A stretch of 64,000 nucleotides of DNA. It comes from Alphaproteobacteria bacterium. GTDB lineage: Bacteria; Pseudomonadota; Alphaproteobacteria; UBA2966; CAIVPW01. A model generated the notes under the pieces. That model was not told the DNA's origin and did no database searches. It was given only the letters and a program-made list of their open reading frames with translations. This document shows positions 1 to 64,000 of this stretch, one piece after another. The number at the start of each line of letters is the position of its first letter. The first letter of the stretch is position 1. The DNA lies in assembly GCA_947481575.1 (NCBI GenBank), contig CANKGV010000013.1, positions 1 through 64,000 on the forward strand, given 5' to 3'. A program made the translations under genes and the position numbers.

Positions 1-312
1 ATCGCCGAGAACGCCGGCGTGGACGGTGCGGTGGTGGCCGGCAAGCTGCTGGAGCAGAAGGACACCAAGGTGGGCTTCAACGCCCAGACCGAGGAGTACG
101 AAGACCTGGTTGCGGCCGGCGTGATCGACCCGACCAAGGTAGTGCGTACGGCCCTCCAAAACGCCGCTTCGGTGGCGGGCCTGCTGATCACGACCGAAGC
201 CATGATCGCCGACCGGCCCGAGAAGAAGGCGGCCGCCGGTGGCGGTGGCGGCGGCGGCGGCGGCGGCGGCATGGGTGGAATGGGCGGCGGCATGGGCGAC
301 ATGGACTTCTAG
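1..312 (+). CDS. groEL: Chaperonin GroEL, C-terminal end (partial)
   Basis: Only the last 103 residues are visible; the 5' end lies outside the window and the reading frame is open from base 1. GroEL/Hsp60 is the ATP-driven cytoplasmic folding chamber that works with GroES. The visible part has the conserved equatorial-domain end ([26 protein letters not shown] in type, then an LLITTEA segment) and finishes with the flexible Gly/Met tail. The tail is notable for an uninterrupted run of 11 glycines before the GGM repeats. A strong hairpin follows the stop codon, so this is the end of its transcript. It has no evident link to the flagellar genes downstream. Confidence 0.97.
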
Positions 313-336
313 TCCATACGCCGTTTTGAAACGACC

Positions 337-370
337 AAGGGCCGGTCCGCAGGGACCGGCCCTTCTTATT
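337..370 (+). terminator. Rho-independent terminator after groEL
   Basis: A perfect 12-bp stem (AAGGGCCGGTCC at 337-348 pairing with 353-364) with a GCAG loop is followed by a short T-rich stretch (CTTATT). It lies 25 bases past the groEL stop. Confidence 0.88.
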
Positions 371-653
371 GCCGCGGCGCGTCGCGCGCCGTGAACAAGA
401 TGGCCGTCACACAACCTAAGGTTGGCATTTGCCAATCCGGCGCTACACTAAAAGTGATTGCTTGTCCGGCGTGTCAGCAGTCGGGCGCAAGTATAGGTGG
501 CAGGAGCTACATCCAATCTCAAACGGAACAGGACCGCCGTCCGGTCTATCGTTCCGATCCGTTGTCAGAAACCTGCAATGCTGGGTAAGTTTCCCCTTGA
601 CCCGCTGAATCGGAAACGGCATTGGGTACGCTACATTCGGTTGGGGATTCCCG
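371..653. other. Intergenic stretch with no gene I can support
   Basis: Short ORFs here lack convincing ribosome sites or family signatures. The only structure I see is a small inverted repeat (TTGGC/GCCAA) at 422-435. A promoter for the small membrane protein at 654 presumably lies here, but I cannot pin it. Confidence 0.4.
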
Positions 654-899
654 ATGTCGCTACTGTATCTAGTGGTTTTTTTGCTGATTTTGGGTGCCGG
701 CGCCGTTTGGGCGTTTATCTGGGTGCTCCAAAACGGCAAGCTGGCCAAGGCCCCGCCGCACGCCAACCACCACCCGACGTCGCACCGGGAGGTTTCACAC
801 GGACCGGCCGCCAAACCGGGTCTGGACGTGAAGCACGGCGAGGCGCCGGCGCGGCCTGCAGCGAAATCCAAAGAGGCCGCTAAGCGGCGCGCCAGCTAG
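654..899 (+). CDS. Small single-pass membrane protein, unknown function
   Basis: An 81-residue protein with one hydrophobic segment at about residues 2-24, then a short basic-polar stretch (WVLQNGKLAK) and a long His/Pro/Ala/Lys-rich tail. The likely topology is an N-terminal anchor with a hydrophilic tail. The start of the anchor faintly recalls small oxidase-assembly proteins such as CcoS, but it lacks their acidic motif, so I do not assign it. It stands alone between groEL and a convergent flagellar gene. Confidence 0.5.
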   Translation: MSLLYLVVFLLILGAGAVWAFIWVLQNGKLAKAPPHANHHPTSHREVSHGPAAKPGLDVKHGEAPARPAAKSKEAAKRRAS

Positions 900-939
900 C
901 GGTCTTCCACCGCTAGGTTGTATCCGGCCCCGGCCCCGA

Positions 940-3693
940 TCAGAGGCCGGCGACCCCACCGCCACCGCCCGAATTCAAGCGGTTCAGCGCATCCTTATAG
1001 GCCGCGATCTTGGCCGCCATGGCGGGCGGCGTCGGTCCCACCGTCGGCTTTGGTTCCTGGTAGCCGACGACCGTGAACTTGTAGGCGTCGCGGAGTTCGC
1101 GCAGCGCGTTGTCCACCAGGATCTTCGCGTCCGCAGCGGCCTTCTTTGACCGCACATTGATGTCGTCGTTCAGGCCCAGCGCAAACCGGCCCGCCTTGGC
1201 CACGGCCAGGGCCTTCTCATCGGTCTCTTTCGGCGCGCCCACCAGCCGGGCTTCCTTCAGCCCCAGCCCGCGCAGGGCATCAAAGCCTGCGCCGCCTGCC
1301 TTCAACACCACTTCGCGGCCGTTGGCGGCAGTGATGCTCAGGCGTTCGACCGAGCCTTCCTTCTTCACCTTGGCCTTGCCAGCCGTGCCCAGCGCCAAGT
1401 TGATGCGGTTCGCGATGGCCGTCAGCGTGTCCTTGTCGCTCAGCGTAACGCGCGTGTGGGTCTTGCCGTCGACGTTGACGAAGAAATACTGCCCCGCCCG
1501 CGCCGTCGTTTGGCTGGTGACTGTCAGCGATTCGGTCGGGAACAGAGCGCCTTCCGGCAGCCCCAGCCGCGACAGGCTGTTGGTCCCGTTCGGGTCGAAC
1601 GCGATGCCCATGCCGCGGTGGCTGGAGGAAGCGCCAAACTGCTTGGCGTAGTCGACTGTGCCGGCCGAGTCGAACCGCGCCAGGAATCCGTCCACCGCCC
1701 CGGGCTGGTCGGTCTCGCCGGGCAACACGTTGTCGGTTTCGCCGGTTAGGTAGATCTGGTTGGTGGCGCTATCCAACACCATGCCGTGCACGGTGTCGTT
1801 GCCCAGGCCGCCCATGTACGAAACCCACTGGTCGGCGCCGGTCGTGGCATCAAGCTTCATGGCGAAGCCGTCGGCGCCGCCGGTCAGGGCATGGATCACG
1901 GTCGCCGACAGGGCGTTGTTCGAAGACGTGCCGGTGACGATCGGATCGCCATTCGAATCGACCGCGATGCCCGCAATGTTGCCGTCGATGCCGACCGAAC
2001 CGACGTCTTTGGTCCACGCGAGGGCAGCGCTGTTGCCTGCGTCGTCGTACCGCCGCACAAACCCGCGGCCGTTGTTCACGCCCGCCACATATACGTGCCC
2101 GCCTGCATCCACGGTAACCGCCGAAGCGGCATCGTCGCCGGCGGTGCCGAACTGCTGCGAGTAAAGCTGTTTGCCCTTGCTATCGAGCTTCAGGAAATAG
2201 GCATCCCGCGCGCCCGAACTGGAATTGCCGCCGTCCAGGTTGCCATAGGTGAAGCCGGCCACGAACACGTTGCCACTCAGGTCAATGGCCAGGCTGGTAG
2301 CGCCGTCGGTGTTGTAGGCCGAAAGCTGCTTGGTCCACTGCTCTTCGCCGTTCGAGCTGAACTTGGTGATGAAGCTGTCTGCAACGCCGGCGTTCGACGA
2401 CCCTTGAGTCGGCGTGAGCTTGCCGAACGCCTGACCGGCGACGATGACGTTATCGTTGGCGTCGATCGAGATGGCGGTACCGTTGGCGTCGGCAGCGGAG
2501 CCGAGCATGCGCGTGTACACCACGCGGCCGGCCGCATCGTGCTTGGTCAGGAACACGTCGTTGTGGCCTGTCGCGACCTGGTTATCCAGGGATCCCGCGG
2601 TGGTGCCGACCGTGTAGACGTAGCCCTGCGAGTCGACCGCGACTGCGTTGGCGGTGTCGCCGTCTTGGGTGAACACGGTCTTGTAGAACGACTGGTCGGT
2701 GCCGGCGTCGAGGGCGTCGAACTTCGTTACGAAGCCGTCGGCGAACGATGCGCCGCCGGTTTTGCCGGCGATGTATACGGCGCCCTCGGTGTTGGAAGGG
2801 TTCGAAAACGAAACCGACTCGCTCTTCGATCCCACCACCTGCAGTGCGTACGACGTCTCGCTATTGCGCAGGACCTTGAAGGTGGTCGACATGCCGTTGC
2901 CGGTCATCTGCGCGTTCAAGTAAGTGACCACGTCGTCGATCGCGGTGCTGGCGGCGTTGGCCAAGTCCATGTCGATGTTGGTCGTGACGCCGTTGCGGAT
3001 CACCGTCACACGGAATGTCTCGGTGCCGGTCAGGCCGGGAATCGGGTCACTGCGAACATCGGCGATCTTGGCGCCCTTGTGGACGTTGTCGACCGCGAGG
3101 CCCAGCGCCAAGTCGACTGGGTTTGCGGTCTTCCGCGCGATGGTCGACTGCGCGACCGCCGTATCTAGCCCCGGCACCATCGTCACGCCGGTGAACGTCG
3201 AGTTGTTGGTGAAGTCCTTCACCTGCTGGAGCCAAAGATCGAGCTTCTTCTGCAGCGAAGCGGCCTGTGCCTGGCCAGAGCTGGTCTGCGCGATGGAGGT
3301 GAGCGCCTGCACGCGGCTCAGTGCCTGATACAGCGAGAACAGATTCTTCGCCGTGTCGCTCATGCCCGGCTGGGTCAGGGACTTGTTGTTGCTGAATAGC
3401 TTGTCGGGGGACTGGACTTCGTCACGCAGGAATTTGTTGGCGGCGTCCGTGTTTTTCGGCACCTGCTGGGCCGGGTCCTGCCACGGCGGCGTGATGTCGA
3501 GCGCGTCTTTCTGGCGGATGTAATTGCCCAGCGGCCCCTGCATCAGCACCGCTGCCTGCAGGTTCGTGTTGAGGTTCGCGCCGGCGGCGAAGTAGGTCGC
3601 CAACCCGCTGAAATCGAACGACGAGTTCCCTAGCCCGGAAGAGACCGAGGCGCCGGTGTATGGGTTGATGCTGTCGACCACGGCGCCAACCAA
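940..3693 (-). CDS. FlaEY-like flagellar protein with SBBP beta-propeller repeats
   Basis: About 917 residues. The N-terminal region (to about residue 190) begins with a VDSINPYTG segment and is helical. From about 290 to 700 there are repeated SBBP-type propeller blades, seen as recurring D-x-x-G-N/H-V-(F/Y)-V-A-G units such as DLSGNVFVAG and DAGGHVYVAG. The C-terminus carries a short domain resembling repeats of flagellar hook-associated proteins (TAIANRINLAL...). The overall layout suggests the alphaproteobacterial FlaEY family found with flagellin genes; that name is from memory and moderately sure. The start is uncertain: the longest frame begins at a TTG at 3693, but that codon overlaps the -12 element of a sigma-54 promoter (3693-3708) whose predicted transcript starts near 3682. 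A GTG at 3681-3679 would give an almost leaderless message. Transcription diverges from the carbohydrate cluster. Confidence 0.72.
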   Translation of the reverse strand: MVGAVVDSINPYTGASVSSGLGNSSFDFSGLATYFAAGANLNTNLQAAVLMQGPLGNYIRQKDALDITPPWQDPAQQVPKNTDAANKFLRDEVQSPDKLFSNNKSLTQPGMSDTAKNLFSLYQALSRVQALTSIAQTSSGQAQAASLQKKLDLWLQQVKDFTNNSTFTGVTMVPGLDTAVAQSTIARKTANPVDLALGLAVDNVHKGAKIADVRSDPIPGLTGTETFRVTVIRNGVTTNIDMDLANAASTAIDDVVTYLNAQMTGNGMSTTFKVLRNSETSYALQVVGSKSESVSFSNPSNTEGAVYIAGKTGGASFADGFVTKFDALDAGTDQSFYKTVFTQDGDTANAVAVDSQGYVYTVGTTAGSLDNQVATGHNDVFLTKHDAAGRVVYTRMLGSAADANGTAISIDANDNVIVAGQAFGKLTPTQGSSNAGVADSFITKFSSNGEEQWTKQLSAYNTDGATSLAIDLSGNVFVAGFTYGNLDGGNSSSGARDAYFLKLDSKGKQLYSQQFGTAGDDAASAVTVDAGGHVYVAGVNNGRGFVRRYDDAGNSAALAWTKDVGSVGIDGNIAGIAVDSNGDPIVTGTSSNNALSATVIHALTGGADGFAMKLDATTGADQWVSYMGGLGNDTVHGMVLDSATNQIYLTGETDNVLPGETDQPGAVDGFLARFDSAGTVDYAKQFGASSSHRGMGIAFDPNGTNSLSRLGLPEGALFPTESLTVTSQTTARAGQYFFVNVDGKTHTRVTLSDKDTLTAIANRINLALGTAGKAKVKKEGSVERLSITAANGREVVLKAGGAGFDALRGLGLKEARLVGAPKETDEKALAVAKAGRFALGLNDDINVRSKKAAADAKILVDNALRELRDAYKFTVVGYQEPKPTVGPTPPAMAAKIAAYKDALNRLNSGGGGGVAGL

Positions 3694-3708
3694 GCAATTT
3701 CCAAGCCA
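3693..3708 (-). promoter_or_regulatory. Sigma-54 promoter of the FlaEY-like gene
   Basis: Read on the minus strand: TGGCTTGGAAATTGCT, with GG and GC exactly 10 bases apart. Palindromic FlbD-like sites begin 75 bp upstream. The predicted start of transcription is about 3682. Confidence 0.72.
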
Positions 3709-3782
3709 TCGCCCGCACTTTCCGGCGGCCGGGCAGGGGCACGGAAACCCTCAATCGTGGGCGCGCCATCCTCGATTCCGCA

Positions 3783-3826
3783 CGGCACTTTCTGCCGCAT
3801 GCGTGGCGCCCCGGCACTTTCTGCCG
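3783..3826. promoter_or_regulatory. Two FlbD/ftr-like palindromes between divergent sigma-54 promoters
   Basis: Two copies of CGGCA-CTTTC-TGCCG at 3783-3797 and 3812-3826, identical through all 15 bases. They lie about 75 bp from both the minus-strand promoter at 3693-3708 and the plus-strand promoter at 3902-3917, so one activator could serve both. The resemblance to Caulobacter ftr elements is from memory; binding by FlbD is inferred. Confidence 0.75.
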
Positions 3827-3901
3827 GGTGTTCGCTGCCGGTCGGTTCCGTCCGGATCGCTGAAACCCGCGCGGCCCGTGCCTCTCGCAACCATCCCGGG
3901 T

Positions 3902-3917
3902 TGGTGCGGTTCTTGCG
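3902..3917 (+). promoter_or_regulatory. Sigma-54 promoter of the carbohydrate cluster
   Basis: TGGTGCGGTTCTTGCG: GG and GC are 10 bases apart and the TTGC core is intact. Predicted start near 3928, about 80 bp before the first gene of the cluster. Confidence 0.72.
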
Positions 3918-4008
3918 ATCTCGCAGGCAGCGTTAGGCCAGCGCAGGGAACCGCCCGTTAACCATTGCCGCTGTACCACTAACGCAGACAAGAACCGAGG
4001 CGCGATCC

Positions 4009-5625
4009 ATGGCTCCCTTCGAAGCAATCGTCCGCAAGACCAACGAAAACACCGTGTCGCCGTTTCCGCGCCCGGTGGTCACCACCAGCCGCGACGCCTC
4101 GGCGCGCTCCAAGATCAAAACCGTCGACGAACTGGCCCAGATGGCGGCGGAATTCCGCGCCCGTGGCCGTACCGTGGCACTGGCCCACGGCGTGTTCGAT
4201 CTCGTCCACCTCGGCCACGTCCGCCATCTGGAATCGGCGGCGCGCGAAGCCGACGTGCTGTTCGTCACCATCACCGCCGACCGTTTCGTCAACAAAGGCC
4301 CCGGCCGCCCGGTGTTCACCGGCCGCCTGCGTGCCGAAATGCTCGGCGCTCTGCAGATGATCGGCGCCGTCGCGATCAACGAGGCACCGGGCGCCGAAGA
4401 AGTCATCGCGAAGATCAAGCCCGATGTTTACGTAAAGGGCCCCGATTACCGCCGTGAAGCCGAAGACATCACCGGCCGAATCCGCGCCGAGCGCGAAACC
4501 GTTGAAAAGTACGGCGGCCGCATCGCCTTCACCGACGACCTAGTGCTGTCGTCGTCGCAGCTCATCAACGACCACTTCAGCCTGCTCGACCCGGAAGTGC
4601 AGAACTTCCTCAACGGCCACCGCCACAACGGCGCGTTGCCCAAGGCCATGGCGGCCATCGAGAGCGTGGCCAATCTCAAGGTTCTGTTCGTCGGCGACGC
4701 GATCATCGACGAGTACCAGTACAGCCGCGCCATGGGTAAGTCGGCCAAGGAAAACATCATCGCCAGCCGTTCGGTCGGCGCGGAGTTGTTTGCCGGTGGC
4801 GTCGTTGCCGCCGCCAACCACGCCGCAACGTTCTGCAAGGAAGTGGAAGTCCTGACTTGCCTCGGCCAGCAGGACCCGTACGAGGACGTGATTCAAGCTG
4901 CGTTGGCCGACAACGTGCGCGGCAACTTCCTGTATCGCGGTGACACGCCCACCACGCGCAAGTGCCGGTTCATCGATCCGGCCCACATGCGCAAGCTGTT
5001 CGAGATCTACTACTTCGACGACCGGCCCCTGAACGGCAAGCTGGAGCAGGATTTCTGCGACCAGATCCGCGAGCGGGCTAAGGATTTCGACGTTGTCGTC
5101 GTCACCGATTTCGGTCACGGCCTGCTGACCCAAAAGGCCATCGACGCCCTCACCGAGAACGCCAAGTTCCTGGCGGTAAACGCGCAAACCAACAGTGCCA
5201 ACCACGGCTACAACTTGGTCACCAAGTACCGCCGCGCCGACTACGTCTCGATTGACATGCCGGAAGCGCGCTTGGCCGCCGGCGACCGCTTCGGCGAGTT
5301 GGGCGACATCATCGCCATTAAGCTCGCGCCGGCCACCGGCGCGTCCAACTTCGTCATCACCGATGGCGGGGCAGGGTGCGTCGCCTATTCCAAGGACCGT
5401 GGCGCCATGCGCGTGCCCGCTTTCACCAAGCAGGTGGTCGATACCGTCGGCGCCGGCGATGCGTTCCTCGCCGTCACCGCACCCATCGTTTCCACCGGCA
5501 CCGACATGGAACTGGTGGGCCTCATTGGCAACGCCGTGGGCGCGATGAAGGTCGCGACCGTCGGCCACCGCCAGTCGGTCGAGAAGGTTCCGCTGATGAA
5601 ATACGTCACCGCGCTGCTGCGCTAA
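4009..5625 (+). CDS. Bifunctional cytidylyltransferase-like / PfkB-family sugar kinase (HldE-like, inverted order)
   Basis: 538 residues. Residues about 35-190 form a nucleotidyltransferase domain with the HxGH motif (HLGH at 67-70). From about 205 to the end is a PfkB/ribokinase-type kinase, with the GAGDAF motif near 480-485 carrying the catalytic Asp. These are the two activities of HldE/RfaE, which phosphorylates heptose-7-phosphate and then activates it with a nucleotide. In HldE the kinase comes first; here the order is reversed. First gene of the cluster, 16 bp ahead of a GmhA-like isomerase, so a heptose-like or related activated sugar is plausible. The ATG at 4009 has a weak GAGG about 12 bases upstream. 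Substrate unknown. Confidence 0.85.
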   Translation: MAPFEAIVRKTNENTVSPFPRPVVTTSRDASARSKIKTVDELAQMAAEFRARGRTVALAHGVFDLVHLGHVRHLESAAREADVLFVTITADRFVNKGPGRPVFTGRLRAEMLGALQMIGAVAINEAPGAEEVIAKIKPDVYVKGPDYRREAEDITGRIRAERETVEKYGGRIAFTDDLVLSSSQLINDHFSLLDPEVQNFLNGHRHNGALPKAMAAIESVANLKVLFVGDAIIDEYQYSRAMGKSAKENIIASRSVGAELFAGGVVAAANHAATFCKEVEVLTCLGQQDPYEDVIQAALADNVRGNFLYRGDTPTTRKCRFIDPAHMRKLFEIYYFDDRPLNGKLEQDFCDQIRERAKDFDVVVVTDFGHGLLTQKAIDALTENAKFLAVNAQTNSANHGYNLVTKYRRADYVSIDMPEARLAAGDRFGELGDIIAIKLAPATGASNFVITDGGAGCVAYSKDRGAMRVPAFTKQVVDTVGAGDAFLAVTAPIVSTGTDMELVGLIGNAVGAMKVATVGHRQSVEKVPLMKYVTALLR

Positions 5626-5640
5626 CCAGGGACAGCCGCC

Positions 5641-6279
5641 ATGAACTCCCTCGACGTCACCGAGTATTTCGCAACCCTGGCCGCCCTCCCCGGCCGGGTA
5701 GAGATCAGCGACCGTGCAGGCGCGGCCGTTGATCTCTCCGATTTCTACGCCAAGGTGATTGCGTGGTGCCGCCAGACCCACGACAGCGGCAACACCATCC
5801 ACTTGGTCGGCAACGGCGGCTCGGCAGCCATCGCCAGCCACATGGCCACGGACTTCTGCAAGAACGGTGGCCTGCGCGCGCGCGCCCACAACGACGCGTC
5901 GATGCTGACCTGCCTCGCCAACGACTACGCGTATGAAGAAGTCTTCTCGCGCCAGCTCGCGATGCACGCCCGCCCGGGCGATCTCGTGCTTGCCATCTCG
6001 TCGTCGGGCAAATCAAAAAGCATCCTGAATGCGGTGAAGGCCGCGCGCGCCCAGCGCTGCCGCGTCGTCACCCTATCCGGGTTCCATTCCGACAACCCGC
6101 TGCGCGAGCTGGGGGATCTCAACGCCTTCGCCCCGGCGGCCGAATACGGCTTCGTCGAAATCGCCCACCTCACCCTGGTCCACGCCATGGTCGACCTCGC
6201 CAACGGCTGGTCGGCCTGGCCCGCCAACGAGCGCACGGTTCCGTCCCGCGCCGTCACTGTCGCCACCCTGGAGGCATAG
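5641..6279 (+). CDS. SIS-domain phosphosugar isomerase, GmhA-like
   Basis: 212 residues with one SIS (sugar isomerase) fold. The phosphate-binding signature GNGGSAAIASH starts near residue 58, and a second Ser-rich loop (SSSGKSKS) lies near residue 120. This is the layout of sedoheptulose-7-phosphate isomerase GmhA, which makes D-glycero-D-manno-heptose 7-phosphate. Placed between the HldE-like enzyme and an epimerase, it probably supplies the sugar phosphate used upstream. I cannot tell heptose from other ketose phosphates by sequence alone. Confidence 0.85.
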   Translation: MNSLDVTEYFATLAALPGRVEISDRAGAAVDLSDFYAKVIAWCRQTHDSGNTIHLVGNGGSAAIASHMATDFCKNGGLRARAHNDASMLTCLANDYAYEEVFSRQLAMHARPGDLVLAISSSGKSKSILNAVKAARAQRCRVVTLSGFHSDNPLRELGDLNAFAPAAEYGFVEIAHLTLVHAMVDLANGWSAWPANERTVPSRAVTVATLEA

Positions 6280-6281
6280 CA

Positions 6282-7295
6282 ATGCCGAAGTCGAATCCTT
6301 CCCGTCGCTGGAATGTTCTGGTCACCGGCGGCGCCGGCTACGTCGGCAGCCTGCTCGTGCCTAAGCTGTTGAAAGCAGGCCACAAAGTCACGGTCTTGGA
6401 CCTGTATCTGTACGGCGATGACGTGTTCTCGGAATACGTCGCAAACCGTTCACTCCGCGAAGTGAAGGGCGACATCCGCGATTCCGCCACCGTGGCCGAT
6501 GCGCTCACCGGCTGCGATGCGGTGATCCACTTGGCCTGCATCTCGAACGACCCGTCGTTCGAGCTCGATCCGGGCCTCGGCAAGTCGATCAATTTCGACG
6601 CGTTCCGGCCGCTGGTGCGGGCTTCCAAGAAGGCCGGCGTGAAGCGGTTCATCTATGCGTCGTCGTCGAGCGTCTATGGCATCAAGGAAGTCGACAACGT
6701 TACCGAAGACCTGACGCTCGAGCCGCTCACCGACTACTCGAAGTTCAAGGCAATGTGCGAGGAAGTGCTGGCGGAAGAACGCGCGCCGGGCTTCGTCACG
6801 CTGACCCTGCGCCCGTCCACGGTGTGCGGGTACGCCAAGCGCCTGCGTCTCGACCTCGCGGTCAACGTCCTCACGGCGCACGCCTATCACAACAAGCAGA
6901 TCAAGGTGTTCGGCGGCGCGCAGAAGCGCCCAAACTTACACATCGAAGACATGACCGACCTGTACCTGCAGGCCCTGCAGTGGGACGACGCGGTGATCGA
7001 CGGCAAGATCTTCAACGCCGGATACGAGAACCACACTGTGGCCCAACTTGCCGAGACGGTGCGCGACACCATCGGTGGCGGCATCGATATCGTCACCACG
7101 CCGTCCAATGACAACCGCTCGTATCACGTGTCTTCGGCCAAGCTGGAGCGCGAAACCGGCTTCCGCGCCACCCACTCGATCGCCGATGCCGTGCGCGATC
7201 TGGTCGCCGCGTTCGAGGCCGGCAAGGTGCCGAATCCGATGACCGATGCGGTCTACTACAACATCAAGACCATGCAGGCGGTCGGCCTGCACTAA
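6282..7295 (+). CDS. NAD-dependent sugar epimerase/dehydratase (extended SDR)
   Basis: 337 residues. The Rossmann motif GGAGYVG is at about 16-22, an acidic residue ends beta-2 (VLDLYLYGD), and the catalytic pair is YSKFK near residues 151-155 after a SSSSVYG motif. It acts on a nucleotide sugar, as epimerase, dehydratase or reductase. It starts 3 bases after the isomerase stop, implying co-translation. The exact reaction cannot be read from the sequence. Confidence 0.85.
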   Translation: MPKSNPSRRWNVLVTGGAGYVGSLLVPKLLKAGHKVTVLDLYLYGDDVFSEYVANRSLREVKGDIRDSATVADALTGCDAVIHLACISNDPSFELDPGLGKSINFDAFRPLVRASKKAGVKRFIYASSSSVYGIKEVDNVTEDLTLEPLTDYSKFKAMCEEVLAEERAPGFVTLTLRPSTVCGYAKRLRLDLAVNVLTAHAYHNKQIKVFGGAQKRPNLHIEDMTDLYLQALQWDDAVIDGKIFNAGYENHTVAQLAETVRDTIGGGIDIVTTPSNDNRSYHVSSAKLERETGFRATHSIADAVRDLVAAFEAGKVPNPMTDAVYYNIKTMQAVGLH

Positions 7296-7306
7296 GTCGC
7301 CGGCGG

Positions 7307-7332
7307 CCGGGGAGCGCGGGCGCGCTCCCCGG
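7307..7332. other. Intercistronic GC hairpin
   Basis: CCGGGGAGCGCG at 7307 pairs with CGCGCTCCCCGG ending at 7332. There is no T tract, so it is more likely an mRNA stability or attenuation element inside the operon than a terminator. Confidence 0.5.
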
Positions 7333-7365
7333 CGTGCGGTGGTTGCACGTAGGAGTTTGTTAACC

Positions 7366-8025
7366 ATGACCCTCCACAATCCCATCCGCACATCGGGAAG
7401 GAACACGTCTGTGCGGATCGGCTTGGACTTCGACAACACGCTGGCGGACTACGATGGCTTGTTCGCCACGCTAGCCCTGGAAGAGGGGCTGCTGCCGGGC
7501 CACGGGCCTGCTTCCAAGCGCGATATCCGCGACCGTGTGCGCGCGCTCCCCAATGGCGAAAGCGAATGGCAGCGGCTGCAGGCGATGGCCTACGGCCCGC
7601 GCATGAGCGAAGCCCGTCTGATGCCGGGCGCAGCGCGCTTCCTCGATCTCGCCCAGCGCCACGGTATCGAACTCACCATCGTCAGCCACAAGTCGCGCCG
7701 CGCGGCGTACCAGGGCGTCACCGACGACCTGCGCGACGCCGCTTCCCAATGGATGACAGCGCTTGGCTTCGGCGCCTATGGCCTGACACCGGATCGCGTC
7801 CACTTCGAAGACAGCCGCGCGGCCAAAGTCGAGCGCATCCACGAATTGGCTCTCACCCATTTCGTCGACGACCTGGAGGAAGTGTTCCGTCATCCGGACT
7901 TCCCCCCCGACGTCTCCGGAATCCTGTTCGACCCCCGCGGCATTGCCGCGCCCGGAGCCTTCCGGCGCTGCGCTACGTGGGACGAAATCGCACAAGCAAC
8001 CCTTGGAGCAGTCCATGCGTACTAA
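7366..8025 (+). CDS. HAD-family phosphatase
   Basis: 219 residues. Haloacid-dehalogenase motif I is DFDNT (Asp21, Asp23), motif II lies in the IVSHKSRR segment, and motif III is the acidic pair in FVDDLEE near 164. Such enzymes remove phosphate from sugar phosphates; in heptose pathways a HAD enzyme (GmhB) fills this step, but this protein is not clearly GmhB. The start chosen is the ATG at 7366, preceded by AGGAG at 7351; an open frame extends upstream into the epimerase gene and is not used. It overlaps the next gene by 11 bp. Confidence 0.8.
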   Translation: MTLHNPIRTSGRNTSVRIGLDFDNTLADYDGLFATLALEEGLLPGHGPASKRDIRDRVRALPNGESEWQRLQAMAYGPRMSEARLMPGAARFLDLAQRHGIELTIVSHKSRRAAYQGVTDDLRDAASQWMTALGFGAYGLTPDRVHFEDSRAAKVERIHELALTHFVDDLEEVFRHPDFPPDVSGILFDPRGIAAPGAFRRCATWDEIAQATLGAVHAY

Positions 8026-9070
8026 CCTCGCACTCCAGCAACAGGACATCGATGCGGTCTCCGTGACCGCCGGCATCCTGCTGGACTCACCGGTGCTGAG
8101 CGTCGAGCCCGTGCTCGGCGGCGGCAACAACCGGGTATACCGGCTGCAGACCGCCAACGGTCCGGTGGCGCTGAAGTTCTATCCGCGCCATCGCGAAGAT
8201 GTTCGCGATCGCCAGGGCGCCGAAGTCAGCGCCCTCAAGTTCCTCTCGCGCTACTCGGTCAGCCAGGTTCCGGAAGTCCTGGCCGAATCGCGCGAGGCCG
8301 GTTGCGCTGCTCTTACATGGATCGACGGCGGCCGCGTCTCCGAGCCCGCCGCGCGCGATGTCGACGATGCGCTCCGTCTGCTCGCAGAGTTGCGCGCCTT
8401 GTCGGAAGCCCATGGCGCCGACGTGCTGCGCGATGCTTCCGCCGCCACGTTCTCCGGCGCTCAGGTGGTTGCGCAGATCGAAGCACGCTTGGCCCGTATC
8501 CGCGGTATTGCCGACCAGCACCCGGAACTAAACCAGTTCCTGCGCAAGCAACTCTCGCCGGCGCTTCAGAAGATGGGCGCGTGGGCGCGCCGTGCCTACG
8601 CCCAAGCCGGCATCGACTTCGAGCTGGAGTTGGGCCCGAACGAGCGAACCCTGAGCCCATCCGACTTCGGCTTTCATAACACGCTGCGTCGCACCAACGG
8701 CCGCCTCGCGTTTGTCGACTTCGAGTACTTCGGTTGGGATGACCCGGCGAAACTCGTATCCGACTTCCTGCTGCACCCCGGCATGACGCTTACGCCGACC
8801 CTGAAGCAGCGGTTCTTGGCCGGCGCCAGCGCGGTGTTTGGCGACCGCCACGGCGATTTCACCGCCCGGTTCATGGCCTTGTACCCGCTGTATGGCCTGT
8901 GCTGGTGCCTGATCATGCTCAACGAATACTTCCCCGAGCGCTGGCTGCGCCGGGCGGTCAACTTCAAGGGCGAGGCCAAGGAGGCCGTGCAGGCCCGGCA
9001 ACTCGCCCGTTCCCGTGTCCTTCTGCAAAAGATGGTGGAGACCTATGAGTCCGGCCCAGACCTCGGCTAA
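8015..9070 (+). CDS. Aminoglycoside-phosphotransferase-fold kinase (sugar or small-molecule kinase)
   Basis: 351 residues with the APH/choline-kinase fold. It has a Gly-rich N-terminal loop (LGGGNNRVYRL), then the Brenner-like motif SDFGFHN near 215-221 with the catalytic Asp, and the metal-binding DFEY near 235. Antibiotic resistance is unlikely in this setting; phosphorylation of a cluster intermediate is more likely. The ATG at 8015 has TTGGAG upstream and overlaps the end of the phosphatase gene. The pairing of a phosphatase and a kinase suggests phosphate is moved between positions of the sugar. Confidence 0.75.
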   Translation: MRTNLALQQQDIDAVSVTAGILLDSPVLSVEPVLGGGNNRVYRLQTANGPVALKFYPRHREDVRDRQGAEVSALKFLSRYSVSQVPEVLAESREAGCAALTWIDGGRVSEPAARDVDDALRLLAELRALSEAHGADVLRDASAATFSGAQVVAQIEARLARIRGIADQHPELNQFLRKQLSPALQKMGAWARRAYAQAGIDFELELGPNERTLSPSDFGFHNTLRRTNGRLAFVDFEYFGWDDPAKLVSDFLLHPGMTLTPTLKQRFLAGASAVFGDRHGDFTARFMALYPLYGLCWCLIMLNEYFPERWLRRAVNFKGEAKEAVQARQLARSRVLLQKMVETYESGPDLG

Positions 9071-9917
9071 GAAGATCGGCGTCGAGAAGATCGGTCCAAC
9101 CCCGGTCAGCCCGCCGCTCGACGCGCGTTCCACGGCGTTGCGCAAAGTGTGCGTTGACGCACTGGTGAGCGCGGGCCGCGGCCACCTGTCGTCGGCCTTG
9201 TCGCTGATCGAAGTATTGCGCGTCTTGTACGACGACGTGCTGCGCTTCCGCGCCGATGAGCCCATGTGGGCCGGCCGCGATCGCTGCATCCTGTCCAAGG
9301 GCCACGGCTGCCTGGCGTTGTTCACGTTGCTGGCCGACAAGGGCTTCTTTGCCAAGTCGGAGTTGGAGACCTACTGCCAAGTCGACTCGATGCTGGGCGG
9401 CCACCCGGAGCGCGGCAAGGTGCCAGGCGTCGAAGCCTCCACCGGGGCGCTAGGCCATGGCCTCGGCATTGGCATCGGCATGGCGCTGGCGGCACGCATT
9501 CAGAAGCGCGACAGCCGCGTATTCGTCATCACCGGCGACGGCGAGATCAACGAAGGCTCGATCTGGGAAGGCGCCATGTGCGCCTCCAAGCATCGGCTCG
9601 ACAATCTCACCGTCATCGTCGACCGCAACAAGCTGCAGTCCTACGGCCCCACCATCGATGTGCAAGACCTGGAGCCGCTCACCGACAAGTGGCGCGCATT
9701 CGGGTTTGCGGTGGCCGACGTGGATGGCCATGACGTGAACAGCCTGCGCTCGGTGCTGGCCCGCCCGTTGGCGGCCGGCAAGCCGACGTGCGTGATCGCC
9801 CACACCGTGAAGGGCAAGGGCATCGCCCACATCGAGCACGATCCGAACTGGCACCACAAATCGAAGGTGAGCGACGACGAAGCCGCCGCTCTGTACGCCG
9901 CTCTGGAGAACGCCTAA
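9045..9917 (+). CDS. Transketolase-like enzyme, N-terminal (TPP-binding) subunit
   Basis: 290 residues, corresponding to the first third or so of a full transketolase. It carries the thiamine diphosphate signature GDGEINEG near 163 ending in the NKLQ asparagine near 193. The next gene supplies the pyrimidine-binding half, so the two form a split transketolase. Such pairs move two-carbon units between sugars, or act in C-C bond formation in specialised sugar pathways. It overlaps the kinase gene and shares the TAATG junction with its partner. Confidence 0.9.
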   Translation: MSPAQTSAKKIGVEKIGPTPVSPPLDARSTALRKVCVDALVSAGRGHLSSALSLIEVLRVLYDDVLRFRADEPMWAGRDRCILSKGHGCLALFTLLADKGFFAKSELETYCQVDSMLGGHPERGKVPGVEASTGALGHGLGIGIGMALAARIQKRDSRVFVITGDGEINEGSIWEGAMCASKHRLDNLTVIVDRNKLQSYGPTIDVQDLEPLTDKWRAFGFAVADVDGHDVNSLRSVLARPLAAGKPTCVIAHTVKGKGIAHIEHDPNWHHKSKVSDDEAAALYAALENA

Positions 9918-10861
9918 TGCGCAAAGCCGCCACCGACGCGATCTACGAACTGGCGAAGACCGATCCGCGCATCGTGTTTGTCGGCTCCGATCTCGGCGCC
10001 GGCACCATGGACAAGTTCCGCAAGGAAATGCCGGAACGATTCTTCATGGAAGGGGTAAGCGAACAGAACATCATCGGCATGGCCGCCGGCCTGGCGATGG
10101 ATGGCTTCATCCCGTACGTCAACACGATCGCCACGTTCCTCACGCGCCGCTGCTACGAGCAGGTGGCGGTGGACTTGTGCCTGCACAACCTGCCGGTGCG
10201 CCTGATCGCCACCGGCGGCGGTGTCGTCTACGCGCCGCTCGGGCCCACGCACCTGGCCATCGAAGACCTCGCGATCATGCGGGCGCTGCCCAACATGACC
10301 GTCACGGCGCCGACCGACGCGCCGGAAGCGCGCCGTCTGGTCATGTCCACTGTCGACCTGCCAGGACCGCTGTACGTGCGCATCGCCAAAGGCGGCGATC
10401 CGGTCGTCAGCCGCGATGAAGATGGCTTCCAGGTTGGCAAGGCGATCTTGCTGCGCCAGCCGAAGGACGTGCTGTTCGTCGGCATCGGCGTAACCGTCAA
10501 CCGGTGCCTCGCTGCCGCCGATCAGTTGGCCGCCCAAGGCATCGGGGCCGGTGTGCTGAACATGCACACACTGAAGCCGTTGGATGAGGCGGGCCTGCTT
10601 TCTGCGGCCAAGGGCGTCCGTGCGATCGTAACCGTGGAAGAGCACACCTTGATGGGCGGGCTCGGCTCGGCGGTCGGCGATGTGCTGTTGCGCCGGTTGG
10701 GCCGCACTGCACCCGATCTCATCACCCTCGGCATCCCCGACGTGTTTCCGGAGAAGTACGGCTCTCAGGACGCGCTCATGAAGCATTTCGGCCTGCAGCC
10801 GACCCAGATCGCCGAAGCAGCGGTCCGTGTCCTGTCGGCGCCGGTGGGCGCTGCGGCCTAA
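9917..10861 (+). CDS. Transketolase-like enzyme, C-terminal subunit
   Basis: 314 residues. It has the pyrimidine-binding domain (residues about 1-170, with an EQNIIGMAAGLA segment carrying the TPP-activating Glu) and the transketolase C-terminal domain (about 190-310). Start and stop overlap as TAATG with the partner gene, indicating coupled translation and 1:1 synthesis. Deoxyxylulose-phosphate synthase has a related fold but is a single long chain, so a split transketolase is the better call. Confidence 0.9.
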   Translation: MRKAATDAIYELAKTDPRIVFVGSDLGAGTMDKFRKEMPERFFMEGVSEQNIIGMAAGLAMDGFIPYVNTIATFLTRRCYEQVAVDLCLHNLPVRLIATGGGVVYAPLGPTHLAIEDLAIMRALPNMTVTAPTDAPEARRLVMSTVDLPGPLYVRIAKGGDPVVSRDEDGFQVGKAILLRQPKDVLFVGIGVTVNRCLAAADQLAAQGIGAGVLNMHTLKPLDEAGLLSAAKGVRAIVTVEEHTLMGGLGSAVGDVLLRRLGRTAPDLITLGIPDVFPEKYGSQDALMKHFGLQPTQIAEAAVRVLSAPVGAAA

Positions 10862-10884
10862 CCAAAAAACCAGGAAGAACTCCG

Positions 10885-12021
10885 ATGACCATGCCCCGCT
10901 TCAAGGTTCGCTACTCCTACCTGCCCCAGCAGTTCGGTCAGACGGACGACTTGTGGGAACAGCTCAAGAAGTTCGTGCCTTCGGGCGACTTCACCCTCGG
11001 TGAGCCGCTGGCCAAATTCGAAGGCCGCTTCGCCGAACTGATCGGCGCCAAGCACGCTATTGGTGTCGGTTCCGGCACCGACGCGCTGAAGCTCGGCCTG
11101 AAGGCGGTTGGTGTGGGTCACGGCGACGAGGTCATCACCGCAGCCAACACGTTCATTGCCACGGTCGGTGCCATCAACGAACTCGGTGCGACCCCGGTGT
11201 TCGTCGATGTGAACGACACGTTCTGCATGGATGTATCCAAGGTCGAGGCGGCGATCACCAAGCGCACCAAGGCGATCATGCCGGTGCAGCTGACCGGTGA
11301 AATCACCGACATGGCGGCGCTGATGAAGCTCGCCGATGGCTACAAGCTCCCGGTCATCGAAGACGCGTGCCAGGGCATTCTGGCAGCGGGGCCCGGTCCG
11401 GATGGCCGCTTGAAGAACGGCGGCACCTGGGGCGTCGCCGGCGGCTTCTCGCTGCATCCGCTGAAGAACCTCAATGTGTGGGGCGACGGCGGTGTGGTCG
11501 TTACCTCTGACGACCAGGTTGCCAAGACCCTGCGCTTGCTGCGCAACCACGGCATGCGCAACCGCGATGAAATCGAGATTCTCGGTTTCAACTCGCGCCT
11601 GGATACGCTGCAGGCCGTGGTCGGCAACTGGCTGATCGGCACCACGCACGACATCACCGCCAAGCGCATCGCCAACGGCGCGTACTACGACGCGGCGTTC
11701 AGCCAGATGCCGGGTATCCGGGTGCCGGCGCGCCGTTCCAACGTGCGCCGGGTGTTCCATCTGTACATGGTGTTTGCCGATGACCGCGATGGCCTGTTCC
11801 AGCACTGCTTGGACAACGGTATCGAGGCGAAGATCCACTACCCGATCCCGCTCTACCTGCAAGATGCGCTGAAGCACCTGCGCCACAAGGAAGGCGACTT
11901 TCCGGTCACCGACCGCCACGCGAAGTCGATCCTCTCGTTCCCGTGCGACCAACACCTGACGCGCGCGGAGCAGGACCTGGTGATCGACACCGTCGGCAGC
12001 TTCTACGCCAAGAAGCGCTAG
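10885..12021 (+). CDS. DegT/DnrJ/EryC1-family PLP aminotransferase (first copy)
   Basis: 378 residues. Fold-type I aminotransferase of the sugar-nucleotide class: SGTDALKLGL cofactor loop near 55-65, an EDACQG segment carrying the PLP-ring Asp near 160, and the Schiff-base lysine in HPLKNL near 193, followed by the GDGGVV motif. It converts a keto-sugar nucleotide to an amino sugar. Start ATG 10885 with GGAAG upstream. Its immediate neighbour is a second enzyme of the same family, so two amination steps, or an amination and a dehydration, are likely. Confidence 0.88.
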   Translation: MTMPRFKVRYSYLPQQFGQTDDLWEQLKKFVPSGDFTLGEPLAKFEGRFAELIGAKHAIGVGSGTDALKLGLKAVGVGHGDEVITAANTFIATVGAINELGATPVFVDVNDTFCMDVSKVEAAITKRTKAIMPVQLTGEITDMAALMKLADGYKLPVIEDACQGILAAGPGPDGRLKNGGTWGVAGGFSLHPLKNLNVWGDGGVVVTSDDQVAKTLRLLRNHGMRNRDEIEILGFNSRLDTLQAVVGNWLIGTTHDITAKRIANGAYYDAAFSQMPGIRVPARRSNVRRVFHLYMVFADDRDGLFQHCLDNGIEAKIHYPIPLYLQDALKHLRHKEGDFPVTDRHAKSILSFPCDQHLTRAEQDLVIDTVGSFYAKKR

Positions 12022-12023
12022 CC

Positions 12024-13196
12024 ATGGGTCTCGCCGCTCCGGTTCTGCGGGAAGTGGCGGCCGCGCCTGCGCGGCCCCAAGTGCCCTACGTCGACTTCCA
12101 GGCGCAGTACGCCGAGGAACGTGACGCCATCCACGCCTGCGTCGATCGTGTGTTCACACGCGCCGATTTCGTCTCCGGGTCTGCCGTGGCAGAACTGGAG
12201 GCATCGCTCGCCGAGCGTTGCGGCACCGCTCACGCGGTGGCGCTCGGCTCCGGCACCGACGCGCTGATCTTCGCCTTGAAGGCACTCGGCGTCGGTCCTG
12301 GCGATGAAGTGATCACGGCGCCGAATTCGTTCGTCGCCAGCGCGTCGTGCATCGTCCACGTGGGCGCGCGTCCGGTGTTCGTTGACGTCCTCGACGACCA
12401 GAACCTCGACCCGTCGAAGATCGATGCGGCGATCACCCCGCGTACGAAAGCGATCATCCCGGTGCACCTAACCGGCCGCATCGCTGAGATGGAAGCAATC
12501 AACACGGTGGCGGCCAAACACGGGCTGTTCGTGATTGAAGATGCGGCGCAGTCGATCAGCTCGCGCTACCGTGGCCGTGCCGCCGGTGCGCTGGGCCACA
12601 TCGGCTGCTTCTCTACGCATCCGCTGAAGAATCTCGGGGCCGCGGGCGACGGCGGGTTCCTCACGACTGGCGACGGCGACATCGCCGCCCGTATCCGGCG
12701 CTTGCGCAATCACGGCATGCTTGACCGCGATACCGTGGCCGAGTGGGGCTATGTCTCGCGTATGGATACGCTGCAGGCGGCGATCCTGAATGTGCGGCTC
12801 GGCCGGCTGGACAACGTAATCGCCAAACGCCGCGCCAATGCCGAACGCTACCGGACGCTGTTGGACCCTGCGTTTGTGTTCATCCCGCCCGCCCGCGCTC
12901 ACGCGTTCGATACGTTCCACACCTTTGTGGTGCAGGTCGATCACCGCGATGCGCTGCGGGCCCATTTGCTGGCGCAAGGCATCGAGACGTTCATCCACTA
13001 CCCGCGCCCGATCCACCTGCAACCGGCGGCCAAGGAACTCGGCTATGGCCCAGGCGCCTTCCCGGTCACCGAGCGGCAAGCCGGTCGCATTCTATCGTTA
13101 CCGATCAACCAATACCTGACCCCCGGCCAGATCGAGACGGTGGCCGCGGCGGTCAACGCGTTCTATCGCAGCCAAAAGGCAGCCGATCATGCATAG
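12024..13196 (+). CDS. DegT/DnrJ/EryC1-family PLP aminotransferase (second copy)
   Basis: 390 residues, homologous along its length to the preceding gene but clearly diverged. It has SGTDALIFAL near 75, EDAAQS near 175 and the PLP lysine in HPLKNLG near 201. It begins 2 bases after its neighbour's stop. The tandem pair suggests duplication with different substrates. The ATG at 12024 is used because it follows the upstream stop; an open frame reaching back into the previous gene is not credible. Confidence 0.88.
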   Translation: MGLAAPVLREVAAAPARPQVPYVDFQAQYAEERDAIHACVDRVFTRADFVSGSAVAELEASLAERCGTAHAVALGSGTDALIFALKALGVGPGDEVITAPNSFVASASCIVHVGARPVFVDVLDDQNLDPSKIDAAITPRTKAIIPVHLTGRIAEMEAINTVAAKHGLFVIEDAAQSISSRYRGRAAGALGHIGCFSTHPLKNLGAAGDGGFLTTGDGDIAARIRRLRNHGMLDRDTVAEWGYVSRMDTLQAAILNVRLGRLDNVIAKRRANAERYRTLLDPAFVFIPPARAHAFDTFHTFVVQVDHRDALRAHLLAQGIETFIHYPRPIHLQPAAKELGYGPGAFPVTERQAGRILSLPINQYLTPGQIETVAAAVNAFYRSQKAADHA

Positions 13197-14043
13197 CGCA
13201 GCCAAGAAACTCACCGTCGTGGACGGAACGCCCGCCACGCCGGGCTTCCTGACCGCCGACGAGGACGCACTGTCGCGCCGGTTTCTGGACCAGGGACACG
13301 TCGTGTTCCCGGTCGAGAACCGCGCGTCGTTGGATCGCCTGCGCAAGACCATCGCTGATTCTGCGGCCGCCTGGCTGGGCATCGACACGCCCGCCGACGT
13401 TGGCGCGTTTTTGGACACCATTCACACGCGCGTCGGTCCGGAGAAGGTCAACGACCTGCGCATGGCGGCGATCCGCGGCGTGAATGGTACCGATTGGACC
13501 ATCCGCACCTATTTTTCGCTGGCGCGCACCGCGCTCGCCACGCTGGTGGGTAACGAGCTCGCCATGCAGAAGCGCCTGAACCTCAGCATCCAGATGCCGG
13601 GGGATCACTCCAGCGTGCTGGCGACCCACGCTGACAGTTGGGACGGCGACTCGCCGTTCGAGGTGGTGCTGTGGGTACCGCTGGTCAACGTCTACGGCAG
13701 CAAGTGCATGTTCCTGCTCAAGCCGGAACAGGACGCCAAGCGCGCCGCCAATTTCCGCCGCTTCGCCGGCAAGTCGACCGAAGACCTGTATCGCGACATC
13801 GAGCCGGACCTGATCCGGCCCGAGGTCCGCTACGGCGAGGCAATGATCTTCTCGCCCAACCTGATGCACGGCAACCGTGTGAACACCGAGCGCGACACGC
13901 GCTGGTCGTTCAACTGCCGGGTGAAAGGCCTGTTCACGCCGTACGCCGACAAGCGCCTGGGGGAATTCTTCGAACCGGTCACGATGCGGGCGACGACCCG
14001 GATGGGCTTGGACTACCGCGAGCCGGAGGGATTCGATGAATAG
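13189..14043 (+). CDS. 2-oxoglutarate/Fe(II) oxygenase, sporadic carbohydrate cluster type
   Basis: 284 residues. The iron-binding triad is visible as HxD (His147, Asp149 in HADSW) and a distal His near 227 (LMHGNRVN), with a downstream Arg (RWSFNCR) suited to bind 2-oxoglutarate. I recall a protein family named 'sporadic carbohydrate cluster 2OG-Fe(II) oxygenase' found beside LIC12192-type proteins, and the next gene looks like that partner. It would hydroxylate or oxidise a sugar intermediate. It overlaps both neighbours by 8 bp. Confidence 0.78.
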   Translation: MHSAAKKLTVVDGTPATPGFLTADEDALSRRFLDQGHVVFPVENRASLDRLRKTIADSAAAWLGIDTPADVGAFLDTIHTRVGPEKVNDLRMAAIRGVNGTDWTIRTYFSLARTALATLVGNELAMQKRLNLSIQMPGDHSSVLATHADSWDGDSPFEVVLWVPLVNVYGSKCMFLLKPEQDAKRAANFRRFAGKSTEDLYRDIEPDLIRPEVRYGEAMIFSPNLMHGNRVNTERDTRWSFNCRVKGLFTPYADKRLGEFFEPVTMRATTRMGLDYREPEGFDE

Positions 14044-14455
14044 GGGCGGGTTTCAGCCGTACATAGCGTCGCGCACCGTGCGCGGCGACCGCGTGCCGCA
14101 GGCCGTGCAGGGTCTGGTCATCCGCGACTACGCCGGGCGCCAGAAGCTCGATGCGCCGCGTCTGCCTTGCGCCGAATACTCGATGCCGGGCTGCTACATG
14201 ATGCTGGAGACGATCCTCGACAGCCTGCCGGCGATCGACGGCATCATCCTCTACAGCCTATTCATGCTGCCGCTAAAGGCGGTGCGCCGCCGCGAGATCT
14301 ATCGCCGCGTGCTGGCGGCGGGGTGCTCGCTGCACGGCGCTCTGGAAGGCCTCGCCATTCGCGGCGAAGACGACATTGCGCGGGTCGAAGACGTGATCCG
14401 CATGGTTCAACTGACGTCTGGTTCCGCGACGCCGATGCAACTCGGCGCAGCCTAG
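14036..14455 (+). CDS. Sporadic carbohydrate cluster protein, LIC12192-like
   Basis: 139 residues with no enzymatic motif I recognise. It has an early GGFQPYIASR segment, a hydrophobic core (IIDGIILYSLFMLP type) and a short helical end. I match it from memory to the LIC12192 family, named after a Leptospira surface-polysaccharide locus and known mainly by its sporadic occurrence in sugar clusters with aminotransferases and split transketolases. The biochemical role is unknown. It overlaps the oxygenase gene by 8 bp, arguing for joint expression. Confidence 0.7.
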   Translation: MNRGGFQPYIASRTVRGDRVPQAVQGLVIRDYAGRQKLDAPRLPCAEYSMPGCYMMLETILDSLPAIDGIILYSLFMLPLKAVRRREIYRRVLAAGCSLHGALEGLAIRGEDDIARVEDVIRMVQLTSGSATPMQLGAA

Positions 14456-14465
14456 GGATACGCCC

Positions 14466-15125
14466 ATGTACGTCGATTTTGCCGGTGACCAGCACAACGC
14501 TACTAAGCGCAACTATGTGCAACGCGTTGTCGAGTTCGACAAGGCGGAAAGCAGCGCGATCGCGTCGCAGTTCGGCAAGGACTATTGGGACGGCGAACGC
14601 CGCTTCGGCTACGGCGGCTACAAGTATGATGGCCGTTGGCTTGCCATGGCCCAACGGATCGCCCAGCACTACGGGTTGAAGCCGGGTATGCGCGTGCTTG
14701 ATGTCGGCTGCGGCAAGGGCTTCCTGCTGTACGAACTGACCCGCGCGGTGCCGGGACTCCAGGTCGCCGGCATCGACATCTCCGAGTACGGCATCGAGAA
14801 CGCAAAGCCGGAAGTGAAGCCGTTCCTCAAGGTAGGCAACGCGTCGAAGCTGCCATGGAAAGATGGCGAGTTCGACTTCGTGATGTCGTTCGGCTGCCTC
14901 CACAACCTCTACAACTACGACCTGCACCGCGCGCTCGGCGAGATCGAACGGGTGGGCAGGGGCCCCGCCTATGTGATGATCGAGAGCTACCGCACCGAGC
15001 GCGAGAAGGCGAACCTGCTGTACTGGCAGCTCACCTGCCGCGCGTTCCACACGCCCCAGGAGTGGGAGTGGATCTTCGAGCAGGCCGGCTACAGCGGCGA
15101 CTACGGCTGCATCTACTTCGAGTAG
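14466..15125 (+). CDS. Class I SAM-dependent methyltransferase
   Basis: 219 residues. Methyltransferase motif I is VLDVGCGKGFLL near 78-88, the acidic end of beta-2 is in AGIDISEYG, and motif IV lies near FDFVMSFGCLHNL. Last gene of the cluster, 10 bases after the LIC12192-like gene, so it probably methylates the finished or nearly finished sugar. Substrate unknown. Confidence 0.82.
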   Translation: MYVDFAGDQHNATKRNYVQRVVEFDKAESSAIASQFGKDYWDGERRFGYGGYKYDGRWLAMAQRIAQHYGLKPGMRVLDVGCGKGFLLYELTRAVPGLQVAGIDISEYGIENAKPEVKPFLKVGNASKLPWKDGEFDFVMSFGCLHNLYNYDLHRALGEIERVGRGPAYVMIESYRTEREKANLLYWQLTCRAFHTPQEWEWIFEQAGYSGDYGCIYFE

Positions 15126-15137
15126 CGAACATTGTTT

Positions 15138-15163
15138 CGGCCGGGGGCCGCTGCTCCCGGCCG
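15138..15163. terminator. Possible bidirectional terminator between convergent genes
   Basis: CGGCCGGG at 15138-15145 pairs with CCCGGCCG at 15156-15163. The hairpin sits between the end of the plus-strand carbohydrate cluster and the end of the minus-strand GT41 gene. T tracts are short on both sides. Confidence 0.5.
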
Positions 15164-15170
15164 TGAACCG

Positions 15171-17558
15171 CTAGTTCGCGGCCACCGCTTCCCACATCCG
15201 CTCATACGCGTCTTCCATCGAACGCGCCCACCGGGCGGTGTCGAACAGCGGCGCGCCGCTACGCGCGGCGATCAGGTGGCGCTTCAGTTCGGCGATGCGT
15301 TCGGGCGAGCGGCCTAGCTCCGTGCTGATGCGTTCGTAGTCCGCCACGCTGGCCGCGGCTGTCTCTGGCGTACCGGCACCCACCACTAGGCTGGCGCCGA
15401 AGGCAGGACCCGGTCCGCTGAGGGTAATGACCGGCACGCCGGCAGCCAGCATCTCCAGGGCGGTGGCTCCGCCCTTGTAGTAGTACGTGTCGAAGGCGAT
15501 GTCGGCACAGCCCAAGCGGCGCACATGGTCGGCGTGGGGCACGGCGGGAGCCCAAACGATCCGGGCGAAGTCCACTCCGTAGCTCGCGGCTTCGCGGGCG
15601 AGATTGCGGCGCACGGTGTCGCCGGATTCCAGCATCCACAGGACCGAGTTGGGGACGGCCGCGAGCGTGCGCATCCAGGCGCCCCACAGCACCGGCTCCA
15701 ACTTCTGCGGCGCGTTGAACTGTGCGAACACCGTGCCGGAACGGGGCAGGCCCGCCTCGGCCCGGGTCATCGGCAGTGCATCGCTAGGCGGCGGCGGGAT
15801 TGCTGCCCATGGTCCGTCGATCATCGCCAAGTCGGCGGGCACCAGATCGCGCAGCGCCGGGTCGGCAAACGACACGGTGTCGGCGATCAGGTATCGGCAC
15901 CATTCCGCTCCAAGCGGCAGATTGTAGCCCAGCGTGTGGACCTGCACCGGGGCGGGCTCCAATGCCAGGATCTCGGGACGGGCGCCCTTGGTGTGGCTCG
16001 CCAGATCGACCAGCACGTGAATTCCGTCGGCGTTGATGGCGCGCGCGGCATCGGCGTGGCTGGTCCGGGCAAAGTCGCGGAAATGGTCGAAGGTGCGGCG
16101 GAACCAAGCCGTGTCCTGGTCTTGGGATTTCTCCGCGCACAGCGAATACGCGAACAGTTCGACCTTGCTGCGGTCGTGGGCTTCCAAGAGGCCACGGAAC
16201 AGCCGCGCCACCGAGTGGCTGCGGAAGTCGGGGGAGAGGTAGCCGACGCGCAGCTTGCCGGTGCGCGGCGCATAGGTGAACGGCAGGCCCTGCTTCAACG
16301 CCGCAACGCTGGCGGCGATCGCCACCGCCTCGGCGCGGATCGATCCCATCTGCACGTCGAACGGAGCCCCGGTGCCGGTCAGGCCGAACGGGGGCGTGGA
16401 GGTACGGCGGCCGGCAGCCAATTCCGTGCGGGTGTTGGCGACCAAGCGGGCAATAAGGCCGTCGAGCCCTCGCCAATCGCACAGCTTGAGTTGGGTATTG
16501 ATGAGTTGGGCATCCACCGCTGCCAGACCCGGCCGCAACTCGGCGGCGCGGCGCAACGCGGCGCGGGCTTCGTCGAACCGCCCCATGCTTTGCAGCAGCA
16601 TGCCGTAGTGGAAGCGGATGTCGGCATTGTCGGGTGCGGCCTCGATCGCGCGCTCGTAGGCCAAGCGGGCGTCGTTCACCCTTCCCAGCGCCGTCAAGGA
16701 TGCGGCGCGGTTGGCATATACCGGAGCATTGCCGGGACGGGCCGCCAGGGCTGTGTCGAACGCGGCGATCGCATCCTCGTGGCGGAATTCGGCCTGTAGC
16801 GCACAACCGCGCGCCATGAGCAGGTCGGCGGCGAGCGCGGTGTCGTTGGGCGTTAGTGCCGCTGCACGTTCGAACCATGGCAGCGCCCGGACCGATTCGC
16901 CGGCGGCAACGAGTGCGCGGGCGAGGGGGGCGGCAACGCGGTCGGGCTCGCGCGCGGCAGCGCGGGTGAGCGGACCAATCGCCTCGACCGGCTGCCGGAG
17001 CATCAAGTGGGCGGCGCCGGTAAGAAAGTCGACTTGGGAGTTCTCCGGTTCGCGTGCTGCAAGGCGGCGCAACAGCGGCAGCGCATCTGCCGCGGCGTCG
17101 CGCGCCAGCAGCAGCGTGGCAAGGCGGAGGAGGGCTGTGGCGTCTTCCGGATCGATCCGCAGCGCGGCGCGGAAGCTGGCCTCGGCCTCGGTGGTGCGGC
17201 CGAGGCCCTGCAGCAGTGCGCCAAGATTGAGATGCGGCGCCGGCAGGATCGGGTTGACGGCGATGGCCTCGCGGTAGTGTTGCTCGGCCTCACCCGAACG
17301 CCCCAGCGCCTGCAGCACCGCGCCCAAGTTGGCGTGGGTAGAAGCGTGGCGCGGATCGTGGGCCAGGACACGTTGATACGCTGCGACCGCTTCGACGTTG
17401 CGGCCAGCGTGCATCAACAAGACGCCCAGGCGGAATGCTGCGTCGATGTCGGCGGGGTCGTTTTCCACCGCGATACGGTACAGCGCTTCGGCAGGGGTGG
17501 CATGACCACCTTCCTGCAACCGCACTGCTTCGCCCACGGCACTGCCATCGGAGCTCAT
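15171..17558 (-). CDS. TPR/GT41 (SPINDLY/OGT-like) protein O-glycosyltransferase 1
   Basis: 795 residues. Residues about 1-370 are tandem TPR units (YRIAVENDPADIDAAFRLG and so on), the protein-binding part. Residues about 410-795 form the GT41 catalytic domain: VGYLSPDFRSHSV, VDLASHTKGARPE, FAQFNAPQKLEP and the nucleotide-binding end FDTYYYKGGATALEML. GT41 enzymes attach a sugar from a nucleotide donor to Ser/Thr in the cytoplasm. Caulobacter FlmG, with the same TPR-plus-transferase plan, glycosylates flagellins. It diverges from flagellin 1 and converges on the sugar cluster, so flagellins are the likely acceptors. A possible weak sigma-54 motif on this strand lies at 17629-17644. Confidence 0.85.
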   Translation of the reverse strand: MSSDGSAVGEAVRLQEGGHATPAEALYRIAVENDPADIDAAFRLGVLLMHAGRNVEAVAAYQRVLAHDPRHASTHANLGAVLQALGRSGEAEQHYREAIAVNPILPAPHLNLGALLQGLGRTTEAEASFRAALRIDPEDATALLRLATLLLARDAAADALPLLRRLAAREPENSQVDFLTGAAHLMLRQPVEAIGPLTRAAAREPDRVAAPLARALVAAGESVRALPWFERAAALTPNDTALAADLLMARGCALQAEFRHEDAIAAFDTALAARPGNAPVYANRAASLTALGRVNDARLAYERAIEAAPDNADIRFHYGMLLQSMGRFDEARAALRRAAELRPGLAAVDAQLINTQLKLCDWRGLDGLIARLVANTRTELAAGRRTSTPPFGLTGTGAPFDVQMGSIRAEAVAIAASVAALKQGLPFTYAPRTGKLRVGYLSPDFRSHSVARLFRGLLEAHDRSKVELFAYSLCAEKSQDQDTAWFRRTFDHFRDFARTSHADAARAINADGIHVLVDLASHTKGARPEILALEPAPVQVHTLGYNLPLGAEWCRYLIADTVSFADPALRDLVPADLAMIDGPWAAIPPPPSDALPMTRAEAGLPRSGTVFAQFNAPQKLEPVLWGAWMRTLAAVPNSVLWMLESGDTVRRNLAREAASYGVDFARIVWAPAVPHADHVRRLGCADIAFDTYYYKGGATALEMLAAGVPVITLSGPGPAFGASLVVGAGTPETAAASVADYERISTELGRSPERIAELKRHLIAARSGAPLFDTARWARSMEDAYERMWEAVAAN

Positions 17559-17627
17559 GGCACCGGTATAGCGCTTGCCTAGTTAATGAGGCGTTGAGGC
17601 GAGGGGCACTGTCCGACCGAAACGCCC

Positions 17628-17662
17628 CGGCAAATTGTGCGCCTGACCGGCAATTTCCCCGC
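17628..17662. promoter_or_regulatory. Imperfect FlbD/ftr-like half-sites upstream of flagellin 1
   Basis: Two CGGCA half-sites (17628 and 17648, 20 bp apart), each followed by an imperfect right arm. The first overlaps a minus-strand GG-N10-GC pattern that could be a weak sigma-54 promoter for the GT41 gene. They lie about 130 bp upstream of the flagellin 1 promoter. Confidence 0.45.
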
Positions 17663-17794
17663 CGCCCAGGGGTAGTTCGTGCCGCTGCACGAGGGCGGGG
17701 CCGGGGCGATGATCGCAGTGCGATGGGTGCCCCGTTCAGGATTCGTCAAGGAATCCGCGGTATTGGTGACCCTGCACGGACCTGCGTGGCGCGC

Positions 17795-17810
17795 TGGCAC
17801 AGCGGTTGCG
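17795..17810 (+). promoter_or_regulatory. Sigma-54 promoter of flagellin 1
   Basis: TGGCACAGCGGTTGCG is a near-consensus -24/-12 pair. The predicted transcript start is near 17821, about 77 bases before the flagellin ATG, a long enough leader for FlbT-type control. Confidence 0.85.
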
Positions 17811-17897
17811 ATAGGTCCGCCAAGTGTAACCGAACCAATCGACCGCCCCTCTTGTATGGAGGGGCCGAACAACCCTCGGAAGAGAGGAATCTGTCCC

Positions 17898-18719
17898 ATG
17901 GTGATGTCCGTCAACACCAACGTCGGCTCGATGATTGCGTTGCAGAACCTGAGCCAGACGACTCGGCAGTTGGAGACCACGCAGTTGCGGGTCACGACCG
18001 GCCTGAAGGTGAACGGCCCCAAGGACGACGCGGCCACCTTCGCGATCGCCCAGAACATGCGGGGCGACATCGCCGGATACGGGTCGGTCGGCACCTCGCT
18101 GGCGATGGGCGAATCGGTGGTGAACGTCGCCATCGACGCCGCCAAGTCGATCGCCGATCTGCTGACCGAGATGAAGGCGAAGGCAGTGCAGGCGAGCCAG
18201 GGCGGCATGGACGCCGACTCCTACATCTCGCTGCACCAGGATTTCACGGCGCTACGCGATCAGATCGATACCATCGTCAACACTGCCGAGTTCAACGGCA
18301 AGAACTTGATCACCAACGGTGCGACGTCGTTCAACGTGCTCACCACCATCGATGGCAGCACCATCACGGTTTCGGCGCAGAACATCGATCCGACGACCTT
18401 GGCGATTTCCGCCACTGGCGCGGCGTTGTCGGATGCCACCATGGCGGCATCCGCGTTGCTCGCGATCAATTCGGCGATCGTCACGGTCTCGAATGCACTG
18501 GCGGCGCTCGGCGCTTCGGCCAAGCGCGTCGAAATCCAGAAGGACTTCACCGGCAAGCTGGTCGATGTGCTGAAGCAGGGCGTTGGCAATCTCGTCGATG
18601 CCGACCTCGCCAAAGAAAGCGCGATGCTGCAGTCGTTGCAGATCAAGCAGCAACTCGGCGTGCAGGCGCTGTCGATCGCCAATCAGAATCCGCAGAGCAT
18701 CCTCGCTCTGTTCCGCTAA
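17898..18719 (+). CDS. Flagellin 1
   Basis: 273 residues, short as is usual for alphaproteobacterial flagellins: D0/D1 ends with only a small central part and no D2/D3 domains. The N-terminus (MSVNTNVGSMIALQNL, then LRVTTGLKVNGPKDDAATFAIAQNMRGD in type) and C-terminus (IKQQLGVQALSIANQNPQ, LFR end) are classic. The middle (residues about 145-190) is rich in Ser and Thr, suiting O-glycosylation. The start is the ATG at 17898 with GAGAGG upstream; an open frame before it is not coding. The filament subunit is exported through the flagellar type III system. Followed after 25 bp by flaF1. Confidence 0.96.
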   Translation: MVMSVNTNVGSMIALQNLSQTTRQLETTQLRVTTGLKVNGPKDDAATFAIAQNMRGDIAGYGSVGTSLAMGESVVNVAIDAAKSIADLLTEMKAKAVQASQGGMDADSYISLHQDFTALRDQIDTIVNTAEFNGKNLITNGATSFNVLTTIDGSTITVSAQNIDPTTLAISATGAALSDATMAASALLAINSAIVTVSNALAALGASAKRVEIQKDFTGKLVDVLKQGVGNLVDADLAKESAMLQSLQIKQQLGVQALSIANQNPQSILALFR

Positions 18720-18744
18720 CCCGTCCCTTTAGGAGGCGATCCCG

Positions 18745-19080
18745 ATGTCTATGGAAATGGCACTCTACGAGGCGGTGGACGACCGCCGCCGCGACGAACG
18801 CGAGATCTTCTGGAAGGTCACGCGCGCATTGGAAGACGTGTGCGACGCGGACGCCAGCGATCCGGCGCGCGACGAAGCGCTCTATCGCAACAAGATGCTG
18901 TGGTCGGTCCTGCAGGACAACCTGTGCATGGACGAGAACCAGTTGCCCGACACGCTGAAGCAGCAGCTCATTTCGCTCGCCAGCTGGGTGGAAGGCTACA
19001 CCGCCAAGGTGCGCGAGGGCGCCGGCAACGTGGGCGCGCTGATCTCGGTCAACAACGCGATCATGGAAGGCCTAGTCTAA
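18745..19080 (+). CDS. flaF: FlaF-family flagellin chaperone/regulator 1
   Basis: 111 residues, all helical. FlaF signature: an N-terminal ERE-type segment, RNKMLWSVLQDNL near 50, then LISLASWVEGYT near 75-86, and a terminal ISVNNAIMEGL. In Caulobacter FlaF is required for flagellin synthesis and secretion and opposes FlbT. It follows flagellin 1 directly and precedes a terminator, so the pair is one transcript. One of four FlaF paralogues in the window. Confidence 0.88.
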   Translation: MSMEMALYEAVDDRRRDEREIFWKVTRALEDVCDADASDPARDEALYRNKMLWSVLQDNLCMDENQLPDTLKQQLISLASWVEGYTAKVREGAGNVGALISVNNAIMEGLV

Positions 19081-19108
19081 ACCAAACCCTATCGCTTCCA
19101 AGTAATTA

Positions 19109-19140
19109 CCGGGCGCCCTAGTGGCGCCCGGTTCGTTTTT
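19109..19140 (+). terminator. Rho-independent terminator after flaF1
   Basis: Stem CCGGGCGCC (19109-19117) with GGCGCCCGG (19123-19131), 5-base loop, then TTCGTTTTT. Confidence 0.9.
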
Positions 19141-19171
19141 GCCTGGTCGGCCGGAGTTTTACTTGCTGCGG

Positions 19172-19225
19172 CGGCAGTTATGTCCCCGGGAAATACTTTC
19201 TTCCGCAGCCCGGCAAAACTTGGTC
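19172..19225. promoter_or_regulatory. Imperfect FlbD/ftr-like sites upstream of flagellin 2
   Basis: CGGCA half-sites at 19172 and 19211 keep a perfect left arm, but their right arms differ from TGCCG. A further CCCGGCAAGG half-site follows at about 19230. They lie 110-160 bp upstream of the sigma-54 promoter. Confidence 0.45.
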
Positions 19226-19332
19226 GTTGCCCGGCAAGGACGGCGCCGGCGCCCACTAAAGAGGCGGTAACGCCGCCCCAGCGGCGCCGAAAAGACAAGC
19301 AAAACCAACGGGTTCACCGAGTTATCCGCAGT

Positions 19333-19348
19333 TGGCACGCGGGTTGCG
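19333..19348 (+). promoter_or_regulatory. Sigma-54 promoter of flagellin 2
   Basis: TGGCACGCGGGTTGCG: consensus -24 hexamer, TTGC core, correct spacing. Predicted start near 19359, about 56 bases before the ATG. Confidence 0.85.
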
Positions 19349-19414
19349 AATACACGGTGCGAAGCCACTGCTCCAAATGGGAGCGATGGTCCTCGCGAAT
19401 GAGGAGCTACTACG

Positions 19415-20242
19415 ATGGTTATGTCCGTCAATACCAACGTCGGCGCGATGATCGCGCTCCAGAACCTGGCCAAGACGACCCGGGAACTGGAGACGACGCA
19501 GCTGCGCGTCACGACGGGTTTGAAGGTGAACGGCCCGAAAGACGATGCCGCCACCTTCGCCATCGCCCAGAACATGCGCGGCGACATCGCCGGGTACGGG
19601 GCGGTGGGAACGTCGCTGGCGATGGGTGAGTCGGTGGTCAACGTGGCCATCGACGCGGCGAAGTCCATCGCAGACCTCCTGACCGAGATGAAGGCGAAGG
19701 CGGTCCAAGCCAGCCAAGGCGGCATGGACACCGACTCCTATGTCTCGCTGAACCAGGATTTCACGGCGCTGCGCGATCAGATCATCACGATCGTCAACAC
19801 CGCCGAGTTCAACGGCAAGAACCTGATCACCCAAGGCGCCTCGGTGTTCAATGTGCTCAGCACGATCGATGGCAGCACGATTACGGTCGCCGCCCAGCAG
19901 ATCGACCCGACTTCGATTGGCCTATTCGGCCTCGGTACGGCGGCCGGCCTTGGCAATGCCACGTCTGCGGCAACCGCACTGCTGGCGATCAACTCAGCGA
20001 TCATCACGGTGTCGAACGCCCTTGCGGCGCTCGGTGCCTCGGCGAAGCGCGTTGAAATTCAGCGCGACTTTACGGGCAAGCTGAGCGACGTGCTGAAGCA
20101 GGGCGTCGGCAACTTGGTGGACGCCGACCTCGCCAAGGAAAGCGCGATGCTGCAGTCGCTGCAGATCAAGCAGCAGCTTGGCGTGCAGGCCTTGTCGATC
20201 GCCAACCAGAATCCGCAAAGCATTCTTGCCCTGTTCCGGTAG
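19415..20242 (+). CDS. Flagellin 2
   Basis: 275 residues, very close to flagellin 1 over both ends (MSVNTNVGAMIALQNLAKTT; IANQNPQSILALFR). It differs mainly in the central part (residues about 150-190), where a FGLGTAAGLG insertion replaces the shorter stretch. Own sigma-54 promoter and own downstream flaF, so it is a second complete flagellin-FlaF module. Confidence 0.96.
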   Translation: MVMSVNTNVGAMIALQNLAKTTRELETTQLRVTTGLKVNGPKDDAATFAIAQNMRGDIAGYGAVGTSLAMGESVVNVAIDAAKSIADLLTEMKAKAVQASQGGMDTDSYVSLNQDFTALRDQIITIVNTAEFNGKNLITQGASVFNVLSTIDGSTITVAAQQIDPTSIGLFGLGTAAGLGNATSAATALLAINSAIITVSNALAALGASAKRVEIQRDFTGKLSDVLKQGVGNLVDADLAKESAMLQSLQIKQQLGVQALSIANQNPQSILALFR

Positions 20243-20295
20243 CGGAACGCGGGCTTTCCCTGATCTTGCACTGACCCGAACGGAAGGAGCCGACC

Positions 20296-20619
20296 ATGTA
20301 CCACACCGAAATCGAAACCGCCGAAGCCCGCCGCGTCGCTGAGCGCGAGGCGTTTGCCAGCGTGACCGCCAATCTCGTCCATGCCGAGCAGGACGACACC
20401 GGTAAGCGCCAGGCTCTGGTAACCAACCGCCTGTTCTGGGGCGTGCTCAAGGACAACCTGTTCTCGGAAGAGAACAAGCTGACCAACGACCTCAAGGGCC
20501 AGATCCTGACCTTGGCCACCTGGGTCGAGGGCTACACCGACAAGTTGCTGCGCGGTGATGCCCAGGAGATCCGCCCGCTGATCAGCGTGAACTCGACCAT
20601 CATGTCGGGTCTCGCCTAA
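20296..20619 (+). CDS. flaF: FlaF-family flagellin chaperone/regulator 2
   Basis: 107 residues with the FlaF pattern NRLFWGVLKDNL, LTLATWVEGYTDKLLRG and ISVNSTIMSGL. AAGGAG lies upstream of the ATG. It is the partner of flagellin 2 by position. Its N-terminal third differs from flaF1, where specificity for a particular flagellin might lie. Confidence 0.87.
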   Translation: MYHTEIETAEARRVAEREAFASVTANLVHAEQDDTGKRQALVTNRLFWGVLKDNLFSEENKLTNDLKGQILTLATWVEGYTDKLLRGDAQEIRPLISVNSTIMSGLA

Positions 20620-20639
20620 CCACAATCCGCGCTGCGCCG

Positions 20640-20659
20640 GCGGGGGCTGCGGCCCCCGC
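20640..20659 (+). terminator. GC hairpin after flaF2
   Basis: An 8-bp stem (GCGGGGGC with GCCCCCGC, loop TGCG) 20 bases after the stop. No T tract, so termination is uncertain. Confidence 0.4.
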
Positions 20660-20719
20660 GGCACGGTGCTCCCAAATCTCGAAAATTCCGTCCGAGCCGG
20701 GCCATTGTTGCCGCCTCCC

Positions 20720-20753
20720 CGGCAGAAACTGCCGCCGTCGGCAAATCCTGCCG
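20720..20753. promoter_or_regulatory. Two perfect FlbD/ftr-like palindromes
   Basis: CGGCA-GAAAC-TGCCG at 20720-20734 and CGGCA-AATCC-TGCCG at 20739-20753, 19 bp apart and so on nearly the same helix face. They begin 103 bp before the -24 element at 20856. Confidence 0.75.
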
Positions 20754-20855
20754 ACCGGCCGGCGCCCTTCGGCTTTCGGCCGGTAACCATTGCGATCCCC
20801 GCGTTCTCTGGGATTGCGACTCCGGCGACTCCCCTAAGCGAACCCTGGTTGCGGC

Positions 20856-20871
20856 TGGCACGGCCTTTGCT
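20856..20871 (+). promoter_or_regulatory. Sigma-54 promoter of the mini-ORF/flagellin 3-4-5 operon
   Basis: TGGCACGGCCTTTGCT matches the consensus at all invariant positions with correct spacing. Predicted start near 20882. Confidence 0.87.
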
Positions 20872-20948
20872 CCCTTGCTGCCGGGCCAGAAGTGCCCAGA
20901 AGGCAAAACGCCTTCGCAAGTTCGACTTAGAACAAGGAGACCGAAGAA

Positions 20949-21158
20949 ATGGTCATGTCCATCAACTCACAGGCTGCGGCGTTTGCCGCCCTGCGCAATG
21001 TGGGTCTGTTTGGCGGCCGCGACCGTAAGGTCCAGTCCGCGAACGACCGGCATCCCTCGCACCAGCGCTCCGACGACGGGCACGAAGCCAATCGGCGCCG
21101 CCACGAACCGGCTGAAGCCGAGCACGCGTCTCACGTCTCGCACGGCCACGGCCGCTAG
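20949..21158 (+). CDS. Small ORF with a flagellin-like N-terminus and a His/Arg-rich tail
   Basis: 69 residues. The first 18 (MVMSINSQAAAFAALRNV) parallel the flagellin start (MVMSVNTNVGAMIALQNL), but the rest is hydrophilic and rich in His, Arg, Asp and Glu, with no D1 helix and no flagellin C-terminus. It has the best ribosome site of the region (AAGGAG, 20933-20938), a consensus sigma-54 promoter and two perfect FlbD-like palindromes, and it heads the operon of flagellins 3-5. It looks expressed, not degenerate. Possible roles are an exported small substrate, a decoy for FlaF/FlbT, or a leader peptide setting translation of the next gene. No known family recognised. Confidence 0.65.
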   Translation: MVMSINSQAAAFAALRNVGLFGGRDRKVQSANDRHPSHQRSDDGHEANRRRHEPAEAEHASHVSHGHGR

Positions 21159-21213
21159 ACGCGCACGTCCCCCGATAACGCTGAACCCGATTTAGAGCGA
21201 GGAATTACTCACC

Positions 21214-22026
21214 ATGATGTCCGTCAACACCAACCCCGGCGCAATGGTCGCGCTGCAGAGCCTGTCCTCCACGAACAAGTCCCTGGAAACCACGCAGCTG
21301 CGGATTACGACCGGCCTGAAGGTCAACGGCCCCAAGGACAACGCGGCCACCTTCGCCATTGCCCAGAACATGCGCGGCGACATCGCCGGCCTGGGCGCCG
21401 TAAAGACCAACCTGGCGCTCGGCCAGTCGATCACCAACGTCGCCATCGACGCGGGCAAGGCGGTTGCCGATCTGCTCATCGAGATGAAGGCCAAGACCAT
21501 CCAGGCAAGCCAAGAAGGCCTGGACACGGACTCCTACACGGCGCTGAACCAGGAGTTCACGTCGCTCCGCGCGCAGATCGACTCGATCGTTCAGACCGCC
21601 GATTTCAACGGTAAGAACCTGATCACCAATGCTGCCACCAACCTGAAGGTGCTCAGCACCATCGACGGCAGCACGATCACGGTAACGGCGCAGTCGATCG
21701 ACGGTACAACGCTGGCGATCCATACAGCGGCCCTGACCAATGCAACCGTCGCCGCCACGGCGCTCAGCGCAATCTCGGCGGCGATCATCACGGTTTCGAA
21801 CGCCCTGGCATCGCTTGGTTCGGCCGCAAACCGATTGGACATCCAGGCCGAGTTTACCGGCAAGTTGCAGGACATCCTGAAGCAGGGCGTCGGCAACCTG
21901 GTGGACGCGGACCTCGCCAATGAAAGCGCCAACCTGCAAGCGCTGCAGATCAAGCAGCAGTTGGGCGTGCAAGCTCTGTCGATCGCGAACGCGGGTCCGC
22001 AAAGCATCATGGCGCTCTTCCGCTAG
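21214..22026 (+). CDS. Flagellin 3
   Basis: 270 residues with the full short-flagellin pattern (MSVNTNPGAMVALQSLSSTN; IKQQLGVQALSIANAGPQSIMALFR). It and the next two genes form a tandem trio of close paralogues that differ chiefly at residues about 145-190. Start ATG 21214 with GCGAGGAA upstream; a second ATG follows immediately. Transcribed from the promoter at 20856 behind the mini-ORF. Confidence 0.95.
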   Translation: MMSVNTNPGAMVALQSLSSTNKSLETTQLRITTGLKVNGPKDNAATFAIAQNMRGDIAGLGAVKTNLALGQSITNVAIDAGKAVADLLIEMKAKTIQASQEGLDTDSYTALNQEFTSLRAQIDSIVQTADFNGKNLITNAATNLKVLSTIDGSTITVTAQSIDGTTLAIHTAALTNATVAATALSAISAAIITVSNALASLGSAANRLDIQAEFTGKLQDILKQGVGNLVDADLANESANLQALQIKQQLGVQALSIANAGPQSIMALFR

Positions 22027-22051
22027 GCGCTGGGCGGAGGAGTATCCGATC

Positions 22052-22867
22052 ATGGGAATGTCGATTAACACCAACCCCGGCGCGATGGTGGCGCTGCAGA
22101 GTCTCGGCAGCACCAACAAAGCGCTTGAGACGACGCAGATGCGCATCACGACGGGGCTCAAGGTCAACGGCCCCAAGGACAACGCCGCAACGTTCGCTAT
22201 CGCACAGAACATGCGTGGCGATATCGCCGGCCTGTCCGCAGTAAAGACCAACCTGGCGCTCGGCCAGTCGATCACCAACGTCGCGATCGACGCTGGTAAG
22301 GCGGTTGCCGATCTTCTGGTCGAAATGAAGGCCAAGACGATTCAGGCCAGCCAGCAAGGTCTCGACACCGACTCCTACACGGCGCTGAACGAGGAATTCA
22401 CCTCGCTCCGCGCGCAGATCGACTCGATCGTCACCACCGCCGAGTTTAACGGCAAGAACCTGATTACCAACGGCGGCTCCAACCTGAAGGTGCTCAGCAC
22501 CGTCGACGGCAGCACCATCACGGTGACGGCGCAGGCGATCGACGGAACCACGCTCGCCATTCACACGGCGACCCTTACCAATGCGACGGTAGCGGCAACG
22601 GCACTGACTGCGCTCGACTCGGCGATCATCAGCGTATCCAACGCGCTGGCCTCGCTCGGCTCGGCCGCGAACCGCCTGGATATCCAGGCGACCTTCACGG
22701 GCAAGCTGCAGGACATCCTGAAGCAAGGTGTCGGCAATCTGGTGGACGCAGATCTCGCTCAGGAGAGCGCGAACCTGCAAGCCTTCCAGATCAAGCAGCA
22801 GCTAGGCGTTCAGGCATTGGCGATCGCCAACGCCGGGCCGCGCAGCATCATGGCCCTGTTCCGCTAA
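22052..22867 (+). CDS. Flagellin 4
   Basis: 271 residues, near-duplicate of flagellin 3 (MSINTNPGAMVALQSLGS start, LFR end). The ATG at 22052 is preceded by a strong GGAGGAG. It lies 25 bp after flagellin 3 with no promoter between, so co-transcribed. The open frame that reaches back into flagellin 3 is not used. Confidence 0.95.
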   Translation: MGMSINTNPGAMVALQSLGSTNKALETTQMRITTGLKVNGPKDNAATFAIAQNMRGDIAGLSAVKTNLALGQSITNVAIDAGKAVADLLVEMKAKTIQASQQGLDTDSYTALNEEFTSLRAQIDSIVTTAEFNGKNLITNGGSNLKVLSTVDGSTITVTAQAIDGTTLAIHTATLTNATVAATALTALDSAIISVSNALASLGSAANRLDIQATFTGKLQDILKQGVGNLVDADLAQESANLQAFQIKQQLGVQALAIANAGPRSIMALFR

Positions 22868-22900
22868 CGCAATCTCGCACCGAATTTAGGAGAGCCCTCC

Positions 22901-23716
22901 ATGTCTATGTCGATCAACACCAACCCGGGCGCGATGATCGCGTTGCAGAGCCTGTCGTCCACGAACCGGCAGCTCGAAACGACTCAGATGCGCATCACGA
23001 CGGGCCTCAAGGTCAACGGCCCGAAAGACAACGCCGCTACGTTTGCTATCGCCCAGAACATGCGCGGCGACATCGCCGGCCTGTCCGCGGTGAAGACCAA
23101 CCTGGCCCTGGGCCAGTCGATCACCAACGTCGCGATCGACGCCGGCAAGGCGATCGCCGATCTGCTGGTCGAAATGAAAGCCAAAGCGATTCAGGCAAGC
23201 CAGGATGGCCTCGACTCCGACTCGTACGTCGCCCTGAACCAGGAGTTCACTTCGCTCCGCTCCCAGATCGACTCGATCGTTTCGACGGCGGAGTTCAACG
23301 GCAAGAACCTGATCACCGCCGGCGCCGCCGACTTGAAGGTGCTGAGCACCGTCGATGGCAGCACCATCACGGTGACCAAGCAGGTGTTCCACCAGACGAC
23401 GCTGGCGATTGCCACGCTGACTCTCACCACCGCCAACAACGCCAGCCAGGCCTTGGTCGCCATCGACTCGGCGATCGTAACGGTCTCGAAGGGCCTGGCC
23501 TCGCTCGGTTCCGCGGCCAACCGCATCGACATCCAGAGCGAGTTCACCGGCAAGTTGCAGGACATCCTGAAGCAGGGCGTCGGCAATCTGGTGGACGCGG
23601 ACCTGGCCCAGGAAAGCGCGAACTTGCAGGCCTACCAGATCAAACAGCAGCTGGGCGTGCAGGCCTTGGCGATCGCCAATTCCGGTCCGCAGAGCATTCT
23701 GGCCTTGTTCCGGTAG
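22901..23716 (+). CDS. Flagellin 5
   Basis: 271 residues, third member of the tandem trio, with a distinct centre (TKQVFHQTTLAIATLTLTTANNAS). TAGGAG precedes the ATG. Last gene of the operon, followed by a strong terminator at 23744. Confidence 0.95.
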   Translation: MSMSINTNPGAMIALQSLSSTNRQLETTQMRITTGLKVNGPKDNAATFAIAQNMRGDIAGLSAVKTNLALGQSITNVAIDAGKAIADLLVEMKAKAIQASQDGLDSDSYVALNQEFTSLRSQIDSIVSTAEFNGKNLITAGAADLKVLSTVDGSTITVTKQVFHQTTLAIATLTLTTANNASQALVAIDSAIVTVSKGLASLGSAANRIDIQSEFTGKLQDILKQGVGNLVDADLAQESANLQAYQIKQQLGVQALAIANSGPQSILALFR

Positions 23717-23743
23717 CAGCCCCGTACGTAACACTGCGAATCG

Positions 23744-23771
23744 AGGGGCTGGGCAACCAGCCCCTCTTTTT
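23744..23771 (+). terminator. Rho-independent terminator after flagellin 5
   Basis: A 9-bp stem AGGGGCTGG/CCAGCCCCT closed by a GCAA tetraloop, then CTTTTT. Confidence 0.92.
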
Positions 23772-23877
23772 GGTAGGATCGCGTTAACCAAACCTGCGCC
23801 CGGCAGTACGCCCAAAGCGTGGCTTTTCCCGCCTTGCACCCTCAAAACGTGGCGCAAGGCAGCCAGGTGGCTACACC

Positions 23878-24693
23878 ATGGTGAATTCGATCAATACTAA
23901 CCCCGGCGCCGCTGCGGGTTTGCAGCAGGTCCACAAGACCAGCACCTTCCTGGAAAAGACCCAGGAACGTATCGCGACCGGCAAGAAGGTTAACAGCCCC
24001 AAGGACGATGCCGCGATCTATGCGATCGCTCAGCAGTTGACCGGCGACTTGGCCGGTGCCGCCGCGGTCCGCGGCAACTTGGCGTTCGGCGAGGCCGCGA
24101 CCAGCGTCGCGACCACTGCCGGCACCGCCATTTCCGATCTTCTCATTGAAGCCAAGGGCAAGGCCGTGCAGGCTGCGCAACCGGGCCTCGACGCCGCATC
24201 CAGCCAAGCGCTGCAAAACGATTTCGCGCAGATCACCGCGCAGATCGACAGCATCGCCCAGGCGGCGAGTTTCGGCAGCACCAACTTGGTGAAGCCGGGT
24301 TCCCAGAATCTCGATGTCGTAGCGGGGGAGAACGGCGAGAAAGTCACCGTTCAGGCCGCCGACCTTACCTCCAACGGTCTCGGCATTTCCGGAGCCTCGC
24401 TGGCCACGCCGGCGCAGGCCCAGAATGCGGTGACCAGCATCGACACGGCGCTGAAGAGCGCCAACAGCGCGGTCGCCAATTTCGGCACCGCGGCGAGGAG
24501 CATCGAGACCAACACGACCCTAAACACCCAGATGTCCGACACCCTGAAGCAGGGCATCGGCAATCTGGTGGACGCTGATTTGGGCCAAGAGAGCGCGAAA
24601 CTTCTTGCCGGGCAGGTACGCCAGCGCCTCGGCATCCAGTCGCTGTCGATCGCCAACTCGGCGCCGCGTAACATCGCGTCGTTGTTCGAATAA
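23878..24693 (+). CDS. Flagellin 6 (divergent)
   Basis: 271 residues, still a flagellin (MVNSINTNPGAAAGLQQVHKTS; RIATGKKVNSPKDDAAIYAIAQ; IQSLSIANSAPRNIASLFE) but clearly unlike the other six. It ends LFE rather than LFR/LFH, has Ala-rich D1 helices, and its centre is AGENGEKVTVQAADLTSNG. It is isolated by a terminator upstream (23744-23771) and a hairpin downstream, and I find no sigma-54 motif in the 161 bases before it. A separately timed or minor flagellin is likely. Confidence 0.93.
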   Translation: MVNSINTNPGAAAGLQQVHKTSTFLEKTQERIATGKKVNSPKDDAAIYAIAQQLTGDLAGAAAVRGNLAFGEAATSVATTAGTAISDLLIEAKGKAVQAAQPGLDAASSQALQNDFAQITAQIDSIAQAASFGSTNLVKPGSQNLDVVAGENGEKVTVQAADLTSNGLGISGASLATPAQAQNAVTSIDTALKSANSAVANFGTAARSIETNTTLNTQMSDTLKQGIGNLVDADLGQESAKLLAGQVRQRLGIQSLSIANSAPRNIASLFE

Positions 24694-24700
24694 TCGCGTT

Positions 24701-24727
24701 CCAGGGGGTGGTTTGCCCACCCCCTGG
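24701..24727 (+). terminator. Terminator-like hairpin after flagellin 6
   Basis: An 11-bp stem CCAGGGGGTGG/CCACCCCCTGG with loop TTTGC, 8 bases after the stop. No T tract. Confidence 0.55.
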
Positions 24728-24886
24728 CGACCGCAGCCCGGTAGGGCTCCGCTGGGTCAGGATTGCCTGGTACCCGGCATTTACTTCCCGCTAACCGAGT
24801 TTCCGTAAGCTGCCTGATGTCCGGGAGCGGGCGCAGGCTGTCTGCGTTCGGGCTGGATTTGCGCCGAAATGCGCCGGATTCCGCAA

Positions 24887-24902
24887 TGGTCCGGGGCTTG
24901 CA
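24887..24902 (+). promoter_or_regulatory. Sigma-54 promoter of the FlaF3-GT41 operon
   Basis: TGGTCCGGGGCTTGCA: GG-N10-GC spacing and TTGCA core. A partial FlbD-like half-site (CGGCA at 24775) lies 112 bp upstream. Predicted start near 24913. The rest of 24728-25006 holds nothing else that I can identify. Confidence 0.68.
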
Positions 24903-25006
24903 TTGAGCAAGCGAGCATAGTTAACGGCGTGAACTGACGAACAGCACAACCGGCGCCAACCGGACGTGCTGCGCGGCATCGCGGAGTGTGGGAGCAAGGT
25001 TCGAGC

Positions 25007-25414
25007 ATGTCGGTCGACAGGTACAAATCCGCCCTCACGGTGACCGAGGAGCCGCGACAGACCGAGTACCGGCTGTTTGCGCAGGTCACCCGGTCGTTGA
25101 TGGACGTCCATGCCAAGGGCGACAAGGGCAAGAAGTTCATCGAGGCGGTGGATTGGAACCGCCGCATGTGGCTCACGCTGCAGATGGACTTGGCGTCCGA
25201 CACCAACGGGCTGGCGGACGAACTCAAGGCGCAACTAATCTCGGTTGCGATCTGGGTCGATAAGCATACCAGCGCTGCCCTGCGGGGTGATGCCGACCTT
25301 GAGCCGCTGATCACCGTTAATCGTACGATTATGGAGGGACTGGCCGGCGCGCCGGCCAAGCCGCAGACCGCGGCCGTACGTCCGGCGTTCGCGTCGGGCG
25401 GCACCTCGGCCTAG
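25007..25414 (+). CDS. flaF: FlaF-family flagellin chaperone/regulator 3
   Basis: 135 residues. FlaF core: TEYRLFAQVTRSLMDV, NRRMWLTLQMDL, LISVAIWVDKHT and TVNRTIMEGL, with a 20-residue Ala/Pro-rich C-terminal extension. Unlike flaF1 and flaF2 it is separated from the nearest flagellin by a hairpin and has its own promoter, and it is joined 10 bp upstream of a GT41 transferase. This ties flagellin handling to glycosylation. The ATG at 25007 is preferred to an upstream GTG. Confidence 0.85.
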   Translation: MSVDRYKSALTVTEEPRQTEYRLFAQVTRSLMDVHAKGDKGKKFIEAVDWNRRMWLTLQMDLASDTNGLADELKAQLISVAIWVDKHTSAALRGDADLEPLITVNRTIMEGLAGAPAKPQTAAVRPAFASGGTSA

Positions 25415-25424
25415 CGGGTTCGCC

Positions 25425-28400
25425 GTGAACGTTGCCATCCCGCACCCGCGCGATCCGCGCCCGGATCCGCAGCCCCGTCCGGCCGACGCCGCATTTACGG
25501 CCGGCCTGCAGCACCACACCGCCGGCGACCTGGACCGCGCTGAAACAGCGTACCGCCGCGCCGTCGCCATCGATCCGCGCCACATCGGTGCCCTGTTCAA
25601 TCTTGCGGCGCTCCACGGATCACGCGGCGATCTGGATGAGGCGGGGCGCTGCTATCGCTACGTCTTAGAGATCGCGCCCGCCGACGCCGACGCTCTTTCG
25701 AACTACGGCAATTTGCTGCAGCACGGAGGCAAGCTGGACGCGGCAGAAGACTGCTACCGCCGCGCCCTGGCGGCGAAGCCGGCGCACGCGATGGCTCATA
25801 CGAACCTCGCGCAGCTGCTAGCGGCAACCAATCGTCCCGACGAAGCTGAACGGCATTTCCGCCGCGGCATGGCGATCGCGCCGCGCTCGCCCGCCGGGCC
25901 GGCCGGCCTGGGTGGCCTGCTGTGGCGGCAAAATCGGCTCGACGAGGCCCGCCTCGCGTTTTGCCAAGCGATTGTTCTGGATCCCGGCGATGCCGACAGC
26001 CATTGCGGCCTCGGCAATGTGTGCCTCGACCTCGGCGACTATGAGCGCGCCGAGGAGGAATACTGCTTGGCGATCCGCCTGCGTCCGAATTGGGCCGACG
26101 CGCATTTCAACATCGGCATGCTGTTTGACCGCAGCAACCGGCGCAAAGAAGCAAAAGATGCGTTCCGCGAAGCTCTGTCGCTGCGCCCCGACTACGTCAA
26201 GGCGCTCTGCCGTCTGGGCGAGTTGGAGGCCGAAGACGGCGAGTTTGACGCGGCCGAACAACACCTGAGCGCGGCCGCCGAACACGGCCAGCTTGGTGGT
26301 GAATCGGAATTCCACTACGGCACGCTGCATCACCACAAGAAGAACTACACCAAGGCCATCGCCCATTTCGAAAAGGCGTTGGAACTGGGCTGCCGGTTGC
26401 CGGAGGTTTTCAACAATCTCGGCAACTCCCACTTGGAAGCGGGAAACGACGACCAGGCCGAGGCGGCTTTCAAGAGCGCGATTGAGCTCAAGCCCGACTT
26501 CGCTCACGCGTACAACAACCTCGGCAAGCTGTACCGCGGGCAGCGCAAGATCGACTTGGCTGAACAGCACTACCGCAAAGCGGTGGAGCTACGGCCCGAT
26601 TTCCCGGTCGCCGAGGGAAACCTCGGCGCGCTGCTGGTCGAAAAGGGCCACTACAGCGAGGCGGCCGCACTGTTCGAGCGCGCGCTCGAGCGGGAGCCGA
26701 GCTTCGCGCTCTACAACGGCTTGGGCCTCATGTACCAGGGCCTGAACGATAACGCCCGCTCACTGGAGTGCTACGCCAAAGCTCTGGAGTTGGCGCCGGA
26801 CAATCCCCAGGTGCTGAACAACCTCGCCATTGCCTATCAGAACATGGGCCGCAGCGAAGAGGCGGTCCGCACCTATAACAAGGTGTTCGACGTCAATCCG
26901 CTGCAGTGCGAGGCCTACTACAACATGGCCAACCTGCTGCTCTCGATGACCAAGTACGACGAAGCGGTCATCGTCTATCGCAAGTGCCTACAGATCAACC
27001 CGCACCACAGCGGCGTGTACCCCTACTTGGCCCATGCGCTGATGCACCAGTGTGCGTGGGACAATCTGCAGCGCGTGACGGAGCAAGTGATCGCCAACAC
27101 CGAGCGCGAACTAGCGGCGGGCGGCGGCGTTTCCGCCACGCCGTTCGGCCTGCTCAGCCTGCCGACATCCGTGGACCTGCGGGCGCGGGTTACCGACCGG
27201 GTGGCGCAGAAGATCGAAGACTCCGTGCAGTCGACACGGGAGCGCAACCCGCTCACCTACGCCCCGCGCGGCAAGAAGCTGAAGATCGCCTACGTCTCGC
27301 CGGACCTGCGCAATCACTCGGTGGCGTTCTTGTTCAACAACGTGCTGCGCAACCACGACCGCAATCGGTTCGAGGTGCACGGGTACATGGTCGCGAACTA
27401 CGAGCGCGATGACATGACCGAGTTCTTCAAGCACGAATTCGACAGCTTCACCGACCTCAAGGACACGCCGTTGCTGGATGCCACCCGCAAGGTGAACGGC
27501 GACGGCATCAACATCATGGTCGACCTCGCCGGCCACACGCGCGGCGCGTGGATGCACTTGTTCGCCATGCACCCGGCGCCGATCCAGGCCACCACCATCG
27601 GTTACGCTTCGTCGCTCGGCGGCAAACTCGCCGACTACATGATCACCGACGAAACGCTGTGGCCGGAGCATGAGGCAAGCTACTGCAGCGAGAAGTTCGT
27701 GTACCTGCCCCACACGGTGATGCCGGGCTCGCCCAAGGAAGTCGCCGACCACACGTTCACCCGTGAGGAGATGGGGCTGCCGGAAACGGGCGTCGTGTTC
27801 GCCAACTTCAACGGCCACTACAAGTTCGATCCCGAGACGTATGCGGTCTGGATGCGTATCCTGAAGCAGGTGCCGGGCAGCGTTCTGTGGATGATGCAGG
27901 GCTCCGCCACCAGCCGCGCCAACCTGATCCGCGAAGCGGCACTGCGCGGCGTGCCTGAACACCGCCTAGTGTTTGCCAGCACGATCCGCGGCCCGTACCA
28001 CATGGCGCGCTTACCGCTGGCCGATATCTGCCTCGACAGCTTCTACCATGTCGGCGGCGCAACCACCGTCGATGCGTTGTGGCGCGGCGTGCCGGTCGTC
28101 GTCACGGCGGGTACCAACGTCAGCAACCGCACCGGCCGCAACCTTCTGGAAGTGGTCGAAATGCCGGAATTGATCGGCGCGACCATGCACGACTACGAGC
28201 GCGTCGCCGTCGATCTGGCGCTGAACCCGGCCAAGCTGGCTGCCACCCGCGCCAAACTTTCGGCCAAAGTCAAAACCTCTCCGTTGTTCGACATCAAGTT
28301 GTTCACGCGCCATTTGGAGAGTGCGTACGAGATGATGTGGGAGAACTACGAAGCAGGGCGGCCACCGCAGTTGCTGCGCGTGCCGGCGATCATCCAATGA
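25425..28400 (+). CDS. TPR/GT41 (SPINDLY/OGT-like) protein O-glycosyltransferase 2
   Basis: 991 residues with a GTG start. Residues about 25-550 form a long TPR array of some 14-15 units; residues about 610-985 are the GT41 domain (IAYVSPDLRNHSVAFLF, VDLAGHTRGAWMHL, FANFNGHYKFDP, LDSFYHVGGATTVDALW). The domain ends with the family's usual ESAYEMMWENY helix. It lies 10 bp after flaF3 and overlaps the next GT41 gene by ATGA, so all three are co-expressed. Likely acceptors are flagellins; the donor is probably the product of the sugar cluster. Confidence 0.87.
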   Translation: MNVAIPHPRDPRPDPQPRPADAAFTAGLQHHTAGDLDRAETAYRRAVAIDPRHIGALFNLAALHGSRGDLDEAGRCYRYVLEIAPADADALSNYGNLLQHGGKLDAAEDCYRRALAAKPAHAMAHTNLAQLLAATNRPDEAERHFRRGMAIAPRSPAGPAGLGGLLWRQNRLDEARLAFCQAIVLDPGDADSHCGLGNVCLDLGDYERAEEEYCLAIRLRPNWADAHFNIGMLFDRSNRRKEAKDAFREALSLRPDYVKALCRLGELEAEDGEFDAAEQHLSAAAEHGQLGGESEFHYGTLHHHKKNYTKAIAHFEKALELGCRLPEVFNNLGNSHLEAGNDDQAEAAFKSAIELKPDFAHAYNNLGKLYRGQRKIDLAEQHYRKAVELRPDFPVAEGNLGALLVEKGHYSEAAALFERALEREPSFALYNGLGLMYQGLNDNARSLECYAKALELAPDNPQVLNNLAIAYQNMGRSEEAVRTYNKVFDVNPLQCEAYYNMANLLLSMTKYDEAVIVYRKCLQINPHHSGVYPYLAHALMHQCAWDNLQRVTEQVIANTERELAAGGGVSATPFGLLSLPTSVDLRARVTDRVAQKIEDSVQSTRERNPLTYAPRGKKLKIAYVSPDLRNHSVAFLFNNVLRNHDRNRFEVHGYMVANYERDDMTEFFKHEFDSFTDLKDTPLLDATRKVNGDGINIMVDLAGHTRGAWMHLFAMHPAPIQATTIGYASSLGGKLADYMITDETLWPEHEASYCSEKFVYLPHTVMPGSPKEVADHTFTREEMGLPETGVVFANFNGHYKFDPETYAVWMRILKQVPGSVLWMMQGSATSRANLIREAALRGVPEHRLVFASTIRGPYHMARLPLADICLDSFYHVGGATTVDALWRGVPVVVTAGTNVSNRTGRNLLEVVEMPELIGATMHDYERVAVDLALNPAKLAATRAKLSAKVKTSPLFDIKLFTRHLESAYEMMWENYEAGRPPQLLRVPAIIQ

Positions 28401-31294
28401 CTCCCGCTGCCGCCGTGCTGGACACCCCGGTCCGCCGCCCCGGGACAAACGTCGCTGCTGTCCTCGCCGAGGCGTTGCGCTTCCACCGGCTCGGCAGTGT
28501 CGATCTGGCGGCGGCGGCTTACGAGCGCGTGCTGGATCAGGATCCGCTCAACGTCACCGCGCTCAGCAACCTTGGGGTGATCCGGGCCGCAAGCGGCCGC
28601 TATGACGATGCGACGGCATTGTACGAGCGTGCGCTGGCGCTGGCGCCCTCGGACGGCGATCTGCTCACCAATCTCGGCAACCTCCATACCGTCACCGGCG
28701 ACTTTCAGCGCGCCGAGGTGCGGTATCGCGCGGCGGTCGCTCTGCTGCCCCGTAACGGCGCAACCCGGCTCAACCTTGGCGGCCTCCTTGCTCGGGACGG
28801 CCGATTCATCGAGGCTGCCGAGCAATACCGCGCCGCGCTCGCCGCAGAGCCCGCCAACGCGACCGCACACACCCGTTTGGGAGCGCTGCTGATCGCGCAG
28901 GGCCAGCTTTCCGAAGCCATTGCCATGCTCTCCCGCGCGGTCGCCCTGGCACCGAACGATGCACACACCCGCTGCCTATTGGGCGAGGCATACGCCGCGG
29001 CAGGGGCGGGTGCCGATGCGGAGGCGCACTATCGCGCCGCGACGCAACTTGCGCCGGACGAGCCCGAAGCGTGGCATCGCCTGGCAAATCATCTGGTCGC
29101 CATCGGCCGGCCCGACGTTGCGATCGAGGCGTTTGCCGTGGCGGCTGAATGCGGCGGGGGCGCCCCGGTACTCCGGGACTACGGTGGTCTCCTCACGGTG
29201 CTCGGCCGCGATGACGAGGCGCTCACGGTCTTGGATCGCGCGCGCGCCTTGGATCCCGATGACACGCAAACCGCGCTCCACTTGGGCGGGTTGCATTTCA
29301 AGTACAAGCGTATCGAGCCAGCCGAGCAATGCTTCACCGACGTCGTGCGCCTTGCGCCGGGCCTCTACGAAGGCCGGTTCAATCTGGCGCTGACCCTCGA
29401 CTACAGCGGCCGCCGCGACAAGGCCGAGCGGATTTGGCGCGATCTCACGGTCGCCGACCCGGAGCGCAAGGAAGCCTCGATCGCCCTCGGCAATCTGCTT
29501 CGCGTTCGCGGTCATTTGGCGGAGGCGCGTGCCTACGCCGCGCAGGCCCAGGCCATTGATCCGCACAGCGTCGACGCGTTTTCGCTGTTGGCGAACATCG
29601 CTCACGACCTCCACGAAGAGGCCGAGGCGCTGGAGTGGGCCGACCTCGGACTGGCTATTGATCCGGGTGCGGTTCAGTTGCTGAAGGTAAAGGCGGTGAC
29701 CCTGTCGATGTTGGGCCGCCACGCCGACGCGATGGTGACGGCCCAGCGCGCCATGCACAGCAACACCAGCGACGACGCCGGAGTCGCTCTCGTGCTTGCC
29801 AGCACGTATGAACGTGCCGGCCTGCGCGAAAAGGCCCTAAGTGTCTTCGAGTTTGTCCGCTCGATCGATCCAGGCAACAGCTACGCGGTGGCCCGTTCGA
29901 TCGAAATGAAATTGGCCCTGTGCAACTGGGGCGACTACGACGGGTTCATTGCCGGCGTCGTCAGGCACGTGACCGACGCCATCGCGGCGGATCGTCCCCA
30001 TGGGGTCGACATCCAGGACATGCACAACCTGCCGGTGCCTTACGAGTTCACCGCCCGGGCGGCGCGCCACTCAGCACGCGCTGTAATGAAGCAGAACGAA
30101 AGTCAGGGCATCCGCTGCTCTTTCGATTTCACCGGCCGCATCGCAGCGTGGGGAACCGAACCCAAGCGGCGCATCCGCGTAGGGTATGCCTTGCCCTACA
30201 CGTTCCTGCACAGCTTTCCGCAACTCTTTAAGAACGTGATCGATCGCCACGACCGCACGCGGTTCGAGGTGTTTGGATATTCCGCCCGGGCCAGCGCCGG
30301 CAGCGACTTCGAACGTACCTACCGTGCGTCGTTCGAGCACTTCCGCGACGTCAACGCGATGGGCCCAGAGCAAGCCGCACAGGCGATCTGTGCGGATGGC
30401 GTCGACGTGTTGATCGACGTGAGCGGGCACACGTCCATCAATTGCCAGCCGTTTGTCGCCCTCCGGCCGGCACCGGTGCAGGCCCACATGTTGGGCTACT
30501 CGATCACCGTCGGGCCGTACATCGACTATCTGATCACGGATCGGGTATTCATGCCGCCACACCTAGCGGTCCACAACGCCGAGCACACCGTCTACCTGCC
30601 GCACACGTCGATGGCGCCGAACCCGGCGCTGATCGCGCCCGAACCCCAGAGCCGCGCTGCCGAGGGCCTGCCGGAAGACGGCATCGTGTTTACCAATTTC
30701 AACCAGCCATTCAAGTTCGAGCCGACGATGTTCCGGGTGTGGATGCGCATCCTGCATCGCGTGCCCAAGAGCGTGCTGTGGCTGGGCCGCTGGTCGCCCG
30801 AGACCTGCGAGAACCTGAAGCGTGCCGCGCTGGAACTGGGCGTTGACCCCGCTCGACTGGTGTTCGCCGATATTCGCCCTCACGCCACGCACTTGGCGCG
30901 TCTGGCCCTTGCCGACGTTGCGCTCGACACGCGCCACCACGGCGGCGGCGCCACCACGATGGATGCGTTCTGGGCCGGTGTGCCGGTGATCAACTGCGCC
31001 GGCGCCACCCCGGCATCGCGCAATGGTTCCAGCTTCGCGCTCGCCTTGGGCATGCCGGAGCTGACTACGACGACAATCGACGCCTACGAGGAACTGGCCG
31101 TCGCCCTGGCGGAAGACCCGGCGCGCCGCGCGGCCATTCGGGCCAAGATTCAGGCCAATCGGCTGACGCAGCCCCTGTTCGACGGCGACCGCTACGTGCG
31201 CAATCTCGAACGTGCCATCGAGATGATGTGGGCCGCCCGGGTCGCGGGGCGTCTCACGGACATTGACGTTCCGGACACGGTAACGGCGCCATGA
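28397..31294 (+). CDS. TPR/GT41 (SPINDLY/OGT-like) protein O-glycosyltransferase 3
   Basis: 965 residues. TPR array at about residues 20-510, GT41 domain at about 590-950 (VGYALPYTFLHSFPQLFKN, IDVSGHTSINCQPF, FTNFNQPFKFEP, LDTRHHGGGATTMDAFW). The first GT41 motif deviates from the usual SPDFR/LRxHSV (here LPYTFLHSF), so its activity or acceptor may differ from the other two. The start is the ATG at 28397 inside an ATGA overlap; an open frame extending over 300 bases upstream lies within gene 2 and is not coding. Confidence 0.85.
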   Translation: MTPAAAVLDTPVRRPGTNVAAVLAEALRFHRLGSVDLAAAAYERVLDQDPLNVTALSNLGVIRAASGRYDDATALYERALALAPSDGDLLTNLGNLHTVTGDFQRAEVRYRAAVALLPRNGATRLNLGGLLARDGRFIEAAEQYRAALAAEPANATAHTRLGALLIAQGQLSEAIAMLSRAVALAPNDAHTRCLLGEAYAAAGAGADAEAHYRAATQLAPDEPEAWHRLANHLVAIGRPDVAIEAFAVAAECGGGAPVLRDYGGLLTVLGRDDEALTVLDRARALDPDDTQTALHLGGLHFKYKRIEPAEQCFTDVVRLAPGLYEGRFNLALTLDYSGRRDKAERIWRDLTVADPERKEASIALGNLLRVRGHLAEARAYAAQAQAIDPHSVDAFSLLANIAHDLHEEAEALEWADLGLAIDPGAVQLLKVKAVTLSMLGRHADAMVTAQRAMHSNTSDDAGVALVLASTYERAGLREKALSVFEFVRSIDPGNSYAVARSIEMKLALCNWGDYDGFIAGVVRHVTDAIAADRPHGVDIQDMHNLPVPYEFTARAARHSARAVMKQNESQGIRCSFDFTGRIAAWGTEPKRRIRVGYALPYTFLHSFPQLFKNVIDRHDRTRFEVFGYSARASAGSDFERTYRASFEHFRDVNAMGPEQAAQAICADGVDVLIDVSGHTSINCQPFVALRPAPVQAHMLGYSITVGPYIDYLITDRVFMPPHLAVHNAEHTVYLPHTSMAPNPALIAPEPQSRAAEGLPEDGIVFTNFNQPFKFEPTMFRVWMRILHRVPKSVLWLGRWSPETCENLKRAALELGVDPARLVFADIRPHATHLARLALADVALDTRHHGGGATTMDAFWAGVPVINCAGATPASRNGSSFALALGMPELTTTTIDAYEELAVALAEDPARRAAIRAKIQANRLTQPLFDGDRYVRNLERAIEMMWAARVAGRLTDIDVPDTVTAP

Positions 31295-32451
31295 TCACCG
31301 CAACCGCTGCGCAGGGCGTCGCCAGCCCCTATCTCGATTTCTACGGGCGCGAGTCGATCTCGCCGGTCTCGCAGGACATTTCCGACCTCGACCGCCATTT
31401 TCAGCGGCGCGAGGCGCTGTACCGTCACCTGGGCATCGTCCCGGCGCTGATCGCCGGGCGATCGGTGGTGGAGTTCGGCCCTGGCTCCGGGCACAACGCC
31501 TGCTACACCAGCGCGCTCGGGCCGTCGCGCTACGTACTGGTCGACGGCAACCCGCGTGGGATCGAGGAGACGCGCGCACTGCTGGCGCGCCACGCCCGCG
31601 GCGGACTCAAGCACGAAATTGTTCCGTCGCTGATCGAAGACTTCCGCACCGCGGATCGCTTCGACCTGGTTCTGTGCGAAGCCGTGTTGTCGGCGCAGCC
31701 CGACGCGCCGGGCCTGGCCCGCCACGTGGCGGGCTTCGCGAAGCCGGGCGGGGTGATCGTCATTACCTGCATGGACTCGGTCAGCTTCCTGCCTGAATCC
31801 CTGCGCCGGGTGTTGGCAACCGCGCTGCTGGACCCCGCGGCGTCTACCGACCAGACCGCGACCAGCTTGGTGGGAGCGTTTGCGCCGCACCTGCGCACCC
31901 TCAAGGGCATGAGCCGCAGCCACAAGGACTGGGTGCTGGACAGCATGTTGTTCCCGTACCGCGGGAGGCTGTTCAGCATTGCCGACGCCATCGCCGCGCT
32001 GGATGTGGGCTGCGACGTCTACGGGGCGTCGCCGAGCTTCCTCACCGATTGGCGTTGGTACAAAGACATTCACGGCGAAGCGCGCCGCTACAACGAAGTC
32101 GCGCTGTCCGGGTTCTGGCGCAACCTCCATAACCACCTTGACTATCGTTGCGAGTTCGCGCCCCGTGCCGAGCTCGAGAATCAGAAGCTGCTCGTGCTGT
32201 GCGACCTCGTGTTCGATCTTGAAGAACACTATCGCCACACCCGCGCGCCCGAGACTCTGGCCGAAATTGTCGTTCAGTCGCGGACTATTGCCCGCCTGGT
32301 GCGGTCGTTCTCGCCCAGCACCGCGGATGCGCTGGAAGAGTTCGGCGAGGTCGTCGGCGCCGGCATCACCAGCACCGCAGTTGCGGGAATGCGCCGGTTT
32401 GGCCCGTGGTTCGGGCGCGGCCAGCAATACCTCAGTTTGATCCGAAAGTAG
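31291..32451 (+). CDS. SAM-dependent methyltransferase-like protein
   Basis: 386 residues. SAM motif I is VVEFGPGSGHN near 60-70, followed by the acidic VDGNPRG end of beta-2. The C-terminal 200 residues are helical and not recognised. It starts in an ATGA overlap with the GT41-3 stop, so translation is coupled. Role: probably methylation of a glycan or another small molecule of the pathway; the substrate cannot be read. Confidence 0.72.
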   Translation: MITATAAQGVASPYLDFYGRESISPVSQDISDLDRHFQRREALYRHLGIVPALIAGRSVVEFGPGSGHNACYTSALGPSRYVLVDGNPRGIEETRALLARHARGGLKHEIVPSLIEDFRTADRFDLVLCEAVLSAQPDAPGLARHVAGFAKPGGVIVITCMDSVSFLPESLRRVLATALLDPAASTDQTATSLVGAFAPHLRTLKGMSRSHKDWVLDSMLFPYRGRLFSIADAIAALDVGCDVYGASPSFLTDWRWYKDIHGEARRYNEVALSGFWRNLHNHLDYRCEFAPRAELENQKLLVLCDLVFDLEEHYRHTRAPETLAEIVVQSRTIARLVRSFSPSTADALEEFGEVVGAGITSTAVAGMRRFGPWFGRGQQYLSLIRK

Positions 32452-32561
32452 GGCATGCGGGCGCACGGTTCACGGGCCGCTAACCATTTGGACCTAGGCT
32501 CAGTCGGGTCGGCGTGGGGCGCGTTGGCTCCCGCAACGGCCCCGGGACCGGGGGGTGTCCA

Positions 32562-33827
32562 ATGAGCTTCGAGATGGCACAAGCCAACCTTGCCCTCGCC
32601 CTACGAACGGCAGCACCGGCACCCGCCGCCGAGGCGGGGCAGTGCCACATTTGCGGCGCGGCCCGCGCGCTGGCGCCGATCAGCCTCAGCGGCTGGCAGC
32701 TCGTCTCCTCCGATTGCCGTGGCTGGACCGCTCCACTGTTGCTCGGGCAGTGCCCGGCGTGCCGCACGGTGCAAAAGGTCATCAACCGCCGCTGGCGCCA
32801 AGAGTCGGCGCGCGTGTACCGCGGCTACAGCCCTTACCACCAGGCAGGCGGGGCCGAACAAAAGGTCGCCAGCCCGACCACCGGTGTTCTCAAGTCGCGC
32901 TCCGAGGTGTTGCTCGAACGGCTGATGCTGGCGCTCCCCTTCGGCGACGGCGGCAAGATGCTGGATATCGGCTGCGGCACCGGTGTGATGCTGCGGGCGT
33001 TCCATGCTGCGCGTCCCGGTTGGTCCCTCGCGGGCTACGACCGGCTAGGCGTGTTTCGGGGCGCAATCGAAAGCATTGCACCCGGCTGTAGCTTCCACCG
33101 CGGCACATTCACCGCCATCACGGGGCGCTACGATTTCATTTCTCTGGTGCATTCGCTCGAACACATGGTCGATCCGGTCGCCTTCCTGGCCGAGGTCGCG
33201 CCGAAGCTCAGCGACACCGGCGTGCTCCTGGTCCAGGTACCGGACGCGGAAGCGAATCCTTTCGACCTGATGGTCGTCGACCACTGCACCCACTTCACCG
33301 AACACACGTTGGCTGCAACCGCAATCGCTGCCGGCTTCAAGAACGTCCGGGTCGTGCGCACCTGGGCCTCCAAGGAACTTTCGCTGGTCGCCGGTCCCGG
33401 CGTGTCAACGGACGCCATCGCGCTGGAGCGCCGCCCGCATGGCGAGTCCGGCCTGTGCGCGAACAGCTTGGCATGGCTCGGCGGACTCGCCGGTCTGACG
33501 ATGACGGTGCGGCGCGAGCGTCCGCGTATGGGCATATTTGGCACCTCGATCGGCGGCATATGGTTGTTCGAGGCGACCGACCGAACGGCCGATTTCTTCG
33601 TTGACGAGGATCTGGGCCGCGTCGGCCGCAGCCTCCTCGGGGTTCCGATCTATCACCCGGCCGACGTCCCGGCTGGCAGCACGGTCATCAGCGCCCTGCC
33701 GCCGCCGATCGGCGAGCGGATCGCCGCGCGTCTCGCGCGGCCCGGCGTCGAATACGTGTGTTGGCCACAACCGGGTTGGGCCGGACCCAGCCAGGGCCCG
33801 CAGCAGCTAACGTCCGCATCCGCGTAA
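32562..33827 (+). CDS. Zinc-finger class I methyltransferase (sugar C/O-methyltransferase-like)
   Basis: 421 residues. An N-terminal zinc ribbon has CHIC at 28-31 and CPAC near 65-68. SAM motif I is MLDIGCGTGVML near 133, followed by a FISLVHSLEHM motif, then a C-terminal domain carrying a TSIGG loop. This arrangement recalls the NovU/TylC3-type sugar C-methyltransferases. The ATG at 32562 is chosen after GGGGGTG; the longer frame upstream is less likely. It is 110 bp from the previous gene and I see no clear promoter between them. Confidence 0.75.
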   Translation: MSFEMAQANLALALRTAAPAPAAEAGQCHICGAARALAPISLSGWQLVSSDCRGWTAPLLLGQCPACRTVQKVINRRWRQESARVYRGYSPYHQAGGAEQKVASPTTGVLKSRSEVLLERLMLALPFGDGGKMLDIGCGTGVMLRAFHAARPGWSLAGYDRLGVFRGAIESIAPGCSFHRGTFTAITGRYDFISLVHSLEHMVDPVAFLAEVAPKLSDTGVLLVQVPDAEANPFDLMVVDHCTHFTEHTLAATAIAAGFKNVRVVRTWASKELSLVAGPGVSTDAIALERRPHGESGLCANSLAWLGGLAGLTMTVRRERPRMGIFGTSIGGIWLFEATDRTADFFVDEDLGRVGRSLLGVPIYHPADVPAGSTVISALPPPIGERIAARLARPGVEYVCWPQPGWAGPSQGPQQLTSASA

Positions 33828-33841
33828 GCCGGAGTACTCCC

Positions 33842-34699
33842 ATGAACACGACCATCGCGTCGATCACTGTCGCTGCCGCCGAACGTGGCGCTGCGGACAA
33901 GGCCGAGGATTGCTTCCGCGAAAACGGCGTGGTGGTTGTGACTGGTGCGTTGCCCTCCGAGGTCTGCGACCGTCTGGGCAACCATCTGCGGCAGTCCCTG
34001 GCGGCGGTGGACGAGGTCCTCGCCGGCTACGGCCTATCTACGGCAACGCCCGGAGCAGGGGGCCGCATCGCTGCGCTCTTGCAGGATCCCGCGTTGGTGC
34101 AGGCGGACCGCCGCCTGCTGCAGGGTCATTTCCCGCTTTCCGCGCGGCTCAACCAGGTGTCGTGGGCGATTCCACAGCACCTCGACGAGTCGCGGCTTCT
34201 GCACCGCATCCTCGGGACGAAGTCGCTGTATGCGCACATGCCGCCGATGTTCCGCTTCGTGCTGCCCGGCAACGGCGGCGCCGCGGTTCCGGCACACCGC
34301 GATGACAGCTACAACGCCCACCTGGAGAGGTTCTGCACCGTGTGGGTGCCGCTGGTCGACATCGATAGCGAGTGCGCCGGCATGGCTGTGTATCCCGGCA
34401 GTCACTTGGCCGACGATGCTTCGTTGGCGTTGGGCGACGCCAACCCGTCGGGCTGGTTGCCGCCGGTCAAGACCAGCGGCTTCGATCGCGTGGAACTGCA
34501 CCCGCTCATGCCGACCGACATCGTGGTGATGGACCGGACAACCGTCCACGAGTCGATGGCCAACCGTTCCAATCGCACGCGCCTCAGCGCCGACTACCGG
34601 TTCTTCGGTGAAGGCGCGCGCTCTACGAAGCACTACCTTGACATTGCCCGCGGCGTGCTTGTCGCGCCCCAGGCCACGGCAGCGGGGATGGCGCTATGA
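33842..34699 (+). CDS. Phytanoyl-CoA dioxygenase (PhyH)-family 2OG/Fe(II) oxygenase
   Basis: 285 residues. Iron-binding HxD at 151-153 (AHRDD) and distal His near 236 (TTVHES), then an Arg (NRTRLSADYRF) for 2-oxoglutarate. It hydroxylates a small molecule. It lies 14 bp after the methyltransferase and overlaps the next gene by 4 bp, so it acts in the same modification pathway. It is a different subfamily from the oxygenase at 13189. Confidence 0.8.
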   Translation: MNTTIASITVAAAERGAADKAEDCFRENGVVVVTGALPSEVCDRLGNHLRQSLAAVDEVLAGYGLSTATPGAGGRIAALLQDPALVQADRRLLQGHFPLSARLNQVSWAIPQHLDESRLLHRILGTKSLYAHMPPMFRFVLPGNGGAAVPAHRDDSYNAHLERFCTVWVPLVDIDSECAGMAVYPGSHLADDASLALGDANPSGWLPPVKTSGFDRVELHPLMPTDIVVMDRTTVHESMANRSNRTRLSADYRFFGEGARSTKHYLDIARGVLVAPQATAAGMAL

Positions 34700-35469
34700 A
34701 CGCGCGCCTCGATACCTCTGACGGATTCAAGAAGTCGGGCCTCGACCGCGACGTGGAAGCCCGGATCGCCGATCATTGCCACAGGTTCGGCATCGACTCA
34801 ATTACGGCGGTCAAACAGTTCGCGGTGCTGGCGCGGCGGCAAGCGCTCAAGCGCTTTCTCGCCCACGTCGAGCTGTTCAAGATGACCCTGGACGTTCCGG
34901 GGGACATCGCCGAACTCGGCGTGTTCCGCGGTGCGGGCCTGTTCACCTGGGGCAACCTGCTCGAATCGTACTGTGTGGGCGATCGCACCAAGGTCGTCTA
35001 CGGCTTCGACAACTGGCGCGGCTTCACCAAGCTTTCGGAACAAGACGGGGTCAACGGTGCCGATGTTGGCCGCGTCGCCGGCGGGTTCGACCCGGGCGCC
35101 TACCGCGCCGAACTGGAAAGCGCGATCGAGATTTTCGACTCCGACCGCTTCATCCCCGGCAAGCCCAGGATCGTTCTGGTCGATGGCAACATCGAAGAGA
35201 CCGTGCCGAAGTTCGCCGCCGAACGTCCGGGGGTTAGGTTCTCCCTGGTTCACTTCGATTGCGATCTCTATGCGCCGACCAAGGCAGCGCTGAATGCACT
35301 GTGGAACAAGGTCAGCCGGGGCGGGGTCGTGATTTTTGACGAATACGCTATCGCCGATTGGCCGGGCGAAACCGCGGCGGTAGACGAGTTCCTTGCCGAC
35401 AAGCCCGGCATCCGGCTCCAGACGTTCACCTGGACCAACGTACCAGGCGCTTACCTGGTCAAACCCTAA
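34696..35469 (+). CDS. TylF/MycF-family O-methyltransferase
   Basis: 257 residues. SAM motif GDIAELGVFRGAG near 69-81, the YGFDNWRGF segment, and the metal-binding HFDCDLYAPT with the later FDEYAI, all typical of the Mg-dependent macrocin O-methyltransferase family. These enzymes methylate sugar hydroxyls. Last gene of the run that begins with flaF3. Confidence 0.82.
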   Translation: MNARLDTSDGFKKSGLDRDVEARIADHCHRFGIDSITAVKQFAVLARRQALKRFLAHVELFKMTLDVPGDIAELGVFRGAGLFTWGNLLESYCVGDRTKVVYGFDNWRGFTKLSEQDGVNGADVGRVAGGFDPGAYRAELESAIEIFDSDRFIPGKPRIVLVDGNIEETVPKFAAERPGVRFSLVHFDCDLYAPTKAALNALWNKVSRGGVVIFDEYAIADWPGETAAVDEFLADKPGIRLQTFTWTNVPGAYLVKP

Positions 35470-35498
35470 CGGGTCTTTTCCGGCGCTGGGGTACGCGG

Positions 35499-36735
35499 CT
35501 AGGCCCAGCCGAACGTATCCCGCATTTGCGGTGTGATGAGTCCGGCCATGGCTTCCAGCTGCGCCGGGCTGAACACTTCACGCCATTCGTCGGCGCGGCC
35601 CTTGCGGTAGTGGCTCATGCCGGAGACGCTGCTCGTGCGATCAAAGCGGTCCGGAATGTCGAAGAAGGCCAGAAGGTCGTTCACGGCCGCGGTGGGGTCT
35701 GCGGCAAAGGCGGCGAACTCGCTGACGCGGATGTCGAAGCGATGCGACTGCGTGGCCATCGCGTCCAGCCACTCCTGCGCCCAGCGAGCGAACGCGGGAT
35801 ACGAATACTGAACGTTCCAATCCAGCTTCCGACGCCACGGCAGTGCGTCGTAGCCGGAAGGCAACTGCTTCCACAACGCCGCGCGATAGAACGGCATTGC
35901 CGCCCGTCATGTCGGCGCTCTCTAAATGGTGCGCCCACGACAGGGTGGCCTGCCGCGGATCGCGGACATGGAGGTAGATCTTGCGGATGCCGGCGCGCTC
36001 GAGCTGGTCAAGGTTTTCCGGGCTGGCGTCCAAGTGCATTTGGTCCCACAGGCCGCCCTGCGCCAATACCTCGGCGCGGCCCGGAATTACCAAGCTGCGC
36101 GGGAAGCTGTCGACGCCGATGCGGGCGAACGGCGTCCGGTACAACGACGCCAGATGATCGGCCAGGAATACGCTGCCCGACTTCGGCATGGTGTTCAGAA
36201 ACGCGTAGCCGTACCCCTTGGCGCGGTTGGCCTGCTGCTGCTCAACGTCGATGCCCGAGAAGCCGTTGACGTTGTACATCTTTCCCGCCGCCGCGCCCGA
36301 TTGCATCAGGTCGCGTAGCAGGCTTTGCAGGCCCACAGCCTTCAACGCTTCCTCGTAGCAGGGGTTGCCCATCTCGAAGCGGCCCCCGGCAATGCACTTC
36401 TTCAGCACCAGGTTCAGGCCCCAGTCGGGGTCCACGGACCGGGTGATGAAGCACGAGACTGCGCTCAAACTCTGAAGATCGTTGCGGCCCTCGCAGTCCG
36501 CAATCGCCGCTGTCGCGTAGCGCTTCGCCAAAACGAGGTCTCCGGTGCTGGTCGCCAGGCGAATAATCGTGAGCATGGCCGCTAGATCGTGCGCGTCCTC
36601 GGCCAACCGTGACGTCGCCGACGCCAGCATCGCGAGGGTAGGCGGGCGCGAATCTTCCAAGACGCGCCACGGCTCGGCTATGGAGGCGAGCGGGGAGGCC
36701 GCGGGTGCCAAAGTGGTGGGGCTCAGACTGGACAT
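35499..36735 (-). pseudogene. Sulfotransferase-like gene broken by a +1 frameshift
   Basis: Two minus-strand frames together encode about 412 residues. The first (from ATG 36735, with GAGG upstream) carries a helical N-terminal region, then the PAPS 5'-phosphosulfate loop PKSGSVFL and the 3'-phosphate motif RDPRQATLSWAHHL. It stays open past the break only as noise. The true continuation (MPFYRAALWKQLPSGYDALPWRRK and on to FGWA) is one frame over. The switch lies near 35897-35905, in GGCGGCAATGCC, and needs one extra base to be removed. A sequencing error is possible; otherwise this copy is inactive. Sulfotransferases transfer sulfate from PAPS to sugars or other hydroxyls. Confidence 0.75.
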
Positions 36736-36770
36736 GACGCCTCGCTTGCCAATGGACTCTGCGGCCCGCG

Positions 36771-37763
36771 TTACAGCGCGGTAGGTATGCTCGTGGCGGA
36801 AGCGAACTCGCCGGATACGTGGCGGACGTCCGAAGGCTCGTCCCACACATTGCAGTTCGTGCACAGGCTGATGCAGTTCTTTTCACCCTTCAGGTGCAGA
36901 CCGCGGCGTTCGTTCGCCACCTTCCCGCGCCAGATTTCCTCCAGCGACTGCAGTGTCGCATCGCCGGTCGGGAACAGGTTGTTGTAGTCGACGTTGCACA
37001 GCGGCACGCGGCCGTCAGCGAAGATCACCATCAGCGACCACAGCGCCACGCACGGCAGGTTCGGCTCGCGGCTGTCTTCCACCGCCTTGAAGTGGTGCAA
37101 CTGGCCGCCCCAGTTGTGAATGTTGTGATAGCTGACGCGGTCGCTCGCCTGCAGCTTCGGGCGCCAGAACCGCACATACTCCGGCCACTCGTCCTTGTTC
37201 GAGTCTTGCCGCACCATGCGCACGCGGATCTGGCACGAGGGCCGGATCTTGTCGCGCAGCTCGATGAAGCGCAGGGCGTTTTCCATCACTTCTTCGAAGT
37301 TCAGGCGCACGCGGATCGCTTCGAACACGTCCTTCTGCAGGCTGTCGATCGACAAGATGATCGAATCGAGGCCGGCCTCCAGGATCGCCGTCGAGCGGCG
37401 CTCGTCCAGCAACGCGACGTTGGTCGAAATGCAAACTTCCCGGATGCCGCCAGCTTTCAGAATGCCGATGCGCTTCGGCATCTTCTTGTCGAGCAGGGGC
37501 TCGCCGTCGCGGTACAGGTTCACGCGCTTGATCGTTTCGGCGTGCGGGAACATCTGCTCCGCGATCTTCTGGAACAGTTCGTCCTTCATGGTCGGTGAGT
37601 CGCGCTGCCAGTCGTCGATGGTGCACATCGGGCAGCGTGCATTGCACGCGTTCACCGTCTCCATGTCGAAGTAGCGCGGAAAGGTCAGCAGGTCTTCATA
37701 GCTGCCGCGCGTGTCGATGCGGCGGCGCAAGTATTCTTTGGAGAAGCTTTCGCGGGTGGTCAT
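36771..37763 (-). CDS. Radical SAM/SPASM protein
   Basis: 330 residues. The [4Fe-4S]-SAM motif is CNARCPMC (Cys40, Cys44, Cys47), followed by a TIM-barrel core. The C-terminal SPASM-like region has cysteines near 236, 254 and in ISLCTNCNVW near 305-310 for auxiliary clusters. It has the form of enzymes that modify peptides or sugars by radical chemistry; the substrate is not evident. TAGGAG lies just upstream of the ATG. It precedes the sulfotransferase-like gene by 35 bp in the same direction. Confidence 0.82.
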   Translation of the reverse strand: MTTRESFSKEYLRRRIDTRGSYEDLLTFPRYFDMETVNACNARCPMCTIDDWQRDSPTMKDELFQKIAEQMFPHAETIKRVNLYRDGEPLLDKKMPKRIGILKAGGIREVCISTNVALLDERRSTAILEAGLDSIILSIDSLQKDVFEAIRVRLNFEEVMENALRFIELRDKIRPSCQIRVRMVRQDSNKDEWPEYVRFWRPKLQASDRVSYHNIHNWGGQLHHFKAVEDSREPNLPCVALWSLMVIFADGRVPLCNVDYNNLFPTGDATLQSLEEIWRGKVANERRGLHLKGEKNCISLCTNCNVWDEPSDVRHVSGEFASATSIPTAL

Positions 37764-37772
37764 TGCTGGCTC

Positions 37773-37967
37773 CTATTCCGCCGCGGCGCCACGGGCGTGC
37801 GCGGTGCGTTCTTTGCGGGCCTCGGCCTCGTGGCCGTCCAGGAAATCTTGCACGCTAGGATGGCAGGCGTCGCACGCCTCGGCCGGCGTGGAGGCGTGCG
37901 CTACCCCTAGGAATCCTGGGATTCGTGTGGCGGCGGTCCCTGAAGTCGTTGGCTTGAGTCGAACCAT
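37773..37967 (-). CDS. Possible small ORF with a CxxCH motif
   Basis: Up to 64 residues ending ten bases before the radical SAM start. The last 40 codons (ACDACHPSVQDFLDGHEAEARKE...) have the GC-rich third positions of real genes here and contain CDACH. The 5' part overlaps the end of the SDR gene and looks less coding. I see no convincing start; it could be a fragment. Confidence 0.25.
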   Translation of the reverse strand: MVRLKPTTSGTAATRIPGFLGVAHASTPAEACDACHPSVQDFLDGHEAEARKERTAHARGAAAE

Positions 37968-38890
37968 GCGTCGAGTAGCCTCACCTTGCTTTCCACCGTT
38001 CGCCACGGCTCTGCGAACGTGATCTGCAAGTTCTGTACCGCCTTGTGATTAACAATCCATGAGCGCTCGGGCCGTGGCTCAGGGTAGGGAATGTCCGAGA
38101 AGCGCACGCGCTCGTAGCCCATCCGCGCCCGCTGCCGGCTCGTTTCCATGACCCAGTCGGCAAGGTCCGTGCGTACAACCGGCGGGGCGGCAGCAACGTG
38201 CCACACGTCGCTGTCGCTGCGGTCGGCCAGCGCGAGCAGGGCGGTTGCTGTGTCGCGTACGTCGGTGAGCGTGAACATATTGTCGTCGGCCATGACCGCG
38301 CCCGGTGATAGCAGCGAACGGTAGGTGTTCAGCACCGGGCATTGGGTATCCGCGCGCTCCCAGCCAACCGTCCAGCCGGTGCGTGCGATCGCCCATGAGC
38401 CGCCGCCCGATTGGATCGCCTGCTCGACCTCGACCTTCTGTTGCGCATACAACGTGGAGGGATTCGGGATGTCCGATTCCGAATAGCCGCCCGCAACGCC
38501 GTCGAATACGAATTCGGTCGAGGCGAAGACCAAGCGTGCGCCAGCGTCGTTCGCACGCCGGATCGCATGAAGCGCGCCATCCACGTTTATCTCTTGCGAC
38601 TCCAACGGGTTAGCGAAGACCCAATTGGCGTCCTTGCGCGCCCCGAGGAGCACGACGGCGTCGTCGGGACCAAGCTCCGGGAACACTTCAACCAGGTCCT
38701 GACGCGCGAGGTCGAACGGCACCAAGCCCGGCGCCGGGTTGGCGAAATAGGTGCCGACTGCCGGCCTGCCTTCCGCAAGGGCTGCAGCCAGCAATGGGCG
38801 GCCGATCAAGCCCGAAGCGCCGATGATGATCAACCGCCGTCGGGTTGCCGCGAGTGCGCCGCCCGTGCGAGTGAGGCCGAAATCGGTCAC
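37907..38890 (-). CDS. Extended SDR, RmlD/sugar reductase-like
   Basis: 327 residues. NAD(P)-binding GASGLIG at 24-30, SSTEFVFDG type strand, and the catalytic YAQQK (Tyr-x3-Lys) near 150. It resembles dTDP-4-dehydrorhamnose reductase and related nucleotide-sugar reductases. It lies upstream of the radical SAM gene on the same strand, probably in one operon with it and the sulfotransferase-like gene. Confidence 0.8.
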   Translation of the reverse strand: MTDFGLTRTGGALAATRRRLIIIGASGLIGRPLLAAALAEGRPAVGTYFANPAPGLVPFDLARQDLVEVFPELGPDDAVVLLGARKDANWVFANPLESQEINVDGALHAIRRANDAGARLVFASTEFVFDGVAGGYSESDIPNPSTLYAQQKVEVEQAIQSGGGSWAIARTGWTVGWERADTQCPVLNTYRSLLSPGAVMADDNMFTLTDVRDTATALLALADRSDSDVWHVAAAPPVVRTDLADWVMETSRQRARMGYERVRFSDIPYPEPRPERSWIVNHKAVQNLQITFAEPWRTVESKVRLLDAWFDSSQRLQGPPPHESQDS

Positions 38891-38911
38891 TGAGCTATCC
38901 GCGGCCTGCGC

Positions 38912-39259
38912 TCACGGCTGCAGACCGTAGCGGGCCATGCAGTCGCGCAAAGCCGCTTCGACCTGGAGCTGCGTCCCCGCATTGGGCGTCCGGGGCGATG
39001 GGGCAGCGGTCGCACCCGGCGCGCCCATCGCCGCCACGTTCGCCTGGCTGCGGCAATAGCTGCGCACGGTGGCCTCGGGGGCGTCCGCCGGGGGCGGCTT
39101 CATTCCAGCGCAGGCGGCAAGGGCCACCAGGAGTGCTCCCGCACCGAGGCGCGCCCCCGGGCCCGGCAAGTTCTGCCACCACCGCCCGGCAGTTTTTGCC
39201 GCCCGGCGCACTTCCTGCCCGTTCTTCACGCCGAATCGCGCCCGCGCCGAATGGAACAT
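38912..39259 (-). CDS. Putative small lipoprotein
   Basis: 115 residues from the ATG at 39259. A hydrophobic stretch ending in a lipobox (LVALAAC) would be cleaved before the Cys near residue 50, placing a short Cys-containing domain in the periplasm. The start is doubtful: a 40-residue lead-in is long for a lipoprotein, and it lies on top of FlbD-like sites (39164-39201) and a sigma-54 promoter (39252-39267) of the opposite strand. Starts at GTG 39211 or TTG 39169 would give a normal signal peptide. Function unknown. Confidence 0.55.
   Translation of the reverse strand: MFHSARARFGVKNGQEVRRAAKTAGRWWQNLPGPGARLGAGALLVALAACAGMKPPPADAPEATVRSYCRSQANVAAMGAPGATAAPSPRTPNAGTQLQVEAALRDCMARYGLQP
39164..39201. 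promoter_or_regulatory. FlbD/ftr-like sites upstream of the RmlD-like gene
   Basis: CGGCA-AGTTC-TGCCA (39164-39178) and CGGCA-GTTTT-TGCCG (39187-39201), 23 bp apart, plus a poorer third copy just after. They lie 51-88 bp before the sigma-54 element. Confidence 0.68.
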
Positions 39260-39267
39260 GAATTGCA
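39252..39267 (+). promoter_or_regulatory. Sigma-54 promoter of the RmlD-like gene
   Basis: TGGAACATGAATTGCA with correct GG-N10-GC spacing and TTGCA core. Predicted start near 39278, leaving a leader of about 114 bases. Confidence 0.7.
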
Positions 39268-39391
39268 GACCTCAGGCATACCCGGGAACACCCATACTTG
39301 TTACAGGGGCCTCGGCGCCCGTTGGAGCCTTAGCCTTTCCGTAATACTCGCCGGGTAATTGTTGCAGGCAATCGGCTTCGGAGAAACGAAT

Positions 39392-40249
39392 ATGCGGCCC
39401 AAGGTTCTCATCCTCGGTCATACCGGCAAGGTCGGCACCGCCATTCGCGCCGCCCTCGGACCGAAGTACGACGTCCTCGGCGCGAACTCCGCGGTCCTCG
39501 ATGCCAATGATTTGGCGATGGTGGGGGCGATGGTGGCCGATACCAAGCCGGACGTCGTGGTCAATTGTATCGCCCATCTCGGCGAGGACGCGTGCGAACG
39601 CGAGCCCGATCGTGCATTCCGCCTGAATACGCTGCTGCCGCGGCTGCTCGCCGACTACTCGGAACGCCAGGCGTTCAAGCTCGTGCATTTTTCGTCGGAC
39701 GGTGTGTTCTCCGGCCGCAAGCGCGATTTCCTTGGCGAGAGCGATGTGCCGGACCCGGTGAACATCTATGGCCTCACCAAGTACATGGCGGACGTGTCGA
39801 TTCTTGGCGGGTGCGAGCGGCATTTCGTGTTCCGCATCTCGGTGCAGTTCGGCGAAAGCGACGGCAAACCGCAATTCCTGGAAAAGATGATCGCGCGGGT
39901 GCGCGGCGGCGACCGTCATCTGCGAATTGCCGATGACATCGTGAGTTCACCCACCTATTCCGCCGACGTCGCTACCGTGGTGCGCGCGGCGATCGAGGGC
40001 GACATCAACTACGGCCTCTACCACGTCGTCGATACCGGGAGCGCGTCACTGTATGAACTGGTTTCGGCCGCCTTCGAGATGCTCGGCTGGCGCGCCGAGG
40101 TGGAGCCCGTATCGCACGTCGAATTCCCGACCGCGGCGCGCAAGCACCCAATCACGCCGCTTCGCCAGGAGAAGCTTCCGCCACTGCGCCATTGGCGCGC
40201 GGCGCTGGCCGAATACTGCGGTCGCGTGGAGTACCACTACGCCGCCTAG
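39392..40249 (+). CDS. RmlD-like nucleotide-sugar reductase (extended SDR)
   Basis: 285 residues. Cofactor motif GHTGKVG at 9-15, the VNCIAHLGEDACE segment, SSDGVFSG, and the catalytic YGLTK near 130. It is typical of the RmlD_sub_bind family that reduces 4-keto sugar nucleotides. The ATG at 39392 has GGAG upstream. It has its own sigma-54 promoter and FlbD-like sites, so this sugar step appears to be switched on with the flagellum. Confidence 0.82.
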   Translation: MRPKVLILGHTGKVGTAIRAALGPKYDVLGANSAVLDANDLAMVGAMVADTKPDVVVNCIAHLGEDACEREPDRAFRLNTLLPRLLADYSERQAFKLVHFSSDGVFSGRKRDFLGESDVPDPVNIYGLTKYMADVSILGGCERHFVFRISVQFGESDGKPQFLEKMIARVRGGDRHLRIADDIVSSPTYSADVATVVRAAIEGDINYGLYHVVDTGSASLYELVSAAFEMLGWRAEVEPVSHVEFPTAARKHPITPLRQEKLPPLRHWRAALAEYCGRVEYHYAA

Positions 40250-40373
40250 CGCGTTGCGGCCTGCGGCGAGGGGCTAACACAACAGCCGGATCAACAGAGA
40301 GGGGCCGCGGCGAAGACGCCGTGGTTCTGTGCTTTTGCGCCACTGGCTCGGCATGGGTCGGCTCCGCTAACCG

Positions 40374-40389
40374 TGGCACTGGGCTTGCA
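40374..40389 (+). promoter_or_regulatory. Sigma-54 promoter of the C-methyltransferase operon
   Basis: TGGCACTGGGCTTGCA, consensus at every key position. Predicted start near 40400, 149 bases before the first ATG. I find no clear FlbD-like palindrome upstream. The rest of 40250-40548 holds no gene I can support. Confidence 0.78.
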
Positions 40390-40548
40390 TTCGATGGTTG
40401 GAGGGGAATGCCCGCAGTTCCAGCGGTTTGCCCTTTGTTAACCGCCAACAGGCCACACTCGCTCCATGCGCAAGCACGATCGCACGAACTTCGTCGGTGC
40501 CGGCTATGTCGGCGAAGTTGCACCCTTCCCGAACTTCGAGGCGACCCA

Positions 40549-41832
40549 ATGAAGCACACCCCGATCCGGCAGATGAAGGCGCTCTACTTCCCGTTGAGCG
40601 AGTGCATCCTGTGCCGCTCAACGTCGCTCGTGGAAGCCGTGCCGCTTGCGCCCATGCCGATCGCCACGCCGACGTTCGCGGTGCCGGAGCAACTGCGCAC
40701 CGACGATGCATTCGCGGCCGCGCCCCTGGAGCTCATGCTGTGCCGGGACTGCGGCCACCTGCAGACCAGCCATCGCATCGATCCCGAGTTCAACTACCGC
40801 AACTACGTCTACACGACCGCGTCGTCCCTAGGCCTGGTCGAACACTTCCGCGGCCTCGCTCAACGGGTCGCCGAGCGTGTGAAGCCCGCCAAGGATGCGC
40901 TGGTCGTCGAGGTCGGTTCCAACGACGGTAGCCTGCTGCGCTATTTTCTCGATGCCGGGCAGCGCGTCTTGGGCGTTGACCCCGCAGAGGCGATCGCCGC
41001 CCAGGCCACCGCCGCCGGCATCCCGACCCATGCGCGCTTCTTCGACGCTGCGCTGGCCGGCGAGATTGCGCGCGATCAGGGCAAGGCGAGCGTCGTCATT
41101 GCCAACAATGTCATCGCCAACGTCCCCGACGTTGGTGTCTTCACCCGCGGCCTCGATCCGCTGCTCGCTCCGGACGGCGTGTTCATCTTCGAGACGCAGT
41201 ATGGCGCCGACGTGATCGATCACTTGCTACTCGACACGGTCTACACCGAGCACCTGTCGTATTTCATGATCCGGCCGCTCGCGACCCACTTCGACCGTCA
41301 CGGCTTCCAGGTCATCGACGTCGAACGTATCGCAACCAAGGGCGGGTCCATTCGCGTGACCGTGCAGCGCAAGGGCGGCGCGCGTGTCGTGTCGCCGTCG
41401 GTTGCGGCCAGCGTCGCCGACGAAGAGCGCCGCGGCATGTTCGGCCTCGACTACTACCGGCCGTTCACCGCCCGCGTGCAGTCGGTGGCCCAGCGCCTCA
41501 ACGAGATCATCGACGGCGAAGAGGCCAAAGGCCGCTTCGTCGCCGGCTACGGCGCATCGGTCGGCACCTCGACGCTGCTCCACCAATTCGGCCTGACCGG
41601 TCGCATCCGTTGCCTGTTCGACGACAACCCGTCCAAGGACAGCCACTTGCGCGGGCCGGGCTATGCCATCCCGGTGTATCCCACCGCGGCCGTCATGGAG
41701 ATGCGCCCCGGCGCCATCATCGTGTTCGCCTGGCGCTACGCCGATCCGATCATTGCCAAACAGCAGGCCTACGTTGCGCAGGGCGGCCGGTTCATCGTCC
41801 CGTTGCCCGACATCGTTGAGCGCACGCGCTAA
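40549..41832 (+). CDS. Sugar C-methyltransferase, NovU/TylC3-like
   Basis: 427 residues in three parts: an N-terminal zinc-binding domain with CILC (19-22) and CRDC (65-68); the SAM-binding domain with VVEVGSNDGSLL near 119 and a VIANNVIANV motif; and a C-terminal domain (GYGASVGTSTLLH, then DDNPSKDSHLRGPG). This is the plan of enzymes that put a methyl on C3 of keto-sugar nucleotides. GAGG precedes the ATG at 40549. It is followed by an aminotransferase and an acetyltransferase, pointing to a branched, aminated, acylated sugar. Confidence 0.85.
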   Translation: MKHTPIRQMKALYFPLSECILCRSTSLVEAVPLAPMPIATPTFAVPEQLRTDDAFAAAPLELMLCRDCGHLQTSHRIDPEFNYRNYVYTTASSLGLVEHFRGLAQRVAERVKPAKDALVVEVGSNDGSLLRYFLDAGQRVLGVDPAEAIAAQATAAGIPTHARFFDAALAGEIARDQGKASVVIANNVIANVPDVGVFTRGLDPLLAPDGVFIFETQYGADVIDHLLLDTVYTEHLSYFMIRPLATHFDRHGFQVIDVERIATKGGSIRVTVQRKGGARVVSPSVAASVADEERRGMFGLDYYRPFTARVQSVAQRLNEIIDGEEAKGRFVAGYGASVGTSTLLHQFGLTGRIRCLFDDNPSKDSHLRGPGYAIPVYPTAAVMEMRPGAIIVFAWRYADPIIAKQQAYVAQGGRFIVPLPDIVERTR

Positions 41833-41854
41833 CCACGCAGATCGCGAGACTTCC

Positions 41855-43009
41855 ATGAACGCCCACGCCCGAGCGGTCGCTGTGCCGGCCAACGCCGCGA
41901 TGCCCGATCAGGACATCCGCTGGTGGCGGATTTCCATGGGCGAGGCCGAGGTCCAGCGGGTCATGCTGGAGATGCGCGCTGAACACATTTCAGGCGGTCC
42001 CGTCACGCGTGAGCTGGAGACCCTGATCGCCACGACCTTGGGCGTGCCGCATGTCGTGGCAACCACCTCGGGCAGCATGGCGCTCACCCTGGCGCTGATG
42101 ACCCTGGGCGTCGGCCCCGGTGACGAGGTGATTGTGCCGAACCGCACGTTCATGGCCACCGCCCACGCCGCATTGATGCTGGGCGCCAAAGTGAAGCTGG
42201 TCGACGTGTGCGCCGATATCCCGGCTCTCGACGTCTCCCAAGTCGAAGCTGCCATCACGCCGCGCACCAAGGCGATCCTGCCGGTGCACCTCAATGGCCG
42301 TGCCGTCGACATGATTGCGCTCAACGAGATCGCGCAGCGCCACGGCGTTCCGCTGGTCGAAGATACTGCCCAGGCATTCCTGTCCAAGGGTTCCGGCGGC
42401 TATCTCGGCACCCAGTCGACGATCGGTTGCTTTTCACTCGGCATGACCAAGCTGTGCTCGACCGGGCAGGGCGGCTTCTGTGTCGTGCACGACGACGACC
42501 TGCTCAAGCGCATGCGCCGCGTGCAGGTGCATGGCGTGAACGACACGTTGTCGGACGCCTATGAAATGCTGGGCTCCAACTTCAAATTCAACGACGTCCT
42601 CGCCGCCATCGGCGTGGTCCAGGTTGCCCGCGGCCCTGAAAAGGTCGCCCATGTAACCGAGGTCTACGAGACCTACGTAAACGGCCTCGCCGATCTCGAC
42701 TTCTTGGAAATCATTCCGGTCAGGATCGCGTCGGGCGAAGTGCCGCTGTGGACCGAAGTGTGCGTCAGGTCGGGCCGCGCCGAGCGCACCCGCTTGATGC
42801 GGTTCCTGCTGGACCGCGGCATTGGCACTCGCCAGTTCCTGCCCGACCTCGACCTATCGCCATACCTCGGCGCCACCGGCGAGTTCCCCAACTCACGGCG
42901 GTTCGACGCCGGCGGCCTGTTCCTACCGGGCGGTCCGGCGCAGCCGATCGCCAACATTCACCGCACTATCGAGGCGCTTCATGAATATGCACGTCACCGC
43001 TCGGTCTAA
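41855..43009 (+). CDS. DegT/DnrJ/EryC1-family PLP aminotransferase (third copy)
   Basis: 384 residues. SGSMALTLAL cofactor loop near 70, EDTAQA near 165, and the PLP lysine near 199 in GMTKLCSTGQGG. The local sequence differs from the HPLKNL of the two copies at 10885 and 12024. The ATG at 41855 follows the methyltransferase stop by 22 bp. It likely aminates the keto sugar after C-methylation. Confidence 0.85.
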   Translation: MNAHARAVAVPANAAMPDQDIRWWRISMGEAEVQRVMLEMRAEHISGGPVTRELETLIATTLGVPHVVATTSGSMALTLALMTLGVGPGDEVIVPNRTFMATAHAALMLGAKVKLVDVCADIPALDVSQVEAAITPRTKAILPVHLNGRAVDMIALNEIAQRHGVPLVEDTAQAFLSKGSGGYLGTQSTIGCFSLGMTKLCSTGQGGFCVVHDDDLLKRMRRVQVHGVNDTLSDAYEMLGSNFKFNDVLAAIGVVQVARGPEKVAHVTEVYETYVNGLADLDFLEIIPVRIASGEVPLWTEVCVRSGRAERTRLMRFLLDRGIGTRQFLPDLDLSPYLGATGEFPNSRRFDAGGLFLPGGPAQPIANIHRTIEALHEYARHRSV

Positions 43010-43895
43010 AGAGCCCGTCGAAACGCGGGACCATGGCTTGGTGGCGGGCGACCGCCGCCAGGTGGTCTCCTTCATCGCCTCGATCTTCGATCGCCCCGGC
43101 CGCCCGAGCCTGGCCCAGTACGTTCCGGTCGCCGATGACCGCACCTGGTGCTTGCGCGAAGGGAACGGCCGGATCGTCGCCGGCATGCTGGCGCGCAACT
43201 GGCGCATGCCCAGCGGCATCGCGGGCGTGAACCTCGGCTATGTGTGCGTGCCGGAATCGCTGCGCCGCCGCGGTCTGGGTGGTGAGCTGGTCCATGCGGC
43301 GGTCGAGCGCGAAGAACACGTCGGCGCCGCATTCATCATGATGTGGGCGCGCGACTATTTGGTCGACTTCTACCGTGCCATGGGATTCCGCGACCTCGGC
43401 GCTGAGACGTATTGCGACTTAGACGTCCCGGCCCTGGCCAGCGAGCCCGGCATCCTGTCCGCGCCGCTTGCCACGTTGCCCCACACCGGCTTCGATTCCC
43501 TGCGCCGCGACCGTCCCGGCACCATCTTCCGCACCTTGGATCGCGGCTGTTGGACCGGCATCAATCGCGGGTTCCCGTGGGCGAGCGAACTGCTGATCGT
43601 CTACGCCGGCCGGCCGAATCACGCCTCGTGGTACGCAGTCGTTGCCAAAGCCACCTCGGCCGTCACCATCGTGGAATACGGTGGACCGGACGACCGGTTC
43701 GCCTCCGTCGCCGGTTCCGTTCGTGCCTTGTTCCAAGGTTTGCCGCTGCGCTGCAACTTCACCGACCCTGGCTTCGCCGCGATGGCGTTGCCGGTCCGAG
43801 GGGCCGAAGCCGGGGCTGGATACCATCGCTTGCTACGCTCGGCGGCCCTGGTGCCGGAAGCGGCTCCGGTAACGAGTTGGCTCGACCGGATCTAG
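42981..43895 (+). CDS. GNAT-family N-acyltransferase
   Basis: 304 residues. One recognisable GNAT domain at about 20-160 with the acetyl-CoA loop RRRGLGGE near 95-101; the remaining 140 residues may be a second, degenerate copy. It would acylate the amino group set by the preceding aminotransferase. It overlaps the aminotransferase by 29 bp, with GAGG upstream of the ATG. Confidence 0.75.
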   Translation: MNMHVTARSKEPVETRDHGLVAGDRRQVVSFIASIFDRPGRPSLAQYVPVADDRTWCLREGNGRIVAGMLARNWRMPSGIAGVNLGYVCVPESLRRRGLGGELVHAAVEREEHVGAAFIMMWARDYLVDFYRAMGFRDLGAETYCDLDVPALASEPGILSAPLATLPHTGFDSLRRDRPGTIFRTLDRGCWTGINRGFPWASELLIVYAGRPNHASWYAVVAKATSAVTIVEYGGPDDRFASVAGSVRALFQGLPLRCNFTDPGFAAMALPVRGAEAGAGYHRLLRSAALVPEAAPVTSWLDRI

Positions 43896-43958
43896 GGGGC
43901 GGCACAGCTGCGTACGGTCGTGCGATTCTGACCGCCTCGGCAATTTCTTCCTGAAAAC

Positions 43959-43994
43959 CGGCAAACTTTGCCGGGACCCCGGCACGAACTGCCG
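43959..43994. promoter_or_regulatory. Two perfect FlbD/ftr-like palindromes upstream of flagellin 7
   Basis: CGGCA-AACTT-TGCCG (43959-43973) and CGGCA-CGAAC-TGCCG (43980-43994), 21 bp apart; a poorer CGGCA half-site lies at 43938. They end 66 bp before the -24 element. Confidence 0.76.
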
Positions 43995-44059
43995 GGCTCC
44001 CTTACGATCCTTACGCCAGACTTGCGCGGATTCATTGGCCTTCCGGGTCTCCCCGGGGA

Positions 44060-44075
44060 TGGCACGCGCGTTGCT
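44060..44075 (+). promoter_or_regulatory. Sigma-54 promoter of flagellin 7
   Basis: TGGCACGCGCGTTGCT, full consensus. Predicted start near 44086, 63 bases before the flagellin ATG. Confidence 0.87.
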
Positions 44076-44148
44076 GTGAACTCCCCGGGAGCAAAAGCTC
44101 TCACCCGGCAGAACGCAGGGATCGAACCAAGTATGGGGAGACCTAGTA

Positions 44149-44964
44149 ATGGTCATGTCGGTCAATACGAACCAGGGCGCGATGGTTGCCCTGCAGAGCT
44201 TGTCAGCGACCACCAAGTCGCTCGGCAATACACAGCTCCGTATCACTACCGGCCTCAAGGTTAACGGCCCCAAGGACAACGCCGCCACCTTCGCGATCGC
44301 GCAGAACATGCGCGGCGACATCGCCGGGTTGGGCGCAGTCAAAACCAACCTCTCGCTCGGTCAGTCCATCGTCAATGTCGCCATTGACGCGGGCAAGGCC
44401 ATCGCCGACCTCCTGGTCGAGATGAAGGCGAAGACCATTCAAGCCAGCCAGGCCGGCCTCGACACCAACTCGTACACGGCGCTGAACGAGGAATTCACCT
44501 CGCTGCGCTCGCAGATCGACTCGATCATCACGAGCGCCGACTTCAACGGCAAGAACCTGATCGACGCCACGGCAACCAACCTGAAGGTATTAAGCACCGT
44601 GGACGGTAGCACCATCACCGTGACCAAGCAGTCGATCGACACCACCACGCTGGCGATCCACACCGCCGCGTTGACCGACTCCAGCGTTGCCGCGACCGCG
44701 CTGACCGCGATCTCGGCCGCGATCATCAGTGTCTCGAACGCGCTCGCCTCGCTCGGCTCGTCCGCCAAGCGCGTCGACATCCAGGCAGAGTTCACGTCCA
44801 AGCTGCAGGACATCCTGAAGCAGGGCGTCGGCAATCTCGTCGATGCGGACCTCGCCGAAGAAAGCGCGAACTTGCAGGCGCTGCAGATCAAACAGCAACT
44901 CGGCGTCCAATCGCTGGCGATTGCGAACGCCGGGCCGCAGAGCATTTTGGCGCTCTTCCACTAG
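44149..44964 (+). CDS. Flagellin 7
   Basis: 271 residues, close to flagellins 3-5 (MVMSVNTNQGAMVALQSLSATT; IKQQLGVQSLAIANAGPQ; LFH end). It is over 19 kb from the main flagellin array but beside flbT, flaF4 and a flaG-like gene. Own sigma-54 promoter. The central segment has several Thr/Ser (DTTTLAIHTAALTDSS), possible glycosylation sites. Confidence 0.95.
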   Translation: MVMSVNTNQGAMVALQSLSATTKSLGNTQLRITTGLKVNGPKDNAATFAIAQNMRGDIAGLGAVKTNLSLGQSIVNVAIDAGKAIADLLVEMKAKTIQASQAGLDTNSYTALNEEFTSLRSQIDSIITSADFNGKNLIDATATNLKVLSTVDGSTITVTKQSIDTTTLAIHTAALTDSSVAATALTAISAAIISVSNALASLGSSAKRVDIQAEFTSKLQDILKQGVGNLVDADLAEESANLQALQIKQQLGVQSLAIANAGPQSILALFH

Positions 44965-45018
44965 CGGGTGAGCGAGGACTAGGATTGCCACCACGTCGCG
45001 AAGAACTCCGGCAGGAAC

Positions 45019-45444
45019 ATGGCACTCAAAATTACGCTTAAACCAGGTGAAAAGTTCGTCATCAACGGAGCGGTGGTCGTAAACGGCGATCGTCGCACCA
45101 GTCTTTTGATCCAGAACAAGGTTTCTATTCTGCGAGAAAAGGACGTGCTGTTGCCCGACGAGGCGAACACACCAGTAAAACGCATCTATTTCGACGTGAT
45201 GATGATGTATTTGGACGAGGACACGCGCGAACGCCACATGGCGAACTTCACGGAACATGTGACCCAGTTCATGAGCGCGATCACCAATCGCGAAGCGCTC
45301 GCCCAATGCGTCGCCATCGTCGAAGACGCGAACGCCGGGCGGTACTACGGCGCCCTGATGTCGTGCAAGAAGCTGCTGCCGTTTGAGAGGGAAAGACTGG
45401 AATATGTCGCTCCGAGACAAGCCGTCGGCGCAGCGCGTAGCTGA
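45019..45444 (+). CDS. flbT: FlbT, flagellin mRNA regulator
   Basis: 141 residues. Family pattern: LKITLKPGEKFVINGAVV at the start, then ILREKDVLLPDEANTPVKRIYFDVMMMYL and AGRYYGALMSCKKLLPFE. In Caulobacter FlbT binds the 5' leader of flagellin mRNA and lowers its expression until the hook is complete. AGGAA precedes the ATG. Its end overlaps flaF4 by 41 bp. It is the only flbT here against seven flagellins. Confidence 0.93.
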   Translation: MALKITLKPGEKFVINGAVVVNGDRRTSLLIQNKVSILREKDVLLPDEANTPVKRIYFDVMMMYLDEDTRERHMANFTEHVTQFMSAITNREALAQCVAIVEDANAGRYYGALMSCKKLLPFERERLEYVAPRQAVGAARS

Positions 45445-45748
45445 ACATCCGCGCGCGACCGAATATCGGCTGTTCGCCGATATCACTCGCGGCCTGATGG
45501 CCGTGGGCGCCGCCGATCGTAGTTCCGAGCCGTTCGTCAGCGCGCTCGAGCGCAATCGCCGTTTGTGGACGACGCTTCGGGCCGACCTGGAGTCCGAGGG
45601 CAATTGGCTTGCCACCGACCTGAAGGCCAAGTTGATTTCGCTCGCACTGTGGGTCGAGCGTCACACGGATCTGGTGCTGCGCGAGGGGGCTGAAGTCGGG
45701 CCGCTGATTGCAGTCAATCGGACCATTATGGAAGGGCTGGTCAACTGA
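45404..45748 (+). CDS. flaF: FlaF-family flagellin chaperone/regulator 4
   Basis: 114 residues: TEYRLFADITRGLM, NRRLWTTLRADL, LISLALWVERHTDLVLREG, AVNRTIMEGL. It is closest to flaF3 by eye. Start ATG 45404 within flbT; an in-frame TTG seven codons earlier is less likely. The flbT-flaF pairing is the usual alphaproteobacterial arrangement, so this may be the ancestral FlaF. Confidence 0.88.
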   Translation: MSLRDKPSAQRVAEHPRATEYRLFADITRGLMAVGAADRSSEPFVSALERNRRLWTTLRADLESEGNWLATDLKAKLISLALWVERHTDLVLREGAEVGPLIAVNRTIMEGLVN

Positions 45749-45814
45749 TCAGCCTGCGCGGGCGTAGTTGGTAGTGGGAAGAGGGCACGAGAAATTCGGG
45801 CAGGGTGAACGACC

Positions 45815-46195
45815 ATGGTGCAAAACATTTCCAACCCCGGCGTGACGCCGTTTGTTGGTCCGGCCAAGCCGGCCAACGCGTCACAACCGCCGTTCGCCGC
45901 CGGCCTGGAAGCGGGCTCGCCACCTTCACCGGCGCCTGGCGGTTCGCGGCCGGTCGATGCGGCCACGGCTCCGGATGGCGACAAGCGTCAAGCGGACGAA
46001 CGCGCGCGCGAGCGACCTCTGCCGACGGTGTCGGGGACCCACCTCAGCATTGCGCTCGACGAAAAGGCCAAGGTCTACGTCTACCGCGGCGTCAACGGGA
46101 GCGAAGTGAAGGGGCAGTGGCCGTCCGAGGACGCGCTACGCCGCATTGCGGCTCTGCGCGAGATGTCCGGCAAGATCCTCGACGAAACGACTTAA
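45815..46195 (+). CDS. FlaG-like flagellar protein
   Basis: 126 residues. The first 75 are Pro/Ala-rich and disordered. The last 50 (LSIALDEKAKVYVYRG, then QWPSEDALRRIAALREM) match the FlaG pattern of a short beta unit followed by a helix with the P-S/E-E motif. FlaG affects filament length in other bacteria. Last gene of the flagellin 7 group. Confidence 0.72.
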   Translation: MVQNISNPGVTPFVGPAKPANASQPPFAAGLEAGSPPSPAPGGSRPVDAATAPDGDKRQADERARERPLPTVSGTHLSIALDEKAKVYVYRGVNGSEVKGQWPSEDALRRIAALREMSGKILDETT

Positions 46196-46258
46196 CTTCG
46201 GGTCGTCGTCCAGCCAACGGCGCGCGGGCAACAGGCTCGCGTGCCGCTGTGTGTGCGT

Positions 46259-46708
46259 TTAAACGACCTGATGAAAGGCGACCGCCGTCGGCGTAGCGGC
46301 CATGCGGCGGCGGCTCGGCGTAGCCGGCGCGGCCGTACGGTTGTAGGCCTGGACCGGTGAACGCACCTTGGCCACCTCGTCCATGATCGCGCGCAGTACC
46401 CGTTCGGAAACGGTGCGTGCCGCGAGTACCCGGCGGCGCTGCTCATCCAGCGCACGGTTCAGGCGGGTGCCTGCCTTGCGCAGTTCTTGGCGCATCTCCG
46501 GGCTCGCGCTCTGGGCGGCGCCGGGAATGCGGCGAAGGGCGATCAGTTCTTCCTGGTAGGTGCGGCTCAACTCCGCCTTCTGATGTTCGGTGCTGGCCAA
46601 TTCGCGCGCCCGGCGCTCGATCAGCAGCGTGTTCTCAGCTTCGATCAGCGCGGCGAGCTCGTTGGTGACCGCCAGTACGCGCGTGAAGTTGGCGTCGGTG
46701 GGGCTCAC
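46259..46708 (-). CDS. FlgN-like export chaperone
   Basis: 149 residues, almost wholly helical with long amphipathic heptads (residues 10-120) and a basic, disordered end. Size and position after flgJ suit FlgN, the chaperone for hook-filament junction proteins FlgK/FlgL, but sequence alone is weak. Overlaps flgJ by 4 bp. Confidence 0.6.
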   Translation of the reverse strand: MSPTDANFTRVLAVTNELAALIEAENTLLIERRARELASTEHQKAELSRTYQEELIALRRIPGAAQSASPEMRQELRKAGTRLNRALDEQRRRVLAARTVSERVLRAIMDEVAKVRSPVQAYNRTAAPATPSRRRMAATPTAVAFHQVV

Positions 46709-47031
46709 AATCTGCCTCCCATTCCCTGAGCTTCTTGCAGCTTGATCAGTTCCTTGTAGACCGCGTCGGCGATGCCCACGCCGCGGCCCTTCACCATGTG
46801 CCCGGCGATTTGCTCGTTCATCATTGACCGGTAGATCTGCTGGCTCTGGCCGCCGCCGAACATCGCGTTCGGGTTCACGCCCGAGAACACGCTGTCCAGC
46901 ACTTGCGACAGAAACACCGCCTCGAACTGCTCCGCGGCCTTGTGGGTCGCCGCCTGGCGATCCGCCGGGACCGTCGTGGTCGCCGCGGCGTTGGCCTGCG
47001 ACAGGTTCAGCATGGTCAGAGCGTCGGCCAT
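46705..47031 (-). CDS. flgJ: FlgJ-type rod-binding protein (N-terminal domain only)
   Basis: 108 residues: the rod-binding domain alone (KAAEQFEAVFLSQVLDSVF, YRSMMNEQIAGHMVKGRGVGIAD), without the muramidase domain of enteric FlgJ, as is usual in alphaproteobacteria. It acts in the periplasm as a cap for rod assembly. Lies directly against the flgI stop. Confidence 0.9.
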   Translation of the reverse strand: MADALTMLNLSQANAAATTTVPADRQAATHKAAEQFEAVFLSQVLDSVFSGVNPNAMFGGGQSQQIYRSMMNEQIAGHMVKGRGVGIADAVYKELIKLQEAQGMGGRL

Positions 47032-48147
47032 TTACAGCACCAGGATCTCGGCCTGCAGCGCGCCTGCGGCCTTGATGGTCTGAAGGATCGAGATCATGTC
47101 GCGCGGGCTGATCCCCAACGCGTTGAGGGAGTCGACCAGGTCTTGCAGAGTCACGCCGCCGTTCAGCACGGTGAGCTTCTTGTTGCCCTCGTCGACCGTG
47201 ATGTTGGTGCGCGGCACCGTAACCGCCTGCGCCTGGGTAAACGGCCCGGGCTGCGAAACTTGCGGTGTTTCGGTCACGCGAATGGTTAGGTTGCCCTGGG
47301 CGATCGCCACCTGGTCGATGCGCACCTGCGCGCCCATCACGATGACGCCGTTGCGCTCATCCACCACGACGCGGGCCGGCTGGTCGGTAGCGACAGTGAG
47401 CTGTTCGACCTGGGTGAGCAGACCGACCAGATCGTTCGCGAACGCCTGGGGGATGTGCAAGTTGACGGTGCCGGGATCGATCGCGGCAGCGGCCGACATG
47501 CCGAGGAACTTGTTGATCGCGTCGCTCATGCGGCGCGCGGTCGTCAGGTCGGGATTCTTGAGTGAAATGCGCACGTCGCTGCGTTGCGCGAATTCAAACG
47601 GTACTTCGCGTTCGATGATCGCCCCATTCGGCATGCGGCCGCCGGTGGGAACGCCGCGCGTGATCGTTTCGGCCGCGCCGGTGGCAACAAACCCGCCGGC
47701 GACGATGGCGCCCTGGGCCACGGCGTAGACTTCGCCATCTGCGCCCATCAGCGGGGTCACCAGCAGGGTGCCGCCGACCAGGCTGCTCGCGTCGCCCAGC
47801 GTGCTGACGCTGATGTCGATGCGGTTGCCTTGGCGGGCAAACGGCGGCAGGTTCGCGGTGACCATCACCGCGGCGGTGTTCTTTGTGTTCAGCGTGGCAT
47901 CGCGGGTGTTGACGCCGAGCCGTTCCAGCATCGCCGTCAGGCTCTGCTTGGTGAACGGCGAGTTGCGGAGCGAGTCGCCCGAACCATTCAGGCCCACGAC
48001 CAAGCCGTAGCCCACCAGCAAGTTGTCGCGCATGCCCTCGAAGTCGGCGACATCCTTGATGCGCGGGTCGGCGTGGGCGCCGCCGGCAAGGCCGAGCAGT
48101 ACGGCAACCAGCGACCCGATCACGACGCGGCGAAGGCAATGGGACAT
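47032..48147 (-). CDS. flgI: Flagellar P-ring protein FlgI
   Basis: 371 residues with a signal peptide (cleavage near ADP at 27-28) and the typical start RIKDVADFEGMRDNLLVGYGLVVGLNGSGD. The end RDMISILQTIKAAGALQAEI is also canonical. Forms the periplasmic P ring. GGAGTCGCC precedes the ATG, and a sigma-54 element lies 29 bases upstream. Confidence 0.96.
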   Translation of the reverse strand: MSHCLRRVVIGSLVAVLLGLAGGAHADPRIKDVADFEGMRDNLLVGYGLVVGLNGSGDSLRNSPFTKQSLTAMLERLGVNTRDATLNTKNTAAVMVTANLPPFARQGNRIDISVSTLGDASSLVGGTLLVTPLMGADGEVYAVAQGAIVAGGFVATGAAETITRGVPTGGRMPNGAIIEREVPFEFAQRSDVRISLKNPDLTTARRMSDAINKFLGMSAAAAIDPGTVNLHIPQAFANDLVGLLTQVEQLTVATDQPARVVVDERNGVIVMGAQVRIDQVAIAQGNLTIRVTETPQVSQPGPFTQAQAVTVPRTNITVDEGNKKLTVLNGGVTLQDLVDSLNALGISPRDMISILQTIKAAGALQAEILVL

Positions 48148-48175
48148 GGCGACTCCTTATTCCTGCGTCTCCTAC

Positions 48176-48191
48176 AGCGAAACTCGTGCCA
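48176..48191 (-). promoter_or_regulatory. Sigma-54 promoter of flgI-flgJ-flgN-like
   Basis: Minus strand TGGCACGAGTTTCGCT: perfect -24, one mismatch in the -12 (TCGC for TTGC), correct spacing. Predicted start near 48165. A FlbD-like site, (A)GGCA-GTTCT-TGCCG at 48263-48277, begins 72 bp upstream. Confidence 0.65.
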
Positions 48192-48262
48192 CCCCGGGGC
48201 TATTCCAAGTCATTGAATTGGGCCGTTTTTCTTGGCGCGAAAGACCCGGCGGCGGCGGTGCG

Positions 48263-48277
48263 AGGCAGTTCTTGCCG
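48263..48277. promoter_or_regulatory. FlbD/ftr-like site between flgI and fliX
   Basis: AGGCA-GTTCT-TGCCG, one mismatch from the palindrome. It may also serve fliX on the plus strand. Confidence 0.55.
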
Positions 48278-48402
48278 GGTGGGGGGAACAATTGGTTACG
48301 CGCCTTGGTCTTCCGTGATATTCGTTCGCTATCCGTACCCAACGGTCGCCCGTGCGCGGCCAGCTTGGGCCAAGCGCCGCTCGGCGAGGGAACCATCGCC
48401 CT

Positions 48403-48822
48403 TTGAAGATCACCGGACCGGGGCCGATCAGAACTACTGCGGAAGCGGGCCGCCTTCGTAAGAAGGCGCCCAAAGACGCGGACTTCGCCAAGGAACTCGA
48501 TAGTGGCGGCAGCGAGCCCGTGGCCAAGGCCGCGGGGCAAACCCGTGTCACCTCGGTCGACGCGCTGCTTGCGCTGCAAGAGGTTCCCGATGCGACAGCG
48601 CGCCGGTCCGCTGGCGTGCGCCGCGCCGAAGATATTCTCGACCGCCTGAACGAAGTGCGCATTGGCCTGCTCGAAGGGTCAATTCCGCGCGAACGCCTGC
48701 ACCAGTTGCTCGACATGGTGCGCAAGCGCCGCGAGGCCATCGACGACCCCAAACTGTCTGCCGTGCTCGATGAAATCGAGCTACGCGCCGCCGTCGAACT
48801 GGCAAAACTCGGCGAACTGTAA
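48403..48822 (+). CDS. fliX: FliX, class II flagellar assembly regulator
   Basis: 139 residues from a TTG start (MKITGPGPI in the family, here written TTG-AAG). The family hallmarks are the KITGPGPIRTT start, VDALLALQEVPD near 60 and the closing DEIELRAAVELAKL. In Caulobacter FliX couples completion of the early flagellar structure to the sigma-54 activator FlbD. GAGGG is 13 bases before the TTG. Its presence supports FlbD control of the palindromic sites in the window. Confidence 0.9.
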   Translation: MKITGPGPIRTTAEAGRLRKKAPKDADFAKELDSGGSEPVAKAAGQTRVTSVDALLALQEVPDATARRSAGVRRAEDILDRLNEVRIGLLEGSIPRERLHQLLDMVRKRREAIDDPKLSAVLDEIELRAAVELAKLGEL

Positions 48823-48848
48823 GCCTTTGTGACCCCTGCGCGCCGCGG

Positions 48849-48877
48849 TTGCGGCGGCAAGGTCACGTTCCTATACT
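48849..48877 (+). promoter_or_regulatory. Sigma-70-type promoter of dksA
   Basis: TTGCGG, 17 bases, TATACT; the start would fall about 35 bases before the dksA ATG. Confidence 0.6.
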
Positions 48878-48918
48878 CCGCCGCCATTATTAACGGCCTC
48901 AGGAAGCGAGGAACGCCT

Positions 48919-49335
48919 ATGCCTGTGCGTCTACCGAAAGGGTATCGGCCCTCGGAAGACGAGCCGTTTATGAATCGCCGGCAGCAGGAGTATTTCCGCC
49001 GCAAGCTGCTGACGTGGCGCGTAGAGCTTTTGCGCGAGTCCAACCAGACCCTGCAGCACCTGCAGGAAGAGACCAACCTAGCGCCCGATATCGCCGATCG
49101 CGCCTCAACCGAGTCCGAGCGCTCGCTCGAGCTCCGTACCCGCGACCGCGAGCGCAAGTTGATTGGCAAGATCGACGCCGCCTTGGCGCGCATCGAGGAC
49201 GGCAGCTACGGCTACTGCGAGGAAACCGGTGAACCGATCGGCCTCCAGCGCTTGGAGGCCCGCCCGATCGCCACCCTCAGCATTGAGGCCCAAGAACGCC
49301 ACGAACGCCGGGAACGCAGCTACCGCGACGAGTAG
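48919..49335 (+). CDS. dksA: RNA polymerase-binding transcription factor DksA
   Basis: 138 residues. A coiled-coil core (RRQQEYFRRKLLTWRVELL to about 100) and a C-terminal zinc-finger-like region, GYCEETGEPIGLQRLEARP, in which only one of the four zinc cysteines remains. This is normal for many alphaproteobacterial DksA proteins. It binds the secondary channel of RNA polymerase and works with ppGpp. ATG 48919 with GAGG upstream. Confidence 0.93.
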   Translation: MPVRLPKGYRPSEDEPFMNRRQQEYFRRKLLTWRVELLRESNQTLQHLQEETNLAPDIADRASTESERSLELRTRDRERKLIGKIDAALARIEDGSYGYCEETGEPIGLQRLEARPIATLSIEAQERHERRERSYRDE

Positions 49336-49395
49336 GGCGTTGCCCGATGCGTGGACGTTCGTCCGCGCGTCCCCATCACCATCGCCGGCAAATGC

Positions 49396-49429
49396 CAACG
49401 GCCGGCTGGGGGGAGACAGCCGGCCGTTG
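49396..49429. terminator. Bidirectional terminator between dksA and flgH
   Basis: A perfect 13-bp stem (CAACGGCCGGCTG with its complement ending at 49429) and an 8-base loop between convergent genes. Confidence 0.78.
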
Positions 49430-49446
49430 TCGCCTCATTCGGACCG

Positions 49447-50211
49447 TTAGAACGGGGCGATGATGTCCAGCAACTGCTGACCGTAGCGCGGCTGCTGCAT
49501 GTCCATGATCTGACCTTTGCCGCCGTAGGAGATGCGGGCCTCTGCGATCTGGCTGTGGTTGATCGTGTTGGTGGCGCTGATGTCTTCCGGCCGCACGATC
49601 CCGGACACGGTTAGTTCGCGTAGCTCGAAGTTCACCACCACCTGCTGGCGTCCTTGGATCACCAAGTTGCCGTTCGGCAGGATCTGGGTAACCAGCGCCG
49701 CCACGGTCAAGTTGATGGCTTCCGATCGCGTCACCGCGCCGGTGCCGGCGGTCGTGGTCTTGCCGGTCACGTCGAGCAATGCCGTCGGGTCGATGGCGTC
49801 CGGCAGCACTTTGGTGAGCTGCCCTTCCAGCCCGAATAGGCCGGTGATGCCGCCAGTGTCGGTGCCGGCGCGGCTGCGGTTGGTGGCGTTGCTGACCGCG
49901 GCCTTGTCATCGATCTTTACGTTGACCGTCAGAATGTCGCCGACGCGCGCGGCACGCTGGTCGCGGAAGAAGGCCTTCGAGCCCGGGCGCCACAATGAAT
50001 TGGCCAAGCGCGGCGCCGTTTCCAGAGCCGGCAGCGGCGTCGTGACGGGCCGGTAGGTCGGCTGCTCAAGCGGGTTCTGGATCGCGGCCATCGGCGGTGC
50101 CTGGCCGATTTCCGAGACCCGCTCGACCACGCTGGCGCAGGCGCCGAGCGCCAGCCACGAAGCCATCGCGCCAAGGCGGACGGCTGCGTGCAACAAGGTG
50201 CGTTGGGTCAT
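49447..50211 (-). CDS. flgH: Flagellar L-ring lipoprotein FlgH
   Basis: 254 residues. Lipobox ALGAC with acceptor Cys25; conserved core GDILTVNVKIDDKAAVSN and the end NTINHSQIAEARISYGGKGQI. Builds the outer-membrane L ring. Fourth gene of the minus-strand flgF-flgG-flgA-flgH operon. Confidence 0.95.
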   Translation of the reverse strand: MTQRTLLHAAVRLGAMASWLALGACASVVERVSEIGQAPPMAAIQNPLEQPTYRPVTTPLPALETAPRLANSLWRPGSKAFFRDQRAARVGDILTVNVKIDDKAAVSNATNRSRAGTDTGGITGLFGLEGQLTKVLPDAIDPTALLDVTGKTTTAGTGAVTRSEAINLTVAALVTQILPNGNLVIQGRQQVVVNFELRELTVSGIVRPEDISATNTINHSQIAEARISYGGKGQIMDMQQPRYGQQLLDIIAPF

Positions 50212-50238
50212 GGGGTATCCTGCTCGGGTTACGGGTTA

Positions 50239-51195
50239 CTAGTTGGCGGCGATGGCGACGGGCGCGCGTCGCAAGGTGACCCGCACGCGGCCGGGACCTT
50301 CGACGACGCCTTCCACGGTTTGGTGCGTCTGGCTGTTAATGACGTGGACAACCGCGCCGACGCCCGCGTCCTCAAGGGCTCGGCCGGTGGCCGAAAGCTG
50401 CAGGCCGGGGCCTTCAACGACCATCATCACCGTCGAATTCTTCGCCACCACGACCGGCGCTTGCACGTCCGCCAAGCGGATCGGCTCGTTGGCTCGCACG
50501 TGCCGCTTCAAGGTCTGGCCGACCAGTTGGGAAGGGTCCGAGGCAACATTGCCGCGGCTCTGGTCGGTGCGGACCGAGGCCCAGCCGATGTCGTCGGCTT
50601 GGATCACGGTTCCTACCGCCAGCGCGTTGATCAGCACCGGTACGTCCGCCATGGATACGGCCCGGCCGCGCACTTGCGTGCGCTGGGCGTCCGGGCCCGA
50701 TGCAGGCGTCACCACCGTCGCGGTGAACATCCCGCGCGGCGCGTCGTATTCGAGATTCTCGATCGCGACCGTCGGGCTCGCCCCGGTCGGCACATAGAAC
50801 GCCGTCGGTGCGCCGATCAGGTCGGGCTGAAGGGCGCGGTTGCCGGTTGCGCGGCCCAACGCAGTGGCCAGCGCATCGGTGATCTTGGTCTTGGGGACCA
50901 CCACGCCGCTGCGCTCGACGGTTACGTTGCGAAGGCCCTGGGGGTTCCAGTTCACGCCGTTGGCGCGGGCGACCGCAGCGACATCGGCAGTATTGAGGAT
51001 CGAACGTCCGCCGGGAGCGGGGGCGGGCGCCACGCGCACCGCGCCGGCGGTCCCGGTGGCACCGGTGATGTGACCGAGCGTCACCCATGCCCCGTCGACC
51101 ACGACGTTGGCGTCCGCGGCGGCGGGCAGGGCGGCAGCGGACCACAAGGCGGCCGCCGTGGCGATCAGGGTAGCGATGGAGCGGAGCGAACGCAT
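50239..51195 (-). CDS. flgA: FlgA, P-ring assembly chaperone
   Basis: 318 residues with a signal peptide (ALPAAADA end near 28). The C-terminal SAF-type region has RAVSMADVPVLINALAVGTVIQADDI and VARNST-type NSTVMMVVEGPGLQL. It is longer than enteric FlgA owing to an N-terminal domain common in alphaproteobacteria. Aids polymerisation of FlgI. Confidence 0.92.
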   Translation of the reverse strand: MRSLRSIATLIATAAALWSAAALPAAADANVVVDGAWVTLGHITGATGTAGAVRVAPAPAPGGRSILNTADVAAVARANGVNWNPQGLRNVTVERSGVVVPKTKITDALATALGRATGNRALQPDLIGAPTAFYVPTGASPTVAIENLEYDAPRGMFTATVVTPASGPDAQRTQVRGRAVSMADVPVLINALAVGTVIQADDIGWASVRTDQSRGNVASDPSQLVGQTLKRHVRANEPIRLADVQAPVVVAKNSTVMMVVEGPGLQLSATGRALEDAGVGAVVHVINSQTHQTVEGVVEGPGRVRVTLRRAPVAIAAN

Positions 51196-51205
51196 GGTCA
51201 GCCTC

Positions 51206-51991
51206 CTAGCGAAGGGTCGTCACGGTCCGCATCATTTCGTCTGCGGCGGTGATGACCTTCGAGTTCATTTCGTAGGCGCGTTGCGCGGTGATCAGCGAAG
51301 TGATCTCCGAAACCGGGTTCACGTTGGAAGTTTCCAGGAACCCTTGGCGGATGTTGCCGAACCCGGGGGTGCCGGGCGTGGCCACGTTGGCAGCGCCCGA
51401 TGCCGGGGTTTCGAGCAGCAGGTTGTCGCCGATCAATTCCAGGCCCGCTTCGTTCGAGAACACCGCGAGGTCGAGCTGCCCGACGTTCTGTAGATCGGTC
51501 TGGGCGGCGAGCTTCACCAAGACTTCGCCGTTCTGGTTGACGGTGACGTCGATGGCTTCCTGCGGGATCGTGATGCCCGGCTGGACCACATAGCCGTCAG
51601 CGGTGACCAACTGCCCGGTGGGGCTGCGCTGGAACGAGCCGGCGCGGGTGTACGCGCTGTCGCCGTTCGGCAGGGTCACCTGGAAGTACCCGTTGCCTTC
51701 GACCGCGAGGTCGAGCTGGTTTTCCGTCGCGGTCAAATCGCCCTGGCTATTGATGCGGTAGACGCCGACGATCTTCACACCGACGCCGATCTGGATGCCG
51801 GTCGGGACGACGGTTCCGGCGTCGGAGGATGGGGCGCCGACCCGGCGCAGATCCTGGTACAGCAGGTCCTGAAACTCGGCGCGCTGCCGCTTGTAGGCCG
51901 TCGTATTCATGTTGGCGATGTTGTTCGAGACCACTTCAACGTTGGTCTGCTGGGCCAACATGCCGGTGGCGGCGATGCTGAGGGATCTCAT
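51206..51991 (-). CDS. flgG: Distal rod protein FlgG
   Basis: 261 residues, standard length. MRSLSIAATGMLAQQTNVEVVSNNIANMNTTAYKRQRAEF start and NVNPVSEITSLITAQRAYEMNSKVI end are diagnostic. Confidence 0.97.
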   Translation of the reverse strand: MRSLSIAATGMLAQQTNVEVVSNNIANMNTTAYKRQRAEFQDLLYQDLRRVGAPSSDAGTVVPTGIQIGVGVKIVGVYRINSQGDLTATENQLDLAVEGNGYFQVTLPNGDSAYTRAGSFQRSPTGQLVTADGYVVQPGITIPQEAIDVTVNQNGEVLVKLAAQTDLQNVGQLDLAVFSNEAGLELIGDNLLLETPASGAANVATPGTPGFGNIRQGFLETSNVNPVSEITSLITAQRAYEMNSKVITAADEMMRTVTTLR

Positions 51992-52036
51992 AGGCGGCGT
52001 CCTCTTCTTCGGTAACGGTCTACTGAATGCTTCGAA

Positions 52037-52765
52037 TTACGAGCGCAGTTTGGGCATGCGGTCCGCGACCTTGCGCTGCAAGTCGTGGTCCACGTCGATC
52101 AAGCGCTGCGACGCCTCATAGGCGCGCGTCGTCTCGATCATGCGAGTGAGTTCCAGGATCGGCGTGACGTTCGAGCCCTCGATGGTCCCCTGGACCACTT
52201 TGGGCTGCGCCACCGCCTGCTCGGTCTGGGTCGTCGAAAAGTATCCGGCACCGGCGCGATGCAGCAGCTGGTTGTTGGCAAAGTCGACAACCGCGAGGCG
52301 CACTGGCGGCCGGGTGCCGATGCTCAGGGTGCCGTCGCCGTTGATGGTCATGCGCCCCAGCGCCGGGTCGGCCAGGATCGCTTGGCCGCGATCGTCCAGC
52401 ACCGCGTCGCCCTGGGCGGTCGATAGAAAGCCGTTGCTGTTGACGCCGAAATGGCCGTCGCGAGTGAACATCCGCCCTTGCGGTGTATTCACGACGAAGA
52501 AGCCTGGGCCCTGCAGCGCCACGTCGTAGTTGTTGCCCGTGAACTCCATCGGGCCTTCGGTGAAGTTGGTTAGGGTGCCGTAGTCTTGGACGAACGAGAT
52601 CTTCGTGTTCGCCCCGGCGTTGATCAGATACTCCTCGAACATCGGAGCATCGCTCTTGAACGCCGTGGTGTTCGCGTTGGCGATGTTGTGCGCGATGATG
52701 TCCATCCGGCGTTGCAACGCCATCTGGTGCGAAAGCGCGACGTAGTTGGTGTTTTCCATCGTCAT
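52037..52765 (-). CDS. flgF: Proximal rod protein FlgF
   Basis: 242 residues. MALQRRMDIIAHNIANANTTAFK near the start and ILELTRMIETTRAYEASQRLI near the end define FlgF. First gene of the operon, 72 bases from the predicted sigma-54 transcript start. Confidence 0.96.
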   Translation of the reverse strand: MTMENTNYVALSHQMALQRRMDIIAHNIANANTTAFKSDAPMFEEYLINAGANTKISFVQDYGTLTNFTEGPMEFTGNNYDVALQGPGFFVVNTPQGRMFTRDGHFGVNSNGFLSTAQGDAVLDDRGQAILADPALGRMTINGDGTLSIGTRPPVRLAVVDFANNQLLHRAGAGYFSTTQTEQAVAQPKVVQGTIEGSNVTPILELTRMIETTRAYEASQRLIDVDHDLQRKVADRMPKLRS

Positions 52766-52847
52766 GGCGCGGTTCCGTCAGTCTCTCGGCACAAGTTCTG
52801 GTTAACGAGGCCATCCACACCGGGGTTGGGTCCGGCGGGAGGCATGT

Positions 52848-52863
52848 TGCACGTGCCGTGCCA
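52848..52863 (-). promoter_or_regulatory. Sigma-54 promoter of flgF-flgG-flgA-flgH
   Basis: Minus strand TGGCACGGCACGTGCA: perfect -24, GC of the -12 correctly placed with one T missing. Predicted start near 52837. Confidence 0.65.
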
Positions 52864-52923
52864 GCCGAATGCGGCGGAAAACTTGGCGCTCCGGCGCGGT
52901 CAGGCGGTGCGGATTGGGGCCGA

Positions 52924-52938
52924 TGGCAGGGTTTGCCG
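52924..52938. promoter_or_regulatory. FlbD/ftr-like site upstream of flgF
   Basis: TGGCA-GGGTT-TGCCG, one mismatch, 61 bp upstream of the flgF promoter. The remaining intergenic DNA to 53081 holds the fliL promoter, which I could not identify. Confidence 0.6.
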
Positions 52939-53081
52939 GGTAGAACCTGCCCGAGTCGGGCGCGAAACCAAGGTTCCCGCGGCCACCTTTCAACTCTTCT
53001 TAACTATCGTGGCCTAGGGTGGCGCAGTATTAGGAATCGAAGGGCAAAAGCCCTGACCTGAGCCCCAACCGGACTGGAACA

Positions 53082-53609
53082 ATGAGCGAAGAGGACAAGC
53101 CGGAAGAGAGTTCCTCAGCCGAGGGCGAAGAAGGCGGTGGGCGCAGTTTTAGTCCGCTCAAGATCATCCTGTTCGTCGGTCTGCCTGTCCTCTTGATCCT
53201 GGGCGGCATCGGCGGCGCGTACTTCATGGGCTTCTTTGACTCGCTGTTCGGTCACAAGACCGAAGAAGCGGCGGCGGCTCACGGCGAGGCGCATCCCACC
53301 AGCACCTCTGCGTTCATCGATATTCCGCGTCTGACGGTGAACCTCGCCACCACCGGCAATCAACGCGCGCTGCTCCAAATTGCCCTGTCCCTGGAAATCA
53401 AAGACGCGGCGATGGCGCCGGCGATCACCGCCGAGCTGCCCCGCGTGCTGGACGCGGTCCAGGTGTTCCTGCGCGAATTGCGGGTCGAAGACCTCGCCGG
53501 CACGCGTGGCACCATGCGCCTCAAGGAAGAACTGTTGACCCGGGTGAATGCGGCCATCGCGCCCCAAAGGGTCGACGACGTGTTGTTCAAAGAAATGCTG
53601 GTCCAATAG
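53082..53609 (+). CDS. fliL: Flagellar stator-associated protein FliL
   Basis: 175 residues. Acidic N-terminus, one membrane segment at about 25-48, and the periplasmic stomatin-like domain (FIDIPRLTVNLATTG, LQIALSLEI) ending LFKEMLVQ. Supports motor torque. Eight bp before fliM. Confidence 0.94.
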   Translation: MSEEDKPEESSSAEGEEGGGRSFSPLKIILFVGLPVLLILGGIGGAYFMGFFDSLFGHKTEEAAAAHGEAHPTSTSAFIDIPRLTVNLATTGNQRALLQIALSLEIKDAAMAPAITAELPRVLDAVQVFLRELRVEDLAGTRGTMRLKEELLTRVNAAIAPQRVDDVLFKEMLVQ

Positions 53610-53617
53610 GAGCGGCC

Positions 53618-54742
53618 ATGACCGACGAAAAAGCAGCAGGCGGCGACGACGCGCACGACCAGATGGCGGCCGAGTGGGCCGCAATGGCGCGCGAAGGCGG
53701 GGAACAACCTGCGGGCGGCGATGCCGCGGCAGGAGCACCCAAGGCCGATGCGACCGCGGCCGGCGGCACCGAACAGTCCGCCCGGGTTCTCGACCAGCAG
53801 GAAATCGACAGCCTGCTCGGCTTCGGCGCTACCAATGGCGCCGAACAGGAGCAGTCGGGCATCCGCGCCATCGTCAACTCGGCGTTGGTCTCCTACGAAC
53901 GCTTGCCGATGTTGGAAGTGGTGTTCGACCGCTTGGTGCGGTTGATGTCCACGAGCTTGCGCAACTTCACGTCCGACAACGTCGAAGTCTCGCTCGACAG
54001 CATCACCTCGATCCGCTTTGGCGACTACCTGAACTCGATCACGCTGCCGGCCATCTTGAGCGTATTCCGGGCCGCCGAGTGGGACAACTACGGCATCATC
54101 ACCGTCGATTCGTCCCTGGTGTACTCGGTCGTCGACGTGTTGTTGGGCGGCCGCCGCGGTACGGCGACGATGCGCATCGAAGGCCGGCCCTACACCACCA
54201 TCGAGCGCAATCTGGTCGAGCGCATGGTCAGCGTCGTGCTCGAAGATCTCTCGGCGGCGTTCGAGCCGCTGTCGCCGGTAACGTTCTCGTACGACCGCCT
54301 GGAAACCAACCCGCGCTTTGCCACCGTCGCCCGGCCCGCCAACGCCGCGATCCTGATCAAGCTGCGCGTTGACATGGAAGACCGCGGCGGGCGCCTCGAA
54401 ATTCTGCTGCCCTACGCCACACTGGAGCCGATCCGCGAACTGCTGCTCCAGATGTTCATGGGCGAAAAGTTCGGCCGCGACACCATCTGGGAAGGCCACT
54501 TGGCAACCGAGCTGTGGTCCACCCAAGTCGACCTGCAAGCGATCCTGGACGAACAGACCATGTCGTTGAAGGACGTCATGGACTTCAAGGTTGGCACCAC
54601 GATCCTGCTGAACGCACACCCGGACTCCATCGTACGGCTCTCGTGCGGCGGCGTTCCGCTGATGCGCGGAAAAATGGGCCGGGTGGGCGACAAAGTTGCG
54701 ATCCGAGTTACACAAAGTTTACGCAAACAACCGAAGATGTAG
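53618..54742 (+). CDS. fliM: Motor switch protein FliM
   Basis: 374 residues. The CheY-P-binding motif EIDSLLG is at 62-68, behind an unusual 60-residue Ala/Gly/acidic extension, instead of close to the N-terminus. The middle domain has YERLPMLEVVFDRLVRL; the C-terminal SpoA domain ends VAIRVTQSL. Forms the C ring with FliG and FliN and sets rotation direction. Confidence 0.96.
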   Translation: MTDEKAAGGDDAHDQMAAEWAAMAREGGEQPAGGDAAAGAPKADATAAGGTEQSARVLDQQEIDSLLGFGATNGAEQEQSGIRAIVNSALVSYERLPMLEVVFDRLVRLMSTSLRNFTSDNVEVSLDSITSIRFGDYLNSITLPAILSVFRAAEWDNYGIITVDSSLVYSVVDVLLGGRRGTATMRIEGRPYTTIERNLVERMVSVVLEDLSAAFEPLSPVTFSYDRLETNPRFATVARPANAAILIKLRVDMEDRGGRLEILLPYATLEPIRELLLQMFMGEKFGRDTIWEGHLATELWSTQVDLQAILDEQTMSLKDVMDFKVGTTILLNAHPDSIVRLSCGGVPLMRGKMGRVGDKVAIRVTQSLRKQPKM

Positions 54743-54798
54743 TGGCCGGAGCGTCAGGGCGCCGGCAGTAACTGGTAACAAGGACTTGGGGCAGGAAA

Positions 54799-55338
54799 AT
54801 GGGCGCAGAGCCAACGATGGGTTTCGTACTGGACGGTCTGATCGCCGTGCTGCTGGTGGTCACGATCAGCGCGGGCTTCTTGCTCAATCGCCGCATTGAA
54901 ACGCTGCGCCGCACGGCAGCCGATATTCAAAGCGTAATGGGCGGGTTCGACCGCGCCACTCAGCGCGCCCAAGCCGGCGTCGAAGCGCTCAAGACCGCCG
55001 CCAAGGACGCCGGGCGCCAGCTCCAGGACCAAATCAACGCCGCCCGTGGCCTGCGCGAGGAACTGAAGCGCAGCGGCCGGGTGCCGGTAACGCCCGATGG
55101 CCGCGTCGATGCGCGTGCCGAAGCCAAGGCCGACGCGCTCGCCCGCTCCATGTTGTCCAAGCACATTGGTAAGCCTGCGGCCTCGTCTGCGGGCCAGTAC
55201 GCCGCCCAGACCGCCACCAAGATGGTCACCAAGCCCGCCGCCCGTCCCGCCATGCGCCCCGGCGCTGCTGTCAACGCCGCGACCACCGACTCGGAAGTCG
55301 AGCGCGAGTTGCGCGAACTGCTGCGCCACGTTCGCTAG
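54799..55338 (+). CDS. Flagellar-locus membrane protein (possible DUF6468)
   Basis: 179 residues. One membrane segment at about 8-29, a coiled-coil-like helix at about 30-95, an Ala/Pro/Lys-rich middle, and a conserved-looking end (ERELRELLRHVR). Proteins of this size sit between fliM and motE in Rhodospirillales; I recall the name DUF6468 but am not sure. Role unknown. Confidence 0.62.
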   Translation: MGAEPTMGFVLDGLIAVLLVVTISAGFLLNRRIETLRRTAADIQSVMGGFDRATQRAQAGVEALKTAAKDAGRQLQDQINAARGLREELKRSGRVPVTPDGRVDARAEAKADALARSMLSKHIGKPAASSAGQYAAQTATKMVTKPAARPAMRPGAAVNAATTDSEVERELRELLRHVR

Positions 55339-55365
55339 CAGCCAACTTCAGCAGGGGTTCGATCG

Positions 55366-56025
55366 ATGCGCGGCATGCGACTGGTTCCGATCACGATGGT
55401 GCTTGCCGCATTCTTGTTCGGCGTAAAGGTGTTCGACCTGTGGCTCGCCGTTCCGCCGATGGTCAGCGAGTTCGGCGTCGGCACCGCCATCGCCCAGGCC
55501 GCGCCGCCGGCCGCCCCGGCGCCAGCCGCCCCAGCCGCTCCCGCCGCTCCGGCACCCCAGGCAACGGCCCCCGCCGGCGGCCTTGCCGCGCCGGGCACCG
55601 GCACTACGTTTACTGCCGCCGAACTCGACATGCTGCAGAACTTGAAGCAGCGTCGCGAGGAGTTGGACGCGCGCGAGCGCGAACTCGATCTGCGCGCCCA
55701 GCTGCTGCAGGTTACGCAAAAGCAGATCGACGACCGCATCAAGGAATTGCAGAGCGTCCAGGCCACCATCGACGGCCTGTTGGTCAAGTACGACGCCCAG
55801 GAAGAAGCCAAGATTCAAAGCTTGGTGAAGGTCTACGAGACGATGAAGCCGAAGGAAGCTGCGACCATCTTCAACACGCTGCAGATGGCGGTGTTGATCG
55901 AGCTCGCCCAGCGCATCAAAGAGCGCACCATGGCTCCGATCTTGGCGGCGATGGATCCCCCGGCCGCGAAGGTTCTAACCGTCGAACTCGCCACCCGCCG
56001 CTCCCTGCCCGCGACGGGCAAGTAG
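55366..56025 (+). CDS. motE: MotE-like motor chaperone
   Basis: 219 residues. Membrane segment at about 5-25, a Pro/Ala-rich spacer, a long coiled coil (RREELDARERELDLRAQLL) and a C-terminal MgtE-N-like domain (YETMKPKEAATIFNTLQ, ILAAMDPPAAKVL). In Sinorhizobium MotE is a periplasmic chaperone for MotC; in other species it is linked to the motor without MotC. Confidence 0.82.
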   Translation: MRGMRLVPITMVLAAFLFGVKVFDLWLAVPPMVSEFGVGTAIAQAAPPAAPAPAAPAAPAAPAPQATAPAGGLAAPGTGTTFTAAELDMLQNLKQRREELDARERELDLRAQLLQVTQKQIDDRIKELQSVQATIDGLLVKYDAQEEAKIQSLVKVYETMKPKEAATIFNTLQMAVLIELAQRIKERTMAPILAAMDPPAAKVLTVELATRRSLPATGK

Positions 56026-56091
56026 CCCGCCCGATGGGGTGCGCCCACGTGTGCATTCCTGCCTTCCCCCGGGCCGCCCAGTGGTCTAGGT

Positions 56092-59000
56092 ATGGGTATG
56101 GTTAACGGCGTCGGGAGCCCTCGCATTCGCGCGACCTCGCGGCGGCGGGCGCAGCAGCGCCTGGCAGGCTTTGCTGCGGCCCTTGTCGCCCTTTGCGCAT
56201 CCGTAGGTACCGCTGGTGCCGACCCGGTAACGATCCGGGCCGAGCAGCAGAGCGGCTATGGCCGCATTGTGTTCGGCTGGCCGGCGGCGGTCCCATTCCA
56301 GGCAACCCTGAACAACGATGCCCTGACCCTCGTATTCGAACGGCCGGTCCAGGCCGATCTATCGGGTCTGCCCAAGCAGTTCTCTGCGTATGTGAGCGGC
56401 GTCCGCGTGCTGCCCGATGGCCGCACCGTCGTACTCGACCTGACCAAGCACTTCTTGTTCCGCAGCAGCGCTGCCGGCACCGATGTGGTGATCGACCTGC
56501 TCGGGCAGGGGATCGCCAACGCCGCGCCACCGCCCCCAGCACCGGCCCCACCGGCAACCCAGGCCGCTGCGGCGGTGCCCGCGGCCACCCCGGCGGCGGC
56601 CCCGGCTGCTCCCCGTGCTGCCCCCGTGGCTGCAGCACCTGCACCGCCCCCTGCCGCTGCCAATGCCACCGTCACCGGCGCTAAGGGCGCGGTCGGCGTG
56701 CGGGTCGGCGAACACGATGGCTACGACCGGATCGTGTTCGACTGGACCCAAGAGGTTCCCTACACGGCAGTCATTGCGGGCAACCGCATCACCGTCGATT
56801 TCTCCCGGGCCGATGGGATCGACCTGACCCCGCTGTCCCGCACGCCGCTCGCCGGCGTGAAGGCTGCGGCGGTGACGACCGCCGGCGGCCACACCGTCGT
56901 CACGATCGACGTTCCGGCCGGTGCCCGTCTGCGGCACTTCCGCAGCGAGGAAAAGGTCGTCGTTGACGTCCTGACCGATGGCGCCATCGCCGCCACGCCG
57001 GCGCAAACCGCACCGGCAGCGGCGCCCGCCGCCCGCGTCGCCACGCCGCCTGCCGCGACGGCTGCTGCGACGCCGCGCGCCGCTGCACCCGCGCCGCCGC
57101 CGCCGCAACCGGCCGTCACCGGGCCCACCACGGTTCGGGTCACCTACAGTTCGCCGGAACGCGGCATCGTCCGCGTATCCTTCGCGCGCCCCAAGCCGGG
57201 CGCCATGGCCGCATTCCAGCGTGCCGGGTACCTGTGGGTAGTGTTCGACGGCGCCGGCACCGCCTCGTTGCCGCCGATCCCGGAAGAAGCGGCCGCTGTC
57301 GTTCAGGGCGCCGAACGCATCGCGAGCGACAAGGTGGTCGCCGTACGGTTCAAGGTTAGCGAAGACTTCTTCCCGGTCATCAGCCAGAGCGGCAACGACT
57401 GGACCATCGATCTGCTGCCCGATCCCGCCGCCGGTATCGCGTACGAAATTGTCCGTCAGAACACCTCGGATCTCGGCGCGGTGGTGGTGGTCACGGCGAC
57501 CGACGCCACTCCGGCGGTCGAACTGAAGGATCCAGAAGTCGGCGACTCGATCTTCGTCGTGCCGGTGGCCGGCGCGCGCCATGCCATGACCGACGCGCAC
57601 GACTTCACCCAATTCAAGTTCCTGCCCACCGCCCAAGGCATCGCCGTGGAGCGCCGCGACGACCGGGTGCGCGTCACCCAATTCGCTGGCGGCGTTGCCG
57701 TCACCGCCCAGGGCGGGTTGTTCCTTTCGCCGGTGGCCGATGGCACCAAGCTGGTCAACGCCCCCCAGGGTGCGAGTGCCATTCCTGCGGGTCCGCCTTT
57801 GCTCCTCAAGATGGCCGCGTGGGCCGAAGGGCATGAGCCCCTGATCCGCGACAACGTGCGGGCGCTGCAGGCGAGCCTTTCGGTCGCACCCGACGAACAG
57901 CGAACCAAGGCGCGCTTGGCGCTGGCGCAGTACTACATGGGCATCGGCTTTTGGCAGGAAGCGATCGGCGTCCTCGCGGTGGCCGCCGACATGAACCCCG
58001 CCGTCGTCGAAGACCCGCTGTTCCGCGCGATGCGCGGCGTAACCGAGTTCAAGCTCGACCGGATCAAAGACGCCACGTCCGATCTCAACCACCGGTCGTT
58101 GGACAACAAGCCCGAAATGGCCGCATGGCGCGGTGCGCTGTTCGCCAACGACCAGAAGTGGGACGCGGCCCGCACCCAGTTCAACCTGGCCGGCGACACC
58201 ACCGCCGCCTATCCGCAGTCGGTGCGCGTCGGCCTTGCCTTGGCCCAGGGCCAAACCGCCTTGGCGCTCGGCGATGCGAAGATGCTGGCCGGTGTGCTCG
58301 CCGCCCTCGATGCCTACGCGCCGGACCATGCCGAAGGCGCTGCGGCCGATCTGCTGCGCGGCCAGGCGTTCGCGTTCGTCCAAAGCAACGACGACGCTCT
58401 CAAGATGTTCGATCACGCGATTGAGTCGGGCTACAAGCCGTATTCGCTGCAGGCCCAGGTCGCCAAGCTCGACCTACAACTGAAGGGCAACAAGACCACG
58501 TTGGACGAGGCGACCAAGGTCCTCGACCATATGCTGTTCGACTGGCGCGGCGACGACTTCGAGTTCTCGGTGCTCGCACGCCTCGGTGACCTCTATCTGC
58601 AGAACAAGGATTACCGTGGCGGGCTCACCGTGCTGCGCGAAGCAGTGGCGCTGTACCCTGACCAGTCCAAGGTCGCCGGGCTGTACCAGCGCATGAACGA
58701 CCTGTTTGCCAACTTGTTCCTCAAGGGCGGGGCGGAGGCCATTCCGGCGGTTACCGCCCTGGCGCTGTACTACGACTTCCGCGAACTTACGCCGGTCGGC
58801 GCCGACGGCGACGAAATGGTACGCCGTCTCGCCGACCGCCTGGCATCGGTCGATCTGCTGGCGCAAGCCGCGGAGTTGCTGGAATACCAGGTGACTTTCC
58901 GCCTGCGCGGCGAGGACAAAGCCCGCATCGCTGCCCGCTTGGCCACCATCTACTTGCTCAACCGCAACCCGCAGAAGGCGTTCGAAACGATCCGGGGCAG

Positions 59001-59505
59001 CCAGTGGCGTATCGCTCCGGCCGACTTGCTCGCAGAACGCTCGCGCCTCGAAGCCCGTGCGCTGCTCGATCTGAAGAAGCCCGACGAGGCACTGGCTGCC
59101 ATCCAGGCCGACCGCAGCCGCGATGCCCAGCTGGTGCGGGCCGACATCTACTGGCGCACGTCAAATTGGATTGCCGCCTCGCAGGCGCTCGATGCCTATC
59201 TCGGCGACCGCTGGCAACAGGCGGCGCCGCTCAATGACGAAGAGCGCCGCCAAGTCATGCGCGAAGCGGTCACCCTCGTGCTGGCCGGCGACAAGGCCGG
59301 CACCGCCCGGCTGCGCGGCCGCTACTTCGACAAGATGAAGGTCACCAAGGATTCCGACGCGTTCGACGTGGTCACCAACCAGACCGACCCGTCGACGATC
59401 GCGTTCCGCCAGGTTGCGGAGCAGGTCGCCCGCTTGGACAGCCTGCAGTCCTTCAAGGATTCCTACCTGTCCCGCGAACCCGCGGCGGTAAAGCTCGTCA
59501 ACTGA
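56092..59505 (+). CDS. Large secreted TPR protein with N-terminal AMIN-like repeats
   Basis: 1137 residues. Signal peptide (RRRAQQRLAGFAAALVALCASVGTAGA). There are three related beta-rich units at about 45-130, 195-290 and 340-420, each starting with a RIVF/GIVRVSF strand and joined by long Pro/Ala linkers; they recall AMIN domains, which bind peptidoglycan. The region from about 590 to the end is helical TPR-like. It follows motE in what looks like the fliL-fliM operon, so a periplasmic role near the motor or cell wall is likely. No named family recognised. Start ATG 56092; another ATG lies two codons on. Confidence 0.75.
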   Translation: MGMVNGVGSPRIRATSRRRAQQRLAGFAAALVALCASVGTAGADPVTIRAEQQSGYGRIVFGWPAAVPFQATLNNDALTLVFERPVQADLSGLPKQFSAYVSGVRVLPDGRTVVLDLTKHFLFRSSAAGTDVVIDLLGQGIANAAPPPPAPAPPATQAAAAVPAATPAAAPAAPRAAPVAAAPAPPPAAANATVTGAKGAVGVRVGEHDGYDRIVFDWTQEVPYTAVIAGNRITVDFSRADGIDLTPLSRTPLAGVKAAAVTTAGGHTVVTIDVPAGARLRHFRSEEKVVVDVLTDGAIAATPAQTAPAAAPAARVATPPAATAAATPRAAAPAPPPPQPAVTGPTTVRVTYSSPERGIVRVSFARPKPGAMAAFQRAGYLWVVFDGAGTASLPPIPEEAAAVVQGAERIASDKVVAVRFKVSEDFFPVISQSGNDWTIDLLPDPAAGIAYEIVRQNTSDLGAVVVVTATDATPAVELKDPEVGDSIFVVPVAGARHAMTDAHDFTQFKFLPTAQGIAVERRDDRVRVTQFAGGVAVTAQGGLFLSPVADGTKLVNAPQGASAIPAGPPLLLKMAAWAEGHEPLIRDNVRALQASLSVAPDEQRTKARLALAQYYMGIGFWQEAIGVLAVAADMNPAVVEDPLFRAMRGVTEFKLDRIKDATSDLNHRSLDNKPEMAAWRGALFANDQKWDAARTQFNLAGDTTAAYPQSVRVGLALAQGQTALALGDAKMLAGVLAALDAYAPDHAEGAAADLLRGQAFAFVQSNDDALKMFDHAIESGYKPYSLQAQVAKLDLQLKGNKTTLDEATKVLDHMLFDWRGDDFEFSVLARLGDLYLQNKDYRGGLTVLREAVALYPDQSKVAGLYQRMNDLFANLFLKGGAEAIPAVTALALYYDFRELTPVGADGDEMVRRLADRLASVDLLAQAAELLEYQVTFRLRGEDKARIAARLATIYLLNRNPQKAFETIRGSQWRIAPADLLAERSRLEARALLDLKKPDEALAAIQADRSRDAQLVRADIYWRTSNWIAASQALDAYLGDRWQQAAPLNDEERRQVMREAVTLVLAGDKAGTARLRGRYFDKMKVTKDSDAFDVVTNQTDPSTIAFRQVAEQVARLDSLQSFKDSYLSREPAAVKLVN

Positions 59506-59521
59506 CGCGGCACGCGCGCGT

Positions 59522-60340
59522 CTACGGACGGGGCAGGGGACCGGTGTGGGTCTCGCCGCCGGGCATCACCGTATCGTTGAAGATCGCGTCCGCCAGATTG
59601 GCGCCGATCACGTTGGCCGTCGAAAGGCGCGCACCGGTGAAATCGGTGCCGCGCAGCTTCGTGTCCGACAGGTTTGCCCCATACAGATCGGCTTTGCGGA
59701 AGATCGCTCCCTCCAGGTTGGAGTGCGAAAGGTCCGTTCCTAACAGGTCCGTCACCTCAAGGTTCACGCCGGACAGGTCGAGGTCCACCAGCGTTGCGCC
59801 GTCCAGCTTGGAGCCGCCCAGGTTGGCGCCGGTCATGGTCGCGCCGCTCAACCGGATCTCCCGCATGTCGCAGTCGATCAGGAATGCGCCGGTCAGGTTG
59901 ACGCGCTGCATGCGCGCCCGCCGCAGCACCGCGCTGCGCATATACACCTCCGACATGTCGGCCAGCGTCAGGTCGGTCAGGTACAGGGTGGCGCCGTGCA
60001 GCAGGGCGTTGTGCAAGTTCGCGTTGCGCAGGTTGGCGGCGGTCATATCCGCTTCGGTCAGGTCCGCGTCCGTCAGGTTGGCGCCGGTCATATTGGCCTC
60101 GCTCAGGCCTGCGCCCATCAGCGTCGCGCCCGCCAAGTTCGCGCCGCTCAAGTCGCGGCGAATCAACAGCGCGTCGGTCAGGTCGCAGCCCGGGCAGTCC
60201 TTGGTCTGCCCGGCCAGGAACGCGGCCACGGCGGGCGAGCCCGCCGCCTGGGTGGGCACTGCCTGGGCCCACGCGGCGCCGTGGGCAATCCCCAGCCCGC
60301 ACACCAGCGCCGCCGCCATCGTCGCAAAACGCAAGCTCAT
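59522..60340 (-). CDS. Exported pentapeptide-repeat protein
   Basis: 272 residues with a signal peptide ending near AWAQA. From about residue 55 it consists of A(D/N)LXX repeats (LSGANLAGATLMGAGLSEANMTGANL in type), about 35 units forming a right-handed beta-helix. Last gene of the oxidation operon; periplasmic. Role unknown. Confidence 0.85.
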   Translation of the reverse strand: MSLRFATMAAALVCGLGIAHGAAWAQAVPTQAAGSPAVAAFLAGQTKDCPGCDLTDALLIRRDLSGANLAGATLMGAGLSEANMTGANLTDADLTEADMTAANLRNANLHNALLHGATLYLTDLTLADMSEVYMRSAVLRRARMQRVNLTGAFLIDCDMREIRLSGATMTGANLGGSKLDGATLVDLDLSGVNLEVTDLLGTDLSHSNLEGAIFRKADLYGANLSDTKLRGTDFTGARLSTANVIGANLADAIFNDTVMPGGETHTGPLPRP

Positions 60341-60347
60341 CGGTGGT

Positions 60348-60785
60348 CTACTTCAGTTGGATGCGGATGAGATCTTCGGCCGCAACGTCGGGGCCTTCGC
60401 CGCCGTCCGCTCTGCCGTTCGCCTGCAGGATCGCCGCCACCGCGCCCAAGATTGTCGCGGGCGGCGCCGTGCCGGGCTTGTCCCCCGGCATCGTGTCGCG
60501 GATCAGGTCGTACAGGTCCTTCGCGGTCTTGCCGCGCCACTTGGCTTGGAACTGCGGCCCCTTCAGGGTCGGCGCCTCAATGCCCTCCTCGTGGCTCGCG
60601 CGGCCGACCAGCGTGTCGCCATGGCAGCGTCCGCACGCCGCGCGGTAGGCCGCGCCGCCCGCGCCGGTCTGGCGTGCGCTGAACGCCGGTTCGGCCGCTT
60701 GCGCACGTGCCTCGCGCACGAGTGCCGCGCCGCACACAATCCCCGCCGCAACCGCTCCGGCGATTGCCACTACGCCAAACCGCAT
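60348..60785 (-). CDS. Periplasmic c-type cytochrome
   Basis: 145 residues. Signal peptide, one heme motif CGRCH at 51-55, and a probable Met ligand in DTMPGDKPG. The start is the ATG at 60785, after GGGGCGAG. Likely electron carrier in the quinoprotein operon. Confidence 0.85.
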   Translation of the reverse strand: MRFGVVAIAGAVAAGIVCGAALVREARAQAAEPAFSARQTGAGGAAYRAACGRCHGDTLVGRASHEEGIEAPTLKGPQFQAKWRGKTAKDLYDLIRDTMPGDKPGTAPPATILGAVAAILQANGRADGGEGPDVAAEDLIRIQLK

Positions 60786-60795
60786 CGTCTCGCCC

Positions 60796-61563
60796 CTAGT
60801 TGATGGATACCGAGAGGCTCCAAACCTCCCAGCGCGCCGAACTCTCAAAATCGCCATCGACGAACTGGCCCAAATCGTTGGCGCCGGTCTGGCCTGCCTT
60901 GCGGAAGAAATTGCGCAACGTGATCATCCGGCGGTCGTTGCGATAGACGGTCTCGCAGCGTTCCTTCACGTAGCTGTTGCCGATCGGCTGCTCGCCCGCG
61001 GCCAGCGGCAGGGTCTGGCACGTCCAGTTGGCCGGGTCGTATTGGTTGCGCAGCAGCACCGCCATGATGTTGCTGATGCGGCGCTGGTCCAGCCGCGCGC
61101 GCGAGTCGGTGACGGCGCGAATGCCCTGCACGATGCCGGCGTCGTCGAACAGGACCGACAGCACCACCGGGTGGCCGGCAACCTTGGTGCCGACATAGCG
61201 ATCAAGCCACAGGCCGCCTTCGGCCGCGCCGAAGTCCTCGACGAACATGTCGACGATGCGATCGCCGATGTTGTCGTATTCGAACGCGACCTCATACAAG
61301 CCGTGGGACTCCGGCTTGCAGGTCTTGAAGTCGGCGAAACCCTTGATCTTTTGCAGCGGCGGGGCGCCGTTGCTGCCGCAGGCGAAGTTGATGAATCCCG
61401 GCGGCATCGCGGTCGCGGACAAGCCCAGCTTCAACCCGCGGATGTTGCCGTCGAACGGATTGGGCGTCGCCACCTGCGCAGCGGCGGGCAGCGCTATTGC
61501 GGCAGCGAACCCCAGGGCGGCGGCCGCCAACGCCAGTCCAAACCTGTGGGCCGCGGTCGTCAT
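60796..61563 (-). CDS. Secreted protein of unknown function between two cytochromes
   Basis: 255 residues. Signal peptide ending ALPAAAQ near 29. The mature part has paired cysteines (about 60, 81, 183, 205) and no motif I know. Tight spacing (7 bp to the upstream cytochrome, 10 bp to the downstream one) ties it to the dehydrogenase system; substrate binding in the periplasm is one possibility. Confidence 0.65.
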   Translation of the reverse strand: MTTAAHRFGLALAAAALGFAAAIALPAAAQVATPNPFDGNIRGLKLGLSATAMPPGFINFACGSNGAPPLQKIKGFADFKTCKPESHGLYEVAFEYDNIGDRIVDMFVEDFGAAEGGLWLDRYVGTKVAGHPVVLSVLFDDAGIVQGIRAVTDSRARLDQRRISNIMAVLLRNQYDPANWTCQTLPLAAGEQPIGNSYVKERCETVYRNDRRMITLRNFFRKAGQTGANDLGQFVDGDFESSARWEVWSLSVSIN

Positions 61564-61570
61564 CGGCTCG

Positions 61571-61984
61571 CTATTTCCACAGAACCTTGGCGAGCCCGGT
61601 GGGCGGGAGGTCCGGCCCATCCGCGGGCTGTTTGCCGTTCGACTGAAAAATGAACGCGATCGCGGCCAGATACGTCGCGTCCGAGAGGCCGCCGGGGTTG
61701 TCCGCCGGCATATTGGCACGAGCGTAGTCGTATACGTCCTGAGCGTTGGCGAACCGGGCGCGGAACTCTTCGCCGATCAGCGCCGCCGCCGCCATGCCTT
61801 CCAGCTTGGTGCCGTGGCAGCCAGCGCACGAGACGCTATAGGCGCCGACGCCGCGCTGCGCCTGCCCGGTGCTGAATACCGTGCCGGGGGCCGCCTGCGC
61901 GTAGGCGTCGTTGGTAACCATGCCGTGCATCGCGACGGCACCTGCGGTCAGCGCCAGCGCGGCAAAAATCGTACGGCGCAACAT
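61571..61984 (-). CDS. Periplasmic c-type cytochrome (dehydrogenase partner)
   Basis: 137 residues. Signal peptide, heme motif CAGCH at 53-57, candidate Met ligands in NMPADNPGG. AGGAGACGAG precedes the ATG at 61984. By position directly after the dehydrogenase it is the likely primary electron acceptor, similar in role to XoxG/ExaB. Confidence 0.86.
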   Translation of the reverse strand: MLRRTIFAALALTAGAVAMHGMVTNDAYAQAAPGTVFSTGQAQRGVGAYSVSCAGCHGTKLEGMAAAALIGEEFRARFANAQDVYDYARANMPADNPGGLSDATYLAAIAFIFQSNGKQPADGPDLPPTGLAKVLWK

Positions 61985-62014
61985 TTCGAACTCGTCTCCT
62001 GTTAGGTCCCGAAA

Positions 62015-62051
62015 GACTCTGGGGCCGGGCAACGCGCCCGGCCCCAGAGTC
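62015..62051 (-). terminator. Strong intercistronic hairpin after the PQQ dehydrogenase
   Basis: A perfect 16-bp stem (62015-62030 with 62036-62051) and a 5-base loop. On the minus strand it is followed by TTTC. It may end most transcripts after the dehydrogenase, or protect that message, so that the cytochromes are made in lower amounts. Confidence 0.7.
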
Positions 62052-62066
62052 TGCACGTCGTCGTAG

Positions 62067-63878
62067 TTACAGCGCGAACACCAACAGCATCGACTGAGTC
62101 GAGCGGTTGCCCAGTTCAGGCTGGCGGTTGTTGCCGTTGCTTCCGGCGCTACCGGCCAGTACCGCGATGTACTCCTTGCCGTTGTAGCCGTAGGCCATGG
62201 GCGGGCCCGAGATGCCGATGCCCATGTAGCGGCTCCACACCTGCTCCATGGTGTAGGCGTCGAACGCGGTCATGTAACCGCGCGGGTCCGAGGTGAACAC
62301 CAAGCCGCCGGCGGTGGCCAGCACGCCGTTGCCGCGCTGCGGCATCACTGCCTTAGCGACGGTTGCACCGGTACGGGCGTCCATCGCCACCACCGAGCCG
62401 TACGAAACCGGGACGGGCAGGCCGCCGAGCTTCGCCAAGTCCGGCGCGGCTACGTTCGCGCGGCCGTTCCACTCACCCGCCGCACGATCTTCGCGGGTGC
62501 CGAGCTTGTTGCCCTTGTCCTTCCAGTGGCCCGGATCGACGGCCATGTAGGCCGAGCAACCCTCGTTGGCGACGGTGTACAGCAAGCCAGTCTGCTTGCT
62601 GAACGCGGCCGGCTGCCAGTTCTTGCCGCCGGTCAGTGCCGGGCAGTACAGGCCAGCGACGCCGCGGCGCGGCGCGTTGGTGTACGGCTGCACGATATTG
62701 GTGGCCTGGGTTGCCGTGTTCGGGCGGCCCGTCTTCGGGTCGATGCCGTTGGTCCAGTTGATCACGTCGACATAGCCCTGGCCGAAGGTGAACTGGCCGT
62801 TGGCACGGTCCATGCCGTAGACGTGGCCGTTACGCGAAACGTGCGTCACGAGCTTCTTCGCCACGCCGCCGATGGTCACATCGACCAGCGGGTTCTCGGC
62901 GATGTCGTCGTAGTCGTACGGATCGTTCGGCGTGAACTGGAAGAACCACTTCTGCTTGCCGTCGTCCGGGTTCAGCGCGAGCAAGCTCTCGGTGTAGAGG
63001 TTGTCGCCCGGGCGGTACTCGGCGTCGATCTGCGGGCCCGGGTTGCCGGTGCCCCAATAGGTGAGGTTCAGCGCCGGGTCGTAGCTGCCGGCCGACCAGA
63101 TCGAGCCGCCGCCAGTCATCCACGCGTTGTACGGATCGGCCCACGTTTCGTTGCCGGGCTCACCCGGGGCCGGGATGATGTAGTGCGTCCAGGCGATCTT
63201 GCCCGTGGTGATGTCCACCGCGTCCAAGTGGCCGCGGATGCCCATCTCGGCGCCGACGACGCCGTTGATGACGAGGTTCTTGATCGCCAGCGGAGCGCCC
63301 GTGTGAGACTCCATCACGGCGTTGTTGGCGGTCTTGGCTTCCCAAACGACCTGGCCGGAGTCCTTGTTCACGGCGACCATGCGGCCGTCCTGGGTGCTCT
63401 GAACCATCAAGTCGTTGATCGCCGCGTAACCGCGGTTGTGGCGCTGGCAGCAGCCCGAAGCGGCCGCGTACACGCGGTCCATCGCGGCGTCCCACTTCCA
63501 CAGGACGTAGCCCGCGTCACCGCTGCGGACGTCGATTTTGTAGCCGTTGTTCCAGCCGTCGGTGATGTACATGAAGCCATCTTCGACCAGCGGCGTGCCT
63601 TCCAGCGTGGAAGTGCCGGCCGGGCCGGTGATGCCGTCGATGCCCACCATGAACGCCAGCTTCAGCTGACGGACGTTGTTCTTGGTGACTTCGGTCAGCG
63701 GCGAATAGCGCTGCGAGTCATACGTGCGGTGGTGGTGCAGCCAATTGTTCGGCTCGTTCTCGGCGCTCAGCAAGCGCTGATAGGTAATCGGAGCCGCAAT
63801 CGCCGAGCCGGCCATCAAGCAGCCGGCAAGCGTTACGGCAACGCTCACGGCAGTGAGCGCAGTCTTGTTTGTTGCCAT
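62067..63878 (-). CDS. PQQ-dependent alcohol dehydrogenase, lanthanide-type ligands
   Basis: 603 residues. Signal peptide ending ASAIAAP-like near 29. Quinoprotein propeller with W-docking repeats, the vicinal disulfide Cys143-Cys144, metal ligands Glu211 (GAEMG) and Asn279 (TGNPGP), and the catalytic Asp322 followed by Asp324 in YDYDD. The extra Asp two residues after the catalytic one is the mark of lanthanide-dependent enzymes (XoxF, ExaF, PedH); calcium enzymes have Ala or Ser there. Substrate, methanol or a longer alcohol, is open. Start ATG 63878 after GGGAGAGG. It heads the operon. Confidence 0.88.
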   Translation of the reverse strand: MATNKTALTAVSVAVTLAGCLMAGSAIAAPITYQRLLSAENEPNNWLHHHRTYDSQRYSPLTEVTKNNVRQLKLAFMVGIDGITGPAGTSTLEGTPLVEDGFMYITDGWNNGYKIDVRSGDAGYVLWKWDAAMDRVYAAASGCCQRHNRGYAAINDLMVQSTQDGRMVAVNKDSGQVVWEAKTANNAVMESHTGAPLAIKNLVINGVVGAEMGIRGHLDAVDITTGKIAWTHYIIPAPGEPGNETWADPYNAWMTGGGSIWSAGSYDPALNLTYWGTGNPGPQIDAEYRPGDNLYTESLLALNPDDGKQKWFFQFTPNDPYDYDDIAENPLVDVTIGGVAKKLVTHVSRNGHVYGMDRANGQFTFGQGYVDVINWTNGIDPKTGRPNTATQATNIVQPYTNAPRRGVAGLYCPALTGGKNWQPAAFSKQTGLLYTVANEGCSAYMAVDPGHWKDKGNKLGTREDRAAGEWNGRANVAAPDLAKLGGLPVPVSYGSVVAMDARTGATVAKAVMPQRGNGVLATAGGLVFTSDPRGYMTAFDAYTMEQVWSRYMGIGISGPPMAYGYNGKEYIAVLAGSAGSNGNNRQPELGNRSTQSMLLVFAL

Positions 63879-64000
63879 CTTTTGGACCTCTCCCAAGGCG
63901 GCAGGCGCTTCCGCCCGCCGAAGGAGCCAATTGTAGCCCCGCGGCGCGGGAAGCTGAAACGGGATTCCGGCACCCTCCGGCAAACCCGCCGCGTGATTCG

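Follow-up and report, generated by a model that had tools for sequence, protein, structure and literature searches.

What does an open reading frame (ORF) that begins like a flagellin, and soon ceases to resemble one, do at the head of a flagellin operon? The ORF in question, 69 codons long with an ATG start (20949–21158, + strand; translation MVMSINSQAAAFAALRNVGLFGGRDRKVQSANDRHPSHQRSDDGHEANRRRHEPAEAEHASHVSHGHGR), lies in a 64-kb stretch of alphaproteobacterial DNA, hereafter the window, which belongs to a genome assembly of 2.45 Mb in 47 contigs. It is preceded by a FlaF gene and followed by flagellin genes starting at 21214, 22052 and 22901, a divergent flagellin gene at 23878 and a further FlaF gene at 24986. 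A preliminary description had placed a 69-residue ORF at the head of this three-flagellin operon, and in this respect it was confirmed, coordinates and signals included; the AAGGAG site, the consensus sigma-54 promoter and the two FlbD-like palindromes that it reported are all real at the positions listed here:

20296–20619, + strand: FlaF gene (PF07309, 2.4e-21), adjoining the ORF on its upstream side
20720–20734, no strand assigned: FlbD-like palindrome 1, CGGCAGAAACTGCCG, of the GGCA-N5-TGCC type
20739–20753, no strand assigned: FlbD-like palindrome 2, CGGCAAATCCTGCCG, of the GGCA-N5-TGCC type
20856–20871, + strand: sigma-54 promoter, TGGCACGGCCTTTGCT, a full match to TGGCACG-N4-TTGCW
20883–20897, + strand: leader hairpin 1, a variant, GGGC-CAGAAGT-GCCC
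20899–20915, + strand: leader hairpin 2, canonical, GAAGGC-AAAAC-GCCTTC, of the alphaproteobacterial flagellin-leader type
20934–20939, + strand: Shine-Dalgarno sequence AAGGAG, 9 nt ahead of the ATG of the ORF
20949–21005, + strand: codons 1–19 of the ORF, homologous to the starts of flagellin genes
21006–21158, + strand: His/Arg/acidic tail of the ORF, unrelated to flagellin, with codon periodicity and predicted to be disordered
21159–21213, + strand: spacer of 55 nt, which holds the Shine-Dalgarno sequence of the next flagellin (GAGGAA at 21199)
21214–22026, 22052–22867 and 22901–23716, + strand: the three tandem flagellins of the operon
23878–24693, + strand: divergent flagellin, after the operon
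44149–45745, + strand: flagellin-flbT-flaF operon, in which flagellin 44149 has a canonical twin-hairpin leader

The sigma-54 site is the sole one in the 400 nt preceding flagellin 21214 and, together with the GGCA-N5-TGCC palindromes upstream of it, constitutes a flagellin promoter of the sigma-54/FlbD kind. Such palindrome pairs are located at about −150 to −280 upstream of most sigma-54-driven flagellins in relatives (metagenome-assembled Alphaproteobacteria in the named collection), and the FlbD-like palindromes of the ORF are therefore ordinary. Neither a sigma-70 promoter nor a terminator was found between the ORF and flagellin 21214, and the absence of a terminator there speaks against an attenuator. 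At the sequence level the ORF has the arrangement of a leader peptide: it is short and lies between the structural genes and their promoter, and no further promoter was found before those genes. As promoter and leader are both intact and flagellin 21214 showed no other promoter ahead of it, the ORF would open the fla 21214-22052-22901 mRNA as its first cistron, presumably co-transcribed and translated in step with the flagellins.

Many flagellin genes of Alphaproteobacteria carry in their 5′ UTR, before the ribosome site, twin hairpins of the form stem-GC-ANAAY-GC-stem. In 18 aligned leaders, picked without the ORF and including the leader of flagellin 44149, pairing was observed in 87.6% of cells compared with 72.7% in shuffles; the covariation score was 0.423 (0.170 when shuffled), was matched by none of 500 shuffles and was lost when pairing partners were slid. 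The best match in the window to the covariance model based on these leaders is that of flagellin 44149 (31 bits, this leader being itself included in the model). The leader of the ORF gave the second best match in the 64 kb (20898–20922; 14.9 bits, a weak E of 0.2), which falls on the single canonical hairpin, hairpin 1 departing from the consensus. The twin-hairpin leader in the window occupies 44086–44121, and others were seen at loci L070, L078, L081, L087, L094, L096, L097, L100, L103, L108, L109, L112–L119, L140 and L177–L191. Rfam searches at E up to 5 gave no family match to the window stretch above chance level, and at the gathering threshold none matched five loci that carry the leader; both results extend to the flg-Rhizobiales RNA motif, a candidate structured 5′ leader proposed for flagellar genes.

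In three Caulobacter genomes the twin-hairpin element is found before structural-type flagellins and not before the divergent NQPAL flagellin, which, from its sequence, we take to be FljJ. FlbT is reported to bind flagellin 5′ UTRs and, acting with FljJ, to keep the structural flagellins from being translated until the secretion of FljJ (PMC3930126, PMC7591256). The twin-hairpin leader is a candidate FlbT binding element, and FlbT is encoded in the window at 45025.

Similarity to flagellin genes continues into the ORF itself. Compared with 74 flagellin starts, the DNA of codons 1–19 (57 nt) reached a best score of 40 (null maximum 16 ± 3.8; 0 of 200 nulls), and the leader plus 15 nt scored 36 against flagellin heads (null 17 ± 3.6; 0 of 200), the similarity of the leader alone to flagellin leaders being modest (3 of 200 nulls). 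The motif with which flagellin N-termini begin, S-[IV]-N-[TS] ... A..AL, is present, and on a start-motif profile, which was composed after the ORF had been seen and is hence indicative only, the ORF scored 13, level with the highest-scoring true flagellins; among the fetched loci no non-flagellin frame exceeded 10. The first 18 residues had been said to copy the flagellin start; that they are flagellin-like is borne out by the null comparisons, but "copy" is slightly generous, as the closest flagellin start is identical at 9 of 15 residues and the near-universal NTN is here NSQ. When promoter, leader and start are taken jointly, the best matches are the genome's own flagellin 44149 and L080:4228, with z of about 10–12. 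The latter heads the flagellin array of an order-level relative in which the genes are arranged much as here (FlaF-FlaF-[sigma-54, leader]-fla-fla-fla-divergent fla), and it directly follows the leader. Since homology to the heads of flagellin genes spans promoter, leader and start, the resemblance is best read as common descent and not as the mimicry of the flagellin N-terminus originally proposed.

After codon 19 the picture changes. The account of the tail as His/Arg/acidic and lacking flagellin structure was upheld: residues 20–69 did not match flagellin in any of six frames, and no frame-shifted or inverted flagellin remnant was detected at the protein (best domain E 0.39) or DNA level. 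The Flagellin_N and Flagellin_C helical domains (PF00669/PF00700) are absent from the ORF, which has no Pfam match at E ≤ 1, and no Pfam or NCBIfam family scored above cut-off for the tail. Plasmids and viral contigs contained no homologs of ORF or tail, and an origin of the tail by copying from elsewhere in the genome was discarded, there being no other occurrence of it in the assembly. A single-sequence AlphaFold model predicts a helix at residues 5–16, a short helix at 46–51 and coil for the rest, with a mean pLDDT of 61 (low confidence).

An open tail by itself proves nothing, because 70% of simulated tails remain open. G+C counts at the three codon positions are 41/25/41 (of 50 each); none of 5000 simulated open tails is as skewed, and on account of this periodicity the tail probably is, or recently was, coding. 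The codon score of the ORF falls within the range of real genes and is reached by 1.9% of shadow ORFs, the codon statistics being derived from the 64-kb window alone. The strand of the periodicity signal is unproven because the antisense frame fits it about equally (0.297 vs 0.222); an antisense ORF of 60 aa at 20967–21149 matches no family. The ORF had been thought selected and expressed. Its sequence signals agree with expression, and the argument for selection reduces to the codon periodicity of the tail.

The same data bear on whether the ORF is a functionless relic, left over from the beginning of what was once a flagellin gene or from duplication of a flagellin 5′ end, and still open by chance. 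We regard this as less likely than not, and nearly as likely as the leader cistron discussed below. A head that is plainly flagellin-derived, with conserved flagellin residues altered (NTN to NSQ), is what a relic would show; the openness of most simulated tails, the restriction of the ORF to one genome and the presence of many tandem, recombination-prone flagellin genes (10 in 2.45 Mb) also favour it. It sits poorly with a tail that has strong codon periodicity yet matches no flagellin in any frame, and with a ribosome site and promoter that are both intact. It is far less probable, to the point of being very unlikely, that the ORF is an assembly chimera in which a flagellin head was joined to unrelated sequence, near-identical flagellin genes having misled a metagenome-type assembly. 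Flagellin paralogs here are up to 90% identical and the contig of a relative breaks at the equivalent flagellin, but the tail is found nowhere else in the assembly and the gene order is sensible on both sides, with FlaF before and flagellins after.

Other copies of the ORF were sought in 76 named flagellin loci, in genomes of the family and the order, and in 385 alphaproteobacterial genomes, a set drawn from outside the genus, and none was found; nor did the named loci, or the family and order genomes, show a comparable short ORF ahead of a flagellin. With this coverage the absence carries little weight. The relative's contig mentioned above, L197 (G007:C95), is from a freshwater member of the family, the one in which the syntenic end of the array was seen, and has flagellin, divergent flagellin and FlaF at 6253–8410 in the order of the window; it ends inside the first flagellin, short of the position of the ORF. 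In other genomes, the genes with a readable flagellin-like start behind twin-hairpin leaders, such a start being found by a simple script in about half of the loci, are flagellins and never a short ORF. Weak class-wide tblastn matches (E 0.002–0.005) fell on tail-type sequence in ORFs that do not begin like flagellins and were attributed to composition.

Of the three roles first suggested for the ORF, namely an exported passenger, a decoy or sensor for FlaF/FlbT, and a leader peptide, the last, acting in cis, fits best. We tentatively favour, at somewhat below even chances, a lineage-specific leader cistron derived from a flagellin gene and placing the operon under FlbT-type control from its front end. 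The head of a flagellin gene, comprising FlbD-like sites, sigma-54 promoter, leader RNA, ribosome site and the first ~18 codons, would have been retained, and the flagellin body lost, with a new charged, probably disordered frame of ~50 codons in its place. The polycistronic mRNA, whose later flagellin genes lack such a leader of their own, would thereby open with an FlbT-type leader and a flagellin-type start of translation, and repression or release at the leader and first codons may govern the stability and translation of the whole message. Both the action of FlbT on this leader and the retention of the short cistron for the sake of its leader role are presumed here. The homology of the head, the gene order of L080, the covarying hairpins with their placement before structural-type flagellins in Caulobacter, FlbT at 45025 and the coding-like tail count for the leader cistron; the presence of the ORF in a single genome, the weak covariance match of its leader with its variant first hairpin, the modest leader-only similarity and the comparable fit of the tail's periodicity to the antisense frame count against it. 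So does the 55-nt spacer, which provides no overlap for tight translational coupling. No overlap with the next start, stall motif or attenuator was found for the ORF, and no convincing sequestration of the start of flagellin 21214 was seen in folding. Because of the lack of start sequestration and the spacer, control in cis would operate mainly via mRNA stability or release of the leader.

A miniature flagellin acting in trans, whose first helix would bind FlaF or FlbT as a decoy, a sensor or an FljJ-like co-repressor, or which would be exported as a peptide, is improbable. The fuller version, in which the first helix engages FlaF/FlbT, the His-rich tail has another task and a non-assembling mimic tunes flagellin synthesis, is a shade more improbable still. 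The precedent is FljJ of Caulobacter, a regulatory flagellin paralog that is bound by FlbT and whose secretion relieves repression (PMC7591256), and the FlaF and flbT genes of the window and the predicted helix at 5–16 are in keeping with such a role. FljJ is full length, whereas the ORF retains nothing of flagellin after residue ~18, matches no Pfam family and has no ortholog among the genomes searched; the Caulobacter FljJ-like gene lacks the twin-hairpin leader and the ORF has a leader of the flagellin type; and the confidence of the structure model is low. There is no specific support for a decoy or sensor of FlaF/FlbT or for an exported peptide. The exported passenger is the weaker proposal, because the export-relevant part of flagellin reaches past the first ~18 residues.

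The leader cistron can be set beside known systems. With Caulobacter fljK-type flagellin genes, which have an FlbD/sigma-54 promoter and an FlbT-regulated 5′ UTR, the ORF has in common the promoter with its FlbD-like sites, a leader hairpin, the ribosome site and the opening codons, but it continues after codon ~19 with about 50 unrelated residues and has no flagellin body. Like FljJ, the partner of FlbT, it combines a flagellin-like N-terminus with a multi-flagellin cluster in a genome with flaF and flbT; FljJ is ~278 aa long, and the ORF, at 69 aa and without flagellin domains, is not of the FljJ type. Similar to bacterial leader peptides and upstream ORFs, it is a short first cistron between promoter and structural genes, although, unlike them, it descends from the very gene family whose members follow it. 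If the role in cis is real, the ORF represents a natural split of flagellin expression signals (leader and first codons) from flagellin itself and would test whether leader and start suffice for FlbT-type control; a role in trans would make it a minimal version of the FljJ co-repressor that does not assemble, and a relic would show that flagellin arrays can lose members yet keep their control regions.

Ten flagellin matches were detected in the genome, in the window (17898–25414 and 44149–45745) and on G000 contigs C5 and C6. Flagellin and FlaF genes alternate in the window, which has four FlaF genes and a single FlbT gene, the one FlbT match in the genome. The divergent flagellin, at the end of the array, is 47% identical to flagellin 21214, has a counterpart in the corresponding position of both L079 and L080, and may be the equivalent of FljJ. 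The flagellin array is flanked by large genes at 15171–17558 and 25425–28400 which, from translations read by eye, appear to encode TPR-repeat proteins with a glycosyltransferase part and recall FlmG-type flagellin glycosylation.
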